The notes under the pieces are model-generated. The model was not told where the DNA came from. It did no database searches and saw only the letters and a list, made by a program, of their open reading frames with translations. The translations under genes and the position numbers were made by a program. A DNA stretch of 51,239 nucleotides, taken from assembly GCA_021160245.1 (NCBI GenBank), contig JAGHCW010000232.1, positions 1-51,239 on the forward strand, in the 5' to 3' direction. Shown here in pieces: positions 1-51,239 of this stretch (position 1 is its first letter; every line of letters begins with the position of its first letter). Origin of the DNA: a bacterium (lineage in GTDB: Bacteria > B130-G9).

Positions 1-233
1 GGATGCATTTGAGGTCGATCATGGCGTTCGTCTCGGTAGCCATGCGGTTTGAGTCTCAGATTAGCATCCGCTTCGAGGGCGAGGTTGCCGATGGCAAGAG
101 CCCCTGGGCACTTCTTGGGCTCGGGATAGTCCCGGGCAGCAAGATTTGCATCTTGGCTAACGGTAGTGACGAGGAGCGGGCTATTAGAGATCTCAGAATC
201 CTGGCGGAAAACGATTTCCAGCCAAGTGAGTAG
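1..233 (+). CDS. ptsH: Phosphocarrier protein HPr, 5' end outside the window
   Basis: HPr carries phosphate from enzyme I to sugar-specific EII proteins in the cytoplasm. The reading frame is open at the left edge, so the true start lies upstream; the first ATG in the window (position 3) aligns with the residue just before the active-site histidine and is not the start. Visible motifs are MHLRS, matching the family LHARP box with the phosphorylated His and the following Arg kept but Pro replaced by Ser, and GKSPWALLGLG, matching the KSxMxLLxLG box that contains the regulatory serine. The end, ILANGSDEERAIRDL, also fits the family. Thirteen bases separate it from the enzyme I gene, so the two are probably co-transcribed. 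No EII gene is in view, so transport versus regulatory use cannot be decided. Confidence 0.85.
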   Translation, partial: MHLRSIMAFVSVAMRFESQISIRFEGEVADGKSPWALLGLGIVPGSKICILANGSDEERAIRDLRILAENDFQPSE

Positions 234-246
234 CGCCGAGGGATAG

Positions 247-2001
247 ATGAAACGGATTGTTGGAATAAAGGCCTCCCCCGGCATTGCCATAGGCCGGGCG
301 TTCATTCTCGATCGTCGAATTCCTCGGGTAGAGAAGAAGAGCATTCCCGAGAAGAGAGTCAAGAGGGAGATTAAGCGTTTTCTCTCCGCCCTGAAACAGT
401 CCCGAAAGCAAGTTGAGACGATCAGAGAGAGTCTTGACTCGGATGGCGTCGAGGAGCTCGCCACTATTTTAGAATCTCACGTCATGCTCCTGAAGGACAA
501 GGCGCTTGAGCGGGACATCATCACGATCATTGAGGAACAGCAAGTCGATGCCCAGTGGGCGGTCTCCGAGCAGATTGGTCGGTTTAAGAAGCTCCTCTCC
601 TCCGTGGGCGACGAGTATTTGGCCGGCAGAACTTCCGACCTCGACGATCTGAGGAATCGCATACTTCTCAACCTCAGGGGTGGAGGCTCCAGCACTCTGG
701 CCGACGTCTCGGACGGAGCTATAGTCATAGCCCATGATCTCACTCCCAGCGAGGCGGCACAAATGGGCAAGACAGGGATAGCGGCCTTCGCAACTGAGCT
801 GGGCAGCAGAACCTCCCATGTGGCAATTATGGCGAGGGCGACGGAGACTCCGGCGGTCGTCGGCGTAGCCTCAGTCCTGCAACATGTGAAGCAGGGTCAG
901 AGGGTCATAATTGACGGTCTAGAGGGAGTAGTCATCATCTCCCCCACACCGAAGCACATTGAGAAATACGAGTCCAAGAGAGATGTATATGAGTACTATG
1001 TCACGGAACTCCTGTCCGCGGCAGACTTGCCCGCTGAGACAAGGGACGGCTTCAGAATCGCTGTGGAGGCGAACATAGAATCCCCGGATGATATAGCGTC
1101 TGCCGTTCGCCATGGGGCAAGCGGAATTGGCCTTTACAGGACCGAATATATCTTCATGCAGAAAGCACACATCCCGATCGAGGAGGAGCATTTCCTAATC
1201 TACAAGTCTGTCGCCGAGCAGATAGCGCCTCGTTCAGCGACAATAAGGACGATAGACTTGGGTGGCGAGAAGCTCGCGGAGGGCATTAGGCTACCGCCAC
1301 AGTTGAATCCGGCGCTTGGGCTGCGTGCAATCCGGCTCAGTTTTGTGAAGTTGGACATATTCAAACAGCAGATACGAGGTATCCTTCGAGCGAGTGTTTA
1401 TGGGACTTTGAAGATAATGTTTCCCATGATAAGCGGTATCGAGGAACTGCGAAAGGCCAAGTCGATTGTTGAGGAATGCAGGAGGGAGTTGACAGCAGAG
1501 GGTAAACCGATTAGCGAGGAAATGGAGATCGGCATAATGATCGAGGTCCCGTCTGCCACGATGACAGCCGACATCCTCGCTGCTGAATGTGATTTCTTCA
1601 GCATCGGCACAAATGATCTCATTCAATATAGTGTGGCAATCGACAGGGCCAATGAAGCCGTGGCTTACTTGTACAATCCGTTGCACCCGGGTATTCTGCG
1701 CGCGATAAGCAGGATCGTTGACGCGGCTCATAGCCACAGAATTGGTGTCGGAGTCTGCGGCGAGATGGCTGGTGAGCCCGTCTATGCTCTGATGCTCCTT
1801 GGGCTAGGCGTTGACGAGCTCAGTATGAATCCGCTTGCGATTCCGGCGGTCAAGAAAATCGTCCGCAACTCTCAGCTATCCGAGGCGCTCGAGATCGCCC
1901 GCAAGGCCTTGGATTTCACAACAGTCCAGCAGATAGAGGCCTATATACACCGGGTGATGTCAAAGCGCTATCCCCAGGAGATAGCCTCGTTGTCGCTCTG
2001 A
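247..2001 (+). CDS. ptsI: Phosphoenolpyruvate-protein phosphotransferase (PTS enzyme I)
   Basis: Enzyme I takes phosphate from phosphoenolpyruvate and passes it to HPr, the first step of the phosphotransferase system, in the cytoplasm. The 584-residue length is normal for the family (about 575). The N-terminal half holds the swivelling phosphohistidine domain with GSRTSHVAIMARA, His191 being the expected phosphorylated residue. The C-terminal TIM barrel has GLYRTEYIFM, the metal-binding FSIGTNDLIQYS and GVCGEMAG with the catalytic Cys504. The start is the first ATG after a purine-rich GAGGG stretch and follows the HPr stop by 13 bases. It ends in TGA, which matters for the selenocysteine argument downstream. 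No obvious intrinsic terminator follows in the 155 bases before the tRNA pair. Confidence 0.96.
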   Translation: MKRIVGIKASPGIAIGRAFILDRRIPRVEKKSIPEKRVKREIKRFLSALKQSRKQVETIRESLDSDGVEELATILESHVMLLKDKALERDIITIIEEQQVDAQWAVSEQIGRFKKLLSSVGDEYLAGRTSDLDDLRNRILLNLRGGGSSTLADVSDGAIVIAHDLTPSEAAQMGKTGIAAFATELGSRTSHVAIMARATETPAVVGVASVLQHVKQGQRVIIDGLEGVVIISPTPKHIEKYESKRDVYEYYVTELLSAADLPAETRDGFRIAVEANIESPDDIASAVRHGASGIGLYRTEYIFMQKAHIPIEEEHFLIYKSVAEQIAPRSATIRTIDLGGEKLAEGIRLPPQLNPALGLRAIRLSFVKLDIFKQQIRGILRASVYGTLKIMFPMISGIEELRKAKSIVEECRRELTAEGKPISEEMEIGIMIEVPSATMTADILAAECDFFSIGTNDLIQYSVAIDRANEAVAYLYNPLHPGILRAISRIVDAAHSHRIGVGVCGEMAGEPVYALMLLGLGVDELSMNPLAIPAVKKIVRNSQLSEALEIARKALDFTTVQQIEAYIHRVMSKRYPQEIASLSL

Positions 2002-2098
2002 TCGCCCATCGAGACCAAAGATAGACCATCCGCCAATATGATTAAACTAGCCATGAATCCGCCTGGTTTCTGTGTGAGTTTCCGGGATGTTTTGTCTC

Positions 2099-2128
2099 TT
2101 GACTCTACAGTGATAGTTGAGCTATTCT
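2099..2128 (+). promoter_or_regulatory. Candidate sigma-70 promoter for the tRNA-Thr/tRNA-Tyr pair
   Basis: TTGACT at 2099-2104 and TATTCT at 2123-2128 with an 18-base spacer. It lies about 30 bases upstream of tRNA-Thr, the usual distance for a stable RNA promoter. The same transcript could run on into the large secreted protein gene, since no terminator is visible after tRNA-Tyr. Prediction by eye only. Confidence 0.45.
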
Positions 2129-2156
2129 GCTCTATTCATAGATTGTTGAGAATATA

Positions 2157-2229
2157 GCTGGCGTAGCTCAGCTGGTAGAGCAGGTGATTTGTAATCACCA
2201 GGTCGTGGGTTCGAGTCCCTTCGCCAGCT
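2157..2229 (+). tRNA. thrU: tRNA-Thr (anticodon TGT)
   Basis: A 73-base cloverleaf. The acceptor stem GCTGGCG pairs with CGCCAGC at 2222-2228 and T is the discriminator. The anticodon stem GGTGA/TCACC encloses the loop TTTGTAA, giving anticodon TGT. The T arm has the standard GGTTCGAGTCC. No CCA is encoded. It is the first member of the Thr-Tyr-Gly-Thr series that usually stands before tuf. Confidence 0.95.
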
Positions 2230-2255
2230 TGAATAAAGCGATGTTTCAAACTTGA

Positions 2256-2337
2256 GGGGAGATACCCAAGTGGTCAAAGGGGGCAGGCTGTAAACCTGTT
2301 GGCGTAGCCTTCGGAGGTTCGAACCCTCCTCTCCCCA
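2256..2337 (+). tRNA. tyrU: tRNA-Tyr (anticodon GTA)
   Basis: An 82-base tRNA with a long variable arm, as expected for bacterial tyrosine tRNA. The acceptor stem GGGGAGA pairs with TCTCCCC at 2330-2336 and the discriminator is A. The anticodon loop CTGTAAA gives GTA. The variable arm is around GGCGTAGCC and the T arm reads AGGTTCGAACCCT. It sits 26 bases after tRNA-Thr. In E. coli tyrU is followed closely by glyT; here 9.3 kb intervenes. Confidence 0.95.
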
Positions 2338-2405
2338 CTTGAGACAAGTGCCGCTCTCAGAGTCACAAGGGGCTCGGCGGCTTGGAACGCGATGCGAAAC
2401 CGAAA

Positions 2406-2413
2406 AAGGAGGT
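2406..2413 (+). promoter_or_regulatory. Strong ribosome binding site that fixes the start of the selenoprotein
   Basis: AAGGAGGT lies 5 bases before the ATG at 2419. An upstream in-frame ATG at 2392 has no such site and would place charged residues before the signal peptide, so 2419 is chosen as the start. Confidence 0.8.
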
Positions 2414-2418
2414 ACGCA

Positions 2419-5400
2419 ATGCATCGAAATCTCTTACTGTCAATCCTGCTGGTGTTTGTGGTTTTTGCCAGCTCAAACGTGTGGGCGACGATGCCCAGTG
2501 TCGGCGACACCGCCGCGAATGTTCGCTATCAGGATATAGATACCGGGGAGGACCTTTGGCTCTATGATGAGTACGAGGGGTCGATAGTCGTCCTTGAGAT
2601 GTTCGCAACCTGGTGAGGCTACTGCAGACCTACGCTGGTAGCGTATCAAGAATACATTTGGGATCACTTCAGACCTGACCAGCCCGTTTATGTCATCGGC
2701 ATGGCCGTCGACTCTAGAGAGTCTGCGGAGGATGTTCAACACTATAGAGACCAGTATGGTTTTCACGTTGATTTTGGTTGGGATGAGTACAATGATGTCT
2801 ATAATAATTACATGGGCTCGGGCTACCCGACCTCGGTAGCGATAGACTGTCAGGATCCGCCGAAAGTCATCTGGACGAGAAGTGGGCTATGCGACGATAA
2901 CAATGGCTGTGTGCAGGAACTACAGGCCCTGTGTGAGTCGGAAGTTCTGAAATGCGGCCAGCCGCCAGAGCTTTCCAACGCTAGTTTTGATCCAGCAGTG
3001 GGGAAGTCCAACTCTACCGACTTCTCATTCTATGTGGATTATTATGATGCAGATGAGGACCCGCCGGATTCCATCAACGTTTATGTGAATGGGAATCCCC
3101 ATGCTATGTCACTTGATTCGGGAGCCCCGGAGGACGGAACATACTTCTGGACCGGCGAGATTGCAGAGGACGGGACGGCGACTTATTACTTTGATTGTGA
3201 TGACGGCGGGAATGGAACAGATCGCTTGCCGGATTCCGGGACGCTTAATGGTCCCTATGTTTACGACGATTGGGACCCGCCGGAATCGAGCTGCACGGCG
3301 CCCGCCCGTTCACGCGACAGCGTGATAACGATCGATTACGTCTCCACGGATACTTATTCCGGGGTGTTCCAGGTTGATCTCTATATCCAATATGAGGGTA
3401 GCGGCTATACGCTATTGGACAGCTCGAACAATCCCAACGGGACGTTCACCGCGGCGCTCACCGCAGGCAACGGGACCTACGACTTTTATACAAGGGCCAC
3501 GGATGTCGTGGGCAATGTAGAAGATGCTCCGGGTGTCCCCGATTCATCTTGCCTGTTTGACAACGTGCCGCCGGTATCTAGCGCCGATGGCGGGATTGCC
3601 CCCTATTGGACGGGCTTGCCGATTACGGTCGATTTCACAGCGAACGACGCTCTTTCCGGAGTTGCCTCGACGAGCTTGTGGTATCGGTTCAGCAATGGCA
3701 TTTGGATTGACAGCGGTCTTTCGAGTTCCCAGGCAGCTGGGACGTTCGATTTCAACGCGCCTTCTGGTCAGGGCGTCTATGACTTCTACACAATTGCCAT
3801 TGACTTAAACGGCAATGTGGAGAATGCCCCGGGCGCCCCGCAGGCTACGGCTCATTATGACGCAACCAAGCCTGCTGCCAATTGCACGACCGTTGGCGAG
3901 ACGAATCAGTATTTTATAGAGGTTAATTTCACAGCGACCGATAATGATCAGGTAGCCAGCACGGCCCTCTGGTCTCGCTTTAACGCCGGGACGTGGACCG
4001 ATTTCGGTTCTCCGAGGGCAGGCGGTTCGGGCACCTTCGACTACCCGCTTGACGATGGTGATGGTCAATACGATTTCTACACAATTTCTGAGGATATGGC
4101 CGGCAATTCGGAGGACGTACCCGCTGAGCCCGAGGCTTCCGTTATTGCGGACTTCACGATGCCGAACTCCAGCTGCACGGCCGGCGCCTTGGTGAATTCA
4201 CTGCCGTTTGACGTTGACTTTGTTGCGGCCGATACAGGGACAGGCGTCGCGTCCACGAAGCTATGGTATCGCTACGAGGGCGAGCCGTGGCAAGATTCCT
4301 ATCAGACGCTTACCGGTGATGCTGGTGTGTTCTCCCTCGATCCGACGGAAATTACGCCACAGTTTAGGGACGGCATCTATCAGTTGATGACGATCGCAAC
4401 CGACAATGTCGGCAACAACGAGTCGCCGCCAGTTTCGCCTGACGCGGCCGCGATGTTGGATACAACAGCGCCCGAATCGTCCGTAACCTGTGCGGCGGAG
4501 ACGACGGGATCACCTCTGCTTTTGAACTATACTGCGGAAGATGCGCTTTCAGGCGTAGCCAGCGTGGCCTTGTGGTACAGGTCAAACGGCGGAGATTGGA
4601 CTGACACAGGACTTGTTGAGCTGATACCTCCAGGCTTTTCAGCTGGGGTGGAAAATGGCGTCTTCAGCTTTAGTCTAGTTGACGGCAGCGGGCTTTACGA
4701 GTTTTACAGCGTGGCGACGGATGTCGCGGGCAATGTCGAGTCGCCAGTCGCGCCGGACGCCTCCAGCATCTATGACATTGCCTCGCCGGTCTCCACATCT
4801 CAGACGGAGAGCATCGTTAACACGCCAACGATCAGCATTGAGTATAGTAGCGTGGACGAGCTTACCGCGATCGCAAACGTTCACCTTTTCTACCGCTTCA
4901 CAGACCTCGATGGCATTCCAGATGACACCTTGCGGGATACCGGCCTGGAACAGGTCGAGGCCGCCGGTACGTTCGTTTGGGCGCCGGATATGGGCCCGGG
5001 TCTTTACAACTTCTTCGTCTCTGCGACGGACGTTGCTGGCAATGTGGAGAATACGGACGGTGCTCCAGACGCGGTTTGCCTCTTTGATCCGCGAATGGTC
5101 ATGTCTGAGGTCACCGGCCCGAGTTATGTGACCGATTCCCAGGTACCCCTAACGTTCGCAACTCAGCTGGGCGCTGATGGCTATGATCATGTAACACTCT
5201 TTTATCGCTATGGTGTGACCTTAGAGGATGCTGAGGTGGCAGCCTGGATTGAGACCGCGATTGTTGCGATGGAACCGTTTGGGATTCTGCAATTTGAGTG
5301 CCTCGATGGTGATGGCTATTACCAATTCTACACGACGGCAGAGAGCGAGGGTGGACTGATTGAACCCGCGCCGGATACGCCGGATTGCACGACAATAGCA

Positions 5401-8400
5401 GACAGCGTCGCTCCAGATACTCTGGTTGAGGCGCCTCAGCTGTCGCCTACGTCGCAATTTGAGCTTACATACAGCGGAGCGGAGCTCTTTGGGCTCGCGT
5501 CGCTTGATATTTTCTATTGCTATGATGGCGACTGCTACCTCTTCACGACGCTTCATGATTTGAATGGGACGGTCATCTTTGATGCACAAGGCGTCGAGGG
5601 CGAGTACGAGTTCTATTCGATTGGAACCGACTCTGCCGGCAACGTAGAAGGCGTGCCGCTAACAGGCCAAGACTGCGTGGTGACAGTTGATCTCGCCCCG
5701 CCGGTCTCGGAGGCGATGGCTCCGCTCTTCGGAACGGGCTTCCCTATAGTCGTGGATTACATCGCTAGCGACACTGTTACGACAGTAACCAACGTTACTC
5801 TCTTGGTGAAGTACGAGTCCGGCGATTGGACGGATACAGGACTCTCGTCAGTGGGGGGTGCTGGCACGTTCAACTACACACCGGACGAGCTGCTTGAGGG
5901 AACATACAGCTTCTGCACAATTGGCACGGACGATGCCGGTCATACGGAGTTTATGCCCGCCATGGCAGATGCGCAGGCAACAATCGACTGGACAGCGCCT
6001 CAGACGAGTTGTTCGACTCCTGAGTACTCCAACGCGGCGCTTGTGCAGCTTTCCTACACGGCGAGCGACGCTCTAGCGGGGATGGAGGCGGTAACTTTCT
6101 GGACAAGCATTGACGGTGGAGCTTGGTTGGATACGGGTCTAATCGGGTCCGCTAACGGTGGTGTTGTCGAAGTAGATCTCTCGCCATGGGGTGAGGGGAC
6201 TTTCGGTTTCTGCACACTCGGTGTTGACAAGGCTGGCAATCATGAGGAATTGCCGGTTTCTCCGGTCTCGACCACAGTTTATGACGCGACTGTTCCAACT
6301 TCCGTGGCGGAGATTCCGACGGAGGGTATCTGCAGTAATACCGCTCCTGTGTTGGTTCCATACATGGCGTATGACGCGCTTAGCGGCATATCGAGCGTCT
6401 CCCTCTGGACTAGCTTCAATGGTGGGGCCTGGGTGGACTCCGGGCTCGAGGAGACGCCCTCTGTTCTCGCCGCTGGTACCTTCTCGTTCACACCGGCTCA
6501 CGGTGATGGCGAGTATAAGTTCGCAACTCTAGCTATTGATGTAGCTGGCAATGTCGAGGCGCTTCCCGTCATCGCTGACGGTGGGTCTCTGGTTTTTGAT
6601 GAGACCGCGCCTTCTTCGTCAGTCTCGTTTGAAACGACTTACGCCAAGGAGTTCCCGATTACGCTCGATTATGTGGCGTCCGATTTGACGTCAGGAATCG
6701 CGAACGTAGCACTTTGGGTTTCGCTTGATGGCGGGCCTTTTGTGAATACCGGCGTCTCAGCAGCAGGCACGGCTGGTGTCCTACAGTATACGCCAGCTGT
6801 CCTCTCAGACGGCGAGTATAGATTCTATTCGATCGCGGTTGATCTCTCTGGCAACGCTGAGGTTGCGCCGGTTCAAGCAGACGTAACGACAATAGTCGAT
6901 GTCGGGGCTCCGGTTTCTGCCGCAAGTTGCGAGGTTGTGTTCACAAATCAGTTCCCGATTGTGGTTTCTTTCACAGCGAGTGATGCTGCTTCAGGTTTGG
7001 CCGATGTCAAATTGTGGGTGAACTTGAATGGTGGGGAGTTTGCTGACACTGGGCTTTCCTCGTTCGATTTGGCAGGGACATTCACCTACTTGCCAGACGC
7101 GTTGCTTGACGGCACATACGGGTTCTATACGCAGTCCAGAGACCATGCGGGCAACACTGAGGCGGCGCCAGTTGTTCCTGATGTGTCGGTCATGATTGAC
7201 AGGACCAAGCCGCTTTCGTCCTGCAATGTTGAGCCTACGCTGATGGGCGCATTCCCCGTTTCGATTAATTACACCAGTTCGGACGGTGGTAGTGGAGTTG
7301 AGCAGGTGAAGCTGTTCTTCAGGGTCGATAGCGGGCCGTGGAATGAGGCTGTAACGTTCAATGACGCGACCGGTATTTACGACTTTGCTCCGGCGGCGCC
7401 TGTGGATGGCTATTTTGAGTTCTACACTAAGGCCTATGACATGGCGACCAATGTAGAGAATACTGTCGGAACGGACGATGCGGTGCGTGTGGACACGACA
7501 GCTCCGATGTCGCGAGCACTTGCCCCAGCTAAAGTGAACGAGCCCTTGATCTTGGTTTCCTTCACAGCTCGTGATGATGGCTCTGGAGTCTCGGGAACCT
7601 CGCTTTGGTATAGGCACAATGGAGGCATTTGGCTCGATTCTGCGCTCGAGAGCGCCGGGACGGTCGGTCAATTTGAGTTTGAGGCCACAGAGGGTGAGGG
7701 CTCTTACGAGTTCTATACTCTCTGCACCGACAATATCGGCAACCTTGAAACAGTGCCGGAAGAGCCAGACGGAACTACGGTGTACGTAATTCCAGCGCCG
7801 GAGATTTACGTGAGCATCACTGAGCTCGCTTTCGGTGATGTCGAGATTGGTCAGACCGCATTGCGGCGGTTCTCGATAACAAACAACGGCGACGCGGTTC
7901 TTTCCATCTCGGACGTATCGGTGAGTGATGCGGCTTTCTCGTTCGATCTAGGGCTTGAACTTCCTGTTTCGCTTGCTGCGAGTAATTCTCTTCTAACGGA
8001 TGTCCGATTTGAGCCGAGCACGGAGGGTGAATACACGGCGGAGCTTCAGATAACGTCCGACGATCCGAATACGCCTACTTATGTTATAGACCTTTCGGGC
8101 ACGGGTGTTGAGCCGCCGGATCAGCTTATACTCGATGTATTTGCGAACGGGGATGTCTTCGCGTTTGATGACGACCTTGATGTCAGTATAAGCGTGCAGA
8201 ACATCGGCGATCCTGTGACGGCGGATGTTTATCTTGTTCTGACTTATGATATGGACGGTCCGGATAAGATGACTTGGTCTGCGTCTTTCACAGAGATTTG
8301 GGTAGATGGTCTTGAGCCTGTTGCGAGTGATTATGTGATCGGAGACGGTTATGATGTCAATAATTTCACGTGGTGGTCATCGACTCTACCCTCGAGCTTC

Positions 8401-8889
8401 CCACAGGTTTCGATGACAGGAACCTATACGCTTGAACTATTCGCCGTGGAGCCTGGCACGATGGTGCATCTGTGCGATGCGGCGATAGATGAATTTGAGG
8501 TTATCGGTGAGCCGTATGTGGACATCTTGACGGATAAGGCAACTTACGAGTTGGCCGGCGACACATTGAGCATTACGCTTGATGTTCAGATGCCGGACTT
8601 CCCTGTTACTGGAGATTTCTACGTGGTTCTTAAGGATCCGGATGGCAACGAGTGGTCACCTAGTAGTTTTGGTGAGGGGGTCGTGTGGTCGCCTAATGCC
8701 GCGCCAATGTTCCCATCGATTACCGTTCCGGCAGGGTTCGAGTTCGCCAATGTGTCGTTTATTGTGGAATTGCCTTCTGCGGCCCCATTTGACGTGGCCG
8801 GTGATTTCACTCTCACTACGATGCTCGTAAGAGGGGGGACTTTTGAGCCCTTCTCCGACAGAGGCACAGCCACCTTCACATTGGAGTAG
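2419..8889 (+). CDS. Giant secreted selenoprotein: thioredoxin (TlpA-like) domain with UxxC, 15 Ig-like repeats, shared C-terminal module
   Basis: Read with the TGA at 2614-2616 as selenocysteine, this is one 2,156-residue protein; read as a stop it gives a 65-residue fragment and an orphan frame from 2701. Residues 1-23 are a signal peptide ending Val-Trp-Ala. Residues about 24-155 form a thioredoxin fold: IVVLEMFATW leads into U66-Gly-Tyr-Cys69 where TlpA proteins have CxxC, and GYPTSVAID supplies the cis-proline loop. Residues 287-1791 are about 15 repeats of 100 residues with SGVASVxLWYR, AGTF, YxFYTxAxD and AGNVE signatures. Residues about 1795-1898 resemble the HYDIN/choice-of-anchor D fold (FGDVEIGQT, ISGT-type end). 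Residues 1901-2156 match the end of the next gene. The location should be periplasm or cell surface, with a thiol/selenol redox role inferred from the motif. A simple nonsense mutation of a Cys codon is the main alternative. Confidence 0.8.
2614..2616 (+). other. In-frame TGA, proposed selenocysteine codon
   Basis: The triplet sits between TGG and GGC TAC TGC, exactly where the first active-site cysteine of a thioredoxin motif is expected. The frame is open for about 200 bases before it and 6.2 kb after it, with coherent protein homology on both sides. TGA serves as a normal stop in ptsI, rpmG, rplA and rpoB, so a genome-wide reassignment is not the explanation. Confidence 0.78.
2631..2645 (+). 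promoter_or_regulatory. Candidate bacterial SECIS hairpin
   Basis: TACGCT (2631-2636), loop GGT (2637-2639) and AGCGTA (2640-2645) form a perfect 6-bp stem. The apical loop begins 20 bases after the TGA. Bacterial SECIS elements are known as small hairpins inside the coding region just 3' of the UGA, with a G-rich apical loop (GGU in E. coli fdhF). Position, stem length and loop all fit. No folding program was run. Confidence 0.65.
3277..7791 (+). repeat. Fifteen degenerate tandem repeats of about 300 bases coding for Ig-like domains
   Basis: The 4,515 bases encode about 15 units averaging 100 residues. Each unit typically begins TxPxSS, contains a variant of ASDALSGVASVxLWYR, then GGxWxDTGL, AGTFxFxP, GxYxFYTxAxDxAGNVE and ends PDAxxxxD before the next T-x-P. 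Units 7, 8 and 14 are the most divergent. The DNA copies differ considerably, so the array is old rather than a recent expansion. Confidence 0.85.
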
Positions 8890-8917
8890 TAAAACAACTA
8901 ATATCTCGGTGAACGAA

Positions 8918-8944
8918 GCCGGGCGCCTCGCGCAGGCGCCCGGC
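8918..8944 (+). terminator. GC-rich hairpin after the selenoprotein gene
   Basis: An 11-bp perfect stem (GCCGGGCGCCT with AGGCGCCCGGC) with a 5-base loop lies 28 bases after the stop. No T-run follows, so it may be a weak or Rho-assisted terminator, or a 3' end stabiliser between co-transcribed genes. The next gene starts only 34 bases later and no promoter is evident in between. Confidence 0.5.
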
Positions 8945-8978
8945 TGCCTACTGCAATTGAGCGATCAGAGGGGGTAAG

Positions 8979-11228
8979 ATGAAGAGTCTCTTTTTGTTGT
9001 CGGCGTTGATCTTATTTATGGCTACCTCATTGCTGTACGCCGACTTTGAGATGGATACTAGCCTCGCGGATTCGGACGCTTCGTTTATAGGCGAGGCCGA
9101 AAAGAATATGGCAGGCGGTTGTGTCTCAAACGTTGGCGATGTTAACGGCGACGGCTACGATGACTTCGCCGTCGTATCATTGCCCAAGAGCACCTACGCT
9201 GGTCAAACGTATCTGTTCTTTGGCAAGGCTTCAGGCTGGGCGATGGACACAAGCCTTGCCGATGCCGATGCGTCGTTCATAGGTGAGGCCGGAGGCGATT
9301 ACTCAGGCGACTCTGTCTCCGCGCTGGGCGACGTCAACGGGGACGGCTACGACGACTTGCTCATCGGTGCGCCCAACAACGACGAAGCCGGCAAATGCGC
9401 CGGTCAGGCGTATTTGATCTTCGGGAAGGTTTCTGGCTGGGCGATGGACACTAGTCTTGCAGATTCCGATGCCTCGTTCATAGGCGAGACTGAAGAATAC
9501 CGCGCGGGTGCATCAGTCTCTGGCGCTGGTGATGTGAACGGGGACGATTTCGACGACTTCATTATAGGCGCGCCCAACAACGCCGTAGGCCAAACCGGCT
9601 ACGGGCCCGGTCAAGCCTATCTCATTTTCGGCAAGGCTTCTGGCTGGGCGATGGATACTAGCCTCTCTGATTCCGATGCCTCGTTCTTAGGCGAGGTAAC
9701 GGATGATGCGGCTGGATCTTCGGTCTCAGGCGCCGGCGACGTGAACGGCGACGGCTTCGACGACTTCATTATCGCCGCGCCCGGCAACAATGAAGCCGGC
9801 GATTGCGCTGGCGAAACGTATCTGGTTCTCGGTAAGGCATCCGGCTGGGCGATGCGCGCCAGTCTGGCCGATTCCGACGCATCGTTTTGGGGCGAGGCAG
9901 AGTGGGATTCGGCGGGAGAATCGGTCTCAGGCGCTGGCGACGTAAACGGCGATGGCCTCGACGACTTCCTCATTGCGACGCCCTACAACGGCGAACCCGG
10001 CAGCGTCTGGGCAGGTCAAACATATCTGATTTTCGGCAATGCTTCAGGCTGGACGATGGATATGAGCCTGGCTGACTCCGACGTATCGTTCACTGGGGAG
10101 GTGCAGGGCGATTTCGCAGGCTACTCTGTGTCTGGCGCTGGCGACGTGAACGGCGACGGCTACGACGACATTGTCATCGGGGCCTGGGACAACAACGAAG
10201 GCGCCCCATTAGCTGGTCAGGCGTATCTGATCTTCGGCAAGGCATCAGGCTGGGCGACGGGAACCAGTCTTGCAGATTCCGATGCATCGTTTTGGGGCGA
10301 AGTAGCGGAAGATAGGGCAGGCATATCTGTGTCTGGCGCCGGTGATGTGAACGGCGACGGTAACGACGAGCTCATCATCAGTGCGCATACGAACTCCGAA
10401 GGCGGTCATCAGGCTGGTCAAGCATATCTGATCTTTGGTGAGGAGCCTGGGCTGCCTCTCGGGATTACAGTGGGTGTTTCGAGCAATTCCGACAACTGCG
10501 AATTCGGCGATGTTCTGGAGATTGACGTTTCTGTGAAAAACACCAGCATGTCAGCATTCGTCGATATATTAGCGGTTCTGACATTCGATCTGGGCGGACC
10601 TGAAGAGAGGCATTGGTCGGCTTCCGCGACGGGCGAATGGTCTGACGGGCTCTCCTATTACGATTGCGGCGTGTTGCTCGAGACGGGGCATGACGAGACG
10701 ACGCAAGTCCTGTCAGCGACTCTGCCGTGTGAGTCGCCGATGATAGCCAAGTCCGGCGATTACACGCTCAGGATGGTTGCTTGCCAGCAGGGGACTCTTG
10801 ACTTCGTGTCCAATCTTGCGACATCTACGTTCGTGCTGAATGGCGAGCCGTTCGTGGACATCTTCACGGACAAGGAGACATACCAGATGACGGGCGATAC
10901 GCTGAATATCTCGCTTGACGTTCAGATGCCGAACTTCTCCGTGACGGGCGATTTCTACGTGGTTATTCTAGACCCGGATGGGAATTATTGGTCGCCAAGC
11001 GGCTTCGGCGGTGCGGAGGTCGTGTGGTCGCAAAACGTTATGCCGATGTTCGCATCTATTACCGTCCCGGCCGGGTACGAGTTCGCCAATGTGTCGTTTG
11101 TTGTGGAGTTGCCTTTTGGCGGCCCATTTGATGTGGCGGGTGATTTCACGCAGATTGCGCAGCTCGCAAGAGGCGGGACACTTGAGTCTTTTTCCGACAG
11201 AGGCGCATCCACCTTCACATTGGAGTAG
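8979..11228 (+). CDS. Secreted FG-GAP seven-bladed propeller protein with the shared C-terminal module
   Basis: This is a 749-residue exported protein of unknown function. Residues 1-21 are a signal peptide (MKSLFLLSALILFMATS and on, ending Leu-Tyr-Ala). Residues 25-493 are seven repeats of about 66 residues, each with ASFxGE, SVSGAGDVNGDGYDDF and GQAYLIFGKASGWA. The DxNxDGxDD core is the calcium-binding loop of FG-GAP/integrin-alpha blades, and seven copies make a closed propeller. Residues 494-749 match the last 256 residues of the preceding selenoprotein. The start has a GAGGGGG site 5-10 bases upstream. It follows that gene by 89 bases and is probably in the same unit. Propellers of this kind usually bind partners at the cell surface; which partner is unknown. 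Confidence 0.85.
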   Translation: MKSLFLLSALILFMATSLLYADFEMDTSLADSDASFIGEAEKNMAGGCVSNVGDVNGDGYDDFAVVSLPKSTYAGQTYLFFGKASGWAMDTSLADADASFIGEAGGDYSGDSVSALGDVNGDGYDDLLIGAPNNDEAGKCAGQAYLIFGKVSGWAMDTSLADSDASFIGETEEYRAGASVSGAGDVNGDDFDDFIIGAPNNAVGQTGYGPGQAYLIFGKASGWAMDTSLSDSDASFLGEVTDDAAGSSVSGAGDVNGDGFDDFIIAAPGNNEAGDCAGETYLVLGKASGWAMRASLADSDASFWGEAEWDSAGESVSGAGDVNGDGLDDFLIATPYNGEPGSVWAGQTYLIFGNASGWTMDMSLADSDVSFTGEVQGDFAGYSVSGAGDVNGDGYDDIVIGAWDNNEGAPLAGQAYLIFGKASGWATGTSLADSDASFWGEVAEDRAGISVSGAGDVNGDGNDELIISAHTNSEGGHQAGQAYLIFGEEPGLPLGITVGVSSNSDNCEFGDVLEIDVSVKNTSMSAFVDILAVLTFDLGGPEERHWSASATGEWSDGLSYYDCGVLLETGHDETTQVLSATLPCESPMIAKSGDYTLRMVACQQGTLDFVSNLATSTFVLNGEPFVDIFTDKETYQMTGDTLNISLDVQMPNFSVTGDFYVVILDPDGNYWSPSGFGGAEVVWSQNVMPMFASITVPAGYEFANVSFVVELPFGGPFDVAGDFTQIAQLARGGTLESFSDRGASTFTLE
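9051..10457 (+). repeat. Seven tandem FG-GAP blade repeats of about 200 bases
   Basis: Seven units of about 66 codons, each opening with a variant of MDTSLADSDASFIGE and closing with YLIFGKASGWA. The DNA is also clearly similar between units (for example around GGCTGGGCGATGGACAC), so the array is more homogeneous than the one in the preceding gene and may be younger or kept alike by recombination. Confidence 0.85.
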
Positions 11229-11336
11229 TAACACGAGTTAAGATCTCGGCAAGTGAAGCTGGACGGCTCATGCGGCTGCCGGCTTGCGCTTGATACATTC
11301 TCCCGCAAGCGGACTTCGCGACGTTGATTTTTCTGC

Positions 11337-11364
11337 TTGACACGCGGTTGAAATGGAGTAATGT
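11337..11364 (+). promoter_or_regulatory. Weak promoter candidate upstream of tRNA-Gly
   Basis: A perfect TTGACA at 11337-11342, followed after 16 bases by TAATGT, a poor -10 box. It is over 300 bases before tRNA-Gly, so it is the less likely of the two candidates in this gap. Confidence 0.25.
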
Positions 11365-11497
11365 TGTTTGCTCTTATTGATTCTGTGGAGCCTCGGAATT
11401 GAAGTCGCGGGCGCATGGAAGGGCATTGCGCGTCGTCTATTTGGCGACAGTCTATCAGAAAGTTATTGTCCTCGGGCGCAGCCAGAGCATAAGTTAC

Positions 11498-11525
11498 TTG
11501 ACTTGCTGAAAAAGGAGTCTATGTT
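11498..11525 (+). promoter_or_regulatory. Candidate promoter for tRNA-Gly, tRNA-Thr and tuf
   Basis: TTGACT at 11498-11503 and TATGTT at 11520-11525 with a 16-base spacer. A new promoter would be needed here because the big insertion cuts the Gly-Thr-tuf genes off from the upstream tRNA promoter. The leader to tRNA-Gly would be about 140 bases. Prediction by eye. Confidence 0.4.
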
Positions 11526-11674
11526 TTGGCATTGCTTCGGCAATTCGACTCAGGTGGCGGGTTGGAGGTTTATCAGGGACATGAGCAGGATGATGCGGAA
11601 GAGTCTGCTTTTGTTGCTGTAGTGCTTGGTGGGCCGCGATATTGTGATGTATAGAGAGCGATGATGCGGTATGG

Positions 11675-11748
11675 GCGGGAGTAGCTCAGTTGGCTAGAGC
11701 ATCAGCCTTCCAAGCTGAGGGTCGCGGGTTCGAATCCCGTTTCCCGCT
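11675..11748 (+). tRNA. glyT: tRNA-Gly (anticodon TCC)
   Basis: A 74-base cloverleaf. The acceptor GCGGGAG pairs with TTCCCGC at 11741-11747. The anticodon stem TCAGC/GCTGA encloses CTTCCAA, giving TCC. The T arm is GCGGGTTCGAATCCCGT. It is followed at once by a run of seven T, but tRNA-Thr begins 18 bases later. Confidence 0.95.
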
Positions 11749-11766
11749 TTTTTTGTTGGGATGTTC

Positions 11767-11839
11767 GCCCACGTAGCTCAGCAGGTTGAGCACTTCCTTG
11801 GTAAGGAAGAGGACACCGGTTCGAACCCGGTCGTGGGCT
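11767..11839 (+). tRNA. thrT: tRNA-Thr (anticodon GGT)
   Basis: A 73-base cloverleaf. The acceptor GCCCACG pairs with CGTGGGC at 11832-11838. The anticodon stem CTTCC/GGAAG encloses TTGGTAA, giving GGT. The T arm is ACCGGTTCGAACCCGGT. It stands directly before tuf, as thrT does before tufB in E. coli. Confidence 0.95.
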
Positions 11840-11866
11840 TTCAAAAGATTAACCGAATAGATTGGT

Positions 11867-11921
11867 AGAGGGACGGATGGGTCTGATCTGGCTTTCGCCC
11901 TCTTAAGAGGATGCTAGGAGG
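11867..11921 (+). promoter_or_regulatory. tuf leader with competing inverted repeats near the ribosome binding site
   Basis: AGAGGG (11867-11872) can pair with CCCTCT (11898-11903). The same CCTC (11899-11902) can instead pair with GAGG at 11907-11910, or with GAGG inside the AGGAGG ribosome binding site at 11916-11921. These pairings exclude one another. A regulatory role is only a possibility. Confidence 0.25.
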
Positions 11922-11928
11922 ATAGCGG

Positions 11929-13116
11929 ATGGCAAAGGCGAAATATGAACGGACGAAGCCTCATGTGAACATTGGCACGATTGGTCACATAGATCATGGG
12001 AAGACGACACTCACGGCAGCCATAACACGTTGTTTAGCGAAGAAGGGCCTCGCAGACTTCACTCCGTTCGATAGAATTGACAAGGCGCCCGAGGAGCGGG
12101 ATCGAGGTATCACGATCGCGATTGCTCACGTTGAATATGAGACGGAGAATCGGCATTACGCTCACGTGGATTGCCCAGGACATGTGGATTATATCAAGAA
12201 CATGATTACGGGCGCAGCTCAGATGGATGGTGCTGTCCTAGTTGTGGCCGCGGACGATGGTCCGAAGCTGCAGACGCGAGAGCACATACTTCTCGCAAAG
12301 CAGGTTGGGGTTCCCTCTATCGTGGTTTATCTTAATAAGGCGGACTTGGTCGATGACAAGGATCTGATTGAGATTATTGACATGGAGGTTCGCGAGCTGC
12401 TGGACAAGTATGATTTCCCGGGTGATGAGGTTCCCATTATTGTGGGTTCTGCAAGAAAGGCTCTCGAAAGCGATTGTGAGGAGAGTGGCGAGTCGATTAT
12501 GGAGCTCGTCAAGGCGATAGACGAGTACATCCCGACTCCGGTAAGGGATATGGAGAAGCCATTTTTGATGTCGGTGGAGGACGTCTTCACGATTCAAGGC
12601 CGCGGCACGGTTGCAACGGGTAGGGTCGAAAGAGGCGTTGTTAAGATGGGCGAGGACGTTGAGATAGTTGGTATCACCGAGACTCGTAAGACCGTTTGCA
12701 CGGGCGTTGAGATGTTCAGAAAGACTCTTGATACGGGCGAGGCGGGCGACAATGTTGGTGTGCTTTTACGAGGCGTGAAGCGCAAGGACGTTCAGCGTGG
12801 CCAGGTGATCGCGAAGCCTGGGACGATAACACCGCACACTCATTTTAAGGCTAAGGTGTATATATTGTCGGAGAAAGAGGGTGGGCGTCACAAGCCTTTC
12901 TTCACCGGATACCGGCCGCAGTTCTATTTTAGGACGACGGATGTAACAGGAGTAATTGGCCTTGCGGATGACGTCAACATGGTTATGCCGGGTGATAGCG
13001 TCGATATGACTGTCAAGCTGATACACCCAATAGCCATGGAGGTTGAGCAGCGCTTTGCGATTCGCGAAGGAGGCAGGACAGTTGGTGCCGGAGCGATTAC
13101 GGAAATAATCGAGTAA
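11929..13116 (+). CDS. tuf: Elongation factor Tu
   Basis: This GTPase brings aminoacyl-tRNA to the ribosome. The 395 residues are the usual length. Nucleotide-binding motifs are GHIDHGKT (19-26; most relatives have Val where Ile21 is), DRGITI in the effector region, DCPGH (81-85), NKAD (136-139) and GSARKAL. At 111-116 the sequence is GPKLQT where nearly all EF-Tu proteins have GPMPQT. The ATG follows an AGGAGG site by 7 bases. It is the only tuf in the window: the usual second location after fusA is empty, so this copy, in the tRNA-linked position, may be the sole one. It is followed by rpmG after 24 bases. Confidence 0.97.
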
Positions 13117-13140
13117 AAAGGTTAGTTCGGGGAGCGATTG

Positions 13141-13311
13141 GTGGCCAAAAAGGCGAAAAGGCAACGGGAAATCGTTACATTGGCTTGTGCGGACTGTCGT
13201 CAGCGTAACTACACGACGACTAGAAATAAGCGTAAGCATCAAGAGAAGTATGAGTTGAGCAAGTACTGCAGGTTTTGCAGGAAGCACACCTCGCACAAAG
13301 AGATACGGTGA
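13141..13311 (+). CDS. rpmG: 50S ribosomal protein L33
   Basis: A 56-residue protein starting at GTG, with GGGGAG about 7 bases upstream. It is the zinc-binding form: Cys16-x2-Cys19 (CADC) and Cys43-x2-Cys46 (CRFC), with NYTTTRNKR and KYELSKYC typical of L33. It lies between tuf and tRNA-Trp, the common position in many bacteria (tuf-rpmG-trnW-secE-nusG). It stops at TGA. L33 sits near the E site of the large subunit. Confidence 0.95.
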
Positions 13312-13336
13312 TTGTTATAGGATAGGCTCCATTTTG

Positions 13337-13409
13337 AGGCCAGTAGCTCTAATGGTAGAGCGCCGGATTCCAAATCCGGATGTTGGGGGTTCGAGTCCCT
13401 CCTGGCCTG
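13337..13409 (+). tRNA. trnW: tRNA-Trp (anticodon CCA)
   Basis: A 73-base cloverleaf. The acceptor AGGCCAG pairs with CTGGCCT at 13402-13408 with G as discriminator. The anticodon stem CCGGA/TCCGG encloses TTCCAAA, giving CCA. It is embedded between rpmG and secE, a widely conserved location. Confidence 0.95.
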
Positions 13410-13444
13410 CAACTTAGGAATCAGGAAGGGCTTGGTCGAGCTTC

Positions 13445-13627
13445 ATGGGTAGGTTAATAGTATTTTTGCGGAACGTTAATCTCGAGCTAAAGCGGGTAAC
13501 ATGGCCCACGAAGGATGAGATATCATCGGCGACCGTTGTTGTCATAATCGCCACTTTGGTAGTTTCGGCATATCTAGGGGTGTTGGACCTTCTGTATTCT
13601 AAGATACTGCATTTCGTGTTGAAGTAA
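13445..13627 (+). CDS. secE: Preprotein translocase subunit SecE
   Basis: A 60-residue short-type SecE, the clamp of the SecYEG channel in the inner membrane. The amphipathic N-terminal helix contains the family signature ELKRVTWPTKDE. One transmembrane segment follows (about residues 30-50, TVVVIIATLVVSAYLGVLD). It lacks the two additional N-terminal membrane segments of the E. coli protein, as is normal in most bacteria. It sits 12 bases before nusG, its usual partner. Confidence 0.95.
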   Translation: MGRLIVFLRNVNLELKRVTWPTKDEISSATVVVIIATLVVSAYLGVLDLLYSKILHFVLK

Positions 13628-13639
13628 TCAGGAGATTCA

Positions 13640-14338
13640 ATGTTCCAGATTGACGAGCCGCTCGAGTATCAGGGCGATGAGGTGGATGAGGCGGGGCCGG
13701 ATGTGTCAGATGATGTTTCGCCTGAGTCTGATGCCTCAGCTGAGCCAACGGCGCTAGATGGGTCGGCCGAGGATGTGGAGGAGGAGGACGGCTTCGGATG
13801 GTATGCGGTTCAGACTTATTCGGGGTATGAGAAATCAGTTCGAAAGACGCTGAATTATTTGCGCGAGAAGCGGGCAATAATGATAGAGGGCGTCAAAGAG
13901 ATTTATCTGCCGACGGAGATCGTCAGGACACGACGGAAAGACGGTCGAGAGATGAAGCGGGAGTGTCCGCTCTTTCCCGGCTATGTTTTCATTCGGATGC
14001 GACCAAATCCGGAGTTAGTTACGCAGCTGACCGAGGCGCCGAAGGTGATAGGTTTCATTCGGACGGGGAACGAGTTGCAGAGGTTCACGAATGAGGAGAT
14101 GAGGGCAATTGAGGAGAGCAAGGAGGAGCGGAGTCGTCCAGGTTCTTCTGATATGCCATATAGCATTGGTAGCCGAGTGAAGATAGTCGAGGGTTTGTTT
14201 GCTCCATTTTCAGGGGCGGTGGAGGATGTATCTCCGGAGAAGAAGCGTCTCAAGGTTACAGTTGGGATATTTGGTCGGCCGATTCCTGTTGAGCTCTCGT
14301 TCGACCAGGTTGAGCTGGCAAGTGACGAGGATGAGTAG
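13640..14338 (+). CDS. nusG: Transcription termination/antitermination protein NusG
   Basis: NusG binds the clamp of RNA polymerase and links transcription to Rho or the ribosome. The NGN domain begins at Trp54 (WYAVQTYSGYE) and contains FPGYVFIRM. The KOW domain is in the last 55 residues (IGSRVKIVEGLFAPFSGAV). The protein is 232 residues against about 180 in E. coli. The excess is an acidic N-terminal tract of about 50 residues, rich in Asp, Glu, Ser and Pro, with no recognisable fold. The ATG has AGGAG 5 bases upstream. Internal starts just before the NGN domain are not evident, so the extension is probably real. Confidence 0.95.
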   Translation: MFQIDEPLEYQGDEVDEAGPDVSDDVSPESDASAEPTALDGSAEDVEEEDGFGWYAVQTYSGYEKSVRKTLNYLREKRAIMIEGVKEIYLPTEIVRTRRKDGREMKRECPLFPGYVFIRMRPNPELVTQLTEAPKVIGFIRTGNELQRFTNEEMRAIEESKEERSRPGSSDMPYSIGSRVKIVEGLFAPFSGAVEDVSPEKKRLKVTVGIFGRPIPVELSFDQVELASDEDE

Positions 14339-14364
14339 GGCCGGATTTTAGGAGGCTTTAGTTT

Positions 14365-14790
14365 ATGGCCAAAGAAGTTATTACTAGGCTGAAATTGCAG
14401 GTTGAGGGTGGCAAAGCGACGCCATCGCCGCCGGTTGGCACGGCGCTTGGTCAGTATAGAGTAGCGCCGATGGAGTTCTGCAAGCAGTTCAATGATCGAA
14501 CCAAGAGTATGACTGGGTTGTTGATTCCAGTGATCATAACTATATACAGCGACAGGTCATTTTCGTTCATCACTAAGCAGCCGCCAGCTTCATTTCTTTT
14601 GAAGAGGGTAGCGGGCTTGGCGAAGGGTTCAGGCGAGCCGAACAAGACAAAGGTTGGCAAGATAACTCATGCTCAGTTGAAAGAGGTTGCTGAGTCGAAG
14701 ATGGCTGATCTGAATGCAGTAGATATAGATGGAGCGATGAAGATAATCGCGGGGACAGCGATGAGCATGGGGCTCGAAATAGAGGATTAA
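14365..14790 (+). CDS. rplK: 50S ribosomal protein L11
   Basis: L11 binds the GTPase-associated region of 23S rRNA and forms the base of the stalk; it is the target of thiostrepton-type drugs. The 141 residues match the family length. The N-terminal proline-rich segment is [15 protein letters not shown], followed by [11 protein letters not shown]. The RNA-binding C-terminal domain ends [18 protein letters not shown] stands 9 bases before the ATG. It lies directly between nusG and rplA, the standard order. Confidence 0.96.
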
Positions 14791-14832
14791 TGGATTGTTC
14801 CTTCGAGTATCGCATATTTGGAAGGTAGGATA

Positions 14833-15540
14833 ATGGCGAAGCGAGGAAAGAAGTATCTGGAGGCCGCGTCGAAGGTTGACCGCCAGAAGCAGTATCCGCT
14901 TGAGGATGCGATTGGGATGGCTTGTGAGCTATCGTTCGCGAAGTTCGACGAGACATTGGAGGTCTCGGCCAAGCTCGGAGTGGATCCTAGGCATGCCGAT
15001 CAGATGGTTCGCGGGACTGTGAATCTTCCGAATGGTACTGGCCGGAAAATTCGGGTGCTGGTCTTCGCGAAGGGAGAGAAGGAGAAGGAGGCGGAGGTCG
15101 CAGGAGCTGATTATGTAGGTGGCGACGATTATGTGAAGAAGATACAGTCGGGTTGGCTTGAGTTTGAGTCTGTAGTTGCCACCCCTGACATGATGGCGAG
15201 CGTTGGCAAGCTTGGTCGGGTACTCGGGCCGAGGGGTCTGATGCCTTCACCCAAGACAGGGACGGTTACGTTTGACGTTGCGAAGGCTGTTCAGGAGTTG
15301 AAGGCAGGTAAGATCGAGTTCAAGGTTGATAGGACGTCGAATATTCACGCGCCGATTGGCAAGCGTGATTTTGGGAAAGACCGATTGATAGAGAACGCGA
15401 AGGCGTTTTTGGAAAATCTGCTTCGCGCGAGACCGGCTGCGAGCAAGGGCAGATACATCAGGAGCATGACTGTATCATCCACGATGGGGCCGGGTATCAG
15501 AGTGGATTCAGTGCAGACAGTAGCATCGTTGAAGGGCTGA
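14833..15540 (+). CDS. rplA: 50S ribosomal protein L1
   Basis: L1 forms the mobile stalk at the E site and represses its own operon in many bacteria. The product is 235 residues from the ATG at 14833, which has GGAAGG/AGGA upstream; a TTG at 14818 would add five residues that the family does not have. Signatures include [37 protein letters not shown] and [12 protein letters not shown]. It ends with TGA, 7 bases before rplJ. I did not find a convincing L1 operator in the short leader before rplK. Confidence 0.95.
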
Positions 15541-15547
15541 GCAGGAC

Positions 15548-16108
15548 ATGGGTCAAGGACTTCAGTTTAAGCGGAAAGTGGTGAAGGGCTTGTCTGAGCG
15601 GCTTTCATCCGCTCGGTCGGTCGTTATGGTTGATTTTTCAGGGGTATCGGTTGAGGAGATAACTGAACTTCGGAGCAAGGCGAGAGACAAGGACGTTGGG
15701 TACTTTGTTTCTAAGAACAATCTTATTAAACGAGCGCTAGAGGGCACGCCATTTGCATGCCTTGAGTCGGATCTTGTGGGGCCCACTGCGTTCGGCGTTG
15801 GATATGATGATTCGTTGGCGGTCGTTAAGTTAATCTCGGAATGCGCCAAGGAAATAGGGAATCTGAGGATAAAGGCCGGGTATGTTGATGGTTCTTACGC
15901 GACAGCGGCGGAGATAGAGCAGATAGCCAAGCTGCCTGGGAGAGAAGAGTTGATTGCCATGCTATTGGGCGTTCTGCAGATGCCCATGGCTAGGCTTGTT
16001 TCAACATTGAATGGGCCTATCACGAAGTTTGTGAGAACGCTAAGCGCGATCGTGGACAGCAGGGAGGAAGAGCAATCAGAGGTCTCGGACGAAGGCGGCA
16101 ATTCGTAG
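15548..16108 (+). CDS. rplJ: 50S ribosomal protein L10
   Basis: L10 anchors the L7/L12 dimers to the ribosomal stalk. The product is 186 residues, about 20 longer than the E. coli protein. The N-terminal rRNA-binding domain has SARSVVMVDFSGVSVEEIT and FVSKNNLIKRAL. The C-terminal helix that holds L7/L12 dimers is around residues 155-170, followed by an acidic tail DSREEEQSEVSDEGGNS that explains the extra length. It follows rplA by 7 bases and precedes rplL by 43. Confidence 0.94.
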   Translation: MGQGLQFKRKVVKGLSERLSSARSVVMVDFSGVSVEEITELRSKARDKDVGYFVSKNNLIKRALEGTPFACLESDLVGPTAFGVGYDDSLAVVKLISECAKEIGNLRIKAGYVDGSYATAAEIEQIAKLPGREELIAMLLGVLQMPMARLVSTLNGPITKFVRTLSAIVDSREEEQSEVSDEGGNS

Positions 16109-16151
16109 TCGAGGCAGTATTCTCCCCTATTCGCAAAAACAGGAGGTTTAG

Positions 16152-16538
16152 ATGACAGAGTTGAATGTCGAGCAAGTAGTCGAGTTCATTGAGGGGATGT
16201 CGGTCAGGGAGTTGGCGGACATGGTTAAGGTTCTCGAGGATCGTTTCGGAGTAACAGCAGCGGCGTTTGCGCCTGCTGGCGTGGGGGCGGCGGTCGGAGC
16301 GGGAGCAGCGGAGGTTCCTGAGGAGAAGACCGAGTTCAACGTCGTTCTGAAGTCGTTCGGCGAGAAGAAGATCCATGTGATCAAAGCGGTTCGGAGTCTG
16401 ATCAGTCTTGGATTGAAGGAGAGCAAGGAGCTCGTAGAGGCTGCGCCGTGCAACGTCAAAGAGGGCGTGAGCAAGGAGGATGCAGCCGAGTTCAAGAAAG
16501 TCTTAGAGGAGGCGGGTGGAACGGTCGAGATTGTTTAG
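16152..16538 (+). CDS. rplL: 50S ribosomal protein L7/L12
   Basis: The stalk protein that recruits translation factors to the ribosome. The 128 residues comprise an N-terminal dimerisation domain ([20 protein letters not shown]), an Ala/Gly-rich hinge around residues 37-55 ([12 protein letters not shown]) and the C-terminal factor-binding domain starting at [13 protein letters not shown], with KIHVIKAVR and [22 protein letters not shown] lies 5 bases upstream of the ATG, one of the strongest ribosome binding sites here, fitting the high copy number of this protein. Confidence 0.96.
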
Positions 16539-16569
16539 TGATGGTCTTGAAGTGCTTGGGAGGTTTTAG

Positions 16570-19500
16570 ATGACGGCCAAAAAGCCCGTTGATATGAGGC
16601 GGTCGTTCGAGAAGGTTAGGAGCGCTGTGCAAGTGCCGCCACTTCTCGCCGTTCAGACTGAGGCGTTTGCTGCGTTTCTCCAGCGTGAGGTTCCACCGGA
16701 CAAGCGTGGGGCATCAGGCGCTCAGGGGGTATTTGAGGACGTATTCCCTATAGAGAACACGAACAGGACGTGTCAGCTTGAGTTTGTGGCGTATGAGGTT
16801 GGCGCGGAGTATGTGTGTTCTTGCGGCATGACATCGGACCATTTCATGCGGCGGGAGCCCTGTGAACGATGCGGCCAGCATTTGCGCAGGAGACTTGAGA
16901 CTCGCTACACAGAGGAGGAATGTCTTCATCGCGAGATGACCTTCGCAGCGCCTATGCGCGTGCGTCTTCGACTGAGTACATTTGATGTGTCAGAGGAGGT
17001 TCGGAAACCGAAGGCTGCCACGGAGCGGACGATATTCTTGTGTGAGATGCCTTTGATGACGAAAAGAGGCACATTCATCATAAACGGGACCGAGCGCACG
17101 ATAGTCAATCAGCTGCACAGGTCGCCGGGTGTGTTTTTCTCGAGGTCTAAGGAGCCGGGGAGGCTTAGCGATTACTCAGCACGTGTGGTGCCTGAGCGTG
17201 GTCCTTGGCTGGAGTTTCTCTTCGACGCGAGAGGTGTTCTGCAGGCGCGAGTTGACACGAACAAGCGCAAGCGAAGGATACCAGCTTCATCCGTTCTGAG
17301 GGCATTGGGCTTGAGAACGAAGGAGGAGATTGTCCAGCGGTTCATCGGCGTAGAGGAAGTGGAGCAGGCGCCTGATGGGACTTTCCGACGTAAGCTGGAT
17401 CGGAAGATACATCTCGGTTATCGGCCTGAAGAGAACATAGAGGACCCCCAGACAGGGGCGCTGCTTGTGAAGAAGCATCATAAGATATCACGAGCTGCTC
17501 TTGCCCGATTGGAAAAAAGCGGCGTTGAGTATTTGCCAATGAACGAGAAGGAGTTAATTGGCAGAGAGTCGGTTTGGGAGATTCTTGATGATGAAGGCAA
17601 GGCGATTGTGCCTCGGGGCAAGGACATCACAGCGGAGGACCTTGAAGCGATCAAGAGCTCTCAGATAGAGAATATCGAGCTCTATCCGTCTCGAGGGGCG
17701 GAGTTTGCGAATTTGCTTTTCCGGACTATTCAGACAGAGGAAGTCCCTATCGAGCCAGAGTCCGGCACAGGAGCTGACGTGGGCGGAGAAGGAGGCAGCC
17801 CAGCTGCTCCTCAGTCTGCCGCGATCGAGTCGAGTGATGACGAGGCTGCTCGCAAGTTTTTCAACAATTTATTCTTCAATCCGAAGCGCTACGATCTTTC
17901 AGAGATTGGCAGGCTTCGCTTCAACTTTAAGTTCAAGAAGAAAACACCGCTTTCGGAGCGTTGTCTTACGGGCGATGATGTTATTGACACAATCGGTTAC
18001 TTGTTCAAGTTGAAGGCGGGCGAGGGCGAGATTGATGACATAGATCATCTCGGCAACAGGCGCGTGAGGCGCGTTGGCGAGCTTCTGGAGAATCAGTTTC
18101 GTTTGGGTCTGACGCGGCTAGAGCGACTGATACGGGAGAAGATCAATTCACAAGATGTGGATGAGCTTACGCCTCAGGAGCTTGTGAACTCCAAGGTTGT
18201 GAGCGGAGTTATAAAGGAGTTTTTTGGAGGCAGCCAGCTGTCTCAGTTTTTGGAGCAAACGAATCCACTGGGCGAGTTAACGCACAAGCGTAGGTTGAGC
18301 GCTTTGGGTCCTGGTGGTTTGACGCGTGAACGCGCGACCTTTGAGGTTAGGGACGTTCACACGACACATTATGGTCGGATATGTCCGATTGAGACGCCAG
18401 AGGGGCCGAATATCGGATTGCTTGCGTCTCTCACTATCTTTGCTCGGATCAACGAGAGGGGTTTCATTGAGACTCCGTATCGTGAGATCGACAAGACGGG
18501 CAAAGTGACGGAGACTGTGAAGTATCTCGATGCGCACGAGGAGGATAAGTATCACATTGCGCAGGCGAGTGAGCCGTTGACAGCTGACGGGTATTTGGCG
18601 TCAGAGATGATAGGCTCGCGTTTTCGAGGCAATTTTCACAGCGATTCGGCGTCGAAGATCCGTTATTTAGATGCTTCTCCTAGCCAGATCGTGAGCATGG
18701 CGGCAGCACTGATCCCGTTTCTGGAGCACGATGACGCAAACAGGGCGCTTATGGGCTCGAATATGCAGCGTCAGGCTGTGCCGTTACTTCGACCGGAGGT
18801 CTCCTGTGTTGGGACCGGAATGGAGAAGACTGCTGCGAGGGATTCGGGCGTTGTCCAGATCGCTTCGCGTGGCGGGACGGTCGTATCGGTAACAGGTAAT
18901 AGGATTGCCATTGAGGCGGATGAGGAGAGTCTCTTCGATGATGATGGCAGCAGGATAGCGGACGGCAGATTCGACATTTACTATTTGAAGAAGTTTCTTA
19001 AATCAAATCAGAACACATGCATAAATGAGCGGCCATCAGTTCGAGTTGGGCAGAAGGTGTCGAAAGGGGACCTCATAACGGATGGCTATGCGATTAGCGG
19101 AGGCGAGCTCGCGCTTGGGCGGGACATTCTGGTGGCGTTCATGCCGTGGCACGGCTACAATTACGAGGACGCGATCTTAGTTAGCGAACGAGTCGTTCGT
19201 GAGGACATCTTCACATCCATTCATGTTGAGGAGTACATGACCGAGGCGCGAGACAACAAGCTTGGTCCGGACGAGATCACGCCAGATATTCCTAATGTGC
19301 GGCCGGAGGCGCTTCGGCATCTTGACGGCAACGGCATAGCCAGGATCGGTTCTAAGGTTGCGCCGGGGGACATTTTGGTCGGCAAGGTAACGCCAAAGGC
19401 GGAGACCCAGCTTTCACCGGAGGAGAAGCTTTTGAAGGCGCTCTTTGGTGACAAGGCGAGGGATGTCAAGAACGCCTCATTATTTGTTTCGTCTGGTGTC

Positions 19501-20886
19501 TATGGGACAGTAATAGATGTTCGGGTTTTTGCTCGGAAGTCGGCCGAGGAGCAGTTGAATAAGCACAAGGTGGTTCAGGCTACGCTTGCAAATCTTCAGC
19601 GTCGAGAGGACGATGAGAGTCGGATCGTTGCGGCGGGTCGGGATAGGCTGATGCGTGAGGCGCTTCGTGGGACGATTCTCAGCAATGTATATACTGACCC
19701 TGAGACGAAGAAGGTCATCTGCAAGAAGGGCGGCAAGATAAGGCGGGATAAGCTGGAGAAGCTCCCCTATGCCGTGCTGCATGAAATAGCGATGAGGGAA
19801 GATGGGGAGCTCAGCGAGACTCTCAAGTCAATCATGCAGGCCGCGAGGAGTCAGATAGAGATCATTGAGACGCGCTATCGGGACCAACGGGATCGGATAC
19901 GCGGCGGAGATGAGTTGCGTCCTGGTGTTATTCAGATGGTAAAGGTCTATCTTGCGATAAGGCACGGTCTGAGTGTTGGTGACAAGATGGCCGGCCGGCA
20001 TGGTAACAAGGGCGTCGTGTCGAAGATTCTTCCAGTTGAAAGCATGCCCTATCTTGAGGATGGAACCCCGATTGATATCGTTCTCAGCCCACTGGGAGTG
20101 CCGTCACGGATGAACGTGGGCCAGCTTCTGGAAACTCATCTTGGCTGGGCTGCAAAGACCCTCGGTGAGAAGACGAGCAAGAAAATCTCTGAAGGCGCCT
20201 CGACAGAGGAGCTTCGTGATTGGCTCTTGGAGCTTTACAAGGGCAGCGATCGCGAGAAGGAGATTCGAAACGGTTCGGCGGAGGAGATTGGGGACTTTGC
20301 AGAGGGCATTGCCAAGCATGGTTTGCCGGTAGCCTGTCCGGTCTTTTCGAGTGCGACCGAGGATGAGATAAGACACTTGCTTGCTCTTGCGGAATTGCCG
20401 GAGACGGGCAAGACATCTTTGTACGATGGCGTAACGGGCGAGATGTTTGACCAAAAAGTTACAGTTGGCTATATATATGTGATGAAGCTCGACCATCTTG
20501 TTGACCACAAGATGCACGCCCGAGCAACAGGCCCCTATTCGCTGGTCACACAGCAACCGCTTGGTGGCAAAGCCCAATCTGGGGGGCAGAGACTCGGCGA
20601 GATGGAGGTCTGGGCGCTTGAGGGCTATGGCGCCTCTTACGCGCTTCAGGAGTTCCTTACTGTAAAGAGTGATGATGTAGAAGGCAGAAATAAGATATAC
20701 GAGGCAATTGTTAAGGGACTGGACCTCTCGAGACCTGGGACACCTGAGTCGTTCAACGTGTTGGTTAAAGAGCTTCAAAGTCTCGGACTTGATGTTGAGC
20801 TAATGGAGACCCGGAAGCGACCCAGGTTCTCCCGCTCTTTGATTGGTTTTGAGTCGGTAGAGAATAAGATAAAGACCGCAAGGTGA
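16570..20886 (+). CDS. rpoB: DNA-directed RNA polymerase subunit beta, with an inserted Cys4 ribbon
   Basis: The beta subunit forms one jaw of the polymerase and half of the active centre. At 1,438 residues it is about 100 longer than in E. coli. The rifampicin region reads SQLSQFLEQTNPLGELTHKR with Glu where Asp516 is usual. GYNYEDAILVSERVV and GDKMAGRHGNKGVVSKILP are intact. Between EFVAYEVG (71-78) and TRYTEEECLHREMTFAAP there are about 30 extra residues with Cys83, Cys85, Cys98 and Cys101, spaced like a zinc ribbon and absent from the well-studied RpoB proteins I can recall. A Glu/Gly/Ser-rich low-complexity tract lies near residues 395-420. GGAGG precedes the ATG; TGA ends it, 14 bases before rpoC. 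Confidence 0.97.
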   Translation: MTAKKPVDMRRSFEKVRSAVQVPPLLAVQTEAFAAFLQREVPPDKRGASGAQGVFEDVFPIENTNRTCQLEFVAYEVGAEYVCSCGMTSDHFMRREPCERCGQHLRRRLETRYTEEECLHREMTFAAPMRVRLRLSTFDVSEEVRKPKAATERTIFLCEMPLMTKRGTFIINGTERTIVNQLHRSPGVFFSRSKEPGRLSDYSARVVPERGPWLEFLFDARGVLQARVDTNKRKRRIPASSVLRALGLRTKEEIVQRFIGVEEVEQAPDGTFRRKLDRKIHLGYRPEENIEDPQTGALLVKKHHKISRAALARLEKSGVEYLPMNEKELIGRESVWEILDDEGKAIVPRGKDITAEDLEAIKSSQIENIELYPSRGAEFANLLFRTIQTEEVPIEPESGTGADVGGEGGSPAAPQSAAIESSDDEAARKFFNNLFFNPKRYDLSEIGRLRFNFKFKKKTPLSERCLTGDDVIDTIGYLFKLKAGEGEIDDIDHLGNRRVRRVGELLENQFRLGLTRLERLIREKINSQDVDELTPQELVNSKVVSGVIKEFFGGSQLSQFLEQTNPLGELTHKRRLSALGPGGLTRERATFEVRDVHTTHYGRICPIETPEGPNIGLLASLTIFARINERGFIETPYREIDKTGKVTETVKYLDAHEEDKYHIAQASEPLTADGYLASEMIGSRFRGNFHSDSASKIRYLDASPSQIVSMAAALIPFLEHDDANRALMGSNMQRQAVPLLRPEVSCVGTGMEKTAARDSGVVQIASRGGTVVSVTGNRIAIEADEESLFDDDGSRIADGRFDIYYLKKFLKSNQNTCINERPSVRVGQKVSKGDLITDGYAISGGELALGRDILVAFMPWHGYNYEDAILVSERVVREDIFTSIHVEEYMTEARDNKLGPDEITPDIPNVRPEALRHLDGNGIARIGSKVAPGDILVGKVTPKAETQLSPEEKLLKALFGDKARDVKNASLFVSSGVYGTVIDVRVFARKSAEEQLNKHKVVQATLANLQRREDDESRIVAAGRDRLMREALRGTILSNVYTDPETKKVICKKGGKIRRDKLEKLPYAVLHEIAMREDGELSETLKSIMQAARSQIEIIETRYRDQRDRIRGGDELRPGVIQMVKVYLAIRHGLSVGDKMAGRHGNKGVVSKILPVESMPYLEDGTPIDIVLSPLGVPSRMNVGQLLETHLGWAAKTLGEKTSKKISEGASTEELRDWLLELYKGSDREKEIRNGSAEEIGDFAEGIAKHGLPVACPVFSSATEDEIRHLLALAELPETGKTSLYDGVTGEMFDQKVTVGYIYVMKLDHLVDHKMHARATGPYSLVTQQPLGGKAQSGGQRLGEMEVWALEGYGASYALQEFLTVKSDDVEGRNKIYEAIVKGLDLSRPGTPESFNVLVKELQSLGLDVELMETRKRPRFSRSLIGFESVENKIKTAR

Positions 20887-20900
20887 CCGGAGGTTGACCC

Positions 20901-23900
20901 TTGGAGGGAGCAGTAGACCTATTTGACAAGCCTAGAGAGCCAAAGGCATTCGATTCGATCCGCATAGGGTTAGCATCTCCTGAGCGGATCCGCCAGTGGT
21001 CTCATGGCGAGGTTAAGAAGCCGGAGACGATCAACTACCGGACATTTAAGCCGGAGAAGGACGGTCTTTTCTGTGCCAAGATATTCGGCCCCGTCAAAGA
21101 CTGGGAATGCAACTGCGGCAAGTATAAGCGGATGAAGCATCGGGGCATTGTATGCGAGAAGTGCCATGTTGAGGTGATTCGCTCAATCGTGCGGCGTGAG
21201 CGGCTGGGGCATATTGAGTTGGCTTGCCCAGTGGCTCATATATGGTTTTTTAAAGCGCCTCCTTCTCGCATTGGTTACCTTCTTGATTTGACTATCAAGG
21301 AGTTAGAACGAGTCATTTATTATGAGTCTTACGTCGTAATCGATCCGGGGACCTCGGGTATTGAGAGAGGCAATCTCATCACCGAGGATGAGTTCCGTCG
21401 GTTCAAAGGGAACCCCGGGTTTTCCGCCATGATGGGAGCAGAGGCGATTCGCGAGCTCTTGGAGCGTCTCGATTTGGACGAACTTGCGGAGGAACTGCGC
21501 AGATCGCTTAGGCCGCGGGTCAAAGTGAAGCACGTGAAGGACAGCGACTTTCAGGTCAATCAGATCGTGGACAAGCTTCATTTCGACGAAGTATCAGAGA
21601 CGCTGATGGACAAAGGTGCCTCGCCGCCGGAGGGCAAGGTAGTGAGAATAGCTGTTCAGCCCTCTAAGAAGGCGGTCAAGCGGTTGCAGATAGTTGAGGA
21701 TTTGAGGCATTCGAACACAAATGGCAGACCGGCCAACAAGCCGGAATGGACTATTCTTACAGTGATTCCTGTGCTTCCGCCGGACCTCAGACCGTTGGTT
21801 CCACTTGAAGGTGGCCGGTTTGCGACGTCCGACCTAAACGATCTCTATCGGCGAGTGCTAAATAGAAATAACCGGCTCAAGAAACTCCTCTTGCTCAAGG
21901 CGCCGGAGGTTATTGTTCGCAACGAGAAGCGGATGCTGCAGGAGTCGGTTGACGCCCTTCTGGACAATAGCCGTCGCTCGAGGCCGGTAGTTGCGCCTCA
22001 TAATAGACCGGTTCGGTCACTGACAGACATGCTTCGGGGCAAGCAGGGTCGTTTTAGACAGAATCTTTTGGGCAAGCGGGTTGATTATTCTGGTCGTTCA
22101 GTAATCGTCATCGGTCCGCATCTTGACATACACCAATGCGGCCTTCCGAAGAGGATGGCGCTGGAGTTATTCAAACCATTCATTTACAACAGGCTCCAGC
22201 TTGAGGGGCTGGCGCCCACTATTAAGAGCGCCCGCAAGATGGTTGATTCGGAGCATGCTGATGTGTGGCGCGTTCTGAATGAGATTGTGAAGAATCACAC
22301 GGTCATGTTAAACAGAGCACCGACACTTCATAGGCTTGGGGTGCAGTCGTTCAAGCCCATACTTATTGAGGGAAAAGCGATAGAGGTTCCCGCGCTTGTA
22401 TGTGCTGCCTTCAACTCGGATTTTGATGGTGATCAGATGGCGGTGCATGTTCCTTTAACAACGAGGGCCCAGGCGGAATCTCTGGCCTTGATGTTGGCTA
22501 GCAACAATATTCTATCTCCGGCCAACGGGAAGCCTGTGGCCGTTCCATCTAAGGACATAGTTCTTGGTTGCTACTATCTGAGCAGGATGCGAAAAAAGCA
22601 GCCAGATGATCGCACTTTCAGCAATATTGGTCAGGTGCTGACTGTGTTTGCGCTGGAAGAGCTCGAGCTTCTGGATGCTGTCAGAGTTAGAATGCCTGTT
22701 TGGCAGTGCGAGAAGTGTGGTTTTCATATTCAGTCCCGAGAGACACCCCATAAGTGTCCCGAATGTTGGGGGCAGGATTTCAAGCCTTCAACTGCCTGGT
22801 TGTGTGAGAAATGTGGCTTTCTGCTTTATCGGAGCAAACCCAGCAAGCGTTGCTCAAGTTGCGGTGGCCGAGGAACCATGAAGCACCGGAATGTCGTTGT
22901 GACGAGTCCGGGGCGCGCGCTTTTCAATGACGAGATGCCGAAAGGTTATCCCTATGTGAATGAGGTGTTGAACAAGTCAATTCTCGCAAATCACATTCTG
23001 CAGGTATTCACGCTCTATGGCAGGGCACGGGCGGCAAGCGTTCTGAACAACCTCAAGGACCTTGGGTTCAAGTATTCCACATACGCTGGGGCCTCGATAT
23101 CCATAAGTGACATCACGATTCCCAAGGAGAAGTACGAGATCGTGGATGAGGCGGACGCGAGGCTTGTGGAAGTAATGACGGACTATGCTCGTGGTCGGAT
23201 TACTGATGGTGAGCGGCACAATAAGACCGTGGATATCTGGACAACCGCCAAGAGCAAGGTGGCCAGGATGGTAACTTCCAGCCTGTTGGCTTCTCGGGCG
23301 GAAGGGGCTAGAATAGATCTTGGCGACGCCGAGGGCTTTAATCCGATCTACATGATGCTTGCATCGGGCGCAAGAGGCAGCGAGGAGCAGATACTCCAGC
23401 TTGCTGGACTACGTGGCCTGATGAGTAAGACCTCCGGCGAGATCATTGAGACGCCGATCAACGCTAATTTCCGTGAGGGTTTGAGTGTTCTGGAGTATTT
23501 CATCTCAACTCACGGTGGGCGCAAGGGTCTTGCAGACACGGCATTGAAGACTTCGAATGCAGGCTATCTAACCAGGATACTGGTTGACGTAGCCCAGGAA
23601 GCCGTTGTTACTGAAGATGATTGTGGGACGATTTCCGGGCTGGTGATGACAGCGCTTTACGAGGGCATGACAGAGATCGCGCCATTAAGAGACAGGATAC
23701 TCGGGCGCGTCGCGTTGGAGGACGTAGTTGCCCCGAATGGGCGGGTGATCGTCGAGGCCAACGAAGAGATAGACGAGGTCAAGGCTCGGGAGATCGAGCG
23801 AGCCGGTATCCGGAAAGTTGGGATACGTTCGGTATTGACCTGTGAGGCTCGTAACGGCATTTGCGTTAAATGCTATGGTCGGAATCTCGCTAGGGGGACC

Positions 23901-25679
23901 TTGGTCGAGGTGGGCGAGGCCGCGGGGATCATTGCGGCGCAGTCAATCGGCGAGCCGGGCACTCAGCTGACACTGAGAACGTTCCACATAGGCGGGACAG
24001 CGAGTATTACGGTTGAGGAGAACATGATTGCGGCTCAGGAAGCGGGGACTCTCGTTTATGACGAGGGCCTGATTACAGTGGAGCGGGCGATTGTGCAAGA
24101 GGTGGAGCCGGATGAGGAGAACGTCACGCCGACGGATGAGTCCACGGAAAGCGAATGGGTTGTGAGCTCGAGAAGGGGCGGACACGTATCGATAGTGGGC
24201 GCTGGAGGGAGAACTCTGGCGAAGCATTATGTCGGACACGGCGCGAGCATAAAAGTAGCGGACGGCGGAAAGGTGGGGAAGGGCGACCGGATTCTCGAAT
24301 GGGACCCCTATGCCAAGGTCATCATGACCGATAAGGCGGGCACGGTTGAGTACGTTGACATCGTTCCTGGCGCTACGATAAGCGAGGATTTTGACACACT
24401 GAGCGGCGAGTCGACGAACGTCATCATTAGTGAGGAAGCAGCGGAGCAGGAGAAGAAGGCGGCAGATGGCTCAAAGGAGGAGAAGATACTGACGCCTCAT
24501 TTGGTGATTCGTAGCGATGACGGAGCAGTTGCGGGCGAGTATCAATTGCCTATCGGAGCTCATCTTATGGTTAAGGAAGGGGAGAGAATAGGGGCAGGCA
24601 CAGTTCTTGCGAAGTTGTACAAGGAGTTGAGCAAGACGAAGGACATCACCGGTGGGTTGCCGCGTGTTGTCGAGCTATTCCAGGCCCGCAAACCCAAAGA
24701 GAAGGCGATTATTGCCCGTAACAAGGGGCGTGTGAAGTATGGAAAGATTACGAAGCGGTTTTTTGAGATAATTGTCAGGTCTCACCTCGTGAAGATAACA
24801 TCATCCGGTGATTCCGATCTCATCGTCGGTTCGTATGTTGAGGATGAGATGTATATGGCGGTCAGCGCCGAGCTTGAGGAGCAGAGCAAGAAGCCGCCGG
24901 AATGTGAGTATGAGGAGGATAAGTACTACATTCCTCGGGGCAAGCACATGACCGTCTTGGATGGTGATGTGGTCGAGGCGGGAGATGCGCTGATGGAGGG
25001 TTCCCCCGATCCTCAGGACATTCTAGAGGCATTGGGAGAGGAGGAGCTTCAGAAGTTCCTTGTCAACGAGATTCAGGAGGTTTACCGGCTGCAGGGCATC
25101 ACGATAAATGACAAGCATATAGCGTTGATCATACGTCAGATGCTGAAGCGGTCTGTGGTAATCGATCCGGGTGATACTAGGTTCTTGCCGGAACAGCACG
25201 TTGGCAATTTCGAGAAGCTCGAGGAGAATCAGAGCATTCAGAAGCTTGTAAAAGTTGTGAGAATTGGTGATAGTCGGTTTAAATATCATCAGCTTGTAAG
25301 CCCAGATGAGCTGGACAGGGAAAATAGAATAGTTCTTGAACGAGGCGGCAGGCCAGCAGTAGGTCAGCCGGCGGCTCCGGCGAAGACCAAGCCCTTGCTT
25401 CTTGGGATAACGAAGGCTTCGCTGAGCACGGATAGTTTTATTTCCGCAGCTTCATTCCAGGACACGACGCGAGTCCTTACAGGGGCTAGCGTAGCTGGCA
25501 AGGTGGACAATTTGCTGGGGCCGAAGGAGAACGTGATAGTCGGTCGTGTCATACCTGCTGGGACGGGTGCAAAGCTACATGATGTGGAGCCGAAGTTGAG
25601 CATTGAGATGGATGAGCTCGCGAGGATTGATGAGGAGAGCAAGGCCATTGAGCAACCAGAGGCGGGGCCGATCTCATGA
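20901..25679 (+). CDS. rpoC: DNA-directed RNA polymerase subunit beta', with two tandem Cys4 ribbons inserted
   Basis: The 1,592-residue catalytic subunit. The start is TTG with CCGGAGGTT ending 5 bases before it. The N-terminal zinc site is [19 protein letters not shown]. The metal-binding motif reads NSDFDGD (Asp507, Asp509, Asp511) where cellular polymerases have NADFDGD. Residues 601-664 are two 32-residue units, each WxCEKCGF then CxxC, giving Cys603/606/619/622 and Cys635/638/651/654; this block sits where other RpoC proteins go straight from AVRVR to VGRALFNE-like sequence. The trigger loop is normal ([18 protein letters not shown]) with no E. coli-type insertion. The second standard zinc site is DDCGT plus [12 protein letters not shown] beta-rich insertion occurs near residues 1040-1240. 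Confidence 0.97.
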
Positions 25680-25713
25680 TGGGATTTGCTATGTTTTTTT
25701 ATGGAGGAATGAA

Positions 25714-26094
25714 TTGCCTACTATAAGTCAACTCGTAAGGCGGGGAAGGAAGCGCATTGTAAAGAAGACAGATAGCCCAGCGCTTACGGGCTCTCCTCAG
25801 CGTCGAGGGGTCTGTTTAAGGGTAACGGTAACGACGCCGAAAAAGCCTAACTCGGCACTGCGAAAGGTTTGCAGGGTGCGTCTGACGAACGGGATGGAGA
25901 CTACGGCGTACATTCCGGGCATTGGGCACAACCTTCAGGAGCATTCGGTTGTTCTCATAAGAGGTGGCCGGGTGAAGGACTTGCCAGGTGTGCGTTATCA
26001 CGTTGTTAGAGGGACGCTTGATGTGGCGGGTGTTGAGAATCGGAAGACAAGCAGAAGCAAATATGGGGCAAGGAGGCCAAAGGCTACTAAGTAG
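25714..26094 (+). CDS. rpsL: 30S ribosomal protein S12
   Basis: S12 monitors codon-anticodon pairing at the decoding site and is the target of streptomycin-resistance mutations. The start is TTG at 25714 with GGAGGAAT six bases before it; the frame is open further upstream into rpoC but that part is not S12-like. The product is 126 residues beginning [12 protein letters not shown]. The loops [19 protein letters not shown] and [13 protein letters not shown] are intact, so no classic resistance substitution is seen. It opens the str-type block only 34 bases after rpoC, with no promoter evident. Confidence 0.95.
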
Positions 26095-26160
26095 TCGAGG
26101 TTTCAAGGTATTAGATATATCGTTCGGATAATGTAATCATTTTTTGAGAAAGACTGAAGT

Positions 26161-26631
26161 ATGCCAAGACGGAGAAGGATACAGAGACGAGTTCTTTCGC
26201 CAGACGCAGTTTACGGTGAGTCCATCGTAACGAAGATCATTGATTATGTGATGTTGGATGGAAAGAAGAGCGTTGCAGAGCGTATAGTTTACGGTGCTCT
26301 TGAGACGGTCAAGAAGCGGACAAACGGCGATCCGATTGAGGTTTTGCACAAGGCTTTGGAGAACGCAAAGCCACCCTTGGAGGTCAAGTCAAGAAGAGTC
26401 GGTGGTGCAACCTATCAGGTTCCTGTAGAGGTTAAGCCACATCGTCAGACTGCGCTTGGCGTTCGGTGGATAATTCGCCATGCAAGGGCAAGAGACGGCA
26501 AGACAATGCAGGAGAAGTTGGCGGCAGAGTTTATTGATGCCAGCCAGAATAGAGGAGGCGCGATCAAGAAGAGAGAGGATATGCAGAGAATGGCCGAGGC
26601 TAACAAGGCCTTTGTCCACTACAGATGGTAA
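26161..26631 (+). CDS. rpsG: 30S ribosomal protein S7
   Basis: S7 nucleates assembly of the small-subunit head and contacts the E-site tRNA. The 156 residues are the common bacterial length. Family segments are [34 protein letters not shown] and [18 protein letters not shown]. The C-terminal helix ends [12 protein letters not shown]. The ATG has only a weak purine-rich site (GAGAAAGA). A strong inverted repeat begins two bases after the stop codon. Confidence 0.95.
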
Positions 26632-26632
26632 T

Positions 26633-26657
26633 CGTGAGGCCTTAGGCCTCGGTCACG
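26633..26657 (+). promoter_or_regulatory. Inverted repeat between rpsG and fusA
   Basis: CGTGAGGCC, then TTA, then GGCC-TCGG-TCACG. It can fold as GAGGCC/GGCCTC with a 3-base loop, or as a longer stem using CGTGA/TCACG with inner GGCC/GGCC. There is no T-run. It is the main feature of the 141-base rpsG-fusA gap and could stabilise the upstream mRNA end or act as a regulator target. Confidence 0.45.
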
Positions 26658-26772
26658 CGTTCCGCGCGATTCCCGGTGTAGTAATCATCCCTTCATTATC
26701 GCGCGTAGACTCCACTTTGGGCTATTTACGGCCTATCCGATCAGTTTAGCTAGCAGACGAGGGCGAAGAAGT

Positions 26773-28863
26773 ATGGCGAGGAAGTATCCTCTGTCAAAGA
26801 CACGTAATATCGGCATCATGGCGCACATTGACGCCGGAAAGACGACTACTACAGAGAGGATTCTCTTCTATTCGGGCAGGGCGCATCGAATGGGAGATGT
26901 CGATGACGGCAATACCGTGATGGATTGGATGGAGTTGGAGCAAGAACGAGGGATTACGATTACTTCGGCTGCGACGACGTGTTTTTGGAAGAGCATGCGT
27001 CTTAACGTAATTGACACCCCAGGTCACGTGGATTTCACGGCCGAAGTTGAGCGTTGCCTCAGGGTCTTGGATGGTGTGATCATGGTAGTCTGCGCGGTAG
27101 GGAAGGTTCAGCCACAATCTGAGACTGTATGGCGGCAGGCGGATAAGTATGGAGTCTCTCGCATTGTGTTCGTCAATAAGATGGACAGAATGGGGGCGGA
27201 TTTCTTCGCGGCGGTTGCCGACATCAAGCGTTGTTTCGGCTGTTTGGCTGCTCCGATTGCCGTCCCGATTGGAGCGGAGGCCGAATTTAGCGGCATAATA
27301 GACTTGATCGAAGAGGATGCGCTTGTGTATGACGAGCAAAGCCTCGGCGCCGATGTGCGCAGAGTTCCCATTCCAGATGAGTACATCTCTCTGACTGCGA
27401 CTTGGCGAGAGAATCTTGTCGAGGCGCTTAGTGAGATTGACGAATCGATACTTGATAGTTTCTCTTCGAGTAGCCCGACTCTGAAGGATGAGATGCAGCT
27501 TCTGGTGAGGCGTGGGGTCATCGAGAAGAGGCTAGTTCCAGTGCTTTGCGGTTCAGCTTTTAAGAACAAGGGTGTGCAGCTACTCCTTGACGCCATTTGC
27601 AGCTATCTGCCTTCGCCATCAGATGTTCCGCCGGCCGTCGGCATCGATCCTGTTACTGGTTTATCTATACAGCGGAGCACGAGGGACGATCAGCCATTCT
27701 GTGGGTTCATATTCAAGACAATAAACGACAAGAGCATGGGAACGCTTTCGTTCTGCCGCGTCTATTCGGGGAAGCTCTCGGCTGGGTCCTATGTTCTCAA
27801 CTCAACCCAAGACCGTCGAGAACGGGTATCGCGCCTTCTTAAGATACACGCAAACAAGTATGAGGATGTATCTCACGTCTATGCAGGGGACACGGTCGCG
27901 ATTGTGGGCGCAAAGACGGTCTCGACAGGCGATACGGTGTGTGATGAGGCAGAGCCGATTGTTTTGGAGCAGATAACATTTCCTGAGCCGGTTATGTCAG
28001 TTTGCGTGGAGCCGAAGACGCTTGGAGATCGGGAGAAGTTATCAATGTCACTTAGGAGTCTTGCTCAGGAGGACCCGACGTTTAAGATCTCGCATAACAC
28101 CGAGACAGACGAGACGATAATTTCAGGTATGGGCGAGTTGCACATTGAGGTTCTTCTCAATCGGTTGGTTCGGGAGTACAAAGTTGACGCGAGCATTGGT
28201 CAGCCGAGGGTTAGCTATAGAGAGACTGTGACGAAGAAGATAAAGATAGAGGGCAAAGTCGTTAAGCAGACAGGGGGCAGGGGGCAGTACGGTCATGTAT
28301 GGCTGGAGATTGAGCCTAACGAGAAAGGGGGGGGCATAGAGTTTGAGGACGTAACCGTTGGTGGAGTCGTTCCCAAGCAGTTTGTGTCCGCCGTTGAGAA
28401 GGGCGTGAAGAGCGCATCCCACGAGGGGTGTTTGGCCGGCTATCCCGTGGTTGACGTACGCGTCTCTTTAGTGGATGGTTCTTATCATCAGGTTGATTCC
28501 TCTGACATGGCCTTCATGTTGGCCGGTCGAGATGCGTTCAGAAAGGGCACAGCGAAGGCCGGGCCGGTTCTTCTTGAGCCTATCTTCGAGTTTGAGATAG
28601 TCGTGCCATCTGAGTCGGTTGGCGAGGTCACTGGCAATTTGCAGTCGAGGCGCGGCAAGATCTGGATGATAACTTCTATGGGCAATTTGGAGAATGTAAC
28701 AGGAGAGGTTCCTCTATCTAATATGTTTGGCTATGCGACAGCTCTGAGGTCTTATACTAAGGGGCGTGGGACGTATTCCATGCAATTCAATAGGTATGAG
28801 GAGGTGCCTCGGGCGGTCTTGGAGAAGCTTCTTAAGGGCAGTTTCGATGGTCGAAACAGCTAA
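26773..28863 (+). CDS. fusA: Elongation factor G
   Basis: The translocation GTPase. 696 residues is normal. GTPase motifs are AHIDAGKT (17-24), ERGITITSAA, DTPGHVDF and NKMDR. Domain IV has GQPRVSYRETV and GGRGQYGHV, and the C-terminal domain has GEVTGNLQSRRGKI. It belongs to the main EF-G line rather than the EF-G2 or TetM-like lines by these motifs. In the common str operon tuf would follow; here the next gene is rpsJ, 90 bases on, behind its own promoter. Confidence 0.96.
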   Translation: MARKYPLSKTRNIGIMAHIDAGKTTTTERILFYSGRAHRMGDVDDGNTVMDWMELEQERGITITSAATTCFWKSMRLNVIDTPGHVDFTAEVERCLRVLDGVIMVVCAVGKVQPQSETVWRQADKYGVSRIVFVNKMDRMGADFFAAVADIKRCFGCLAAPIAVPIGAEAEFSGIIDLIEEDALVYDEQSLGADVRRVPIPDEYISLTATWRENLVEALSEIDESILDSFSSSSPTLKDEMQLLVRRGVIEKRLVPVLCGSAFKNKGVQLLLDAICSYLPSPSDVPPAVGIDPVTGLSIQRSTRDDQPFCGFIFKTINDKSMGTLSFCRVYSGKLSAGSYVLNSTQDRRERVSRLLKIHANKYEDVSHVYAGDTVAIVGAKTVSTGDTVCDEAEPIVLEQITFPEPVMSVCVEPKTLGDREKLSMSLRSLAQEDPTFKISHNTETDETIISGMGELHIEVLLNRLVREYKVDASIGQPRVSYRETVTKKIKIEGKVVKQTGGRGQYGHVWLEIEPNEKGGGIEFEDVTVGGVVPKQFVSAVEKGVKSASHEGCLAGYPVVDVRVSLVDGSYHQVDSSDMAFMLAGRDAFRKGTAKAGPVLLEPIFEFEIVVPSESVGEVTGNLQSRRGKIWMITSMGNLENVTGEVPLSNMFGYATALRSYTKGRGTYSMQFNRYEEVPRAVLEKLLKGSFDGRNS

Positions 28864-28889
28864 GATGGAGAGAATGTTGGAATTTAGTG

Positions 28890-28917
28890 TTGACAGTGTG
28901 AAGTTGAGGGCTATACT
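28890..28917 (+). promoter_or_regulatory. Strong sigma-70 promoter candidate for the S10 operon
   Basis: A perfect TTGACA at 28890-28895, a 16-base spacer and TATACT at 28912-28917. It lies in the fusA-rpsJ gap and would start transcription about 30 bases before rpsJ. It is the best promoter match in the window and marks an internal start point within a 32-kb co-oriented block. Confidence 0.65.
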
Positions 28918-28953
28918 TTGCGGCCTTGTTCTTAGCGATAGGATTGGATTCTC

Positions 28954-29301
28954 ATGAGTTCTGGTCAATTGGAGAAACAGGAGCGTATGGAGACAGAGAA
29001 GATCAGAGTGAAGCTGCGTGGCTTCGATCAAAGGCTGCTTGATGAGACTAGTCGGAAGATTTCCGAGAGTGTCAGAAGAGCTGGTGGCCGCGTGATGGGT
29101 CCGATTCCTCTTCCAACTGAGAAGAGTATATACACAGTTCTTCGCTCGCCTCATGTGTATAAGAAGTCGCGTGAGCAATTCGAGATAAGAACGCATAAAA
29201 GGCTGATTGAGATTGTGGAGCCTAGTCAGAGAACGGTAAAGACGATCATGGACCTTAACCTTCACCTTCCACCTGGTGTTGAAATAGAGGTTAAGCTTTA
29301 G
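28954..29301 (+). CDS. rpsJ: 30S ribosomal protein S10
   Basis: S10 is part of the small-subunit head and, as NusE, of antitermination complexes. The body is typical: [36 protein letters not shown] and [16 protein letters not shown]. From the ATG at 28954 it has 115 residues, about 12 more than usual, with an extra [13 protein letters not shown]. The in-frame ATG at 28987 would give a normal length, but its purine-rich sequence is too close, so 28954 is preferred with some doubt. It opens the S10 operon. Confidence 0.94.
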
Positions 29302-29315
29302 ATGAGACAGGACAC

Positions 29316-29972
29316 ATGCCGGGTATTATAGCAAAGCATATTGGGATGACGCAGATTTTTCAGGCGGACGGCGAGGTGACGCCGGTTTCGGTTCTTCAGG
29401 TCGGGGAATGCCGCGTTCTCCAGATTAAGAGCGATGCGAAGGCGGATGGCTACAATGCTATTCAAGTTGGCCTCGTTTCGCAAAAGGGATTCAAACGGAC
29501 GACGAAGCCTCTTCGGGGGCACTTGAAGGGCGCAGACGTTAGTGCGATTGACCTCATTCGTGAGTTTCGGACGGGTGATGTGTCGCCTTTCGAGGTTGGG
29601 CAGAAGCTTGACGCCGGGATGTTTGAGGACGGAGAGTTCGTTCGTATAACAGGGATTAGCAAAGGCAAGGGCTTTGCCGGCGTGATGAAGCGTCACGGTT
29701 TCCACGGTGGCCCGAAGAGTCATGGCTCCCATATTGGTCGAGCCCCGGGTTCGATAGGGATGTCTGCGGACCCTTCACGGGTTTACAAAGGAAAGAAGCT
29801 TCCTGGTCGAATGGGCGGCAAAAGAGTGACGCTCTCACGAGTGAGAGTTGTTAAGGTTTTGAATGAGAGGAATGCGATTTTGGTGAAAGGGGCAGTGCCG
29901 GGCGGCGTAGGCGGTCGGTACGTGCTCATATCCAAGACAGAGCAGCCCACCAAGGGGAAGGTAAAGGTCTAG
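29316..29972 (+). CDS. rplC: 50S ribosomal protein L3
   Basis: One of the first proteins in large-subunit assembly, reaching toward the peptidyl-transferase centre. 218 residues. It starts MPGIIAKHIGMTQIF and has the family core GKGFAGVMKRHGFHGGP then SHGSHIGRAPGSIGMSADPSRVYKGKK. The loop between SHGS and RAPGSIG is a little shorter than in E. coli. It ends with GGRYVLISKTEQ followed by a short basic tail. The spacing of 14 bases after rpsJ and 4 before rplD indicates one operon. Confidence 0.95.
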   Translation: MPGIIAKHIGMTQIFQADGEVTPVSVLQVGECRVLQIKSDAKADGYNAIQVGLVSQKGFKRTTKPLRGHLKGADVSAIDLIREFRTGDVSPFEVGQKLDAGMFEDGEFVRITGISKGKGFAGVMKRHGFHGGPKSHGSHIGRAPGSIGMSADPSRVYKGKKLPGRMGGKRVTLSRVRVVKVLNERNAILVKGAVPGGVGGRYVLISKTEQPTKGKVKV

Positions 29973-29976
29973 ACAT

Positions 29977-30639
29977 TTGGAAAGCACTATTCTTGACGCT
30001 CAAGGCAATTCCGTGGGGACAGTGGCGGTCTCGCCAGCACTATGCGAGGTGCAGATCAAGCCGCACGTGTTACATCAGGTAGTATGCGCCCAGGAGAGCC
30101 AATATATAAAGAAGACGGCGAATAGTAAGGGCCGTGCGGATGTTAGCGGCGGTGGACGTAAGCCCTGGCGACAGAAGGGTACTGGTCGCGCACGTGCTGG
30201 TTCGAGTCGTTCTCCTCTTTGGAGAGGCGGTGGTGTTACATTCGGTCCCAAGCCTCGTGTAGTTAAATGCAGGCCACCCAGGAGTCTTAGAAGGCTCGCG
30301 TTCAAGATGGCTTGGTCTGACCGGTTTGCCTCTGACGCGGTCATAATCGTGCGAGATTTTGGCCTCGACGAGGTGAAGACCAAGGCGTTCCTTGAGAATA
30401 TCGCAGCTTGCGGCGCACAGGGCCGAGTTCTTGTGGTGATCCCCGAGGCGGACGAGGTTCTTAAGAAGTCCTTGCGCAACGTGAAGGTTCACCGCGGCAA
30501 TTTGTATTTAGGTAAGATTAGAGGCGTGTCATTGAGGACATCTGATCAGGTAACTGTGCATGATATCCTTCTTTCAGATAGGATAGTTATGACAGAGGAG
30601 GGCCTTTCAAAGGTCACAAAGAGGATAGAGAGTGTCTAG
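29977..30639 (+). CDS. rplD: 50S ribosomal protein L4
   Basis: L4 lines the peptide exit tunnel and in gamma-proteobacteria represses the S10 operon. 220 residues, starting at TTG. The long loop that enters the tunnel is well conserved: NSKGRADVSGGGRKPWRQ, KGTGRARAGSSRSPLWRGGG and TFGPKPR. The C-terminal part contains DEVKTKAFLENI and a conserved LLSDRIVMTEEGL end. Its end overlaps rplW by 8 bases. No E. coli-like S10 leader is visible before rpsJ. Confidence 0.94.
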   Translation: MESTILDAQGNSVGTVAVSPALCEVQIKPHVLHQVVCAQESQYIKKTANSKGRADVSGGGRKPWRQKGTGRARAGSSRSPLWRGGGVTFGPKPRVVKCRPPRSLRRLAFKMAWSDRFASDAVIIVRDFGLDEVKTKAFLENIAACGAQGRVLVVIPEADEVLKKSLRNVKVHRGNLYLGKIRGVSLRTSDQVTVHDILLSDRIVMTEEGLSKVTKRIESV

Positions 30640-30922
30640 AGAGTTTGAGATATTGAGATGTCCTGTTCTTTCGGAGAAGTCAACAGCGCAGAAGGCAGAC
30701 CACAACAAGGTGGTTCTGAAGGTTGAGATGTCGGCAACGAAGCCGCAGATAAAAAGGGCGGTTGAGGCGGCGTTCAAGGTTGAAGTTTTGAAGGTCAACG
30801 TTATGCGCCAAAAGAGCAAATCTCGCCGGCTTGGTCGGTTTGTGGGTAAGACGTCGGCTTGGAAGAAGGCCGTTGTTACTCTTCCAAAGGACGCGAGGAT
30901 CGAGTACTTTGAGAACATATAG
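30632..30922 (+). CDS. rplW: 50S ribosomal protein L23
   Basis: L23 is the docking site for trigger factor and SRP at the exit of the peptide tunnel. 96 residues from a GTG start that overlaps the rplD stop by 8 bases, suggesting translational coupling; GAGGATAGAG precedes it. Signatures are ILRCPVLSEKSTAQ, the family segment VEMSATKPQIKRAVEAAF, and KVNVMRQKSKSRRLGRFVG. Confidence 0.94.
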   Translation: MSREFEILRCPVLSEKSTAQKADHNKVVLKVEMSATKPQIKRAVEAAFKVEVLKVNVMRQKSKSRRLGRFVGKTSAWKKAVVTLPKDARIEYFENI

Positions 30923-30941
30923 ATAGTGATTCGGTGATAGC

Positions 30942-31778
30942 ATGGGAATAAGGTATTTCAAGCCTCGGTCTCCGGGGCGGCGAGGGATGTCGGTATCGAC
31001 ATTCGAGGAATTAACGACATCCAAGCCGGGTGTTAAATCGCTTCTTAAGCCGCGGAAGCGGACGGGCGGTCGTAATAATCTGGGAAGATTAACTGCTCGG
31101 CATCGCGGAGGTGGCGCGAAGCGGAAGTACCGGCTGGTTGATTTTGTTAGGCGAGATAAGGGTGGCGTTTTGGCTCGGGTGTCAGCGATAGAGTATGATC
31201 CCAATCGGACTGCTAGGATCGCGTTATTGACATACAATGATGGCGCTAAGCGCTACATGTTGGCCCCATCGGCGATGGAGGTTGGTACTCAAATAGAGAC
31301 GGGGCCGGGAGCGGATATTAAGCCGGGTAATACTTTACCCCTGAGGGAGATACCTCAGGGGACAGGAATTCACTGCATTGAGTTGAAGCCTGGCAAGGGC
31401 GCTCAGATAGCCCGTAGCGCAGGCGCGAGGGCTGATTTGCTGGCTAAAGAGGGGGATTATGGTCACGTCCGTCTTCCTTCTGGGGAAGTTCGGTTAATAC
31501 ACCTTGACTGTTACGCGACAATTGGGCAAGTTGGCAACGTTGAGCATTCCATCATCTCGATTGGGAAGGCCGGTCGTTCCCGATGGTTGGGGCGGCGTCC
31601 GAAGGTTCGCGGTGTTGCCATGAATCCAGTTGACCATCCCCATGGTGGCGGTGAGGGCAAGGCTTCGGGTGGTCGTCATCCGGTAAGTCCTTGGGGCCAG
31701 CCGACCAAAGGCAAGAAAACAAGGAATGTGAAGAAATTGTCCTCTAAATACATTGTTAAAAGGCGTAAAGGCAGATAG
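30942..31778 (+). CDS. rplB: 50S ribosomal protein L2
   Basis: L2 supports subunit joining and the peptidyl-transferase centre. 278 residues. The N-terminus reads [19 protein letters not shown], then [20 protein letters not shown] and, in the middle, [19 protein letters not shown]. The functionally important histidine segment near the end is intact: [20 protein letters not shown]. It ends in a short basic tail. It is twelve bases upstream of rpsS. Confidence 0.96.
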
Positions 31779-31790
31779 GGCGGCGCGGAT

Positions 31791-32087
31791 ATGGCTAGAT
31801 CCTTAAAGAAAGGTTATTTTGTTGACGAGCATGTGATGAAGCACGCCAGGGCGCAGCTTCAGAACAAGTCCCCTAAACCGGTCAAGACATGGTCGCGGCG
31901 TTCGACCATTTTGCCGGAGTTTGTGGGCCTGACGTTCTTAGTTCACAACGGTCGGAAATTCGTGCCGGTTTTCATAACGGAAAACACAGTGGGTCATAAG
32001 CTCGGTGAATTTTCGCCCACTCGCACGTTCCATGGTCATGGCGGAAAGCTCGAGCGAGCCTCCCGAGCACAGAAGATGAAGAAATAG
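31791..32087 (+). CDS. rpsS: 30S ribosomal protein S19
   Basis: S19 binds the head of the small subunit together with S13. 98 residues. It begins [19 protein letters not shown] and holds [40 protein letters not shown] and a basic C-terminal tail (RAQKMKK), all standard. It is cotranscribed with rplB and rplV (spacings 12 and 14 bases). Confidence 0.95.
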
Positions 32088-32101
32088 GACCGGAGTTTTA
32101 A

Positions 32102-32521
32102 GTGAATCAAGCGAGTGCATTCTTGCGTTTCGAGCGGGTCTCGTTTCGGAAGATGAAGCCAATAGCGGATATTATACGACATAAGAAGGTTGATGTTGCC
32201 GAGAAGACGCTCTCTGTGATGCCGCGGAGCACTAGTCGAATAATGCTTAAGTTGCTACGTTCGGCGATGGCGAATGCGGAGAACAATGCTGAGATTGGTG
32301 ATGTTGAGGCGCTTTGGGTTTCGCGGGTTGACGTTGGGCCTGGACCGACGATGAAGCGAATGAGATTCAAAGCTCGCGGTCGGGTAGCGTTGATGCGTCG
32401 TCGGACAAGTCAGGTGCGCATCGTCTTGGAAGAGATGCCGGAGACGGCGCCGTCGCGGGGCTCGAGGGCGGGCTCCAAGGGCCGGAGCAAATTACCAGGA
32501 ATAGAAGTTAAGGGAGGATAG
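32102..32521 (+). CDS. rplV: 50S ribosomal protein L22
   Basis: L22 lines the exit tunnel; its beta-hairpin is a macrolide-resistance site. The start is GTG with CGGAG about 6 bases upstream. The product is 139 residues against about 110 in E. coli. The core has RFERVSFRKMKPIADIIRHK, NAENNAEIG and the hairpin DVGPGPTMKRMRFKARGRV. About 25 extra residues at the C-terminus are basic and Ser/Gly-rich (RGSRAGSKGRSKLPGIEVK), as seen in several phyla. Confidence 0.93.
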   Translation: MNQASAFLRFERVSFRKMKPIADIIRHKKVDVAEKTLSVMPRSTSRIMLKLLRSAMANAENNAEIGDVEALWVSRVDVGPGPTMKRMRFKARGRVALMRRRTSQVRIVLEEMPETAPSRGSRAGSKGRSKLPGIEVKGG

Positions 32522-32527
32522 AGGCCT

Positions 32528-33202
32528 TTGGGTCAGAAAGCCAACCCAATTGGGTTCCGGGTAGGAATAACTAGGGACTGGGAGTGCAAATGGTATTCCA
32601 AGCGGGATTATGCCAAGTATCTCCACGAGGACCTGAAGATAAAGAAGATGGTCAAGGAGCTTCTGGAGAACGCGGCAGTCTCCAAAGTCCGAGTTGAGCG
32701 TCAACGAGACAGCGACGTTCGGGTGTTCATCGAGACTGCATTCCCGAGCAGAGTAATCGGCCGTAAAGGAACGGAGGTTGCTAAGCTTCGAAACACGTTG
32801 GCGAAGGAGCTCGGCAAAAGCGTTCACATAGAAGTAGTCAGTATTGAGAACGCCGATACCGAGGCGATGCTCGTTGCCGCAAATCTGGCATCACAGCTTT
32901 GCCGGCGCGTGTCGTTCCGTCGCGCGATGAAGCGGGCGATCGGGGCCTCGATGAGGGCAGGTGTTCAGGGCATCAAGGTTGCTTGTTCGGGTAGACTCGG
33001 TGGGGCGGAGATGGCGCGACGTGAGTGGTATTTGGATGGGCGGTTGCCGCTACATACGCTTCGTGCAGACATAGACTACGGCTACGTTCTGGCGAAGACG
33101 ACTTATGGCTGCGTGGGTGTGAAGGTGTGGATATTCAAGGGAGAGACTCTGACCAGGGCGAAGAAACGGGGGATTAGCCATGTTAATGCCTCGAAAGCTT
33201 AA
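32528..33202 (+). CDS. rpsC: 30S ribosomal protein S3
   Basis: S3 forms part of the mRNA entry tunnel and its helicase centre. 224 residues from a TTG start with GGGAGGATAG upstream. The N-terminus is [19 protein letters not shown]. The KH domain includes [19 protein letters not shown], and the C-terminal domain has [30 protein letters not shown] and [20 protein letters not shown]. Its end overlaps rplP by 23 bases. Confidence 0.95.
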
Positions 33203-33626
33203 ACACCGGAAGCAGCAGCGAGGTCGCTTGAAGGGCAAGGCCCTGCGTGGCAATACGCTGGCGTTCGGTGAGTTCGGGCTTCAGGCGCTTGAGCCAGCTT
33301 GGATAACGGCGCGCCAGATTGAGGCGGCCAGAGTTGCGATGACAAGGAAGGTGAAAAGAGGCGGCAAGATATGGATACGGATATTTCCAGACAAGCCGAC
33401 CACTGAAAAGCCTGCTGAGACGAGAATGGGCAAGGGCAAGGGTCCGCCGAAGGACTGGGTGGCGCCTGTTCTGCCAGGTAGAGTTCTTTATGAGATGGAA
33501 GGTGTGGATATAGAATTGGCCAAGGATGCAATGCGACTTGCGGCTCGTAAGCTTGCCATACGAACTCGCTTTATGAGCCGAAGAGTACAGCGGCAGATGG
33601 CAGAGAGCCAGGAGGTGGCAAGCTGA
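33180..33626 (+). CDS. rplP: 50S ribosomal protein L16
   Basis: L16 helps shape the A-site of the large subunit. 148 residues. The start at 33180 gives [19 protein letters not shown], matching the common MLMPKR start of the family even though it lies inside rpsC by 23 bases. Further signatures are [15 protein letters not shown] and [20 protein letters not shown], then [20 protein letters not shown]. The C-terminus is about 10 residues longer than in E. coli. Stop and start with rpmC share a base. Confidence 0.95.
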
Positions 33627-33832
33627 TGGCGCGCAAATCGCAGCTTTGGGCTATGGGAGTGGATGAGCTGACTAACCAGGAGAATGACTTGACGAAAGAG
33701 TTATTCAACCTTAGGTTCCAGAAGGCAACGGGCCAGATTCAGAATCCTCTTCGGTTGAGGACTGCTCGTAGGGAGCGGGCCAGAGTGATAACAATCAGGA
33801 AACAAAAAGAGGCGAAGCGAAGTGACGGCTGA
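33626..33832 (+). CDS. rpmC: 50S ribosomal protein L29
   Basis: A 68-residue two-helix protein at the tunnel exit next to L23. Signatures are [19 protein letters not shown] and [19 protein letters not shown]. The ATG overlaps the rplP stop by one base (TGATG), and its own end overlaps rpsQ by 11 bases, so translation of the three is probably coupled. Confidence 0.93.
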
Positions 33833-34100
33833 GTTGACTGATGGAGCAGTTCGAGGGAGGCGCAAGGTTAGGGTTGGCACGGTTGTGAGTTCATCGATGG
33901 ACAAGACCATATCAGTGCTAACCAAGCAGCTGATGAAACATGCTCGGTATGGGAAGTTCGTCAATCGGACGAAGCGGTTTCTGGCGCAGGATGATGAGAA
34001 CGCATGTAGAGTCGGCGACCGGGTTCGTATAGTCGAGACTAGGCCCCTATCGAAGAGGAAGCACTGGCGCCTCGATGAGATAGTTGAAAGGGCGAAATGA
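33822..34100 (+). CDS. rpsQ: 30S ribosomal protein S17
   Basis: S17 is a primary 16S rRNA binding protein. 92 residues from a GTG inside the end of rpmC; AGAGGCGAAG lies upstream. The OB-fold body is standard: [37 protein letters not shown] and [20 protein letters not shown]. The first dozen residues are a short acidic extension. Confidence 0.93.
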
Positions 34101-34127
34101 TATTTTGCTTTGATGGGGTTAATTTGA

Positions 34128-34496
34128 ATGATTAGGATGCAGACGCGCCTCGAGGTTGCCGATAATTCAGGGGCGAAGAAGTTAATGTGTATATCGGTTA
34201 TAGGGGTCTCGGGCAGGGCGACAGCGGCGCTTGCTGATATAATCACAGCGTCGGTGAAGGAGGCGACGCCGGGCTCGAGTATTTCTAAGGGTGACAAGGT
34301 TAGAGCGGTCGTTGTGCGTTGTGCGAAAGAGAGCCGGCGCAAGGACGGTTCATACATAAGATTCGATAGGAACGCAGCGGTGTTAATAGATAAGCAGAAT
34401 GAGCCGATAGGCACGCGAGTATTCGGCCCAGTGGCAAGGGAATTGCGAGAGAAGCGGTTCATGAAGATAGTCTCGCTTGCGGCGGAAGTTGTATGA
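34128..34496 (+). CDS. rplN: 50S ribosomal protein L14
   Basis: L14 forms intersubunit bridges at the large-subunit interface and opens the spc part of the cluster. 122 residues with [19 protein letters not shown] at the N-terminus, [18 protein letters not shown] and [19 protein letters not shown] at the end. Its stop overlaps the rplX start (ATGA). The 27-base gap to rpsQ has no promoter, so S10 and spc genes appear to be one unit. Confidence 0.95.
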
Positions 34497-34840
34497 TTAA
34501 GAGACTCTCGACAAAGAACAGGGCTCATAGATTTCATATAAAGAGCAACGACACAGTCCTTGTGGTCGCAGGCGATGAGAGAGGAAAGCGCGGCAAAGTG
34601 CTGCATGTTCTGCACAAGGGCAATGCCGTCTTGGTAGAGAATGTGAATTTCGTGAGACGTTCGACAAAGGCGAAGCGAGTTGATCAGAAGGGCGGCATTG
34701 TAGAGAAAGAGGGCCCGATCAACATTTCGAACGTGATGATTGTCTGCACGAATTGTGACAAGCCGACAAGAATCGCACACAGGACGCTCAATGATGGCCG
34801 CAAGGTCAGAGTCTGCAAGAAATGCGATGAGATGATATAG
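34493..34840 (+). CDS. rplX: 50S ribosomal protein L24
   Basis: An assembly initiator near the tunnel exit. 115 residues with the KOW motif [19 protein letters not shown] and [14 protein letters not shown]. The C-terminal part has paired cysteines CTNC and CKKC that could bind zinc, a form found in many bacteria. It overlaps rplN by four bases and is followed by rplE after 10. Confidence 0.94.
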
Positions 34841-34850
34841 GGGTTCTTGG

Positions 34851-35393
34851 GTGAGTAGACTTCGTGATATGTATCGTAAGGAAGTAGTTCCGAAGTTGTT
34901 GGAGGATTTCAGCTACAAGAACGTGAATCAAGTTCCGCGCCTCAAGGCGATATCAATCAACGTGGGTGTTGGTGATGCGATCCAGACCTCAAAGATTTTG
35001 GACGAGGCCGCGACGGAATTGAATATGATAACGGGCCAGAAGGCTGTGATCACTCGGGCGCGAAAGTCAATTGCGGGTTTCAAGCTTCGGGAAGGGATGG
35101 CTATAGGTTGCAGAGTTACCCTCCGAGGGGGTCGCATGTATGAGTTTTTGGACAGGCTGGTCAATGCGGCCTTGCCACGCGTTCGCGATTTTAGGGGGGT
35201 CTCTGATCGGTCATTTGACGGACGTGGGAATTATACACTTGGTCTAACAGAGCAGATCATATTTCCAGAGATAGATTATGACAAAGTTAGTCGGATGCAT
35301 GGTCTTTCTGTTACGATGGTAACTAGCGCGGTGTCCGATGAGGAGGCTAAGGCCCTTCTGACATACCTTGGCATGCCGTTCAAGAAGTCTTGA
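34851..35393 (+). CDS. rplE: 50S ribosomal protein L5
   Basis: L5 binds 5S rRNA and contacts the P-site tRNA. 180 residues from a GTG start. Signatures are the N-terminal [40 protein letters not shown] and [20 protein letters not shown], then [20 protein letters not shown]. The length matches the family. The preceding GGGTTCTTGG is a weak ribosome binding site; coupling to rplX is likely. Confidence 0.95.
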
Positions 35394-35438
35394 TTTTAGA
35401 CATTGATAGCTCAAGAAAGGGGCCGATTGTAAGGAAGC

Positions 35439-35624
35439 ATGGCTAAGAAATCATTGATTGCCAAATGGAAGAGTAAGCCCAAGTTCAAGGTTCGGGCCTA
35501 TAATCGCTGCCGGATTTGTGGGCGGCCTAGGGGCTATATGAGGAAGTTTGAGATGTGCCGCATTTGCTTTCGGAATCTTGCAAGATCGGGCGAGCTTCCG
35601 GGCGTTCGGAAGGCTAGTTGGTAG
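35439..35624 (+). CDS. rpsN: 30S ribosomal protein S14, zinc-binding short form (type Z)
   Basis: A 61-residue S14 with [10 protein letters not shown] and [16 protein letters not shown], the two CxxC pairs that bind zinc. The long zinc-free form of E. coli (101 residues) is not present here. It begins [21 protein letters not shown]. It sits between rplE and rpsH as expected for the spc operon. Confidence 0.95.
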
Positions 35625-35638
35625 AGGAAATATAAGAA

Positions 35639-36034
35639 ATGATGACGGACCCGATAGCAGATATGCTAACTAGGATACGCAATGCGAAGATGGCGGGCCA
35701 CGCGAAGCTGAGTATGCCAAGCTCGAAGATCAAGGTGGAGATAGCTCGAGTGATGAAGCAGGAGGGTTTTCTCAGGGGCTATAAGGCGATACCTCATCTT
35801 CAGCAGGGGATGCTGCGGCTGTATCTCAAGTATGACAAGGACACGAAGCCGGTGATTAAGGGGCTTAAACGGGTGAGCAAGCCTGGGTGCCGAGTTTACC
35901 GTGGTGTCGATGAGATGCCGGAGGTTTTGAGCAGTCTTGGCGTAGCGATTGTGTCAACTTCCAGTGGTGTAATGACAAACAAGGACTGCCTTCGTCGGAA
36001 CGTAGGTGGCGAAATACTCTGTTACTTGTGGTGA
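35639..36034 (+). CDS. rpsH: 30S ribosomal protein S8
   Basis: S8 binds the central 16S domain and is the translational repressor of the spc operon in E. coli. 131 residues. The N-terminal segment is TDPIADMLTRIRNAKMAGHA and the C-terminal part has LKRVSKPGCRVYRG and a GVAIVSTSSGVMTNKDCLRR stretch, which is standard. Two ATG codons stand in tandem at 35639 and 35642; the first is used here, with GAGGAAAT upstream. Confidence 0.94.
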   Translation: MMTDPIADMLTRIRNAKMAGHAKLSMPSSKIKVEIARVMKQEGFLRGYKAIPHLQQGMLRLYLKYDKDTKPVIKGLKRVSKPGCRVYRGVDEMPEVLSSLGVAIVSTSSGVMTNKDCLRRNVGGEILCYLW

Positions 36035-36038
36035 TTTT

Positions 36039-36590
36039 ATGTCGAGAATAGGCAAGATGCCAATCACCGTTCCGAGCGGAGTCGCAGTTACTCTGAAGCG
36101 GATGGATGATGGCCGTAAGCATATAGAAGTAAGCGGCTCGAAGGGGTCTTTGACGTTTGAGTTGGCGGACGGCGTTGACGCGACGGTCACGGATTCAGTT
36201 CTCGCCGTCGAGGTTGAGAATGATTCCAGAAGGGGCCGGGCGATTCATGGCTTGACGAGGGCTCTTTTGGCCAACATGGTTCACGGGGTGTCAACTGGTT
36301 TTGAGAAAACCCTTGAGATTCACGGTCTCGGCTACAAGGCGAAGCTTGATGGATCGAATCTGGTTCTTGCGCTTGGCTTTTGCCACCCTATTACATACCC
36401 GATTCCAGATGGTATTGAGCTGGAATTGGCGACAGATGTTTTGATCAGGGTCAAGGGCGTGGATAAGCAGAAGGTTGGCCAAGTGGCTGCAGACATTAGA
36501 GGTTTCAGGAAACCGGAGCCATATAAGGGCAAAGGGATTCGCTACAAAGGCGAGTATGTCAGGCGGAAGCAGGGCAAGACGGGCGTGTAG
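36039..36590 (+). CDS. rplF: 50S ribosomal protein L6
   Basis: L6 lies near the factor-binding site of the large subunit. The ATG at 36039 gives 183 residues beginning MSRIGKMPITVPSGV, the family N-terminus; the frame continues upstream to a GTG at 36006 but those codons lie inside rpsH and do not match. GGTGAT serves as ribosome binding site. The C-terminal RNA-binding part is conserved: GFCHPITYPIPDGIE and FRKPEPYKGKGIRYKGE. Confidence 0.95.
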   Translation: MSRIGKMPITVPSGVAVTLKRMDDGRKHIEVSGSKGSLTFELADGVDATVTDSVLAVEVENDSRRGRAIHGLTRALLANMVHGVSTGFEKTLEIHGLGYKAKLDGSNLVLALGFCHPITYPIPDGIELELATDVLIRVKGVDKQKVGQVAADIRGFRKPEPYKGKGIRYKGEYVRRKQGKTGV

Positions 36591-36614
36591 CGCTCGGATA
36601 TTGAGAGGTATGGA

Positions 36615-36989
36615 TTGAGGCGGAAAGTCAGAAATAAAAAAGTAGCGGGCCGGCTGAGGCGGCACCGGAGCGTCCGTAGGCGGATTTCCGGAGGGGCTGA
36701 TAATCCTCGGCTTTGCGTGTTCAGGAGTTTGAGGGAGATTTATGGTTCTCTCATCGACGACGAGACTGGGCAGACTCTGCTTACTGAGTCGACACTCAGT
36801 TTGCGCAAGAGTGGCCTCATAATGAAAGGCGATAAGAAAGATGTGTCGGCGATAGCGGGCGAGAGCTTGGGCAAGAAGGCCTTGGAGAAGGGCATCTCCT
36901 CCGTTGTTTTTGACCGCGCTGGTTACAAGTATCATGGCCGAGTGAAGGCGTTTAGTGACGGCGCAAGGAAGGCCGGGCTGAAGTTCTAG
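36615..36989 (+). CDS. rplR: 50S ribosomal protein L18
   Basis: L18 binds 5S rRNA with L5. 124 residues from a TTG start preceded by GAGAGGT. The basic N-terminus (RRKVRNKKVAGRLRRHRSVR) is followed by NPRLCVFRSLREIYGSLIDD and, at the end, FDRAGYKYHGRVKAFSDGAR. The next gene starts 96 bases later, the largest gap inside the spc block; I see no clear promoter in it. Confidence 0.94.
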   Translation: MRRKVRNKKVAGRLRRHRSVRRRISGGADNPRLCVFRSLREIYGSLIDDETGQTLLTESTLSLRKSGLIMKGDKKDVSAIAGESLGKKALEKGISSVVFDRAGYKYHGRVKAFSDGARKAGLKF

Positions 36990-37085
36990 TAGTTTGAGCT
37001 CTAAGTATATTGCTGCGGGTTGGCTTCAGGCGAGCTGAGTGTTGTTTAGGGAAGTGAAATAGAAGATTCAGATTCGGAGGATTAG

Positions 37086-37586
37086 TTGAGGTACGTCGAT
37101 CCGGCAGGGATTGATCTCGAGGAGAGAGTTGTTTACATAAACCGAGTTGCCAAGGTGGTCAAAGGCGGGCGTCGGTTTGGTTTCACGGCGACAGTTGTGG
37201 TCGGGAACAAAAAAGGCGTGGTCGGTATGGGTCACGGCAAGGCCCGGGAGGTACCGGATGCTATCAGGAAGGGCGCAGAGGAAGCGAGGCGCTCGTTAAT
37301 CACGTTTCCTCTTTCGAAAGCGACGATTCCTCACATGGTGGCGATGAAGTTTGGTGGCTCGAAGGTGCTTCTGAAGCCGGCTTCGCCGGGGACAGGTGTT
37401 ATCGCAGGAGGGCCGGTCCGGGCAGTTATGGAGATGTGTGGCATTCAAGATGTGCTAACGAAGTGCATCGGGAGTCGCAACCCGACCAATGTTGTAAAGG
37501 CAACGCTTGAGGGTCTAATGAGTCTGAGAAGTCCGGAGATGATTGCGTCCGAGCGTGGTGTGCCGGTCGAGAAGATACTTGAGTAA
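37086..37586 (+). CDS. rpsE: 30S ribosomal protein S5
   Basis: S5 acts in decoding accuracy and mRNA unwinding. 166 residues from a TTG with CGGAGGATTAG directly upstream. Signatures are [20 protein letters not shown] then [20 protein letters not shown], and [20 protein letters not shown] and [16 protein letters not shown]. The segment around VVKGGRRF, where spectinomycin-resistance changes occur in other species, looks wild-type. Confidence 0.95.
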
Positions 37587-37616
37587 TAGCTGATCCCCCC
37601 TTGGAGTGTTGATATT

Positions 37617-37820
37617 ATGGCAGAGAAGTTGAAGGCGACGTTGATACGGAGTCCGATAGGGAAGCATAGGACCCATAAGGAGACCGTGGTTAGGCTGGGT
37701 TTCAAGCGGTTGCATCATACGATTGTGAAGGAAAACCGACCAGAGATTCTTGGTATGCTCAATAAGATACGTTATATGGTAAAGGTGGAGTTGGTGCCTG
37801 AGGAGGCGGAAGATGCTTAA
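37617..37820 (+). CDS. rpmD: 50S ribosomal protein L30
   Basis: A 67-residue L30, a small large-subunit protein. The body [20 protein letters not shown] and [20 protein letters not shown], then [14 protein letters not shown], is standard. The C-terminal EEAEDA is short and acidic. It overlaps rplO by 8 bases. Confidence 0.93.
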
Positions 37821-38256
37821 GTTGCATGATTTGAAGCCACCACCGGGGGCACGGCACAAGAAGAAGCGTCTGGGTAGAGGCCCGGGGTCAGGAACGGGCG
37901 GTACTTCCGGTAAGGGCCACAAGGGACAGAAGTGTAGGTCTGGTGGAAATACAAGGCGTGGTTTTGAGGGCGGACAGATGCCGCTCATCAGAAGAGTGCC
38001 CAAGCGAGGCTTCAACAATCCCACGAGGATCGAGTACACAATTCTTAACGTCGAGGGCCTCAACCGATTTTCTTCTGGAGCGGTGGTTTCGCCGGACTTG
38101 CTGAAGGAAATGGGCGTTTACAAACGGAAGACGGATGGTCTGAAGATACTGGGCGACGGGGAGCTCAATGTCTCGTTGACGGTGCGAGCAAACAAATTCA
38201 CAAAGAGCGCTGTTCAGAAGATTGAGGCAGCTAACGGCAAGGCAGAGGTTATATAG
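37813..38256 (+). CDS. rplO: 50S ribosomal protein L15
   Basis: A late large-subunit assembly protein. 147 residues starting [19 protein letters not shown], followed by the Gly/Lys-rich extension [20 protein letters not shown] and [13 protein letters not shown]. The C-terminal domain contains [20 protein letters not shown]. It overlaps rpmD by 8 bases and ends two bases before secY, the usual neighbour. Confidence 0.95.
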
Positions 38257-38258
38257 AC

Positions 38259-39638
38259 TTGCTAGAGAAGATACAAAATATGTTCAAGATTCCGGAGCTT
38301 CGGCACCGGATTCTTTTCACACTGGGGATACTTGCAGTTTATCGTCTGGGATGCCATCTCCCAACGCCGGGGATCAACTCATCTGCGCTCATGCAGTTCT
38401 TTGAGGCGCAGAAGGGGACGATCTTGGGGATGGTTGACATGTTCTCCGGCGGCGCGCTCAAGAAGTTGACGTTGTTTGCGTTGGGGATCATGCCTTACAT
38501 CAGCGCGTCGATTATCTTGCAACTATTGATAGTCGTGGTTCCTTCACTTGAGAAGCTCTCGAAGGAGGGCGAGGCAGGTAAAAAGAAGATCACCATGTAT
38601 ACGCGTTATGGGACGGCGATTTTGAGCATGGTTCAGGGCTTTGGCATCGGAATGTGGATGGAGAAGTTGACGAGTCCTTCTGGCGTTCCGATCGTTATTC
38701 ATCCGGGGATTGGGTTCAAGCTGCTTGTAATGATAACGTTGACGGCGGGGACGGCCTTCATAATGTGGCTTGGAGAGCAGATATCCGAGCGAGGAATAGG
38801 CAACGGGATATCCCTGATAATTTTCGCTGGGATCATTGTACGGCTGCCTGAGGCGATTGTGAAGACTGTTCAACAGGTGTTGCAGGGCGAGTTGAAGATA
38901 TTCATAGCGATTCCGTTGGTTGTTGCGATCGTTTTCGTTGTGGCTTTGGTGGTTATCTTGCAGCAGGCGCAGCGGAGGTTGCCAATTCAGCACGCAAAGA
39001 GGGTAGTTGGCAGGAAGATCTATGGTGGTCACACAACTTATCTTCCACTGCGGGTGAACACAGCCGGGGTCATCCCGGTTATTTTCGCCTCGTCGATCAT
39101 CATGTTCCCAGCAACAGCTGTGGGCATTTTTGGGGCGAGTTTCTTGCAGCCTATAGTTTCGCAGCTCTCGCCGGGTCGATTGCTATACACAGTGCTGTTT
39201 GTCGGGGCGGTGATATTTTTCTGCTATTTCTATACATCGATAGTCTTTAATCCGACGGATGTTGCGGACAATCTTCGCAAAGCTGGAGCGAATATTCCGG
39301 GCAAGCGCGCGGGGAAGGCGACGGCCGAGTATATTGACCAGGTCTTGTCGCGGTTGACCCTTGGAGGAGCGGTATTTCTTGCGGGAGTCTCAGTTCTTCC
39401 GGCTATCTTGGTCTATGGTCTTCCAATCGCAGATATACCATTTATCGGGCAACAGATAGCCGATTTGTTCCCGTATCACATCACCCACGGTCTAAGCGTG
39501 CCGTTCTGGTTTGGAGGAACGGCGCTCTTGATTGTCGTGGGCGTGGCGCTGGACACGGTCCAGCAAATCGAGGCGCAGATGATGATGCGTCACTATGATG
39601 GTTTCATGAAAAAGGGCAAGTTGAGGGGGCGACGCTAG
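38259..39638 (+). CDS. secY: Preprotein translocase subunit SecY
   Basis: The ten-helix channel of the Sec translocon in the inner membrane; the large exported proteins encoded at 2419-11228 would need it. 459 residues from a TTG. Signatures are RHRILFTLGILAVYRLG, the plug region around FSGGALKKLTLFALGIMPYI, and GNGISLIIFAGII, with the cytoplasmic loop FCYFYTSIVFNPTDVADNLR and GANIPGKRAGKATAEYI. Partner secE is at 13445; secG is not in view. It is immediately followed by adk (2 bases). Confidence 0.96.
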   Translation: MLEKIQNMFKIPELRHRILFTLGILAVYRLGCHLPTPGINSSALMQFFEAQKGTILGMVDMFSGGALKKLTLFALGIMPYISASIILQLLIVVVPSLEKLSKEGEAGKKKITMYTRYGTAILSMVQGFGIGMWMEKLTSPSGVPIVIHPGIGFKLLVMITLTAGTAFIMWLGEQISERGIGNGISLIIFAGIIVRLPEAIVKTVQQVLQGELKIFIAIPLVVAIVFVVALVVILQQAQRRLPIQHAKRVVGRKIYGGHTTYLPLRVNTAGVIPVIFASSIIMFPATAVGIFGASFLQPIVSQLSPGRLLYTVLFVGAVIFFCYFYTSIVFNPTDVADNLRKAGANIPGKRAGKATAEYIDQVLSRLTLGGAVFLAGVSVLPAILVYGLPIADIPFIGQQIADLFPYHITHGLSVPFWFGGTALLIVVGVALDTVQQIEAQMMMRHYDGFMKKGKLRGRR

Positions 39639-39640
39639 AG

Positions 39641-40306
39641 ATGGTTTGCCGATTGGTTTTCATGGGTCCTCCGGGGGCCGGTAAGGGAACTCAGGCGAAG
39701 TTGCTTGCTGAGCGTAAGGGTATCGCACACCTTTCTACAGGAGAGCTACTTCGTGGCGCTATCAAGAGTCGTAGCGAGATTGGTCAGAGAGCGAAGGATG
39801 CTGTTGAGCAGGGATTACTTGTCCCAGATGAGGTTCTATACGGTATCGTTGAGGAGCAGCTGAGAGCTCTGGGCTTGGATAAGGGATTCATATTGGACGG
39901 CTTCCCGAGGAATGTAAGCCAGGCGGAGTTCTTGGATGGACTTCTGACGAGGATGGGTGTTACACTTGACGGCGCGGTTGCGATGAGAATCCCGAGCGCT
40001 CTTCTGATGGAGCGTCTTTCGGGTCGTCGTGTCTGCGAGGTATGTTCGAAGGAGTATCATACAGAGTTTTCACCTTCTGCGAGGGCAGGTGTGTGCGATG
40101 CTTGTGGGGGTAGGTTGTATCAGCGTGAGGATGATTCCCCAGAGAGTATAGCAAAGCGCCTCGAGGTTTATGAAAGTGAGACGATGCCGATATTGGACTT
40201 TTATGAGGCAAAGAAATTGCTACGTGATGTGGTCGCTGACGGAGGAATAGAGGAGGTCCGAGAGAGGATTGAGGCCGTAGTCTGCAGAATTAAGGATGAC
40301 GACTAG
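39641..40306 (+). CDS. adk: Adenylate kinase, zinc-containing LID form
   Basis: Catalyses ATP + AMP to 2 ADP in the cytoplasm. 221 residues. The P-loop is GPPGAGKGT (9-17), the AMP-binding part includes STGELLRGAI, and GFILDGFPRNVSQAEFLD follows. The LID domain has CEVC and CDAC, the Cys4 zinc form also known from Gram-positive bacteria. In most spc operons map stands between adk and infA; here infA follows directly after 3 bases. Confidence 0.96.
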   Translation: MVCRLVFMGPPGAGKGTQAKLLAERKGIAHLSTGELLRGAIKSRSEIGQRAKDAVEQGLLVPDEVLYGIVEEQLRALGLDKGFILDGFPRNVSQAEFLDGLLTRMGVTLDGAVAMRIPSALLMERLSGRRVCEVCSKEYHTEFSPSARAGVCDACGGRLYQREDDSPESIAKRLEVYESETMPILDFYEAKKLLRDVVADGGIEEVRERIEAVVCRIKDDD

Positions 40307-40309
40307 AGT

Positions 40310-40528
40310 ATGCCGAAAGGGGAAGGTATTCATGTAGAGGGTGTTGTGGCCAAGGTGTTGCCGAATACGGTATTCACTGTCGAATTGCCGGATGGGCGGC
40401 GGGTTACAGCCCACATATCGGGTAAGATGCGAAAGCACAACATTAGGATACTTCCTGGTGATAAAGTAACGGTAGAGCTGAGCCCTTACGATCTGAGTAA
40501 AGGCCGGATTACGTATCGTCTCAAGTGA
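40310..40528 (+). CDS. infA: Translation initiation factor IF-1
   Basis: A 72-residue OB-fold protein that occupies the A site during initiation, the same length as in E. coli. Sequence marks are [20 protein letters not shown] and [20 protein letters not shown], then [12 protein letters not shown] at the end. It follows adk by 3 bases. Confidence 0.96.
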
Positions 40529-40568
40529 TTTGTATTTTTGCACATATTATGATGATAGGTAGTGTAGT

Positions 40569-40682
40569 ATGAAGGTTCGACCTTCTGTTAAGAAGATGTG
40601 TAACCGCTGCAAGGTTATCAGGCGTCACGGGATTGTCCGAGTGATATGCCGTAATCCGAAACATAAGCAACGTCAAGGATAG
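40569..40682 (+). CDS. rpmJ: 50S ribosomal protein L36
   Basis: A 37-residue protein translated by eye: [20 protein letters not shown], then [17 protein letters not shown]. The Cys-x2-Cys, Cys, His arrangement of the zinc-binding form is complete. It is the standard neighbour of infA and rpsM. No strong ribosome binding site is evident (TAGGTAGTG upstream). Confidence 0.94.
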
Positions 40683-40695
40683 CGGGGAGCGGGTA

Positions 40696-41076
40696 TTGGC
40701 AAGAATAGCTGGTGTTGACCTTCCGAAAGACAAGAGGATTGAGGTTGGTCTGACCTACATATTTGGTATTGGTGGCACGACCGCTAAGCGGGTCCTGGAA
40801 CGTGCTGAGGTCGATGGAGATGTTCGTGTTAAGGACTTGACAGATGAGCAGACCAATAGTCTGCGAAAGCTGATAGAGCAAGACCTCAAGGTCGAGGGGG
40901 ATCTGCGTCAAGAGATAGCAATGAATATCAAGCGCCTCAAGGACATTGGTTCTTATCGGGGGATGAGGCATCGGCGTCATCTTCCATTGAGGGGCCAGAG
41001 AACAAAGACGAATTCGAGAACGCTTAAGGGGTCTAAGCCCGGCATAGGGATCAAGAAGAAGCCTAAGAAGAGCTAG
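40696..41076 (+). CDS. rpsM: 30S ribosomal protein S13
   Basis: S13 bridges the small-subunit head to the large subunit. 126 residues from TTG with GCGGGGAGCGGG upstream. Family parts are [20 protein letters not shown] and [14 protein letters not shown], then [20 protein letters not shown] and NSRTLKG at the basic tail. It opens the alpha part of the cluster. Confidence 0.95.
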
Positions 41077-41163
41077 ACGTCAATCCGCGCTTTTGGCATG
41101 CGGAGGGAAGTTGGTTTTATCTAGGCTATTGTTTTCGCGAGAGTTGTGACAGGATGGGAGAGA

Positions 41164-41568
41164 ATGGCAAAGGGCGCTAAACGGAAGGGCCGAAAAGTAA
41201 CGAGGCGCCGCGAGAAGCGTATCGTTCCAGAGGGCGTGGTCCACATTCAATCGACTTTTAACAATACTATCATTACGGTCAGCGACAGGTATGGCAACGT
41301 GATAGCATGGTCCAGCGCGGGCAAGATGGGTTTCAAGGGTTCTCGTAAGGGGACACCTTTCGCAGCCCAGGTTGCAGCGCGTGCAGCTGCAGTAACTGCG
41401 ATTGGTATGGGTATGCGAAAGGCTTACCTTTACGTGAAGGGGCCGGGCTCCGGTCGGGACACTGCTATGAAAGCTTTGCAGGCGGAGGGGATTGAGGTCA
41501 CTCTCATGCGAGATGTGACGCCAATTCCGCACAATGGTTGCAGACCTCCGAAACGTCGTAGAGTATAA
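41164..41568 (+). CDS. rpsK: 30S ribosomal protein S11
   Basis: S11 forms part of the mRNA exit channel at the platform. The ATG at 41164 gives 134 residues; an in-frame ATG at 41146 would add MTGWER, which is not S11-like and coincides with the GGGAGAG ribosome binding site. Signatures are [20 protein letters not shown] and [20 protein letters not shown], then [14 protein letters not shown] and the C-terminal [12 protein letters not shown]. Confidence 0.95.
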
Positions 41569-41601
41569 TTTTTATGTTTCCCAGGCGACAGGGAGGGCAG
41601 T

Positions 41602-42243
41602 TTGGGTAGATACATAGGCGGAGTCTGCAAGTTATGCAGGCGAGAGGGCGAGAAGCTATACTTAAAAGGGGAGCGTTGCGTATCAGGCAAATGCTCTCTT
41701 AATAAGCGTAGATATGGACCTGGCGATCACGGGCGTAGGCGAAAGAAAGATACGGACTATCGTATTCGCCTTCGGGAGAAGCAGAAGGTTCGTTTTTACT
41801 ACGGCCTGATGGAGAGTCAGTTCAAGAATTGCTTTCGCGCCGCGTCTAGGATGCGTGGTGTTACCGGCGAGAACTTGCTTCAGCTCTTGGAGCTCAGGCT
41901 TGACAACATAGTCTATCGATCAGGATTTGGGGTCTCGCGCGCACAAGCCAGACAGTTGGTTAGCCACCGTCATTTTCAGGTGGATGGCCGGCCGGTTAAT
42001 ATACCATCCCAGAGGCTTAGACTTAATCAGGTTGTTTCTGTTCGGGAAAAAAGCAGAGCGAACCAGGCAAGTCCAATCTATGGGGCAATCGAGTCGAGGG
42101 GCTCACGAGGGAAGCTTCCTCCGCGTTGGCTTGAGGTTAATGACGAGCAGCTTACGATTCTGGTCACGGAGATGCCTAAACGAGAGGATATCGTGGACAT
42201 ACCGATCAATGAGCAGTTGATCGTGGAGCTTTATTCCAAGTAG
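41602..42243 (+). CDS. rpsD: 30S ribosomal protein S4, zinc-type N-terminus
   Basis: S4 starts small-subunit assembly and represses the alpha operon in E. coli. 213 residues from TTG with GGGAGGGCAG upstream. The N-terminal part has Cys-x2-Cys (CKLC) and a further CVSGKC, a zinc-knuckle arrangement as in cysteine-containing S4 proteins. The S4 RNA-binding domain has RLDNIVYRSGFGVSRAQARQ and LVSHRHFQVDGRPVNIPSQ. The 82-base gap to rpoA contains a small CATAC/GTATG inverted repeat. Confidence 0.95.
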   Translation: MGRYIGGVCKLCRREGEKLYLKGERCVSGKCSLNKRRYGPGDHGRRRKKDTDYRIRLREKQKVRFYYGLMESQFKNCFRAASRMRGVTGENLLQLLELRLDNIVYRSGFGVSRAQARQLVSHRHFQVDGRPVNIPSQRLRLNQVVSVREKSRANQASPIYGAIESRGSRGKLPPRWLEVNDEQLTILVTEMPKREDIVDIPINEQLIVELYSK

Positions 42244-42325
42244 AAGCACCATAGATATCCATTAGGCATACGCAACTGTATGATTTCTATTAGCAGTTGT
42301 CGATAACTGGAGGGCCACAGAAGGA

Positions 42326-43627
42326 ATGCACTGGAAAGGATTAAGCAAGCCCCAGGGCTTTGTGACGGATGAAGTTACCCAATTTTACGGTAAGTTCAGG
42401 GCAGAGCCATTTGAGCGGGGGTTTGGCAATACTATTGGCAACTCGTTGCGAAGGGTTCTTCTGTCCTCACTACGAGGTTGGGCCGTTAGTGCTTTGAAGA
42501 TAGAGGGTGTTCAGCATCAGTTTTCCTCAATACCGGGCGTAGTAGAGGATGCAACTGAGGTCATCCTTAACCTGAAGCAGTTGAGAGTTAAGCTCTATTC
42601 TGGTAAGAATGGAGAGACGGATTCTTCATTGATGCCTGACCTTTCAGTTTATCCGCCAAAGATTGTCTATCTGAGCGTCAAATCGGAGAGGGGTTGCAGG
42701 GATGTTCTTACATCAGATATAAAGCCTGACCCTGATATTGAGATACTCACGCCAGATATTCACGTGGCGACCCTGGATGAAAGCGGGGAGCTAAACATCC
42801 AGATAAGGATTGATTATGGTCGAGGTTACGTTCCGGCCGAGCAGCATGTATTTGATGATCTGCCGGAGGGCTGGATTGCCGTGGATTCGATTTACTCGCC
42901 TGTTCAGAAGGTGAGTTTTCGGGTGGAGAATGTGCTTCATCTCGAGCGGGCAGACTACGATAGGCTGCTCATGGAGATTTGGACGGATGGTAGTATAGAG
43001 CCACTGGAGGCTTCCGCTCACGCCTCAAAGATATTGAAGGATATCTTTCAGAGCTTCATAACCTTTGATGAGCCTGAGGATGAAGAGGAGGAAGAGGAGG
43101 AGGAGAAGAAGCCCGAGGTTAACCCGAACCTCTTCAAGAGTATCGAGGAGCTCGATCTGGGTTCGCGACCAATGAACTGTCTGCGTACAGCCCGCATGGC
43201 GAACGTAGCGCAGCTGGTCAGCAAGACAGATCAGGAGCTGCTCAAGCTTGAGAACTTTGGCAAGGAATCGCTCAGGGAAGTGAAGAAGGTTCTAGCGGAG
43301 TTGGACCTCGATCTTGGTCAGGACCTATCCGAGATAGAGAATATAGAGAGCTATATCCATCCGGACGGTGATGCGAAGGATGAGAGTCCTAAGGCTGCCG
43401 AGGAGGTCCCGAGCGAAGCTGGCCCCGAGGACAGGCCGAGTGAGCCAGACGTCGAGGTTGAGGCTGTCGGGGCGAAAGAGGAGAAGAAGGCAAAACCAAA
43501 GAAGAGGAAGACAGAGAAGAAGAAGGAGCCATCAACTCCACCTAAGAAGGCGAAAGCCAAGACGCCCCGGAAGAAACCCGGCGCTCCGGAACAGGACAAG
43601 GAAATAGAAGAAGAGAGAGAGGAATAG
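42326..43627 (+). CDS. rpoA: DNA-directed RNA polymerase subunit alpha with a long charged C-terminal tail
   Basis: Alpha dimerises to seed polymerase assembly and its C-terminal domain touches promoter DNA and activators. 433 residues versus 329 in E. coli. The N-terminal domain has EPFERGFGNTIGNSLRRVLL and SSIPGVVEDATEVILNLK. A Glu-rich linker (run of eight Glu near residues 253-262) leads to the C-terminal domain with SIEELDLGSRPMNCLRTA and ENFGKESLREVKKVLAEL. After residue 349 about 84 residues follow, first acidic/Pro-rich, then Lys-rich (KPKKRKTEKKKEPSTPPKKA), then Glu-rich. This tail has no fold I recognise. AGAAGGA precedes the ATG. Confidence 0.96.
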   Translation: MHWKGLSKPQGFVTDEVTQFYGKFRAEPFERGFGNTIGNSLRRVLLSSLRGWAVSALKIEGVQHQFSSIPGVVEDATEVILNLKQLRVKLYSGKNGETDSSLMPDLSVYPPKIVYLSVKSERGCRDVLTSDIKPDPDIEILTPDIHVATLDESGELNIQIRIDYGRGYVPAEQHVFDDLPEGWIAVDSIYSPVQKVSFRVENVLHLERADYDRLLMEIWTDGSIEPLEASAHASKILKDIFQSFITFDEPEDEEEEEEEEKKPEVNPNLFKSIEELDLGSRPMNCLRTARMANVAQLVSKTDQELLKLENFGKESLREVKKVLAELDLDLGQDLSEIENIESYIHPDGDAKDESPKAAEEVPSEAGPEDRPSEPDVEVEAVGAKEEKKAKPKKRKTEKKKEPSTPPKKAKAKTPRKKPGAPEQDKEIEEEREE

Positions 43628-43630
43628 GCG

Positions 43631-44029
43631 ATGGGACATCGGGTGTCAGGGAGGCGACTTGGGAGAACCGCGTCGCACAGGAAGGCGCTTTTCCGCAATC
43701 TTGCGACAGAGCTTCTAAGGCACGAGCGAATATGCACGACGCTGGCCAAGGCGAAGGAAATGCGCAGTCTTTCTGAGAAGCTAATAACACTTGGCAAGAA
43801 GAACACGCTTCATTCAAAGCGACTAGCGGCTAAGGTCATAGCTGATAAGGCGGTTCATAAGAGGCTTTTTACCGAGATCGGGCCCAGATTCACAGAAAGG
43901 GCGGGCGGCTATACCCGCATTTACAGGCTTGGCCAACGAAAGGGCGATGGCGCCTGGATGGCGCTGATAGAACTGGTGGATCGAGCTCCCGAACCGAAGG
44001 GCAAGAAGGGCAAAGAGAAGAGCAAGTAA
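43631..44029 (+). CDS. rplQ: 50S ribosomal protein L17
   Basis: The last gene of the ribosomal block. 132 residues: MGHRVSGRRLGRTASHRKAL and LFRNLATELLRHERICTTLA, then AKEMRSLSEKLITLGKKNTL and GYTRIYRLGQRKGDGAWMAL. A basic tail (KGKKGKEKSK) ends the protein. It follows rpoA by 3 bases, as usual. Confidence 0.95.
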   Translation: MGHRVSGRRLGRTASHRKALFRNLATELLRHERICTTLAKAKEMRSLSEKLITLGKKNTLHSKRLAAKVIADKAVHKRLFTEIGPRFTERAGGYTRIYRLGQRKGDGAWMALIELVDRAPEPKGKKGKEKSK

Positions 44030-44371
44030 GGCTCACAAAAGCAGTAGCCGGCACACTTCATGATACTTCCGAAGACATGATTCCCGGCTGACGCGCGGCC
44101 TATCTCACACCAGGTCGCGCAAGAACAAGAGGCGCAGGATAGTCATACAAGCCCGTTGCTGGGCATCTCCCCGCAACTGAAAGCACGCCTCATGCAAGCA
44201 GCCCAAGAACACCCCCTGCATGGTCAATTTCATTTCTGGGAGTTTGCCAATATCGCTTGCATTCATGGGCCTCAACGGGGATTATTCCACAGAAGCCGTC
44301 ATGGCCACAAGCGCCAGAAGGCTGCGTCGCCGATTGACAGGCGGCTGGATACGATTATGCGGAGGTGATAT
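44030..44371 (+). other. Gene-free stretch after the ribosomal block
   Basis: 342 bases without a convincing gene. A possible 70-codon frame from a TTG at 44156 has no ribosome binding site and no recognisable family. The left part holds an imperfect hairpin (44046-44089) likely marking the end of the ribosomal transcript. The right end holds GGAGGTGATAT, the ribosome binding site of the next gene. No clear promoter was found for the sugar genes. Confidence 0.6.
44046..44089 (+). terminator. Possible end-of-operon hairpin after rplQ
   Basis: Nested inverted repeats: AGCCGG (44046-44051) with CCGGCT (44084-44089) enclosing TCATG (44058-44062) with CATGA (44076-44080). No T-run follows, so it is not a textbook intrinsic terminator. 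It lies 17 bases after the rplQ stop. Confidence 0.35.
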
Positions 44372-45367
44372 ATGATAAATATCGCGTGTGTCGGTGGTGG
44401 AGCGTGGGGCAGGAATCTATTTAGAATCTTTGGCGTGCTTCCCACATGTCATCTTACTTACTGCTGTGATATCGACAAGGGCGTGTTGGAGAAGGTCTTG
44501 GAAGCCAGTCCGGACTGCAAAATAACTTGCGAGCTCTCGGATATGCTATGCGACAAAAAGGTTGATGCAGTTGCCATTGCAACTCCGGCGAAACTTCATT
44601 ATGAGCACGCCAAGGTGGCCCTGGAGGCAGGGAAGCACGTCTATGTGGAGAAACCGATGGCGCTGAGCTCGGCCGAGGCCGAGGAGCTGGTGGAACTCTC
44701 CGAGAAGAAGGGCCTAATCCTTATGGTTGGCCATCTATTGCTTTATCATCCGGCGGTAACGAAGCTGAAACAGTTCATTGATGCGGGCTATCTCGGCGAT
44801 GTCTATTATATCTATTCTCAGCGAACGAATCTTGGCAAGATAAGGTCGGACGAGAGCGCGCTCTGGAGCTTTGCGCCTCATGACATTTCGGTTGCCATCT
44901 ATCTTCTGGGCCAGGAGCCTCACCGCGTCTCAGCGGAAGGTCGCGCATATTTACAAGCAGGGATTGAGGACGTAGTTTTTCTAACTCTTCACTTCCCTGA
45001 CGGCAAGATGGCGCATATTCAGGTCAGCTGGCTGGACCCCCACAAGGTGAGGCGCCTAACCGTTGTTGGTCGCGACAAGATGGTCGTTTTCGACGACATG
45101 GCGCCGACGGAGAAGTTGAAAATCTACGACAAGGGCGCAAGATTGCCTTCGTATGATTCCTATGGGGAATCGATAACGCTCCGGTTTGGCGATATCCTTT
45201 CACCGCATCTTCAGATGAAGGAGCCGCTTCGGATGGAGTGCGAGCATTTTGTGGACTGCGTGGCAACAGGTAAGAGGCCACTCACCGACGGCCGGGATGG
45301 CTTGCGGGTTGTTAGGGTGCTTGAGGCAGCGGACGCCGCGCTTCGCATTAGCTCGCCGAGCAAATGA
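44372..45367 (+). CDS. wbpB: Gfo/Idh/MocA oxidoreductase, probable UDP-N-acetyl-D-glucosaminuronate 3-dehydrogenase (WbpB/WlbA-like)
   Basis: 331 residues. The N-terminal Rossmann fold starts MINIACVGGGAWGRNLFRIF, and VDAVAIATPAKLHYEHAKVA leads into GKHVYVEKPMALS with the catalytic-type Lys94 of the EKP motif. His170 in FAPHDISVAIYLLG is the other family active-site residue. In the WbpB/WlbA reaction, the 3-hydroxyl of UDP-GlcNAc uronate is oxidised with NAD. The substrate is inferred from neighbours: an acetyltransferase, an aminotransferase and a UDP-sugar 6-dehydrogenase needed for the same pathway follow in order. GGAGGTGAT precedes the ATG. On sequence alone it could be another sugar dehydrogenase of this large family. 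Confidence 0.82.
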   Translation: MINIACVGGGAWGRNLFRIFGVLPTCHLTYCCDIDKGVLEKVLEASPDCKITCELSDMLCDKKVDAVAIATPAKLHYEHAKVALEAGKHVYVEKPMALSSAEAEELVELSEKKGLILMVGHLLLYHPAVTKLKQFIDAGYLGDVYYIYSQRTNLGKIRSDESALWSFAPHDISVAIYLLGQEPHRVSAEGRAYLQAGIEDVVFLTLHFPDGKMAHIQVSWLDPHKVRRLTVVGRDKMVVFDDMAPTEKLKIYDKGARLPSYDSYGESITLRFGDILSPHLQMKEPLRMECEHFVDCVATGKRPLTDGRDGLRVVRVLEAADAALRISSPSK

Positions 45368-45383
45368 TATGGGAGCTTTTTCT

Positions 45384-45965
45384 ATGACGGATGATTATTT
45401 CGTTCACGAGACCTCAGTTGTGGACCCGGGCGCCGAAATCGGTGAAGGCACGCAGATATGGCACTTCTCTCACGTTATGGGAGGCGCGAGAATTGGCAAG
45501 AGATGCAAGTTTGGGCAGAGTGTATTCGTTGCCAGTGGCGTGGTGATTGGAGAGAACTGCAAGGTTCAGAATAACGTCTCGATTTACGAGGGCGTGGTGC
45601 TTGAAGACGACGTCTTCTGCGGTCCCTCGATGGTCTTCACAAACGTCAAGACGCCAAGATGTGCAGTCCTACGTAACACAAGCGAAGACTATTTCGAGAC
45701 ACACGTCTTGCGAGGCGCCTCGATAGGCGCAAATGCGACGGTAGTATGCGGAGTTAAGATAGGCCATCACGCGTTTGTGGGCGCGGGCTCACTTGTGAGT
45801 CGGGATGTGCCCGACTATGCTCTAGTATATGGTGTCCCTGCTCGGGTGCAGGGATGGGTGTGTGAATGTGGGGTGACGCTTTCTTTCGGCAGCTCCGGCG
45901 AGGCGGTTTGCGGCGAGTGTGGTATGAAATATGCATTGGCTGAGGGTAAGGTAAGGAGAATTTGA
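45384..45965 (+). CDS. wbpD: Left-handed beta-helix N-acetyltransferase, probable UDP-3-amino sugar acetyltransferase (WbpD/WlbB-like)
   Basis: 193 residues from the ATG at 45384, which has GGGAG 8 bases upstream; an ATG at 45369 is possible but has no site. Hexapeptide repeats run from AEIGEGTQIWHFSHVMGGAR to about residue 150 (ASIGANATVVCGVKIGHHAF), and the loop NVKTPR and VPARVQGWVCECG fit the WlbB subfamily. The C-terminal CEC and CGEC pairs suggest a small zinc site, common in this subfamily. It would add the second acetyl group to the 3-amino sugar using acetyl-CoA. It overlaps the next gene by one base (TGATG). Confidence 0.85.
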   Translation: MTDDYFVHETSVVDPGAEIGEGTQIWHFSHVMGGARIGKRCKFGQSVFVASGVVIGENCKVQNNVSIYEGVVLEDDVFCGPSMVFTNVKTPRCAVLRNTSEDYFETHVLRGASIGANATVVCGVKIGHHAFVGAGSLVSRDVPDYALVYGVPARVQGWVCECGVTLSFGSSGEAVCGECGMKYALAEGKVRRI

Positions 45966-47077
45966 TGGACGTTCCACTTCTTGATTTAAGAGCTCAGTAC
46001 AAGCAGGTAAAAGACGAGGTCCGGGAGGCGATCGATAGGATACTGGAGTCGCAGGTGTTTGTTCTGGGGCCTGAGGTGAAGGCGCTTGAGCAGGAGATTG
46101 CCGATTACTGCGGTGTGAAGCACGGTGTTGGCTGCGCCTCGGGGACTGATGCAATTCTCTTGGCCTTGATGGCTCTAGGAGTTGGTCAGGGCGATGAGGT
46201 GATAACGACTCCCTACACGTTCTTCTCGACGGCGGGCTCTGTCTCGCGTGTAGGCGCCGTTCCAGTCTTCGCGGACATCGATCCGGTTACCTATAACATA
46301 AATCCCTCGCTTATTGAGGAGCGGATCACTCCGAAAACAAAGGCCATCCTACCGGTTCATCTCTTCGGGCAGTGTGCCGACATGGGACCGATTCTCGAGA
46401 TCGCCAAGCGGCATGATCTCTTTGTTATCGAGGACGCTGCCCAATGCCTCGGCGCAAAAACTCAGTTGAACGGTGGATGGATCAGAGCGGGCGCCATGGG
46501 TGACATCGGTTGCTTTTCGTTCTTCCCGACAAAGAATCTCGGCGCCTATGGCGATGGCGGTATCGTCGTGACGAACAACGATGAGCTTGCAGAGAAGGTT
46601 CGGATGCTCCGCGTGCATGGCGGCAAGCCAAAGTATCATCACAGTCTGATTGGGGCAAATAGCCGGCTGGATGCAATTCAGGCCGCTGTTTTGCGGGTCA
46701 AGCTGAACTATTTGGATGGATGGAGCGAGGGGCGCCGTCGGAACGCGATGTTCTATGACGAGGCGCTCTCCGGCATGGATGTCAAGACGCCGGTTGTATC
46801 GGATAATAATTTCTCGATCTACAATCAATATGTTTTGCGGACGAGCCGTCGCGACCATGTAATCGAGCATCTGCGGCAGAGAAAGGTTGGGTGCGAGATT
46901 TACTATCCCGTGCCATTGCACCAACAGAAGTGCTATCGCTTCTTGGACTACAAGGACGGTGATTTCCCAAAATCAGAAGCTGCGGCGAGCGAGACATTGG
47001 CGCTTCCTATATACCCCGAGTTGTCGGACGAGCAGAAGAAGCATGTCGTGAAATGCGTTGAGGAGGGCTTAAATTGA
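45965..47077 (+). CDS. wbpE: DegT/DnrJ/EryC1/StrS aminotransferase, probable 3-oxo sugar transaminase (WbpE/WlbC-like)
   Basis: 370 residues, PLP-dependent. The N-terminus PLLDLRAQYKQVKDEV, the core CASGTDAILLALMALGVGQG and TPYTFFSTAGSVSRVGAVPV, and EDAAQCLGA are typical. Lys190 in FFPTKNLGAYGDGG is the Schiff-base lysine. It should transfer an amino group from glutamate to the 3-oxo sugar made by the WbpB-like enzyme. The ATG overlaps the acetyltransferase stop by one base, and the end overlaps the next gene by 4 bases, so the three are tightly coupled. Confidence 0.88.
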   Translation: MDVPLLDLRAQYKQVKDEVREAIDRILESQVFVLGPEVKALEQEIADYCGVKHGVGCASGTDAILLALMALGVGQGDEVITTPYTFFSTAGSVSRVGAVPVFADIDPVTYNINPSLIEERITPKTKAILPVHLFGQCADMGPILEIAKRHDLFVIEDAAQCLGAKTQLNGGWIRAGAMGDIGCFSFFPTKNLGAYGDGGIVVTNNDELAEKVRMLRVHGGKPKYHHSLIGANSRLDAIQAAVLRVKLNYLDGWSEGRRRNAMFYDEALSGMDVKTPVVSDNNFSIYNQYVLRTSRRDHVIEHLRQRKVGCEIYYPVPLHQQKCYRFLDYKDGDFPKSEAAASETLALPIYPELSDEQKKHVVKCVEEGLN

Positions 47078-48399
47078 GAGAGCAATTACTCGGCAAGATC
47101 AGAAATAGGCAGGCATGCATTGGCGTGATAGGCCTCGGTTATGTCGGCTTGCCCCTTGTTCAGGAGTTCTGTGCAAGCGGATTCGAGGTCATTGGCTTCG
47201 ACGTTGATACAAGAAAGGTCGATTCGCTCAACGCCGGCAAGAGCTACATCGGCCATATTCCGTCAGAACGTATCGGCGCCCTTGTTGAGGCAAAGAAGTT
47301 CCGGGCGACACTGGATTTCGATCTTCTCTCAAAGACCGACTGCATTGTTATCTGTGTTCCGACGCCTCTTTCGGAGACGAGGGAGCCGGACCTCTCTTAC
47401 ATAGAGGGGACGGTCAGGAGCATCTCAACTAGGCTGAGGAAGGGTCATCTTGTTGTCTTGGAGAGCACGACGTATCCGGGCACAACGAGGGAGGTGGTGC
47501 TGCCGCTCATCACAAGGGAGAAGAAGCTCGAGGTCGGGACCGACTTCTTCTTGGCGTTCTCCCCGGAGAGAGAGGACCCAGCAAACAAAAACTATACAAC
47601 CAAAACGATACCAAAAGTCGTGGGCGGCTTGACGGCCAATTGCACGGAGATTGCTGACGCGCTATATTCCGCGATTGTCGATACTACAGTTGTCGTCTCC
47701 TCGGCCGAGGTGGCGGAATCCTCCAAGCTGCTTGAGAACATCTATCGCAGTGTGAATATAGCTCTCGTCAACGAGCTGAAGATACTCTTTCACCGGATGG
47801 GCATCGATGTCTGGGAAGTTATCCGAGCCGCCTCAACCAAGCCGTTTGGGTTCCACCCGTTCTACCCGGGACCGGGTCTTGGTGGCCACTGCATTCCTAT
47901 TGACCCGTTTTACCTGTCCTGGAAGGCCAAGCAATACGACTTCGCAACCAGGTTCATTGAGCTTGCTGGCGAGGTCAACACGGGAATTCCCTATTATGTC
48001 GTCGATCGCGTGGCGTTGGCTCTTAACGAGCGAACAAAGAGCGTCAAGGGCTCCGAGATTCTCGTCCTGGGCGTCGCCTATAAGCCCGATGTTGACGATA
48101 TTAGGGAATCTCCAGCGATGCGGATAATCGAGCTGCTTATCGAGCGAGGCGCGCATGTGAGCTATAACGATCCCTTCATACCGAAGCTGCCAAAGATGCG
48201 CAAGTATGATATTGACCGCGACTCCCAGCCGTTGACTGAGGCGACGCTTCAGGGGTCAGATTGTGCGCTGATCGTAACAGACCACAAGCTCTATCGTGAA
48301 AAGGCGCAGTGGATTGTAGATAATTGCCCGCTTGTAGTTGACACGAGGAACGCGATGGCAGGCGCGACGCAGCACCGCGAGAAGCTGGTTTCCGCATAG
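47074..48399 (+). CDS. wbpA: Nucleotide sugar dehydrogenase, probable UDP-N-acetylglucosamine 6-dehydrogenase (WbpA-like)
   Basis: 441 residues from a TTG (AGGAGGG 7 bases upstream, TTGA overlap with the previous stop). The Rossmann start CIGVIGLGYVGLPLVQEFCA, SETREPDLSYIEGTVRSI, the central ENIYRSVNIALVNELKILFH and the catalytic GGHCIPIDPFYLSWKA (Cys273) are clear. The C-terminal domain holds VLGVAYKPDVDDIRESPAM. It oxidises the 6-hydroxyl of a UDP-hexose twice with NAD. The UDP-GlcNAc substrate is inferred from the WbpB, D and E neighbours; it logically supplies their starting compound. Confidence 0.88.
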   Translation: MREQLLGKIRNRQACIGVIGLGYVGLPLVQEFCASGFEVIGFDVDTRKVDSLNAGKSYIGHIPSERIGALVEAKKFRATLDFDLLSKTDCIVICVPTPLSETREPDLSYIEGTVRSISTRLRKGHLVVLESTTYPGTTREVVLPLITREKKLEVGTDFFLAFSPEREDPANKNYTTKTIPKVVGGLTANCTEIADALYSAIVDTTVVVSSAEVAESSKLLENIYRSVNIALVNELKILFHRMGIDVWEVIRAASTKPFGFHPFYPGPGLGGHCIPIDPFYLSWKAKQYDFATRFIELAGEVNTGIPYYVVDRVALALNERTKSVKGSEILVLGVAYKPDVDDIRESPAMRIIELLIERGAHVSYNDPFIPKLPKMRKYDIDRDSQPLTEATLQGSDCALIVTDHKLYREKAQWIVDNCPLVVDTRNAMAGATQHREKLVSA

Positions 48400-48509
48400 C
48401 GTCTCATTGTTTGGAAGCCAAATAGCGGCGCCGGTTTGAGTGATGAGCCGGCCGATGTCGGTCGTGGACAGATAGGTGTGCTCATCTCGCGATACGTAAG
48501 AAAAAAGGC

Positions 48510-50273
48510 ATGACACAAAAACTTCGCACAGCATTCAGGCTGATGTGGGAGCATCGCCTCTTGACGCTCGGGTTCTTCGCATCGGCGCAGATACGGTCGA
48601 AGCTCGTTCTCCTCCACATCTGGTTGATTAAGACCTTTCTGGAGAAGGTGATCAGCACATCGGGGAGTGCGGACGACATCTCCTCGCTGACTTGGAGCCT
48701 CGCCGGCGCTGGGTCGCTGATTTTTCTGGCCTGGATGGGGAAAAGCGTTGCGGATTATTTCGCGGCCATTCTTCAGGCCGAGATGGGCAGGCGTGTTGAG
48801 ATAACGCTCCGTCAGAGGCTAATCGATCACCTGCTGAGGCTTTCGCTGGGCTTCTTCAATCACCACAGCAGGGCGGACATCATGCGGGCGACCCACTCCG
48901 ACTCTACGTCTCTCAGGATGTTGGTTCACACGACCTGCGGCCTCGTCATATCCGCATCTCAGGCCCTTGATATCCTGTGGTTGGCGCTCATAATAGACAG
49001 TAAACTCGCGATCTGGGGCCTCGCCGCGCTTCCAGTATTCATCTTCCCCGCAATACGCGCCGGCCGCATTATCCTCGGGGAGGCCAAGACGACGCGTTTT
49101 GAGGGCGTGTCCATAGGGAATCTTCTCCTACAGATTCTCTCCGGCATCAGGATCATCAAGGTGTTTCAGGGCGAGACGCGCGAGGCGAAGGCCTGTATCA
49201 ATTCCGCTGGCGAGCTCTTGAGGGCGACGGTTGCAATCGTGAGGCGCCGGTCGGTTGCCAGAGTGATTCTCGACAGCTTGGGCGGCATAGGTATCTTCGT
49301 AGTGATAATGGTAGCAGGCCCGAAAATCGCATCCGGCGAACTCGAATGGCCAGTCTTCGTTATGTTCGTCTTTCTGCTCAATTCACTGTTCGGAACCATG
49401 AGGCAGATTCTCCTGGGATACACGGCAATCAAGACACAGAGCGTTGGGATCGACCGTATAGACGAGTTTTTCGAGACTGAGCCTGAGATCACAGATGCAG
49501 CCGATGCCGTTGAGCTGAAGGCGCCGCCTCGTGAGATACGGTTTGAGGACGTTACGTATTCTTACGACACGGAGCCGGTGCTCAAGGCGGTGAACCTGAC
49601 GGTCAAGGCCGGGGAGACGATAGGCATCGTGGGGGCATCGGGCGTCGGCAAGACGACGCTCCTAAACCTCGCGGCGAGATTCTACGATCCCGAGGAAGGC
49701 CGGATCGCATACGACAGCATGGATATCAGGAACATCAAGTTGAAGGACTTGATGAAGAGCCTTGCCATCGTTACTCAGGAGCCTTTCCTCTTCCAAGTCT
49801 CGATCATGGAGAACATCAGGTACGGCAGGCCGGACGCGAAGGATGAGGAGGTTTTTGACGCCGCAAAGGCCGCCGGCATTCACGACGACATTGTAACCTG
49901 GGCCAAAGGATACGATACCATAATCGGGCCCAAGGGAACTGACGTCTCGGTCGGGCAGAAGCAGCGTATCAATATCGCGAGGGCAATACTGAAGAACGCG
50001 CCGATACTCCTCTTGGACGAGGCAACCAGCGCGCTTGATTCCGTCACCGAGTCGCAGGTGCAGGAGGCGCTAGAGCAGCTCATGGAGAAATGCACGACGT
50101 TGGTTGTGGCTCATCGCCTCTCAACGCTGCGCAAGGCCGACAAGATAGCCGTCCTTGCGAATGGCTCAGTCGAGGCGTTTGCCCCGCACGATGAGCTCCT
50201 AAAGACCAGCCCGACCTATCAGAGCCTCTGGACTGCTCAGCAGCATTCCGGCGATAAGGGCAGCAGCGCTTAA
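48510..50273 (+). CDS. ABC exporter half-transporter (membrane domain fused to ATPase), MsbA-like
   Basis: 587 residues. About six transmembrane segments lie in residues 1-310, with the type I exporter hallmark SLGFFNHHSRADIMRATHSD near residue 112. The ATPase has Walker A GASGVGKTT (Lys381), a Q-loop in LAIVTQEPFLFQ, Walker B ILLLDEATSALD and the switch histidine in VVAHRLSTL. The signature motif reads VSVGQ (479-483) instead of LSGGQ. It lies 110 bases after the sugar genes, so it may move a lipid-linked sugar or glycolipid carrying that sugar. Substrate assignment is inference. AAGAAAAAAGGC precedes the ATG. It ends 11 bases from the convergent next gene. Confidence 0.9.
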   Translation: MTQKLRTAFRLMWEHRLLTLGFFASAQIRSKLVLLHIWLIKTFLEKVISTSGSADDISSLTWSLAGAGSLIFLAWMGKSVADYFAAILQAEMGRRVEITLRQRLIDHLLRLSLGFFNHHSRADIMRATHSDSTSLRMLVHTTCGLVISASQALDILWLALIIDSKLAIWGLAALPVFIFPAIRAGRIILGEAKTTRFEGVSIGNLLLQILSGIRIIKVFQGETREAKACINSAGELLRATVAIVRRRSVARVILDSLGGIGIFVVIMVAGPKIASGELEWPVFVMFVFLLNSLFGTMRQILLGYTAIKTQSVGIDRIDEFFETEPEITDAADAVELKAPPREIRFEDVTYSYDTEPVLKAVNLTVKAGETIGIVGASGVGKTTLLNLAARFYDPEEGRIAYDSMDIRNIKLKDLMKSLAIVTQEPFLFQVSIMENIRYGRPDAKDEEVFDAAKAAGIHDDIVTWAKGYDTIIGPKGTDVSVGQKQRINIARAILKNAPILLLDEATSALDSVTESQVQEALEQLMEKCTTLVVAHRLSTLRKADKIAVLANGSVEAFAPHDELLKTSPTYQSLWTAQQHSGDKGSSA

Positions 50274-50284
50274 AAGCCCGCCTC

Positions 50285-51239
50285 CTACTTCACCCAGTCC
50301 TTGATCGTGCCGTAGCCGTCCCAGACCACCTCGCCCGTATCGGCATGGACGCATTGGATCGCGCCTTTAGGGCAATGTCCCACGCACCAGCCGCAGCCAA
50401 AGCAGTGCTCGCGCTTGACCTCAGGAATGCTTGCCGCCTTGTTGACGGTAATCGCGCCATAAGGGCACAGTGTCTCGCAGATGCCGCACATATTGCACTT
50501 CTCGGCGTCGAACCGGGGCACAATGGGCGTCAACTCGGCCATCGGTTCCTCTCGATTCCATTCTCTCAGGTAGCGGAAGTCCTTGACCACGCAGCCTCGG
50601 AAATCATCGATTGATCCATAGCCCTTCTCATCCATGAACTGCGCCAAGCCATCCACGCACTCCGAAAGAACGCCGACGCCTCGTGAATAGATGGCCGAGC
50701 AGAGCCCGGCCACGCTGCAACCGGCCATCAGGTAACGGACGCAGTCGTCGAATGTGAACGAGCCGCCGCCGCCGAGGACGGGGATGTCCACCGTGGCCGT
50801 GATCTCCATCACCTTCGCCAGCGAGAACAGCTGCCAGGGCCGACCGATGAGACCGCCCATCGACGACGGCACGCCGAAAAACGTCCCCGTCTCGTGGTCG
50901 ATCCAGCAGCCGTAGAATGCGTTGTTGGCCGAGATCGCCGCCGCGCCAGCATTCTCAACTGCAAGCGCAACGCCTGCCATGTTTACGCACTGAGGCGTCA
51001 TCTTGAACATGATCGGGATATCGACCGCCTCAACGCACGCCTTCGTGACTTTGTAGGCTGTGTCGGGGTCCATCGCAAGCGGCGCGCCGACGGCCTTCTG
51101 CGCAGCCACCGCGCCGAACGTCGCATGAGGCCCGCCAGTGTCGAGCTCCACCATCGTGACGCCCGCCGCCGCCATGTCCTTCAAAAACGGTATCCAGGTC
51201 TCAGCGTCCGCCCCGATGCCCGAACATGACCCGATAAAC
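50285..51239 (-). CDS. Dihydropyrimidine/dihydroorotate dehydrogenase-like flavoprotein with C-terminal 2[4Fe-4S] ferredoxin domain, 5' end outside the window
   Basis: The minus-strand frame is open to the right edge, so the N-terminus is missing; 317 or so codons are visible. The front part is the C-terminal two thirds of an FMN TIM barrel: GVTMVELDTGGPHATFG occupies the position of the family E-L-N-x-S-C-P-H loop, then FKMTPQCVNMAGVALAVENA and LGGGGSFTFDDCVRYLMAGC near the phosphate-binding end. The tail has two ferredoxin motifs, CNMCGICETLCPYGAI and CFGCGWCVGHCPKGAI. The layout matches PreA and the C-terminal part of dihydropyrimidine dehydrogenase. The loss of Asn and Cys in the TGGPH loop argues for another substrate. 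Codon use is more GC-rich than in the ribosomal genes. Confidence 0.75.
   Translation of the reverse strand, partial: FIGSCSGIGADAETWIPFLKDMAAAGVTMVELDTGGPHATFGAVAAQKAVGAPLAMDPDTAYKVTKACVEAVDIPIMFKMTPQCVNMAGVALAVENAGAAAISANNAFYGCWIDHETGTFFGVPSSMGGLIGRPWQLFSLAKVMEITATVDIPVLGGGGSFTFDDCVRYLMAGCSVAGLCSAIYSRGVGVLSECVDGLAQFMDEKGYGSIDDFRGCVVKDFRYLREWNREEPMAELTPIVPRFDAEKCNMCGICETLCPYGAITVNKAASIPEVKREHCFGCGWCVGHCPKGAIQCVHADTGEVVWDGYGTIKDWVK

Follow-up and report, generated by a model that had tools for sequence, protein, structure and literature searches.

A TGA-interrupted gene beside tuf

The window that we analysed, a stretch of 51,239 nucleotides, is from a MAG of Candidatus Coatesbacteria (3.43 Mb in 244 contigs, 95% complete). 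On its forward strand, the frame at 2419-8889 comprises 2157 codons, ends with TAG, and is open apart from a single TGA at 2614-2616 (codon 66). With this TGA translated as selenocysteine (U), the product has 2156 residues and the selenocysteine is residue 66. The features of the locus are listed below; G001, G002, and G003 are relatives from the same family.

2156-2338, forward: tRNA-Thr(tgt) at 2156-2230 and tRNA-Tyr(gta) at 2256-2338, directly upstream of the selenoprotein gene and in the same order in relatives (ARAGORN)
2402-2421, forward: Shine-Dalgarno-like AAGGAGG and the ATG start at 2419 (sequence)
2419-8889, forward: predicted selenoprotein gene, complete (translation and comparison of homologues)
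2419-2487, forward: predicted signal peptide, MHRNLLLSILLVFVVFASSNVWA (judged from the translation; hydrophobic, signal-like N-terminus)
2491-2955, forward: thioredoxin-fold (AhpC-TSA/TlpA/ResA-like) domain with a UxxC active site and a GYPT cis-Pro loop (Pfam, PDB sequence, Foldseek, alignments)
2614-2616, forward: in-frame TGA, putatively read as selenocysteine (W-U-G-Y-C; identical codon in G001, G002, and G003)
2617-2646, forward: ten codons with the gene's top synonymous conservation, the proposed bSECIS region (codon comparison)
2631-2645, forward: proposed bSECIS upper stem-loop, UACGCU-GGU-AGCGUA (terms of the hairpin model)
3262-7750, forward: tandem Ig-like (Big_13-type) repeats, with approximate borders (Pfam PF19077 and translation)
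7798-8106, forward: ASH/Cep192-D4/HYDIN-like Ig module, residues 1794-1896 (Pfam)
8979-11228, forward: downstream gene for an exported-looking FG-GAP repeat protein of 749 aa (Pfam and ORF listing)

A sequence-only reading of the window had claimed that this frame has one internal stop, that the stop falls on the first cysteine of a CxxC motif, and that the protein begins with a signal peptide and a TlpA-like thioredoxin fold. These claims stood up. Translation gives just the one TGA, in the context FATW-U-GYC, and the N-terminus is signal-like. Residues 28-134 match AhpC-TSA (PF00578 in Pfam) with 35.6 bits, against a gathering cut-off of 26. By sequence, thiol-disulfide oxidoreductases of the ResA/TlpA type are among the best PDB relatives, and the predicted fold, from a model of modest confidence (pLDDT of 62), matches ResA, DsbE, and TlpA (Foldseek, E of about 1e-6 to 1e-5). 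In the alignments and in the fold match to ResA/TlpA, UGYC is at the start of helix 1 and is accompanied by the cis-Pro loop GYPTS. The same reading had expected a standard gene caller to break the gene and lose the domain, and the standard-code ORF listing does begin the large gene at 2701 (a 2062-aa ORF), past the active site. It was right that 2419-8889 is a single gene, but the thioredoxin domain that it placed there covers only about 2490-2955; the remainder is mostly Ig-like repeats, together with the ASH/Cep192-like module.

In 2156-13410, the selenoprotein and FG-GAP genes lie within a cluster of tRNA-Thr-Tyr, Gly-Thr-tuf, tRNA-Trp, nusG, rpl, and rpoBC genes. In G001 and G002, too, the gene lies between tRNA-Thr-tRNA-Tyr and tRNA-Gly-tRNA-Thr-tuf, and the upstream half of this tRNA gene arrangement is seen in the third relative, where the contig is short. 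The location in a translation gene cluster, beside tuf, nusG, and rpoBC, suggests that the gene may be strongly expressed. The FG-GAP gene is on the same strand after a gap of 89 bases, and its product is a possible partner of the selenoprotein.

Decoding of the TGA

We compared the gene across four genomes of three genera: the window's and those of the three family relatives, two of which are labelled as Candidatus Coatesbacteria MAGs. The relatives carry the gene at 64-67% protein identity, and in each of them it has a single TGA, at the corresponding codon. The flanking residues differ among the four genomes (WUGYC, YUGYC, or WUSHC) while the TGA is constant, and there is no TAA, TAG, or second TGA in the stretch of the gene that was read in the three relatives. 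Before the TGA, differences are concentrated at third codon positions (0.50, versus 0.12 and 0.12 at positions 1 and 2). The same is true of codons +12 to +28 after it (0.43 versus 0.12 and 0.03). From the TGA to the first internal ATG, amino acid identity is 0.80 and the substitution pattern is of the coding type. As judged from these patterns, purifying selection acts on this last stretch.

The ten codons just after the TGA (+1 to +10) rank first among 780 ten-codon windows for synonymous conservation. Pairs of codons that encode the same residue are identical in 39 of 39 cases, with 19.1 expected (z = 6.6). The conserved element is UACGCU-GGN-AGCGUA, with its apical loop 20 nt after the UGA, and all four genomes have a SECIS-type hairpin; in the fourth genome, the loop has five bases and is 19 nt after the UGA. 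The bSECIS model quoted in PMC13188914 has a loop of 3-9 nt, a stem of 4-16 bp, a spacing of 16-37 nt, a G in the first two bases of the loop, and a free energy of -7.5 kcal/mol or below. The window's hairpin (loop of 3, stem of 6 bp, G first, spacing of 20) agrees with the model in loop, stem, G, and spacing. Scored alone, the proposed stem reaches only -5.0 kcal/mol versus the published -7.5, which we count against the selenocysteine reading. The 42-nt segment from the window folds at -10.1 kcal/mol, but this lowest energy belongs to a competing hairpin, and the z-score of -0.8 is not significant. The evidence for a SECIS element at this site is synonymous conservation in the sequences, not folding energy.

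The host genome encodes the full machinery for selenocysteine, with SelA (559.5 bits), SelB (350.7 bits), SelD (364.4 bits), and a tRNA-Sec (SelC; 75.1 bits) whose anticodon is UCA according to ARAGORN. All four matches exceed the curated cut-offs. These genes are on other contigs than the window's, which, in a MAG of 244 contigs, we also count against the selenocysteine reading. SelA, SelB, and tRNA-Sec were found in the three family relatives as well. The host's selD gene (L017, G000:C157:13563-14486) has one in-frame TGA, at SelD's own selenocysteine site (GAGUASK). A strong SECIS-like hairpin (z = -3.3) comes after it, so SelD is very probably a selenoprotein itself.

Elsewhere in the window, TGA terminates ordinary genes, including those at 247-2001, 14818-15540, 16570-20886, and 20901-25679. 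From their positions, we take these to be ptsI-like, rplA-like, rpoB-like, and rpoC-like, respectively. Because TGA ends genes such as these, the code is not reassigned. Among the RF01852-like tRNAs that we examined, UCA was the anticodon of the SelC gene only; the others were for Ser, Leu, or Arg.

These results bear on the remaining claims of the sequence-only reading. TGA is a normal stop in the rest of the window, as it had said, and those of its proposed checks that we ran all favor its conclusion: selA, selB, selC, and selD are present, the family relatives have TGA rather than Cys at residue 66 and no other disruptive stop in the stretch read, and a SECIS-like hairpin with exceptional synonymous conservation follows the UGA at the right spacing. 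Its central proposal, that the protein is decoded by SelB, is therefore supported at the sequence level by the machinery, by the TGA kept in relatives, and by the conserved hairpin.

Could the TGA be a defect instead? A pseudogene, or a sequencing or assembly error, with the downstream ORF starting internally at 2701, would fit the 2062-aa ORF in the standard-code listing. But the same TGA codon is in four separate genomes, no TAA, TAG, or other TGA accompanies it in the stretch read, selection has preserved the protein sequence from the TGA up to the internal ATG, and a peak of extreme synonymous conservation sits directly after the TGA. We give this explanation almost no credence. Two genes, or a genuine internal start, were ruled out by the conservation across the TGA. 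Alternatively, a suppressor-type tRNA could insert Cys, Trp, or Gly at a reassigned or read-through UGA. Homologues have Cys at this position, and the domain would therefore also work if a UCA tRNA inserted Cys there. Against this, TGA ends genes elsewhere in the window, the rpoB-like and rpoC-like ones among them, SelC has the only UCA anticodon among the RF01852-like tRNAs examined, the host has the full SelA/B/C/D set and a SelD with its own in-frame UGA, and across genomes TGA in this domain tracks SelA (see below). Insertion of another amino acid is therefore very improbable, if slightly less so than a defect.

A third alternative accepts selenocysteine and adds a switch: the cell would make mostly a 65-residue fragment, and the giant protein only when selenium is plentiful. 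According to PMC4513850, recoding of UGA in bacteria competes with release factor 2, reaches 30-40% in vivo, and depends on selenium, which fits a switch. So does the early position of the UGA: the gene is 6.5 kb long, and stopping close to its 5' end costs little. However, nothing in the sequence separates a switch from ordinary selenoprotein decoding, and selenocysteine at the catalytic position argues that chemistry comes first. We consider a switch unlikely, though less so than the other two alternatives.

We are nearly certain that this is a real selenoprotein gene, in which SelB and a bSECIS element place selenocysteine at 2614 and the product is an exported ResA/TlpA-like head on an Ig-repeat chain, with redox exchange as its most likely activity.

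Proposed function and relationship to known families

Because conservation and the machinery both support selenocysteine, we propose that SelB and Sec-tRNA(UCA) decode the UGA at 2614 under the direction of the bacterial SECIS hairpin, which begins 14 nt after it. The signal peptide would export the product, so that a Sec-Gly-Tyr-Cys thioredoxin head is displayed at the N-terminus of a chain of roughly 2100 residues, mostly Ig-like repeats. Outside the cytoplasm, the protein most likely carries out thiol-disulfide or selenenylsulfide exchange, in which the selenolate of Sec66 would attack a substrate disulfide or an oxidant and Cys69 would resolve the intermediate. Electrons may arrive from the cytoplasm via membrane proteins of the CcdA/DsbD type, and the host encodes two such (DsbD_TM) proteins. 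As for the Ig-repeat chain, its role is probably to anchor the redox head at the surface or to project it there. The giant C-terminal region gives no hint of an enzymatic function, which we count against this explanation.

The window's domain resembles ResA, TlpA, and CcmG (DsbE) in its fold, in the placement of its active site, and in its predicted extracytoplasmic location. Known members of these families are short, Cys-based, and either membrane-tethered or periplasmic. In contrast, the window's protein is apparently Sec-based and is fused to a giant repeat region.

The domain reaches no NCBIfam cut-off among the three families that we compared it with. It scores 46 of the 170 bits required for ResA (NF002854), and it does not match NF041054 (ResA-like WAxxUGC motif protein) or NF053656 (TUGYCR motif (seleno)protein) at E <= 0.01. 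Across the ten proteins that were scanned, the best scores were 46.5 bits for NF041054 (cut-off of 300) and 22.9 bits for NF053656 (cut-off of 100). Both of the latter families are ResA-like selenoproteins with a thioredoxin fold, and NF041054 is weakly matched by several wider relatives, but its motif is UGC, whereas the window's WUGYC is UxxC.

Selenoproteins with UxxC in related domains have been catalogued. PMC13188914 includes Prx-like thiol:disulfide oxidoreductases (PF00578, UxxC) and thiol-disulfide isomerase-like proteins (cd02966, UxxC; TlpA-like), and according to PMC2398784, thioredoxin-like selenoproteins with UxxC occur commonly in marine metagenomes. The catalogued PF00578 proteins and the window's protein belong to one family, have selenocysteine at the same place in a redox motif of the same kind, and are alike in their bSECIS-type decoding, which for the window's protein is predicted. 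The window's protein differs from the catalogued UxxC types in that its thioredoxin domain forms the N-terminal end of an exported 2156-aa protein with Ig repeats; the text of PMC13188914 does not use the terms T9SS, Ig-like, signal peptide, or multi-domain. Our search of the open-access literature turned up neither selenoproteins in Coatesbacteria nor a giant Ig-repeat protein with a Sec thioredoxin head, and none of the papers listed in connection with T9SS was relevant. So, TlpA/ResA-like selenoproteins with UxxC were already known, and it is the giant Ig-repeat architecture that we found to be undescribed in that literature.

UxxC relatives in other bacteria

We searched 386 genomes with a six-domain profile. 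Sec forms were the source of this profile, and the sampling is biased accordingly. Among the matches listed, at least about 21 had exactly one TGA and none had TAA or TAG, and the single-TGA homologues came from at least 13 genomes beyond the four family genomes. In those that we read, the TGA is at the U of U-x-x-C (WUGGC, WUPVC, WUPSC, TUGSC, GUPTC, TUPGC, WUGIC, and others). No relatives were found in phage records or viral contigs.

SelA was present in all 17 single-TGA genomes (the window's included) but in only about 40 of 82 Cys-only genomes (Fisher p = 2.5e-5; the Cys-only set is approximate, being drawn from the matches listed). SelB was above the cut-off in 15 of the 16 single-TGA genomes other than the window's. 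A bSECIS-type hairpin of -5 kcal/mol or better follows 18 of 20 of the TGAs, versus 11.4% of all TGAs in these loci; the threshold was derived from the value for the window's hairpin, and near copies are among the sequences, which makes p = 1.5e-15 a guide only. In a quick tree, the Sec label was clustered (7 changes versus 18 expected by shuffling, with 0 of 500 shuffles as low), and 15 of 20 Sec domains fell into one weakly supported group (SH-aLRT of 84).

Many of the UxxC proteins look exported and are multidomain, with T9SS sorting tails, a dockerin, an LVIVD propeller, or ASH modules; three genomes (G366, G100, and G227) have short TlpA-like UxxC proteins of about 200 residues. Based on these sequences, hidden exported UxxC selenoproteins occur in several distant bacterial lineages. 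With somewhat better than even confidence, we propose a broader view: that these are a largely unrecognised and mostly Sec-based subfamily of exported thioredoxins in distant lineages, which typically serve as the redox heads of multidomain surface or secreted proteins (with Ig repeats, T9SS tails, dockerins, or beta-propellers). If so, selenium redox chemistry on or outside the cell surface would be the work of large multidomain proteins whose genes are broken up by standard gene callers. Since standard annotation cuts such genes at the UGA and loses the active site, exported selenoproteins are easily missed in uncultured phyla. Taking them into account would change how much selenium these bacteria are predicted to need and what extracytoplasmic redox biology is predicted for them, and they offer testable material on why selenocysteine would be used outside the cytoplasm.

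Many homologues read WATWCxxC, with Cys at the Sec position. One of them is a paralogue in the host (G000:C163, L082), and Cys paralogues in Coatesbacteria read WATWCSPC. Coatesbacteria genomes also have large paralogues whose CxxC is degenerate (SSSKC) or absent. The loci of these Cys and large paralogues are G000:C163 (L082), G000:C121 (L087), G000:C4 (L089), G002 (L085), and G001 (L090).

Two genomes of one genus, G053 and G326 (L127 and L128), each have two UxxC multidomain genes in close tandem, with very similar SECIS-type hairpins. In G057, the genes for tRNA-Sec, SelB, and SelA are together on contig C100, while contig C84 (L141) carries the N-terminal part of SelA and a UxxC multidomain gene. 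Because SelA is divided in this way, the two contigs probably join, which would make the UxxC gene a neighbor of the sel genes. On another contig of G057 (C320, L083), a different AhpC-TSA protein is possibly a further selenoprotein: its gene has an in-frame TGA in another context (CTUPPYLG).
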